A DNA stretch of 13,000 nucleotides from Methanosarcinales archaeon (GTDB lineage Archaea; Halobacteriota; Methanosarcinia; Methanosarcinales; Methanogasteraceae): NCBI GenBank assembly GCA_030594905.1, contig JAUVEF010000012.1:1-13000 (forward strand). The letters run 5' to 3'. The notes below the pieces were generated by a model. That model was given only the letters and a program-made list of their open reading frames with translations. It made no database searches and was not told the origin of the DNA. Shown one piece after another: positions 1 through 13,000 of the stretch. Made by a program: the position numbers and the translations under genes. Within the stretch, counting starts at the first letter, position 1, and every line of letters begins with the position of its first letter.

Positions 1-153
1 ATCCGGGCGAGATTGCGGCTGGCGGACCGGAAGCGCCCGGGGGGACGGTCCGGCAAAGAATGTGCGAATGGCGGACACTGGAGGAAGCCAAGCGAAAACC
101 TAATAGATGCCCCATCGATGATAATTGAGGCAAACCATGAACTGACGCCGCCA
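1..153 (+). repeat. hicB-derived hairpin repeat, copy A (cut by window edge)
   Basis: The left part of this copy lies outside the window. It opens with the CCGGGCG arm at 3-9 and the CGCCCGG arm at 34-40, separated by a 24-nt loop. It keeps the far end of the ancestral gene: in shifting frames one reads RTLEEA near 80-100 and then MIIEANHELTPP at 117-153, which is a typical HicB carboxyl end and matches the end of copy E. It is not an intact coding region, since the frame changes at least twice. It is followed after 27 bases by a copy of a second repeat family. Confidence 0.75.
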
Positions 154-180
154 CTTTACTCATCCTTTTTCTGCTATCAC

Positions 181-290
181 ATCTACCAACCCCCACCCCG
201 CGTCTGTCCGCGCTCACGTCCGGTACACCCGACCTCTGAAGCCCGCGGACGCTCCCGAACTTCATTCGGAGGGTGGCACGGCGGGGCTTC
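181..290 (+). repeat. second interspersed repeat family (R2), copy 1
   Basis: This C-rich stretch of about 110 bases matches 2258-2360 closely. Shared blocks include ATCTACCA, CACCCCGC, TCTGTCCGCGCTCA, GTCCGGTAC, CCCGCGGA and CTTCATT followed by GGGTGGCA and GGGGCTTC-like ends. The ORFs crossing it look incidental. I do not recognise a protein or RNA family. This copy sits just after hicB-derived repeat A, but copy 2 is not next to such a repeat, so the association may be chance. Confidence 0.65.
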
Positions 291-428
291 GGGAGACTGA
301 TATGATGGACGCGGTGGCAGGGTTGGTCCGCGTGGTTCACGTGTTCTTATGGGGTGGATTGGATGGCTGGCTTTCGAGTTTTTTGGGGCTCAGATAATAG
401 AAATATACGAAATCTTTTAGACCAGTAA

Positions 429-471
429 AGCTTATAATCTATTAATACATGGGGTGTGTTTACAAAAGGAG
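429..471 (+). promoter_or_regulatory. candidate TATA box and ribosome binding site of the first TA pair
   Basis: A CTTATAAT box at 431-438, preceded by a purine-rich GTAAAG, fits an archaeal BRE/TATA promoter with transcription starting near 460. AAAGGAG at 465-471 is a strong Shine-Dalgarno site 10 bases before the ATG at 482. The 300-428 stretch upstream holds no gene that I can support. Confidence 0.4.
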
Positions 472-481
472 ACTATAGATC

Positions 482-700
482 ATGGAAACCAGAGTGGCTA
501 TGGCGATGGGTATGGAAACCATGACTGTCGAACTGAAAACCAAAACCGTGGAGAAATTGAGAGTTATCGGCAAAAAAGGAGAGAGCTACGACGATACTAT
601 TCGGCATCTGATAGGGGGGGTAGACTATGAGACATTTATGCTAGAACAGTACAAGATCTTAGATGAAGAAGACGAATGGACATCTTTAGATGATTTGTGA
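482..700 (+). CDS. small antitoxin (VapB/DUF7557-like) of a RelE-type module
   Basis: The 72-residue product has a core reading TVELKTKTVEKLRVIGKKGE followed by SYDDTIRHLI. This is the pattern of short archaeal antitoxins that bind DNA through the N-terminal part and neutralise a partner toxin through the acidic tail. The acidic tail is visible here (DEEDEWTSLDDL). It overlaps the downstream toxin by one base (TGATG), the usual translational coupling of such pairs. The start at 482 is chosen for the AAAGGAG site. The ten bases at 482-491 recur at 512-521, giving a second in-frame ATG just before the conserved core, so the first ten residues may be a duplication and translation from 512 is possible. 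Family assignment is from pattern memory; the TA role is supported by the neighbour. Confidence 0.75.
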   Translation: METRVAMAMGMETMTVELKTKTVEKLRVIGKKGESYDDTIRHLIGGVDYETFMLEQYKILDEEDEWTSLDDL

Positions 701-972
701 TGTCTAAAGCTATTCTTTTATCGAAAATTGCCGGAAAACAACTTGGGTTGTTACCAGAAGATATACGAAACAAAGTTAAAAAGGCGTTATATTCCCTAAG
801 TGAGCCGGAAAATGGTGTAATGCTTGATACTAAAAAATTAAAAGGCGTCAGGGGTGGGGCGGATCTTTTTCGATTGAGAATTGGCAATTATCGTGTTGTT
901 TATTTTGAAGATGTTGATAGCTTCAGAATAATTCAGATTTTCCATCGCGGGAAGGGATACAAATGGTTATGA
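700..972 (+). CDS. RelE/ParE superfamily toxin
   Basis: The 90-residue protein starts at the ATG at 700, which overlaps the antitoxin stop; a GTG at 697 is a less likely start. The C-terminal half carries the RelE/ParE signature: LKGV..GADLFRLRIGNYRVVYF, then a hydrophobic strand (FRIIQIF) and HRGKGYKWL, where Arg and His near the end match catalytic or RNA-contact positions in RelE toxins. RelE members cleave mRNA in the ribosomal A site; ParE members poison gyrase. The sequence alone does not tell which. The length is normal for the family. It should form a complex with the product of the gene immediately upstream. Confidence 0.85.
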   Translation: MSKAILLSKIAGKQLGLLPEDIRNKVKKALYSLSEPENGVMLDTKKLKGVRGGADLFRLRIGNYRVVYFEDVDSFRIIQIFHRGKGYKWL

Positions 973-1080
973 AACTGGTTATGATGTGGCTATGACTTTC
1001 AGACTTTCACCCCACCCCCTGCTGCAATCCATCAGCACACTACCAGACCCCGCCCGCCACACCTCCGCAAACCACCACCA

Positions 1081-1279
1081 ACGACGTCCGAACCCGGGAA
1101 TCGCCACGTGATGCCAGAGTCGCACAAGCACCCACAGGAGCGATCAATCACGAACAGATCAGGGCGTAGTATCCGGGCGAGATTGCGGCTGGCGGACCGG
1201 AAGCGCCCGGGGGGACTGCCCGGCGCAAAGAATACGCGAAGGGCGGGACGCTTAACAGAAGCGCGTGAGAAGGCACAGG
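1081..1279 (+). repeat. hicB-derived hairpin repeat, copy B
   Basis: This is a full-length copy. It has the leader GACGTCCGAACCC, then an ATG at 1111 beginning MPESHKHPQERSI, which corresponds to ESQKHIQERSTI in the hicB pseudogene at 4930. The hairpin arms are CCGGGCG at 1173-1179 and CGCCCGG at 1204-1210. The segment GGGCGGGACGCTTAACAGAA near 1240-1260 reads GRTLTEAR in one frame, the HicB motif. The frame is broken, so it is not a working antitoxin. It lies about 110 bases before a second, unrelated hicB remnant. Confidence 0.78.
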
Positions 1280-1391
1280 TAGTATTCGGTCAATCCGGCA
1301 ATGCTCTTTCTCATTTTGGATCGGAAAGTTAGTTCATGAGAACATTTTTAGACCCAGAAACTCATAATATCTGATGAGAGTTGATCTGAAA

Positions 1392-1573
1392 ATGAAATTT
1401 AACGTTGTGATCGGTGAAAGGGGGCGGCGGGTGGTATGCCATCGAATACCCCCTCATCAGGCTGTATCCCCTGGGGGAAAACCGTGGCAGGCGCATTAGA
1501 AAATATAAAAGAGGCTATTGAGATCGATCTTGAACCAGAAGATGGTATAAAGAAGGTAATATTTTGCTGCTAA
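1392..1573 (+). pseudogene. hicB: hicB-family antitoxin with two frameshifts
   Basis: Reading through three frames gives MKFNVVIGER, then GGGWYAIEYP, then SSGCIPWGKTVAGALENIKE followed by AIEIDLEPEDGIKKV and a stop at 1571. This matches HicB N-terminal domains (WYV.EYP..PGC.SQGET.EEALENIKEAIE). Removing one base from the G5 run at 1420-1424 and one from the C5 run at 1449-1453 restores a single open frame of about 60 residues. So it is either freshly broken or intact with homopolymer sequencing errors. It is a different hicB lineage from the repeats. No hicA follows: the next gene is a BrnT-like toxin whose start lies inside its last codons. The short form would lack the usual C-terminal DNA-binding domain. 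Confidence 0.65.
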
Positions 1574-1857
1574 AAGAAATAATCTGGATTGATAAATTTG
1601 CTTTGAAGATACAAAGGAAACACCACGTCACAGTTGTGGAAGTTGAGGAATCTTTGCTTTCTGGAGCTATCTTCCGCCGTTCACGCCGGGGAATGGTTGA
1701 GGGAGAGGATGTTTATGTGGCTTATGGTATAACCCTGGCAGGGCGATATCTATTTACAGTCTTCATCTACAAAAGACAGAATACGGGACTTATCATATCA
1801 GCAAGAGATATGACCCTTAAAGAAAGGAGGTACTACAATGCCCGGAAGAAAAGTTGA
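1564..1857 (+). CDS. BrnT-like toxin of a type II TA module
   Basis: The 97-residue product ends with GLIISARDMTLKERRYYNARKK, the BrnT signature (IISAR.....ER..Y). BrnT has a RelE-like fold and inhibits translation by cleaving RNA. Other visible features are a K/R-rich N-terminal helix (ALKIQRKHHVT), a VEEVEE-type segment before FRRSRRG, and strands DVYVAYG and RYLFTVFIYK. The start is uncertain: TTG at 1564 follows AAGAAGG by about seven bases, and no ATG lies near the N-terminus. The gene overlaps its partner antitoxin by 20 bases. Toxin-first order is the rule for BrnTA modules. Confidence 0.78.
   Translation: MLLKEIIWIDKFALKIQRKHHVTVVEVEESLLSGAIFRRSRRGMVEGEDVYVAYGITLAGRYLFTVFIYKRQNTGLIISARDMTLKERRYYNARKKS
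1825..1830 (+). promoter_or_regulatory. strong ribosome binding site for the CopG-like antitoxin
   Basis: AGGAGG lies inside the end of the toxin gene, seven bases before the ATG at 1838. It fixes the antitoxin start and would let the antitoxin be made in excess of the toxin, which has only a TTG start and a weaker site. Confidence 0.7.
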
Positions 1858-2110
1858 AGAGATGCCTGAAGAATTCGAAACTTATGAAGATGCTGCTGAG
1901 TTTTGGGATACTCACGATAGCACAGAGTACGATGATTTGCTCGAAGATGTGGCGATTGAAGTTGATATTCAAAAAAGGCACTATTTGATCGAGATGGACG
2001 CGGATAGTTCAAAGGTGCTTCACGAAAATGCCCGGAAACAGGGAATCCCTGATAGTGTGTTTGCCAGTGAACTTCTTCAGAAGCAGCTTGTGGCGATGGG
2101 GACGTCATAA
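1838..2110 (+). CDS. CopG-like antitoxin paired with the BrnT-like toxin
   Basis: The product has 90 residues. The N-terminal part EFETYEDAAEFWDTHDSTEY is a hallmark of CopG-type antitoxins found with BrnT-like toxins. The segment VDIQKRHYLIEMDADSSKVL followed by HENARKQGIPDSVFASELLQ looks like a ribbon-helix-helix DNA-binding part (a strand, then two helices), so the protein should both bind the toxin and repress its own operon. The start is set by AGGAGG at 1825. It is co-transcribed with the overlapping toxin. The function rests on family pattern plus gene order. Confidence 0.8.
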   Translation: MPGRKVEEMPEEFETYEDAAEFWDTHDSTEYDDLLEDVAIEVDIQKRHYLIEMDADSSKVLHENARKQGIPDSVFASELLQKQLVAMGTS

Positions 2111-2257
2111 TCCTCATGCTTGATACAACAGGACATATATGCTGCGGGCGCGTGTTCTTCCCTTCAAAACGTTACTTCAACCACAACGTTCCAAATGCTG
2201 GAAATGGTAACCAAATCTGCACCACCTACACGCTTACACGCCAGCACCCGCCACCGA

Positions 2258-2360
2258 ATCTACCAGCACCCACCCCGCATCTGTCCGCGCTCAAGTCCGG
2301 TACGCCCGACCGCAATCCCGCGGATGCTCCACTTCATTGCAGGGTGGCATGGGCGGCTTC
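2258..2360 (+). repeat. second interspersed repeat family (R2), copy 2
   Basis: It matches 181-290 over about 100 bases with small indels. It lies between the converging ends of the CopG-like antitoxin and the Fic gene, and its last two bases reach the Fic stop codon. The 2111-2257 stretch before it shows no gene I can support. Confidence 0.65.
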
Positions 2361-3318
2361 ACTCCCTTCCTGCCCCCACATACCGCTCCACCGCCCGCCT
2401 CGATGAATGCCACACGCTCCCGATCTTCACCGCATCCAGAGCACCCCGCCTCGCAAGCAGGCTCAGATATTCCTGCGAATAAGGCACCCATTTCACAAGC
2501 TCTTTAAGCGGCACCAGTTCATCAGCCCCGCCGAATATGGATAGATACAACGCCAGGCTCTCATCCACCGACTTTGCAATGAAACCGGCGAAGGGCACAG
2601 GGTCTCCTGCATCCGCGGACCTCAGGCACATGTAGTATTTCCCTCTATCTTCCGTTCTTATCACCACTGGTGGATAGCCATTTGCGATCAAATACAGGTT
2701 TGCAAGTAGACGCGCTACCCTCCCGTTGCCGTCTGTGAATGGGTGAATCTCAACAAATCTGTGATGCAAGAAAGCCGCGGTCCCTATAGGCTGCATCCTG
2801 CTTTCGGCCACCCCCCGGATCAGTCCATCCATCAACCCGACCACCTTTGACCAGTCAGGCGGCGTCTTTACAGCCCCTGTTATCCTGACGTTATGGGTGC
2901 GGTATCTTCCGGCATCTTCGAGAATGCCTGCCGTTACAACCTCGTGGATCTCCTGGATCGTGACATGGTCTATCGCTCTTCTTTTCCCCGCGATAGCCTC
3001 CACAAGATCAAATGCCCTTGCGTTATTGGTTGCCTCAATGTGTTCCGCAAGCGTTTTTCCACCGATGGTTATGCCCTCTTCCAGCACAAGCTTTGTCTCA
3101 GAGAGTGTCAGGGTGTTCCCCTCTATCGCACCCGAGTGATAGGTGTGTAGCAGCCGCATCTCTTCGTGCAGTCTTTTTACGGCGCCGGCTGGGAGGGGAT
3201 GAAGCGAGTCGAGTCTCCGCATCTTCTCATATATGCGCGACAGGAGTTTTTCCTGAATCAGAGGAGTAGCAGGCATAACGGATATGTCTGGTAGGTGGGA
3301 ATATATCGGTATCGGCAT
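2359..3318 (-). CDS. Fic family protein (AMP transferase type) with C-terminal helix-turn-helix
   Basis: Fic proteins transfer AMP or related groups from nucleotides to hydroxyl groups on target proteins. Counting from the TTG at 3327, the active-site motif HPFTDGNGRVARLL starts at His195 and is complete. An N-terminal inhibitory motif, SGAIEGN at 65-71, matches the (S/T)xxxE(G/N) autoinhibitory helix of class II Fic proteins, so activity should be restrained within the protein itself. The C-terminal segment YSQEYLSLLARRGALDAVKI followed by a tryptophan resembles a winged or excisionase-like HTH common in archaeal and bacterial Fic proteins. The ATG at 3318 is preferred over the TTG at 3327; no clear ribosome site is seen for either. 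The target is unknown. No separate antitoxin neighbour is visible, in keeping with built-in inhibition. Confidence 0.9.
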   Translation of the reverse strand: MPIPIYSHLPDISVMPATPLIQEKLLSRIYEKMRRLDSLHPLPAGAVKRLHEEMRLLHTYHSGAIEGNTLTLSETKLVLEEGITIGGKTLAEHIEATNNARAFDLVEAIAGKRRAIDHVTIQEIHEVVTAGILEDAGRYRTHNVRITGAVKTPPDWSKVVGLMDGLIRGVAESRMQPIGTAAFLHHRFVEIHPFTDGNGRVARLLANLYLIANGYPPVVIRTEDRGKYYMCLRSADAGDPVPFAGFIAKSVDESLALYLSIFGGADELVPLKELVKWVPYSQEYLSLLARRGALDAVKIGSVWHSSRRAVERYVGAGRE

Positions 3319-3713
3319 GAAATTCAAGTTTTCCGATACATCAATTGATGGTGGATGCTGTTATCACTCCTGATGCAGAGTAAAATACATAGAACAACGT
3401 TATAAAGGGGATATGGCTCAAGTTCGGTCTCGCGGGTGCCACAAAGAAACGGCTCGGTAGGTATCATCAGGGAAAATAAGAACCGGGACAATCGGCTGGG
3501 TACCGGCTGAAGCGAGCGCTGATCGCAGAGACTTAACGCAGGCGAAGCACCATCGAGATGAAACCTGCAGAGAAATTTCCCGCCATGACCCGGTCTCCCG
3601 CGCTCCTCTACGCCCCCACCGCCCACCCGCAGCCCACGCCACTCCGCGGAGATCGGCGCCAGTCTCACAAGAATCGTTTTAGCGCCATCACCCAACCCCA
3701 CATCCCCCCGCCA
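3319..3713. other. gap without a supported gene; holds R3 repeat and C-rich tract
   Basis: Several ORFs cross this stretch on both strands, but none resembles a known protein. It contains the R3 peptide-level repeat (3392-3458). Between about 3590 and 3713 the plus strand is rich in C, as is the sequence just before other hicB-derived repeats. A TATAAAGG sequence near 3402 could be a promoter element but has no gene placed properly after it. Confidence 0.5.
3392..3458 (+). repeat. R3 remnant, copy 1: coding fragment shared with 8174-8246
   Basis: One frame reads NVIKGIWLKFGLAGATKKRL here and NAVIKGIMVDFGLEGVTKKR at the other copy. The DNA also matches around TTCGGTCTCG and GGTG.CAC.AAGAA.CGGC. 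The peptide is more conserved than the DNA, so this is probably the broken end of a protein gene that exists elsewhere. I do not recognise the protein. There is no start codon in frame nearby. Confidence 0.5.
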
Positions 3714-3858
3714 CCGACGTCCGAACCCGGGAATTGCCCCGCGATGCCAGAGTCACAAAAGCACCAGCAGGAGCGATCAATCACGGACAGATCCGGGCGT
3801 GATTGCGGCTGGCGGACCGGCGACGCCCGGGGGGACTGCCCGGCAAAGAATACGCGAG
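3714..3858 (+). repeat. hicB-derived hairpin repeat, copy C
   Basis: It has the leader GACGTCCGAACCC, an ATG at 3744 reading MPESQKHQQERSI, and hairpin arms at 3793-3799 and 3824-3830. Relative to copies B, E and F it lacks about 14 bases just before the first arm, and the last loop bases change from AAG to CGA, yet the stem is intact. It ends about 100 bases before the second RelE module and makes a long upstream extension of that antitoxin frame, which should not be taken as coding. Confidence 0.78.
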
Positions 3859-3958
3859 TGTGGTCTTTACGCGAGTCATCACCCCGCACAACCCGAGACT
3901 GGTGTACGAAAGTATTATTGCGGGCGAATCCCAAACGAAACTTAAAAGGAGCAAAATC

Positions 3959-4207
3959 ATGGCACCGGAAAGCGTGGAATTATCAATACCGTTCGAATCA
4001 TTGGTCGACTCTGTTACAAAGCTACATATACGGGACAAGTTCCGGCTCTGGGAGTTACTGGACGAGCAGATGGCAGGTGCTGAGGAAGAGGTGTGGGACG
4101 AAGACCCGGTTGTGCAAGCTGAAATTCGGGAAGCCCGTGCTGCATATCATGCAGGAGACTATGTAACGATCGATGAGTATCTCGCGGGGCGGCGCAAGAA
4201 AGACTGA
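3959..4207 (+). CDS. antitoxin of the second RelE-type module
   Basis: The 82-residue protein starts at the ATG at 3959, set by AAAAGGAG at 3944-3951, seven bases upstream. The frame is open further back, but that part is repeat C. The segment VDSVTKLHIRDKFRLWELLDEQM followed by an acidic stretch (EEEVWDEDP) and a tail with YVTIDEYLAGRR resembles small antitoxins found before RelE toxins in methanogens and cyanobacteria. No classic RHH or HTH is obvious by eye. The gene overlaps the toxin by one base (TGATG). The role is inferred mainly from gene order and size. Confidence 0.78.
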   Translation: MAPESVELSIPFESLVDSVTKLHIRDKFRLWELLDEQMAGAEEEVWDEDPVVQAEIREARAAYHAGDYVTIDEYLAGRRKKD

Positions 4208-4467
4208 TGCACTATCAGGTCGTGATCCCAAAGCCAGTGCAGAAGCAACTGGATGATATACCAGACGAGGTCAGTGACCGAATCATCAAGCGGATTGTGA
4301 TGTTGAAAGAGCACCCACGTCCGCGTGGGTGCATCAAACTGAAAGGATATGAAAATGAGTATCGTATCCGGATCGGTAACTATCGAATACGGTATGAGAT
4401 CCGGGATCAAGAGCTTGCCGTGATCTTGCTTCACTGTAAGCATCGGAAGGGTGTGTATCGAGGCTGA
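4207..4467 (+). CDS. relE: RelE/ParE superfamily toxin
   Basis: The 86-residue product is a textbook RelE-type sequence: HYQVVIPKPVQKQLDDIPDE at the start, LKEHPRPRG.IKLKG in the middle, then EYRIRIGNYRIRYEIRD and a last strand followed by HCKHRKGVYR. The basic residues Lys, Arg and the late HRK..Y match the mRNA-cleaving face of RelE. It overlaps its antitoxin (TGATG), so the two are translationally coupled. It is distinct in sequence from the toxin at 700-972, so the pair is not a recent duplication. Confidence 0.9.
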   Translation: MHYQVVIPKPVQKQLDDIPDEVSDRIIKRIVMLKEHPRPRGCIKLKGYENEYRIRIGNYRIRYEIRDQELAVILLHCKHRKGVYRG

Positions 4468-4631
4468 TTTATTTGATGCTTTTGTGTGATGGTGAGTCGG
4501 GAGGTTTCGTTACCGCGAATGCCTTGTGGCGGCATATTTGTATGCGGCAGCTTTGACTGTGCTCAGGTATGCTCGATTATGGGCGGGCACCGCGTTGGCA
4601 TAAGGGGGTTTTGGGCAGGGCAAAGGACATA

Positions 4632-4724
4632 ATGCAGGAGAATAATGAAGAAGGGTATGTGAAAGAATTGGTATATCTTGACACACCGATTATTTATACG
4701 CCAGAAGAGTTAATGGGGGTGTGA
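4632..4724 (+). pseudogene. short remnant ORF before an antitoxin-like gene
   Basis: Thirty codons read MQENNEEGYVKELVYLDTPI then IYTPEELMGV and a stop. The frame stays open upstream without a good start. The ending (IIYTPEEL) resembles the C-terminal part of minimal nucleotidyltransferase (MNT) proteins, but the nucleotidyltransferase active site (GSRARG and DxD) is not present, so if it is such a gene only the tail survives. The 4468-4631 stretch before it shows no gene. Assignment is weak. Confidence 0.25.
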
Positions 4725-4727
4725 ACC

Positions 4728-4877
4728 GTGTTGAAAGACCCAATTGTTCAAGAGGTCCGCAAAGCAGGCGAAGAGCTTGCAAAACAAGCAAATTATGATC
4801 TGCATGCCTTCTTTCAAAACTTGCGGAATAATGAAAAGAAACAGAATTATAAAGTGGTTTCGAGATTAAAGCAGTAG
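4728..4877 (+). CDS. short antitoxin-like protein (49 residues)
   Basis: The product reads MLKDPIVQEVRKAGEELAKQ, then ANYDLHAFFQNLRNNEKKQN and YKVVSRLKQ. This matches a widespread small family (DPIVEEVR..RE..A..FNYDLDAI...L...E) found in TA-rich regions of cyanobacteria and archaea, usually next to a putative toxin. The start is GTG at 4728 or TTG at 4731, as no ATG is available. It begins four bases after the stop of the preceding remnant ORF, as an antitoxin following a partner would. That partner seems to be reduced to a fragment. The exact function of the family is not established to my knowledge. Confidence 0.6.
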   Translation: MLKDPIVQEVRKAGEELAKQANYDLHAFFQNLRNNEKKQNYKVVSRLKQ

Positions 4878-4929
4878 GCGGCATTTTCAAGGAGGCATAC
4901 GGCAGATAATTGGGAGCTGTTCTGCAAAA

Positions 4930-5182
4930 CAGAATCACAAAAGCACATACAGGAGCGATCAACCATAAACAAATTCACAGCAGTATTCGAACGAGACTGT
5001 GACTGGTGGATCGGCTATGTCGGGGAACTGCCCGGCACAAATACGCGAAGGGCAGGACACTCCCGGAAGCACGTGAAAACCTGAGAGAAGCCGCAGAGAT
5101 GATTATCAAGGTAAACTGTGAACTGACGCGGCTTGAAATAGGGTCGGATACAATCAGAGAAGAGTTACTGGTGGCGGCATGA
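4930..5182 (+). pseudogene. hicB: hicB antitoxin pseudogene; closest copy to the ancestor of the hairpin repeats
   Basis: The first frame reads ESQKHIQERSTINKFTAVFE, then RDCDWWIGYVGELPGTNTRR. After a net +2 shift near 5050 the next frame reads GRTLPEARENLREAAEMIIK, then VNCELTRLEIGSDTIREELL and VAA, stopping at 5182. Together these are an almost complete HicB (WW.GYV.ELPG.NT.GRTLEEARENL). The start ATG seen in the repeats (MPESQKH) is absent here. The stop is directly followed by the ATG of hicA, so the operon order is hicB-hicA. The same ACGCGAAGGGC shift site occurs in repeat B, so it is not a sequencing error private to this locus. The 4878-4929 stretch before it shows nothing. Confidence 0.75.
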
Positions 5183-5395
5183 ATGAAGCGCCGCCACGCT
5201 GCTCTAACATTTGAAGCGGAACGGTTGCAGCTTTTGCGAGAAGGTGGCAAACATTCGGTTTATTTTAATCCCGTAGACCGAAGAACAGCATCCGTGCCAC
5301 GCCACACCGAAATCGCCGATAAATTGGCTCACGAGAAAGACGCGAGGGTGCAAAGGTTGGAAACCACAGAATCTATCAGAATCAGGGAAGATTAA
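5183..5395 (+). CDS. hicA: HicA toxin, apparently without an intact antitoxin
   Basis: HicA proteins are small double-stranded-RNA-binding-fold ribonucleases that cut mRNA and are held inactive by HicB. This 70-residue product begins MKRR, has the core LLREGGKHSVYFNP with the catalytic histidine at residue 24, and then RTASVPRHTEIADKLA, which matches the VPRHNEI motif. The segment after MKRR (HAALTFEAERLQ) departs from the usual helix (DLIRHLE..GC). The ATG at 5183 immediately follows the stop of hicB. Because that hicB lacks a start and has a frameshift, the toxin may be weak, silent or neutralised by a HicB made elsewhere. The family call is firm; activity is not. Confidence 0.85.
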   Translation: MKRRHAALTFEAERLQLLREGGKHSVYFNPVDRRTASVPRHTEIADKLAHEKDARVQRLETTESIRIRED

Positions 5396-5422
5396 ACCCG
5401 GACTCCGAACCAATTGGGAGAT

Positions 5423-5611
5423 ATGCCTCATCAAATACGCCCGATAATACATGCAAGAGATGACCATGAACTGTCAAAAGTGATGGTAGAAGAAGGGTCT
5501 TTCAAACATATCCGGCTCTTTTGTCAGCAGAACCGCTGGTTTTGGCAAACAGTCTTAAGTAATAGCGAGAGGATGGTGCTGTGTGCTGAATCAAAAACCA
5601 TGAAACAGTAG
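5423..5611 (+). CDS. hypothetical protein, doubtful
   Basis: The ORF gives 62 residues (MPHQIRPIIHARDDHELSKV to the end MKQ). I recognise no family, and the upstream GGGAG sits too close to the ATG to be a normal ribosome site. A TTG at 5414 is an alternative start. It could be a fortuitous ORF or debris between the hicA gene and the next promoter. Confidence 0.2.
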   Translation: MPHQIRPIIHARDDHELSKVMVEEGSFKHIRLFCQQNRWFWQTVLSNSERMVLCAESKTMKQ

Positions 5612-5652
5612 ATATTGCAGCGCTCAGGAAGACAGAGTGCCGTGAGACTGAC

Positions 5653-5661
5653 AATATAAAA
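5653..5661 (+). promoter_or_regulatory. TATA box of an apparently leaderless gene
   Basis: AATATAAAA lies about 25 bases before the ATG at 5682, where an archaeal promoter would place the transcript start at or next to the start codon. No Shine-Dalgarno site precedes that ATG, which agrees with a leaderless message. Confidence 0.5.
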
Positions 5662-5681
5662 TGTGTTAAAACATCCCGATC

Positions 5682-6011
5682 ATGACTGAAGAAAGAATCC
5701 CCTGTGAGATCATAGCGATCAACGAAGGCAAGACCTGGAATAACATAGTGGTAGAGCAGAACGCGTCAAAGAAGCGGCTCTTTTTTGGCAAGACAAAAAA
5801 AGATATGGAAATAAATGTCGGAGATACGGCATACCTCGTGGTAGATGTCATGCAGTCCGAGTTCTCCGAAACACCGCTGCGTGTGACACTGTATAACAAG
5901 GACGGAACGAAGGTCGACTGGACGATTATACAGCCGAGCCAGTTCAACATCCTGAAATCATGTGCGTGCAGTGGAGGATGCTCTGGGACCAATGGTGCAT
6001 GTGGCCTGTAA
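5682..6011 (+). CDS. hypothetical small protein with a cysteine-rich C-terminal tail
   Basis: The product has 109 residues and no signal peptide or membrane segment. The body alternates short hydrophobic strands with charged turns (CEIIAINEG, NNIVVEQ, DTAYLVVDV, LRVTLYNKDG), suggesting a small beta domain. The tail is Cys94-Ala-Cys96-Ser-Gly-Gly-Cys100 followed by Cys107, with many Gly and Ser around, which suggests metal binding, an iron-sulfur site or thiol chemistry. I do not recognise the family. A well-placed TATA box suggests its own leaderless transcript. Base composition is more even than in the surrounding GC-rich repeats, so it looks like a maintained gene. Confidence 0.7.
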   Translation: MTEERIPCEIIAINEGKTWNNIVVEQNASKKRLFFGKTKKDMEINVGDTAYLVVDVMQSEFSETPLRVTLYNKDGTKVDWTIIQPSQFNILKSCACSGGCSGTNGACGL

Positions 6012-6311
6012 TTAGATATTCTCCTGAAATGCCCCCAGCATACTTGGGTCAGATGAGGTCATAAGAGAAGATCGCAAACGGTTCCTTAGAGAGCGGGGGG
6101 TGGTTTCTGCCATGACTAAGGATTGATCGGATACTGACCATTCTCGTAAACATGGGGACTGCATGAAACCAAACTCATATGCGATAACCTGTGAAGCCAC
6201 ATAGGTCTCAACAATGTAATTTTCAGACAATAAAATCTGTAAGGACCTTAACATCCCGTCTCTGTAGCGATATACTCTGCCCCGCCCACACTCCTGCAAA
6301 CCAGCCCCGCC
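6012..6311. other. gap with a possible coding remnant
   Basis: On the plus strand, 6028-6126 is an open stretch ending SDEVIREDRKRFLRERGVVS followed by AMTKD and a stop, with no start codon in a sensible place. The charged composition is like the tail of a small antitoxin or regulator, but I cannot name it. The long minus-strand ORF across this region runs into repeat E and looks fortuitous. Nothing else is visible. Confidence 0.35.
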
Positions 6312-6562
6312 CGCCGACGTCCGAACCCATAGGAATCGCCCCGCGATGCCAGAGTCACACAAGCGCCCGCAGGAGCGACCAATCACGGACAGATCAGGGC
6401 AGCAGCATCCGGGCGGGATTGCGGCTGGCGGACCGGAAGCGCCCGGGGGGACTGCCCGGCGCAGATTAAGGGGGGCAGGACGCTTAACAGAAAGCCACAC
6501 GCGAAAACCAAAGAAGATGCCGTGGCAATGGTAATTGAGGCGAACCATGAACTGACGCCACC
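6312..6562 (+). repeat. hicB-derived hairpin repeat, copy E (most complete)
   Basis: This copy keeps both ends: the leader GACGTCCGAACCC, an ATG at 6346 (MPESHKRPQERPI), hairpin arms at 6409-6415 and 6440-6446, and the far end with ATGGTAATTGAGGCGAACCA and TGAACTGACGCCA, matching the HicB ending (M-V-I-E-A-N-H-E-L-T-P). The frame is broken several times. It lies in the space after the convergent nadA-like gene. Confidence 0.78.
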
Positions 6563-6634
6563 CTCTTGCTGCATGAGAAGTATGCGATGACTAATGTTCG
6601 CCCTTTACCATGGTGATGGGTGCGGCACCCGGGT

Positions 6635-7564
6635 TTACGACCACATTGATCTAAGCAGCTCTGCCGTCCGGTCCGCTACGACCCGGTCCACCTGCACATG
6701 AGTTCCCCCGTTTTCGAGGGCACTCAGCAGGGTGCGTAGCCGGAACACCTTAAATACGTTGCACATCAGGAAAGGACTGAGGTGGACGATGGTACGATCT
6801 GAAAATTCGTTCTGCATACGTTGGAAAAACCCGAGCTCCGTACCCAGGATGAACGTATCGATCTGCGGGTTTTCTTTGATTAATTTATGCATCTCTCCGG
6901 TGCCCATCACATGATCTGCCAGCTTGATCACCTCCATTCGCGACTCCGGATGCACCATGAGACAACTGCCAGGATAACGCTCCTTCATGGCTACCACATC
7001 TGTTACGTCGGCTGAATTGTAAACGTTGCATGTCGGGTTCTTGTCATAATTAATCATCTTGCTACCGACCTGACGTTTGGCGTCGGCGGCGCAGTTCTTC
7101 TCACCTATGAATAGAATTCGTTCATCCTTCATGCTATTGAGGGTGCTCACCACCTCGCCGGGAACGCACACCCGGTCAGCCAGTAGCTTGGCCATGAGGG
7201 GTGAGGTGGCGTAACAGAGCAGGGGTACCCCGGGGTTGGCGATCTTGAAGTCGCTTATACGCTCAAAACCCAGGTTCGGGTGGGTAGCCACAGGGCATTG
7301 CGATACTACCGGGACGACGATCTCTGTCTCTGGCATTAGGCAGGCGGTTATCTCGGCAAAGAAGTAAGGGGCGATGACAACGATCCGTTCGGCGTCTGTA
7401 CCTGCGACGACCGCCTCAAAAAATGTCCGGCTGTCGCCCAGCACATCGGCAAATTCGTGAATTTCAGCTGGTGCGTAGTGATGGGCGAAGACCGCGGTGT
7501 TGCGAGATCTCTTCAGCTCTTGGATTTTCGGCCCAATCGCTCTTAGGTCTATGGCTTCTTTCAT
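6635..7564 (-). CDS. nadA: divergent quinolinate synthase (NadA-like)
   Basis: NadA condenses iminoaspartate with dihydroxyacetone phosphate to quinolinate, the precursor of NAD, using a [4Fe-4S] cluster held by three cysteines. The product has 309 residues, a normal NadA length. Candidate ligands are Cys90 (SQCPVA), Cys179 (PTCNVY) and Cys268 (LMCNVF), spaced 89 and 89, close to the known spacing. AHHY at 27-30, GDS at 43-45, HPES at 205-208, GTG at 221-223 and GTELGF at 241-246 match conserved blocks. Differences from typical NadA are the usual YVN segment, here CYATS at 117-121, and the CxxH after the second cysteine, here Cys-x-x-Tyr. Clear AAAGGAG lies nine bases before the ATG (plus-strand 7574-7580). 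No nadB or nadC partner is seen. It could be a paralogue with another substrate. Confidence 0.85.
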   Translation of the reverse strand: MKEAIDLRAIGPKIQELKRSRNTAVFAHHYAPAEIHEFADVLGDSRTFFEAVVAGTDAERIVVIAPYFFAEITACLMPETEIVVPVVSQCPVATHPNLGFERISDFKIANPGVPLLCYATSPLMAKLLADRVCVPGEVVSTLNSMKDERILFIGEKNCAADAKRQVGSKMINYDKNPTCNVYNSADVTDVVAMKERYPGSCLMVHPESRMEVIKLADHVMGTGEMHKLIKENPQIDTFILGTELGFFQRMQNEFSDRTIVHLSPFLMCNVFKVFRLRTLLSALENGGTHVQVDRVVADRTAELLRSMWS

Positions 7565-7921
7565 TTTGTATATCTCCTTTATTTCCCCGAATTAATTTGT
7601 GCCCTCCGGCACGATAATGTGGAGGCGGTAAAGCCGACCACATTCGTCCCGCTTACACATCTGTCCAAGGACAACTCCACTCAAAGCACCACCCTCCTTG
7701 TGGGTGGACTTACACTTCCTATACTGTGTTTGTGCCATAAAGGTATATCATTTTTGATTGGGTGTGACTCTCAACTTGGCGCTGACGCTGGTGCTCAAGT
7801 GTCTCCTTTCTGGTGGGGGCCCAAGTATTCCAAGTATATTAGAAATACCGCATGTAATCGGTCTCCTTTTCCTATACTACATCTCTGGATGGGAGTATAT
7901 ACCATATCCACCCACCACCCC
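7565..7921. other. gap upstream of the nadA-like gene
   Basis: A small inverted repeat, GTGCC-CTCC-GGCAC at 7599-7612, lies about 35 bases before the nadA-like start and could be an operator or leader hairpin. A plus-strand frame from about 7764 reads VTLNLALTLVLKCLLSGGG and then further hydrophobic residues before running into repeat F. It could be a membrane-protein fragment, but it lacks a ribosome site and a defined end. I support no gene here. Confidence 0.35.
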
Positions 7922-8129
7922 GCCGCCGACGTCCGAACCCACGAATCGCTACGTGATGCAAGAGTCACAAAAGCACCAGCAGGAGCGATCAATCATGAAC
8001 AGATCAGGGCAGCAGTATCCGGGCGAGATTGCATCTGGCGGACCGGAAGCGCCCGGGGAGACTGCCGGGCGCAAAGACCCGGGACGCGTGGGGCAGGACG
8101 CTTAACAGAAAGCCACACGCGAAAACTTG
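7922..8129 (+). repeat. hicB-derived hairpin repeat, copy F
   Basis: It has the leader GACGTCCGAACCC, an ATG at 7955, and hairpin arms at 8019-8025 and 8050-8056. Two loop bases differ from the other copies (GCATCT instead of GCGGCT). The far end stops after CACACGCGAAAACTT, where the HicB ending of copies A and E is missing and the R3 remnant begins within about 45 bases. Confidence 0.78.
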
Positions 8130-8173
8130 AATCAGAGCTGGCAGAGAAGCTATCAAAAGTTGAGAAGGCTTTT

Positions 8174-8246
8174 CAGAACGCTGTAATCAAGGGGATCATG
8201 GTCGATTTCGGTCTCGAAGGTGTCACGAAGAAGCGGCCCATCAGCT
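8174..8246 (+). repeat. R3 remnant, copy 2
   Basis: One frame reads NAVIKGIMVDFGLEGVTKKR followed by PIS and a stop, paired with the copy at 3392-3458. The sequence before it (ESELAEKLSKVEKAFQ) continues the same frame and looks like a helical protein segment, so the true source gene probably encoded it too. Unknown family. The rest of 8247-8414 shows no gene. Confidence 0.5.
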
Positions 8247-8414
8247 AACGCGAGCGAAGCATCAATGAAGGGCAGGGTGTTCTGGCGGGCGGGAGACGAG
8301 AGGTCTTCTGCCTGCTGGAGGGGGGGTTTTGGGAGAGTTTATCTGGGACGAGTTCAAAGGCAGTGCGCATGGAGCGGAGAGAACTCTGTCACGATCGATA
8401 CACAGTTTTGTTAT

Positions 8415-8815
8415 GGCTCTTCGTTATTTCATGTGGGTAACTGGAAATCCAGGTGCCCCAATTGAAGATAAATCATGGTCATGAAATTCCGGATATTCCG
8501 ATAACCACGAGCACTCCTCTTTAATAACTGCACAACGCTATTAATTCCCTCTAAGATGCCATTGGTGATTCTTGAGTCAAAATAATTCAGGATACCATTC
8601 CAATGTCTCTTAACAGTCTTTGCAGCATCGATCATCGGTTGTAATCTGCTATACGTAGCCCAAAAGTACCACCGTTTAAGATACTGCTCGGCAACAACAC
8701 GTTCTTCGGTGTTCCAGAAGATTTGAAGGCTGAGCTTCAAATTGTACGCCCTAACAGTCTTTAAATTCATATCCTTGAGGCTACCAATGTCTTTTATCTC
8801 CTTATGTGATGATTC
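8415..8815 (-). mobile_element. remnant of an ISL3-type insertion sequence
   Basis: The right end (as transcribed) begins with GGCTCTTCG at 8415, the typical terminal sequence of ISL3 elements, extending as GGCTCTTCGTTATTTCATGT. The transposase part is only the C-terminal third. I find no matching GAAGAGCC end on the other side, so the element was truncated, with the break near 8815. Confidence 0.7.
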
Positions 8816-8869
8816 GATTGTTGGCGTCGGGGTATTAGCGTACCCATACAAAACAGAGAAGGGGCACAT
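8429..8869 (-). pseudogene. truncated ISL3 family transposase, C-terminal part
   Basis: The sequence from about residue 19 on reads ESSHKEIKDIGSLKDMNLKT, then AYNLKLSLQIFW, RWYFWATYSRLQP, KRHWNGILNYF, TNGILEGINS and ARGYRNIRNFMTMIYLQLG. This is the conserved DDE_Tnp_ISL3 C-terminal region. Glu107 in NGILEGINS should be the last acidic residue of the DDE triad; both aspartates and the zinc-finger N-terminus are missing, so it cannot transpose. Residues 1-18 come from unrelated flanking DNA. A full ISL3 transposase has about 400 residues, against about 128 here. Confidence 0.85.
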
Positions 8870-9307
8870 TACCGATGATCACAGTGATCGCGATCCGTAC
8901 GCTGGTCGGGATCGGGGTAAGGTTCAAGCGAAGGTAGTCTTTTGGGTTTTGCGTTCTCCGAATGGCATGATTGAAGTTCCCTGGAATACTGCCATCCGGA
9001 CGAACTGCGCAATCGTGCCTGGTGTAAATTCGCGACGTTTGTCCGAACGTATCGATTCGTGTCTGTGAGCACAGGTGGGAAGTTTCGGTGGTATGGGGGA
9101 TGCTGCTCCCAAAAATCTTGCAAATTGTCGTGAGCCATACGAAGTATGACAGACCGTTAATACAGAAACATTTAAGTTATAGTAGATTATTTGGATATGA
9201 TGTGCAGACATTGATGAAATATCACATTGCAGGTGTAATCGCATGACTGATTGTCTGTAAATCGCACATACATACAAGCTAAAACAAAAAAATATGGAGA
9301 CGGCAAT
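8870..9307. other. gap upstream of the CobN-like gene with candidate promoter
   Basis: I support no gene here. Two minus-strand ORFs and one plus-strand ORF cross it but show no family features. Just before the large gene, GAAAC followed by ATTTAAGTTATAG at about 9165-9181 could be a BRE and TATA box, giving a leader of roughly 100 bases. GGAG at 9296-9299 lies eight bases before the ATG at 9308. No cobalamin riboswitch pattern is evident. Confidence 0.4.
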
Positions 9308-12300
9308 ATGACAAATGAACGTAACAGAATACAGACTGTGCTGACGCTGGCAATCCTCGCGCTCGCCCTTACCGGAACCGCATCTGGAAACTATGGCGGT
9401 ATAGAACTTGTTGCCAACACGACCAGTGATACAAATGGGAATTTTAGTTTCACTAATATCCCCAATGGCGAGTATCGGCTGGCTTCTGTGATCCACAGCA
9501 GTGCCATGGGTGGCATGTGGCTTACCAACGTGAGTGAGTTCACAATCGTTAACGGAACACCGGTGAACGTTACTTTTGCCATGCGTAAGAACGACAGCAA
9601 TGATCATAACGCGATCCTTTCATACCTTGATCATACTACTGTTTCCGGTAGAACTGTGAGCAAGACCGGCTCCGCAAAAGTTGGTACGGATCTTGTCTTA
9701 ACTGACCGGAATGGTGAGTTCGTTGCCAACACCACCAGTAACGCTACGGGTGATTACATATTTTCCACCATTCCAAATGGCGAGTATCGGCTGGCTTCTG
9801 TTATCCACAGCAGTGCCATGGGTGGCATGTGGCTTACCAACATGAGTGAGTTCACAATCGTTAACGGAACATCAGTGAACGCTACTTTTGCCATGCGTAA
9901 GAATAACAGCAATGATCACAACGCGATCCTTTCCTACCTTGATCGTACTACGGTTTCCGGTAGAACTGTGAGCAAAACCGGTTCTGCAAAAGTTGGTACG
10001 GATCTTGTTCTGTTGAAAAAGGTGTATGGTGCAGTGGAAGAAGTGACATACTCCATACCAACTGCCAACTTCTCAGCGAATACAACTTATGGAGACTGCC
10101 CCCTGACGGTCCAATTCAGTGACTTGTCCGAAAATGCAACTTCATGGTGCTGGGATTTCGGTGACGGAACAAATTCGACAGATCAAAACCCGGTACATAC
10201 GTATGATAGTGCAGGATTCTTCGATGTAAAACTCACTGCCAGTAATCCGGAAGGTAGTGACATAGCGCGGAAGATCGATCTGATTACGAGTGACTTGCCC
10301 GGTGTTAACAGAACTCAGCAGATTCTTTTTCTTGTTATTGGCGCTGAAGAAACCTCCATGGTAAAACATGCCGTTAAGGACATGGGTATGGATGACTGGG
10401 TGGATGTGTATGGCAGTAACCGCGAAAACCGTGTGGAAATTCTCTACACACCATTTGATGGTAACATCAGTATGAGCAAGTATGACATTATTTTCATTAG
10501 CTGGAAAGGCAGCATGACCTTCCTTGGTACAAACTTAAAACCCCAGATCCATGAAATGATCAATGAAACCAATCCGGGCACCTTTGTGTATGACTGGAAC
10601 TATGATCTGGAAGATTTTTCAGGCATAAATTATGTCAGCCATACCAAACATCCGCATCTTGAAGACTACTGGCTTAAACAGTATGATAACAACATCGTTC
10701 GCCTGATCACATATCTTTCGGTGGTTGATCTTTCAGAACCTTTCGCAAATTATACTGGCGCAATCAGGATCGAAGAACCCTCCATACCACCAACCAACGG
10801 TATCGTCCATCCGGATTCCGGATATGAAATATTTGAAGATCTGGAATCTTATCTGGGGTGGTATTCGGACGACGATGGTACACACCACACCTATAACCCC
10901 GAAAACTACACGGTAGGCGTCATATTCTTTGCAGGACATGATGGCGATCTCTGTGATGGTGTTACTGAGGCACTGATAGTAAAACTTGAATCCCGTGGCA
11001 TCAATGTAATTCCTGCTTTCCGTCCAGGCATAATCTACGATGTCGATGACGCGGAAGACTTCTTTAAAGCTGGCGGTGAGTACAAAGTTAATGCTTTTAT
11101 TGACATTGGAATGGGCGTGTCAAGCATGTCTTCTTCCGTATGGCACACCGAAGCCCTTCAGGCTATGAATGTGCCCGTTATCAATGGTATCCAGTATCAG
11201 GGCACGATCGAAGAATGGGAAGAATCCGTTAGCGGACAGGACGGCAGGTTCCAGTACCAGATTCCTATAATGGAAATCGGTGGTGAAATCGAATCCATCG
11301 TTATCGGCGGGGCGGAATATGATGTAGAACTGGGTGCCTGGTCTTTCCAGCCTATCGATTACCAGATGGACTGGCTGATAAACCGGACAGTCGGCTGGAT
11401 GAATTTGCAGCGCATTGAAAACAAGGATAAGAGAGTTGCAATAATCTATTACAACCATGGAAAACAGGGTGCAATGGTGGCTGCAAATCTTGATGTTGTG
11501 CCCAGTATCCCAAACTTCATAGACGCTATGAATGAAAGCGGTTATGATCTGGATGGTATGAACCTGAACAGATCGGAGTTCCTTGAACTTGCGCTTCGGC
11601 AGGGCAGGAACATAGGAGTTTGGGCACCTGGCGAACTTGCACACATGGTTGAAAACTATGACGTGGAACTGTTGCCAGTGGAAACATATCTTGGGTGGTT
11701 TGAAGAGCTCGAACCTGCAGCACGTCAGAGTGTAATTGACACATGGGGTGAAGCGCCCGGAAAGGGAATGGTTTATGAAAACGAATCCGGTCAGTACTTT
11801 GTGTTCCCGAAGATCGAGGTTGGCAATATTCTCATTGCACCGCAGCCCCCGCGAGGTCTCACGACCAGCGAGGAAATGCTTTATCACGACCAATCAGTTC
11901 CACCATCACACAACTACATCGCATTCTATCTCTGGCTGAACCACAAGCCGGGTGAAGGTGGTCTGGATATGGATGCTATAGTTCATTTCGGAAGGCATGG
12001 CACACAGGAATGGCTACAGGGCAAAGGCGTAGGCTTGTCGGCTAAGGAATGCTGGCCTGCAATCCTTATACAGGACATGCCGGTTGTTTACCTCTATGAT
12101 GTTGGGGGTATAGGTGAAGGTATAACCGCAAAGAGGAGAGGCAATGCTGTGATGGTTGATCACCTTACCGCTCCGGTTATTAATTCCGGACTATACGGTA
12201 ATCTGACAATGCTTCATGATGCCATGCACAATTACGAGGCGGCAGAAGGTTCCCTTAAGCAAGAGTACAAGAAATCCATAATTGAGTATTATGAAGACCT

Positions 12301-13000
12301 GAATTTCGAACATGAACTTGGTAACTCTTCCGAAGATCTCTATGCAATGGAAAATGAAACCTTTGATAATTTCATCCTTTACGGACCGGTACATGATTAC
12401 CTGCATGAAATTGCAGCTTCGTACATGACTTACGGTTTCCACATACTTGGTGAGGACATGAGCGACAAGGGACTCACTGCAATGGTCAAGTCGATGCTGG
12501 GAAACGATTTTGTGCGGCATGTCAATGCAACAGGCATCTGTGAAGATCCTGATGACTTAAATCCGGCGCATTCACCCAACATTCTTGATAACCTGCTTGA
12601 AGATGTTCTCGTGAACGAAACTGATCCGATGGATGTCGTTATTGACAGGTTCAACATCGACTATTCGTCCGGTCAGTACTATGCAAATGTTACAAGTAAT
12701 GCATCGGTCGAATACAATTTCTCATTTGTAAAAGAGGGGAAATACACTGTTTATGCATTGAAAGAGGAACATGACGGATGGCTCACAGGAAAAGAGTATG
12801 TAACGGTTGAAAATGGTGAATCCATCTCCGGAATCCAGATAAACCTTACAAAGAATGCCACAGGAACCTCTAACCCGGAGCTGGAATCTGTTCTTGATCT
12901 CCTAAAAGCAAATCCGCCGGTTGAATTGTCCGGTTCAGTAGAGATTTTCGGGCAGAGCTACTACTCGCCGATGGGCTACCCAATATTCAAGGAAGGTATG
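9308..13000 (+). CDS. exported CobN-like metal-chelatase homologue with repeated beta domain and PKD domain (partial)
   Basis: The frame is open from the ATG at 9308 to the window edge, 1231 codons with no stop. Residues 1-27 form a signal peptide (basic start, VLTLAILALALTGTASG). Residues 35-234 hold two 104-residue copies of a carboxypeptidase-regulatory-like beta domain. A PKD domain follows at about 248-330 with WCWDFGDGTNST and VHTYDSAG. From about 335 the sequence is CobN/BchH-like: HFGRHGTQEWLQGKGVGLS starts at His893 (CobN HLGTHGTLEWLPGKSVGLS) and GEGITAKRRGNAVMVDHLTA at Gly936. CobN inserts cobalt into hydrogenobyrinate diamide in the cytoplasm with CobST, but this one should lie outside the membrane and has many Asn-x-Ser/Thr sites for glycosylation. 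Another beta segment appears near 1117-1185. GGAG at 9296 sets the start. Its real substrate is unknown; a tetrapyrrole or metal capture role is inference. Confidence 0.88.
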   Translation, partial: MTNERNRIQTVLTLAILALALTGTASGNYGGIELVANTTSDTNGNFSFTNIPNGEYRLASVIHSSAMGGMWLTNVSEFTIVNGTPVNVTFAMRKNDSNDHNAILSYLDHTTVSGRTVSKTGSAKVGTDLVLTDRNGEFVANTTSNATGDYIFSTIPNGEYRLASVIHSSAMGGMWLTNMSEFTIVNGTSVNATFAMRKNNSNDHNAILSYLDRTTVSGRTVSKTGSAKVGTDLVLLKKVYGAVEEVTYSIPTANFSANTTYGDCPLTVQFSDLSENATSWCWDFGDGTNSTDQNPVHTYDSAGFFDVKLTASNPEGSDIARKIDLITSDLPGVNRTQQILFLVIGAEETSMVKHAVKDMGMDDWVDVYGSNRENRVEILYTPFDGNISMSKYDIIFISWKGSMTFLGTNLKPQIHEMINETNPGTFVYDWNYDLEDFSGINYVSHTKHPHLEDYWLKQYDNNIVRLITYLSVVDLSEPFANYTGAIRIEEPSIPPTNGIVHPDSGYEIFEDLESYLGWYSDDDGTHHTYNPENYTVGVIFFAGHDGDLCDGVTEALIVKLESRGINVIPAFRPGIIYDVDDAEDFFKAGGEYKVNAFIDIGMGVSSMSSSVWHTEALQAMNVPVINGIQYQGTIEEWEESVSGQDGRFQYQIPIMEIGGEIESIVIGGAEYDVELGAWSFQPIDYQMDWLINRTVGWMNLQRIENKDKRVAIIYYNHGKQGAMVAANLDVVPSIPNFIDAMNESGYDLDGMNLNRSEFLELALRQGRNIGVWAPGELAHMVENYDVELLPVETYLGWFEELEPAARQSVIDTWGEAPGKGMVYENESGQYFVFPKIEVGNILIAPQPPRGLTTSEEMLYHDQSVPPSHNYIAFYLWLNHKPGEGGLDMDAIVHFGRHGTQEWLQGKGVGLSAKECWPAILIQDMPVVYLYDVGGIGEGITAKRRGNAVMVDHLTAPVINSGLYGNLTMLHDAMHNYEAAEGSLKQEYKKSIIEYYEDLNFEHELGNSSEDLYAMENETFDNFILYGPVHDYLHEIAASYMTYGFHILGEDMSDKGLTAMVKSMLGNDFVRHVNATGICEDPDDLNPAHSPNILDNLLEDVLVNETDPMDVVIDRFNIDYSSGQYYANVTSNASVEYNFSFVKEGKYTVYALKEEHDGWLTGKEYVTVENGESISGIQINLTKNATGTSNPELESVLDLLKANPPVELSGSVEIFGQSYYSPMGYPIFKEGM
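9410..10008 (+). repeat. in-frame tandem duplication, 312-bp period
   Basis: The segment 9410-9696 recurs at 9722-10008 with an exact 312-base offset, that is 104 codons. Long blocks are identical, for example around AATGGCGAGTATCGGCTGGC (9464 and 9776) and the region ending GTTGGTACGGATCTTGT. Differences are few, so the duplication looks recent or is kept alike by gene conversion. The second copy breaks off at 10009, where LLKKVYGAVEE leads into the PKD domain. Confidence 0.9.

What the first reader, a model, noticed from the sequence alone, without database searches (positions are those of the whole stretch)
1..8129. A dead hicB gene spread as a hairpin-bearing interspersed repeat
Five copies (1-153, 1081-1279, 3714-3858, 6312-6562, 7922-8129) align along their length with the hicB pseudogene at 4930-5182. 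All five share changes that hicB lacks, including a two-base length change near the second arm. These create a perfect stem, CCGGGCG with CGCCCGG, around a loop of exactly 24 bases. Both arms differ from the hicB sequence (TCGAACG and TATGTCGG at the matching places), so the hairpin is a derived feature. The stem is unchanged in all five copies while loop bases differ in C, E and F. Shared derived changes mean the amplification happened after the gene decayed. All copies are intergenic and in the same orientation, and three lie shortly upstream of TA genes. This resembles a REP or MITE-like element, or a family of structured RNAs, born from an antitoxin.
Basis: partly seen in the sequence, partly recalled or inferred. 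Interest (0 to 1): 0.78.

Follow-up and report, generated by a model that had tools for sequence, protein, structure and literature searches.

The report
Dead antitoxin gene became scattered repeat
In an uncultured archaeon, probably of the Methanosarcinales, a broken copy of an antitoxin gene has been multiplied into a family of non-coding repeats, several of them in front of other toxin-antitoxin genes and joined to different downstream pieces, but the hairpin that first drew attention to it is most likely a by-product of its high G+C content.

Summary
The repeat is real. Five copies lie at about 1-153, 1079-1276, 3711-3860, 6309-6562 and 7921-8126, and descend from hicB (z 22-36 against the hicB pseudogene). 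They share changes that it lacks, so a decayed hicB was amplified. The same repeat turned up as 24 ORFs in other contigs; 7 of 24 are named, all archaeal. In 19 of 23 informative ORFs the old start Met reads T, and two run on to the HicB C-terminal end.

The hairpin reading is not supported. Four of five cores fold no better than shuffles; the fifth is stable through a different stem. A perfect 7-bp inverted repeat occurs in 13-23% of shuffled cores. Of 24 relatives, 3 have codons compatible with the 7-bp stem and 5 lack the second arm. No terminal inverted repeats or target duplications were found; variable sites fall evenly over codon positions.

New observation: "one head, several tails". 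The hicB-derived head is joined to several recurrent downstream segments, some leading into toxin-antitoxin genes. Best explanation: non-coding passenger DNA spread and reshuffled by recombination in a toxin-antitoxin island; the mechanism is inferred, and direct evidence of exchange between copies is only suggestive.

The parts
1..153 (+). head copy A (cut by the window edge at its 5' side); hairpin arms at 3-9 and 34-40; runs into the hicB 3' part
1079..1276 (+). head copy B; similarity to copy E extends back to 1053; arms 1173-1179 and 1204-1210
1277..1371 (+). tail type B, shared with P0121 (probably the same locus in another assembly) and P0124
3711..3860 (+). head copy C, with a 14-nt deletion before arm 1; arms 3793-3799 and 3824-3830
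3861..3957 (+). tail type C leading into the ORF before the ParE-type toxin; shared with P0133, P0136 and P0143
   Evidence: ParE_toxin match
4605..4721 (+). headless RAKDIMQ leader and short ORF; in P0138 of another contig a 95% identical segment follows a truncated head
4930..5182 (+). hicB pseudogene (start codon ATA, frameshift), closest gene-like relative of the heads in the window
5183..5395 (+). HicA-like ORF directly after the hicB pseudogene; weak match (HicA_toxin E 0.016, below cut-off), probably degenerate
6309..6562 (+). head copy E, the longest in the window; similarity to B from 6281; arms 6409-6415 and 6440-6446
7921..8126 (+). head copy F; keeps ATG at the old HicB start (7995); arms 8019-8025 and 8050-8056
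8127..8242 (+). tail type F (ESELAEKLSKVEK...TKKR), shared with six ORFs of other contigs; a second, headless piece lies at 3391-3553

Best explanation
A hicB antitoxin gene lost its function (start codon and frame) in an ancestor of several archaeal genomes. The dead gene with about 75 nt of upstream sequence (the 'head'; about 35 nt of this also aligns with the pseudogene) was multiplied as non-coding intergenic DNA. It is not maintained as a protein, and most likely not as a hairpin or RNA. Copies spread, and probably exchange sequence, by recombination between repeats inside an island of toxin-antitoxin modules and decayed genes, so the same head ends at different points and is joined to several recurrent tails, some of them leaders of toxin-antitoxin genes. 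The G+C-rich arms reflect a net A/T-to-G/C shift of the head, for which GC-biased gene conversion among copies is a possible but unproven cause. Shown: hicB descent, shared decay, presence in other assemblies, flat codon positions, ordinary folding, head-tail joints. Suggestive only: exchange between E and F. Inferred: recombination as the route of spread, and absence of function.
For: hicB similarity z 22-36 for 5 of 5 copies. 24 relatives at E<=10 among 87 candidates (22 at E<0.01, P0143 0.023, P0144 0.38); the 7 named ones carry 7 different locus-tag prefixes. The residue at the old start Met is T in 19, A in 1, V in 1 and M in 2 of 23 informative ORFs, 1 of 24 not informative. P0131 and P0137 continue to the HicB C-terminal end. 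P0150, an unbroken HicB, carries the leader peptide HKHPQERSI of the repeat; P0146 and P0152 carry near versions, the other five unbroken ones do not. Variable columns by codon position in the 123-nt ORF stretch are 8/10/8. Fold z is 0.65, -0.31, -0.06 and 0.52 for A, B, C and E. Tails of the 24: type F 6, RAKDIMQ 5, type C 3, type B 2, GVLAGG 2, HicB C-terminus 2, short or unassigned 4. E and F: 0 of 37 mismatches in a 3' block against 16 of 131 in the 5' block, Fisher P 0.024. Heads are 59-66% G+C, pseudogene 51%, window 49%. Hand-polarised changes: 8 of 14 A/T sites to G/C, 1 of 15 G/C sites to A/T, Fisher P 0.005.
Against: No genome is held for the window, so copy number, orientation bias and insertion sites are unknown. 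The one genome-contig scan with the core pattern returned five single hits in bacterial records and none in archaea. The 54-nt core is unusually well conserved among copies, which could hint at selection. All five copies share one orientation (chance 1 in 16). Relatives were found as ORFs, so the sample is biased to one reading frame. Some shared tails may be one locus seen in sister strains (P0121 is 94% identical to B, its tail 100%) rather than separate copies. The permutation test that made E and F look strongly mosaic (24 columns, 0 of 2000, 10 pairs tested) counts columns in a stretch where A and B align poorly, so the weaker test is the fairer one. The polarity count rests on a hand alignment to proteins. 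P0137 keeps an open frame from head to HicB stop. F folds clearly better than shuffles (z -3.77), though by another stem.
Confidence: 0.56

Rival explanations
1. REP- or MITE-like element: the hairpin is the recognition site of a transposase that moves the element in trans.
For: Perfect 7-bp stem in 5 of 5 window copies; intergenic, dispersed; an ISL3-type transposase fragment lies at 8429-8869.
Against: Claimed stem no better than shuffles in 4 of 5 cores; a 7-bp perfect inverted repeat is expected in 13-23% of shuffled cores; 5 of 24 relatives are cut inside the loop, and four of these five continue into different sequences after the shared leader; no terminal inverted repeats of 9 nt or more on the four copies examined and no shared flank word above chance in 4 of 4 copies tested.
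Confidence: 0.11
2. Non-autonomous mobile element without hairpin dependence, with one nearly constant end (the C/A-rich 5' side) and variable 3' ends, e.g. one-ended transposition or reverse-transcribed copies of the minus strand truncated at variable points.
For: Common 5' block and several 3' break points; C/A-rich tract before the heads.
Against: Break points recur with the same partner in several contigs, which also fits duplication or recombination of composites, or one locus in sister strains; the 5' limit is not the same in all copies (B and E extend further); no enzyme identified.
Confidence: 0.17
3. Many separate hicB genes decayed independently in place.
For: TA-rich island with other decayed genes, including a second, different hicB-like remnant at 1424-1558.
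Against: Copies share the lost start (B, C, E), insertions and substitutions, and so do relatives; no match to the HicA-like ORF elsewhere in the self-comparison of the window.
Confidence: 0.04
4. The head encodes a new reframed protein (MPESHK..RSGQQYPGEIAAGG..), kept by selection.
For: The frame is open in many relatives and P0137 is open from head to HicB stop.
Against: Relatives were found by their ORFs; in the window two of the four copies with this part break the frame (B by 1 nt, C by 14 nt); variable sites are evenly spread over codon positions.
Confidence: 0.05
5. A family of structured leader RNAs regulating the downstream TA operons.
For: Same orientation as, and upstream of, TA genes for A, B and C.
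Against: No shared fold better than shuffles in 4 of 5 cores and no covariation, no Rfam match; E and F are not followed by a recognised TA pair in the window.
Confidence: 0.06

Closest known systems
REP / REPIN / BIME elements with RAYT transposases (PMC2817692, outline with abstract; PMC3733652, passages)
   Same: Short intergenic repeat family, G+C-rich here, with an inverted repeat; occurs in mosaic combinations with other segments.
   Different: REPs are 20-40 bp with a compact tagged stem-loop and often in dimers; here the unit is about 150-250 bp, gene-derived, the inverted repeat is not conserved across relatives, and the five copies share one orientation.
MITEs (non-autonomous IS derivatives; recalled)
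   Same: Non-coding, dispersed, a few hundred bp.
   Different: No terminal inverted repeats or target duplications found on the copies examined; derived from an antitoxin gene, not from a transposon.
HicAB type II toxin-antitoxin modules (PMC2701414, passages)
   Same: The head is hicB by descent, and lies among TA modules.
   Different: Start codon and frame lost, no partner hicA seen beside the five copies, repeated.
Integron cassette arrays with attC sites (recalled)
   Same: One repeated sequence preceding different small, often TA, genes.
   Different: Likeness of layout only; no integrase among the window proteins scanned with Pfam, and attC structure was not searched for by a tool.

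Membership tests
REP elements | stable short palindrome with short loop | tested here: not met
   Claimed stem: fold z near 0 in 4 of 5 cores, 24-nt loop; F is stable through another stem
REP elements | unit of 20-40 bp, often as inverted dimers | tested here: not met
   Homology extends 150-250 bp; 5 of 5 copies in one orientation, single
REP elements | associated RAYT transposase in the genome | not testable with these tools
   No genome held; the only transposase match among the window proteins scanned is ISL3-type
MITE | terminal inverted repeats | tested here: not met
   Regions around B, C, E and F: no inverted pair of 9 nt or more on a copy; the single palindrome found (6601-6620) lies outside copy E; copy A not tested
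MITE | target-site duplication | tested here: inconclusive
   Best shared flank words 3-5 nt, reached by 188-499 of 500 shuffles in 4 of 4 copies; exact ends unknown
structured RNA family | conserved structure with covariation | tested here: not met
   0 of 17 predicted pairs with changes on both sides (5 sequences, few changes); relatives break the stem without compensation or lack arm 2
HicB antitoxin | sequence descent from hicB | tested here: met
HicB antitoxin | intact translated antitoxin gene | tested here: not met
   Old start reads T in 19 of 23 relatives and ACG in copies B, C and E; reading frame shifted

The most novel reading that the evidence does not exclude
The hicB-derived head is a portable recombination handle: a dead antitoxin gene that now serves as a common upstream block by which different toxin-antitoxin modules and their leaders are exchanged between loci and genomes of Methanosarcinales-type archaea, an integron-like shuffling system without an integrase.
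Probability: 0.11. Interest if true: 0.75.

Novelty: new variant of a known kind. Interest (0 to 1): 0.42.

Why it matters
The abstract of PMC2817692 calls the origins of REP repeats unknown. Here the parent gene of an interspersed repeat can be named, unbroken relatives exist, and intermediate forms (frameshifted hicB, head with HicB C-terminus, truncated heads) are visible. If heads help reshuffle toxin-antitoxin modules, that would give a direct example of how such islands grow in uncultured archaea. Of eight paper searches, seven bear on this; none of the titles and abstract starts listed describes a hicB-derived repeat family. The lists were capped (20 of 66; 12 of 20), and only open-licence papers are held.

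Tried and rejected
The window's own genome could not be searched. The pattern scan of genome contigs gave five single hits, in a Planctomycetota, a Hyphomicrobiales, an Alphaproteobacteria, a Stenotrophomonas and a Chloroflexi record; I took them as chance without examining them. Viral contigs: five scans; three patterns gave 0 matches, and 26 and 74 pattern matches were all unconfirmed by tblastn. Phages: no match; plasmids: four records with 9-16% coverage at E 0.8, rejected as chance. tblastn of P0126 on plasmids: no match. Identity of tail F (P0126): no significant Pfam or NCBIfam match (best E 0.07) and none in PADLOC. HicA-like ORF: no PDB match. Considered and rejected: CGTC-tagged REP (a CGTC lies in the 5' block, but stem 8-9 bp and loop 4-5 of that family do not fit; PMC3733652 passages). 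GC-biased gene conversion stays a suggestion: the Haloferax paper (PMC8223754 passages) cites proposals of both GC and AT bias and finds GC content may not be crucial there.
Full report
What is there. The window carries five copies of one repeat and one hicB pseudogene, all on the + strand. A profile made from the five copies finds these six places and no other at E<=1. Each copy aligns to the pseudogene far above shuffled controls (scores 68-100, largest shuffle score 32, z 21.7-35.8). In B, C, E and F the aligned stretch begins about 35 nt upstream of the old start codon; copy A is cut by the window edge. In A and E it continues to within some 50 nt of the hicB stop. The heads themselves begin about 75 nt upstream of the old start. 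The claimed arms and 24-nt loop exist in all five copies.

Descent and order of events. A protein search with three open frames of the repeat found 24 relatives at E<=10 among 87 candidates, 22 of them at E<0.01. Seven of 24 carry an organism name: four Methanosarcinales archaeon, two Euryarchaeota archaeon, one Candidatus Methanogaster, with seven different locus-tag prefixes. A search with the open 3' part of the pseudogene found 13 HicB-type proteins. Eight of these (P0146, P0150, P0152-P0157) read through the HicB N-terminal region without a break; five (P0145, P0147, P0148, P0149, P0151) do not (read as frameshifted forms by hand). P0150 carries the upstream peptide HKHPQERSI of the repeat, P0146 and P0152 near versions; the other five unbroken ones do not. 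P0131 and P0137 pass from a repeat-type 5' part to the HicB C-terminal end. At the old start Met, 19 of 23 informative relatives have T, 1 A, 1 V and 2 M; in the window B, C and E have ACG and F keeps ATG. Shared loss of the start and shared insertions mean that a dead copy was amplified. The lines are not cleanly tree-like: the pseudogene at 4930 shares some derived letters with the heads, and P0137 lacks a frameshift seen in others (read by hand).

The hairpin. Folding of the 60-nt cores as RNA gives z 0.65, -0.31, -0.06, 0.52 and -3.77 for A, B, C, E and F. A and C form the claimed stem in the best structure; in B, E and F the best structure is another. F is stable through GCGCCCGG at 8049-8056 with CCGGGCGC at 8065-8072. 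Between 13% and 23% of shuffled cores (500 each) contain a perfect 7-bp inverted repeat. The stem shows 0 of 14 variable columns, the loop 6 of 24, the flank 4 of 16 (P 0.035-0.049), a weak signal in favour of the stem. RNAalifold does return the claimed stem as consensus, but none of its 17 pairs has changes on both sides and the stem pairs do not vary. Among the 24 relatives, judged from residues (by hand; arm codons by script, where the hit for P0141 is a false match): 3 are compatible with the 7-bp stem (P0124, P0127, P0131); 13 have A where the seventh pair needs G (list confirmed) and P0121 has A or C there; P0129 and P0142 are changed at other pairs; 5 (P0135, P0138-P0141) are cut inside the loop and have no second arm. 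Third codon positions cannot be judged this way, so a 6-bp stem may persist in many. The perfect 7-bp hairpin is thus a feature of the window copies, not of the family.

Coding or not. In the longest shared open frame the variable columns fall 8, 10 and 8 on codon positions 1, 2 and 3 (of 123 nt). This is no sign of protein-level selection.

Base composition. Heads are 59-66% G+C, the pseudogene 51%, the window 49%. Using HicB proteins to set direction by hand, 8 of 14 A/T sites became G/C and 1 of 15 G/C sites became A/T in most or all copies (Tyr codon left out; Fisher P 0.005). The arms arose within this shift. GC-biased gene conversion between copies is one candidate cause; it was not tested here.

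One head, several tails. Downstream of the head the 24 relatives fall into type F (6), RAKDIMQ (5), type C (3), type B (2), GVLAGG (2), HicB C-terminus (2) and short or unassigned (4). Window copies F, C and B carry types F, C and B. P0121 is probably locus B itself in another assembly, so some of this recurrence is one locus seen twice. The RAKDIMQ segment is in the window at 4605-4721 without a head, while in P0138 a 95% identical segment follows a truncated head. After the shared RAKDIMQ leader P0135, P0138, P0139 and P0140 continue differently, so the composite leader itself recurs. GVLAGG matches window 8255-8335 only weakly (E 0.002-0.02). Exchange between copies: E and F are identical over 24 consecutive polymorphic columns (0 of 2000 permutations, 10 pairs tested; A-B 0.035, B-C 0.0055, B-E 0.0065, C-F 0.0275, five others above 0.07). 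That stretch is where A and B align poorly, and a direct comparison is weaker: 0 of 37 mismatches against 16 of 131, Fisher P 0.024. I count it as suggestive. No terminal inverted repeats or target duplications were found on the four copies examined.

Setting. Beside the heads the window holds DUF7557-type and ParE-like ORFs at 482-972 (both just under Pfam's cut-offs), BrnT with a CopG antitoxin at 1564-2110, Fic at 2359-3327, a ParE-type toxin at 4207-4467 with an ORF before it, NadA at 6635-7564 and an ISL3 transposase fragment at 8429-8869. The window is probably from a Methanosarcinales relative (names among Fic and repeat matches); the species is not established.

Verdict. The hairpin-element interpretation is not supported. 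I rate it a new variant of a known kind (interspersed intergenic repeat), with moderate interest because its parent gene and joints to TA modules are visible.

Noticed in passing
window 1424-1558 (start near 1391): Remnant of a second, different hicB-like gene (GKTVAGALENIKEAIEID; HicB_lk_antitox E 0.013, below cut-off), between copy B and the BrnT toxin gene.
   Followed up: partly
window 181-290 and 2258-2360: Another GC-rich intergenic repeat pair (84% over 110 nt), preceded by a C/A-rich tract like the heads.
   Followed up: no
window 3391-3453 and 8175-8237: A second repeated segment (tail F: DFGLEG.TKKR), with and without a head; no significant family match in Pfam, NCBIfam or PADLOC.
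   Followed up: partly
window 8429-8869: ISL3-type transposase fragment on the minus strand (DDE_Tnp_ISL3, E 5e-33).
   Followed up: no
window 9410-10008: Internal duplication (287 nt, 88%) in the N-terminal part of the large ORF at 9251-13000, which looks CobN-like by eye (recalled, not searched).
   Followed up: no
window 2359-3327: Fic protein with best PADLOC match SoFic (E 3e-30) and a 97% identical relative P0001 in another contig.
   Followed up: partly
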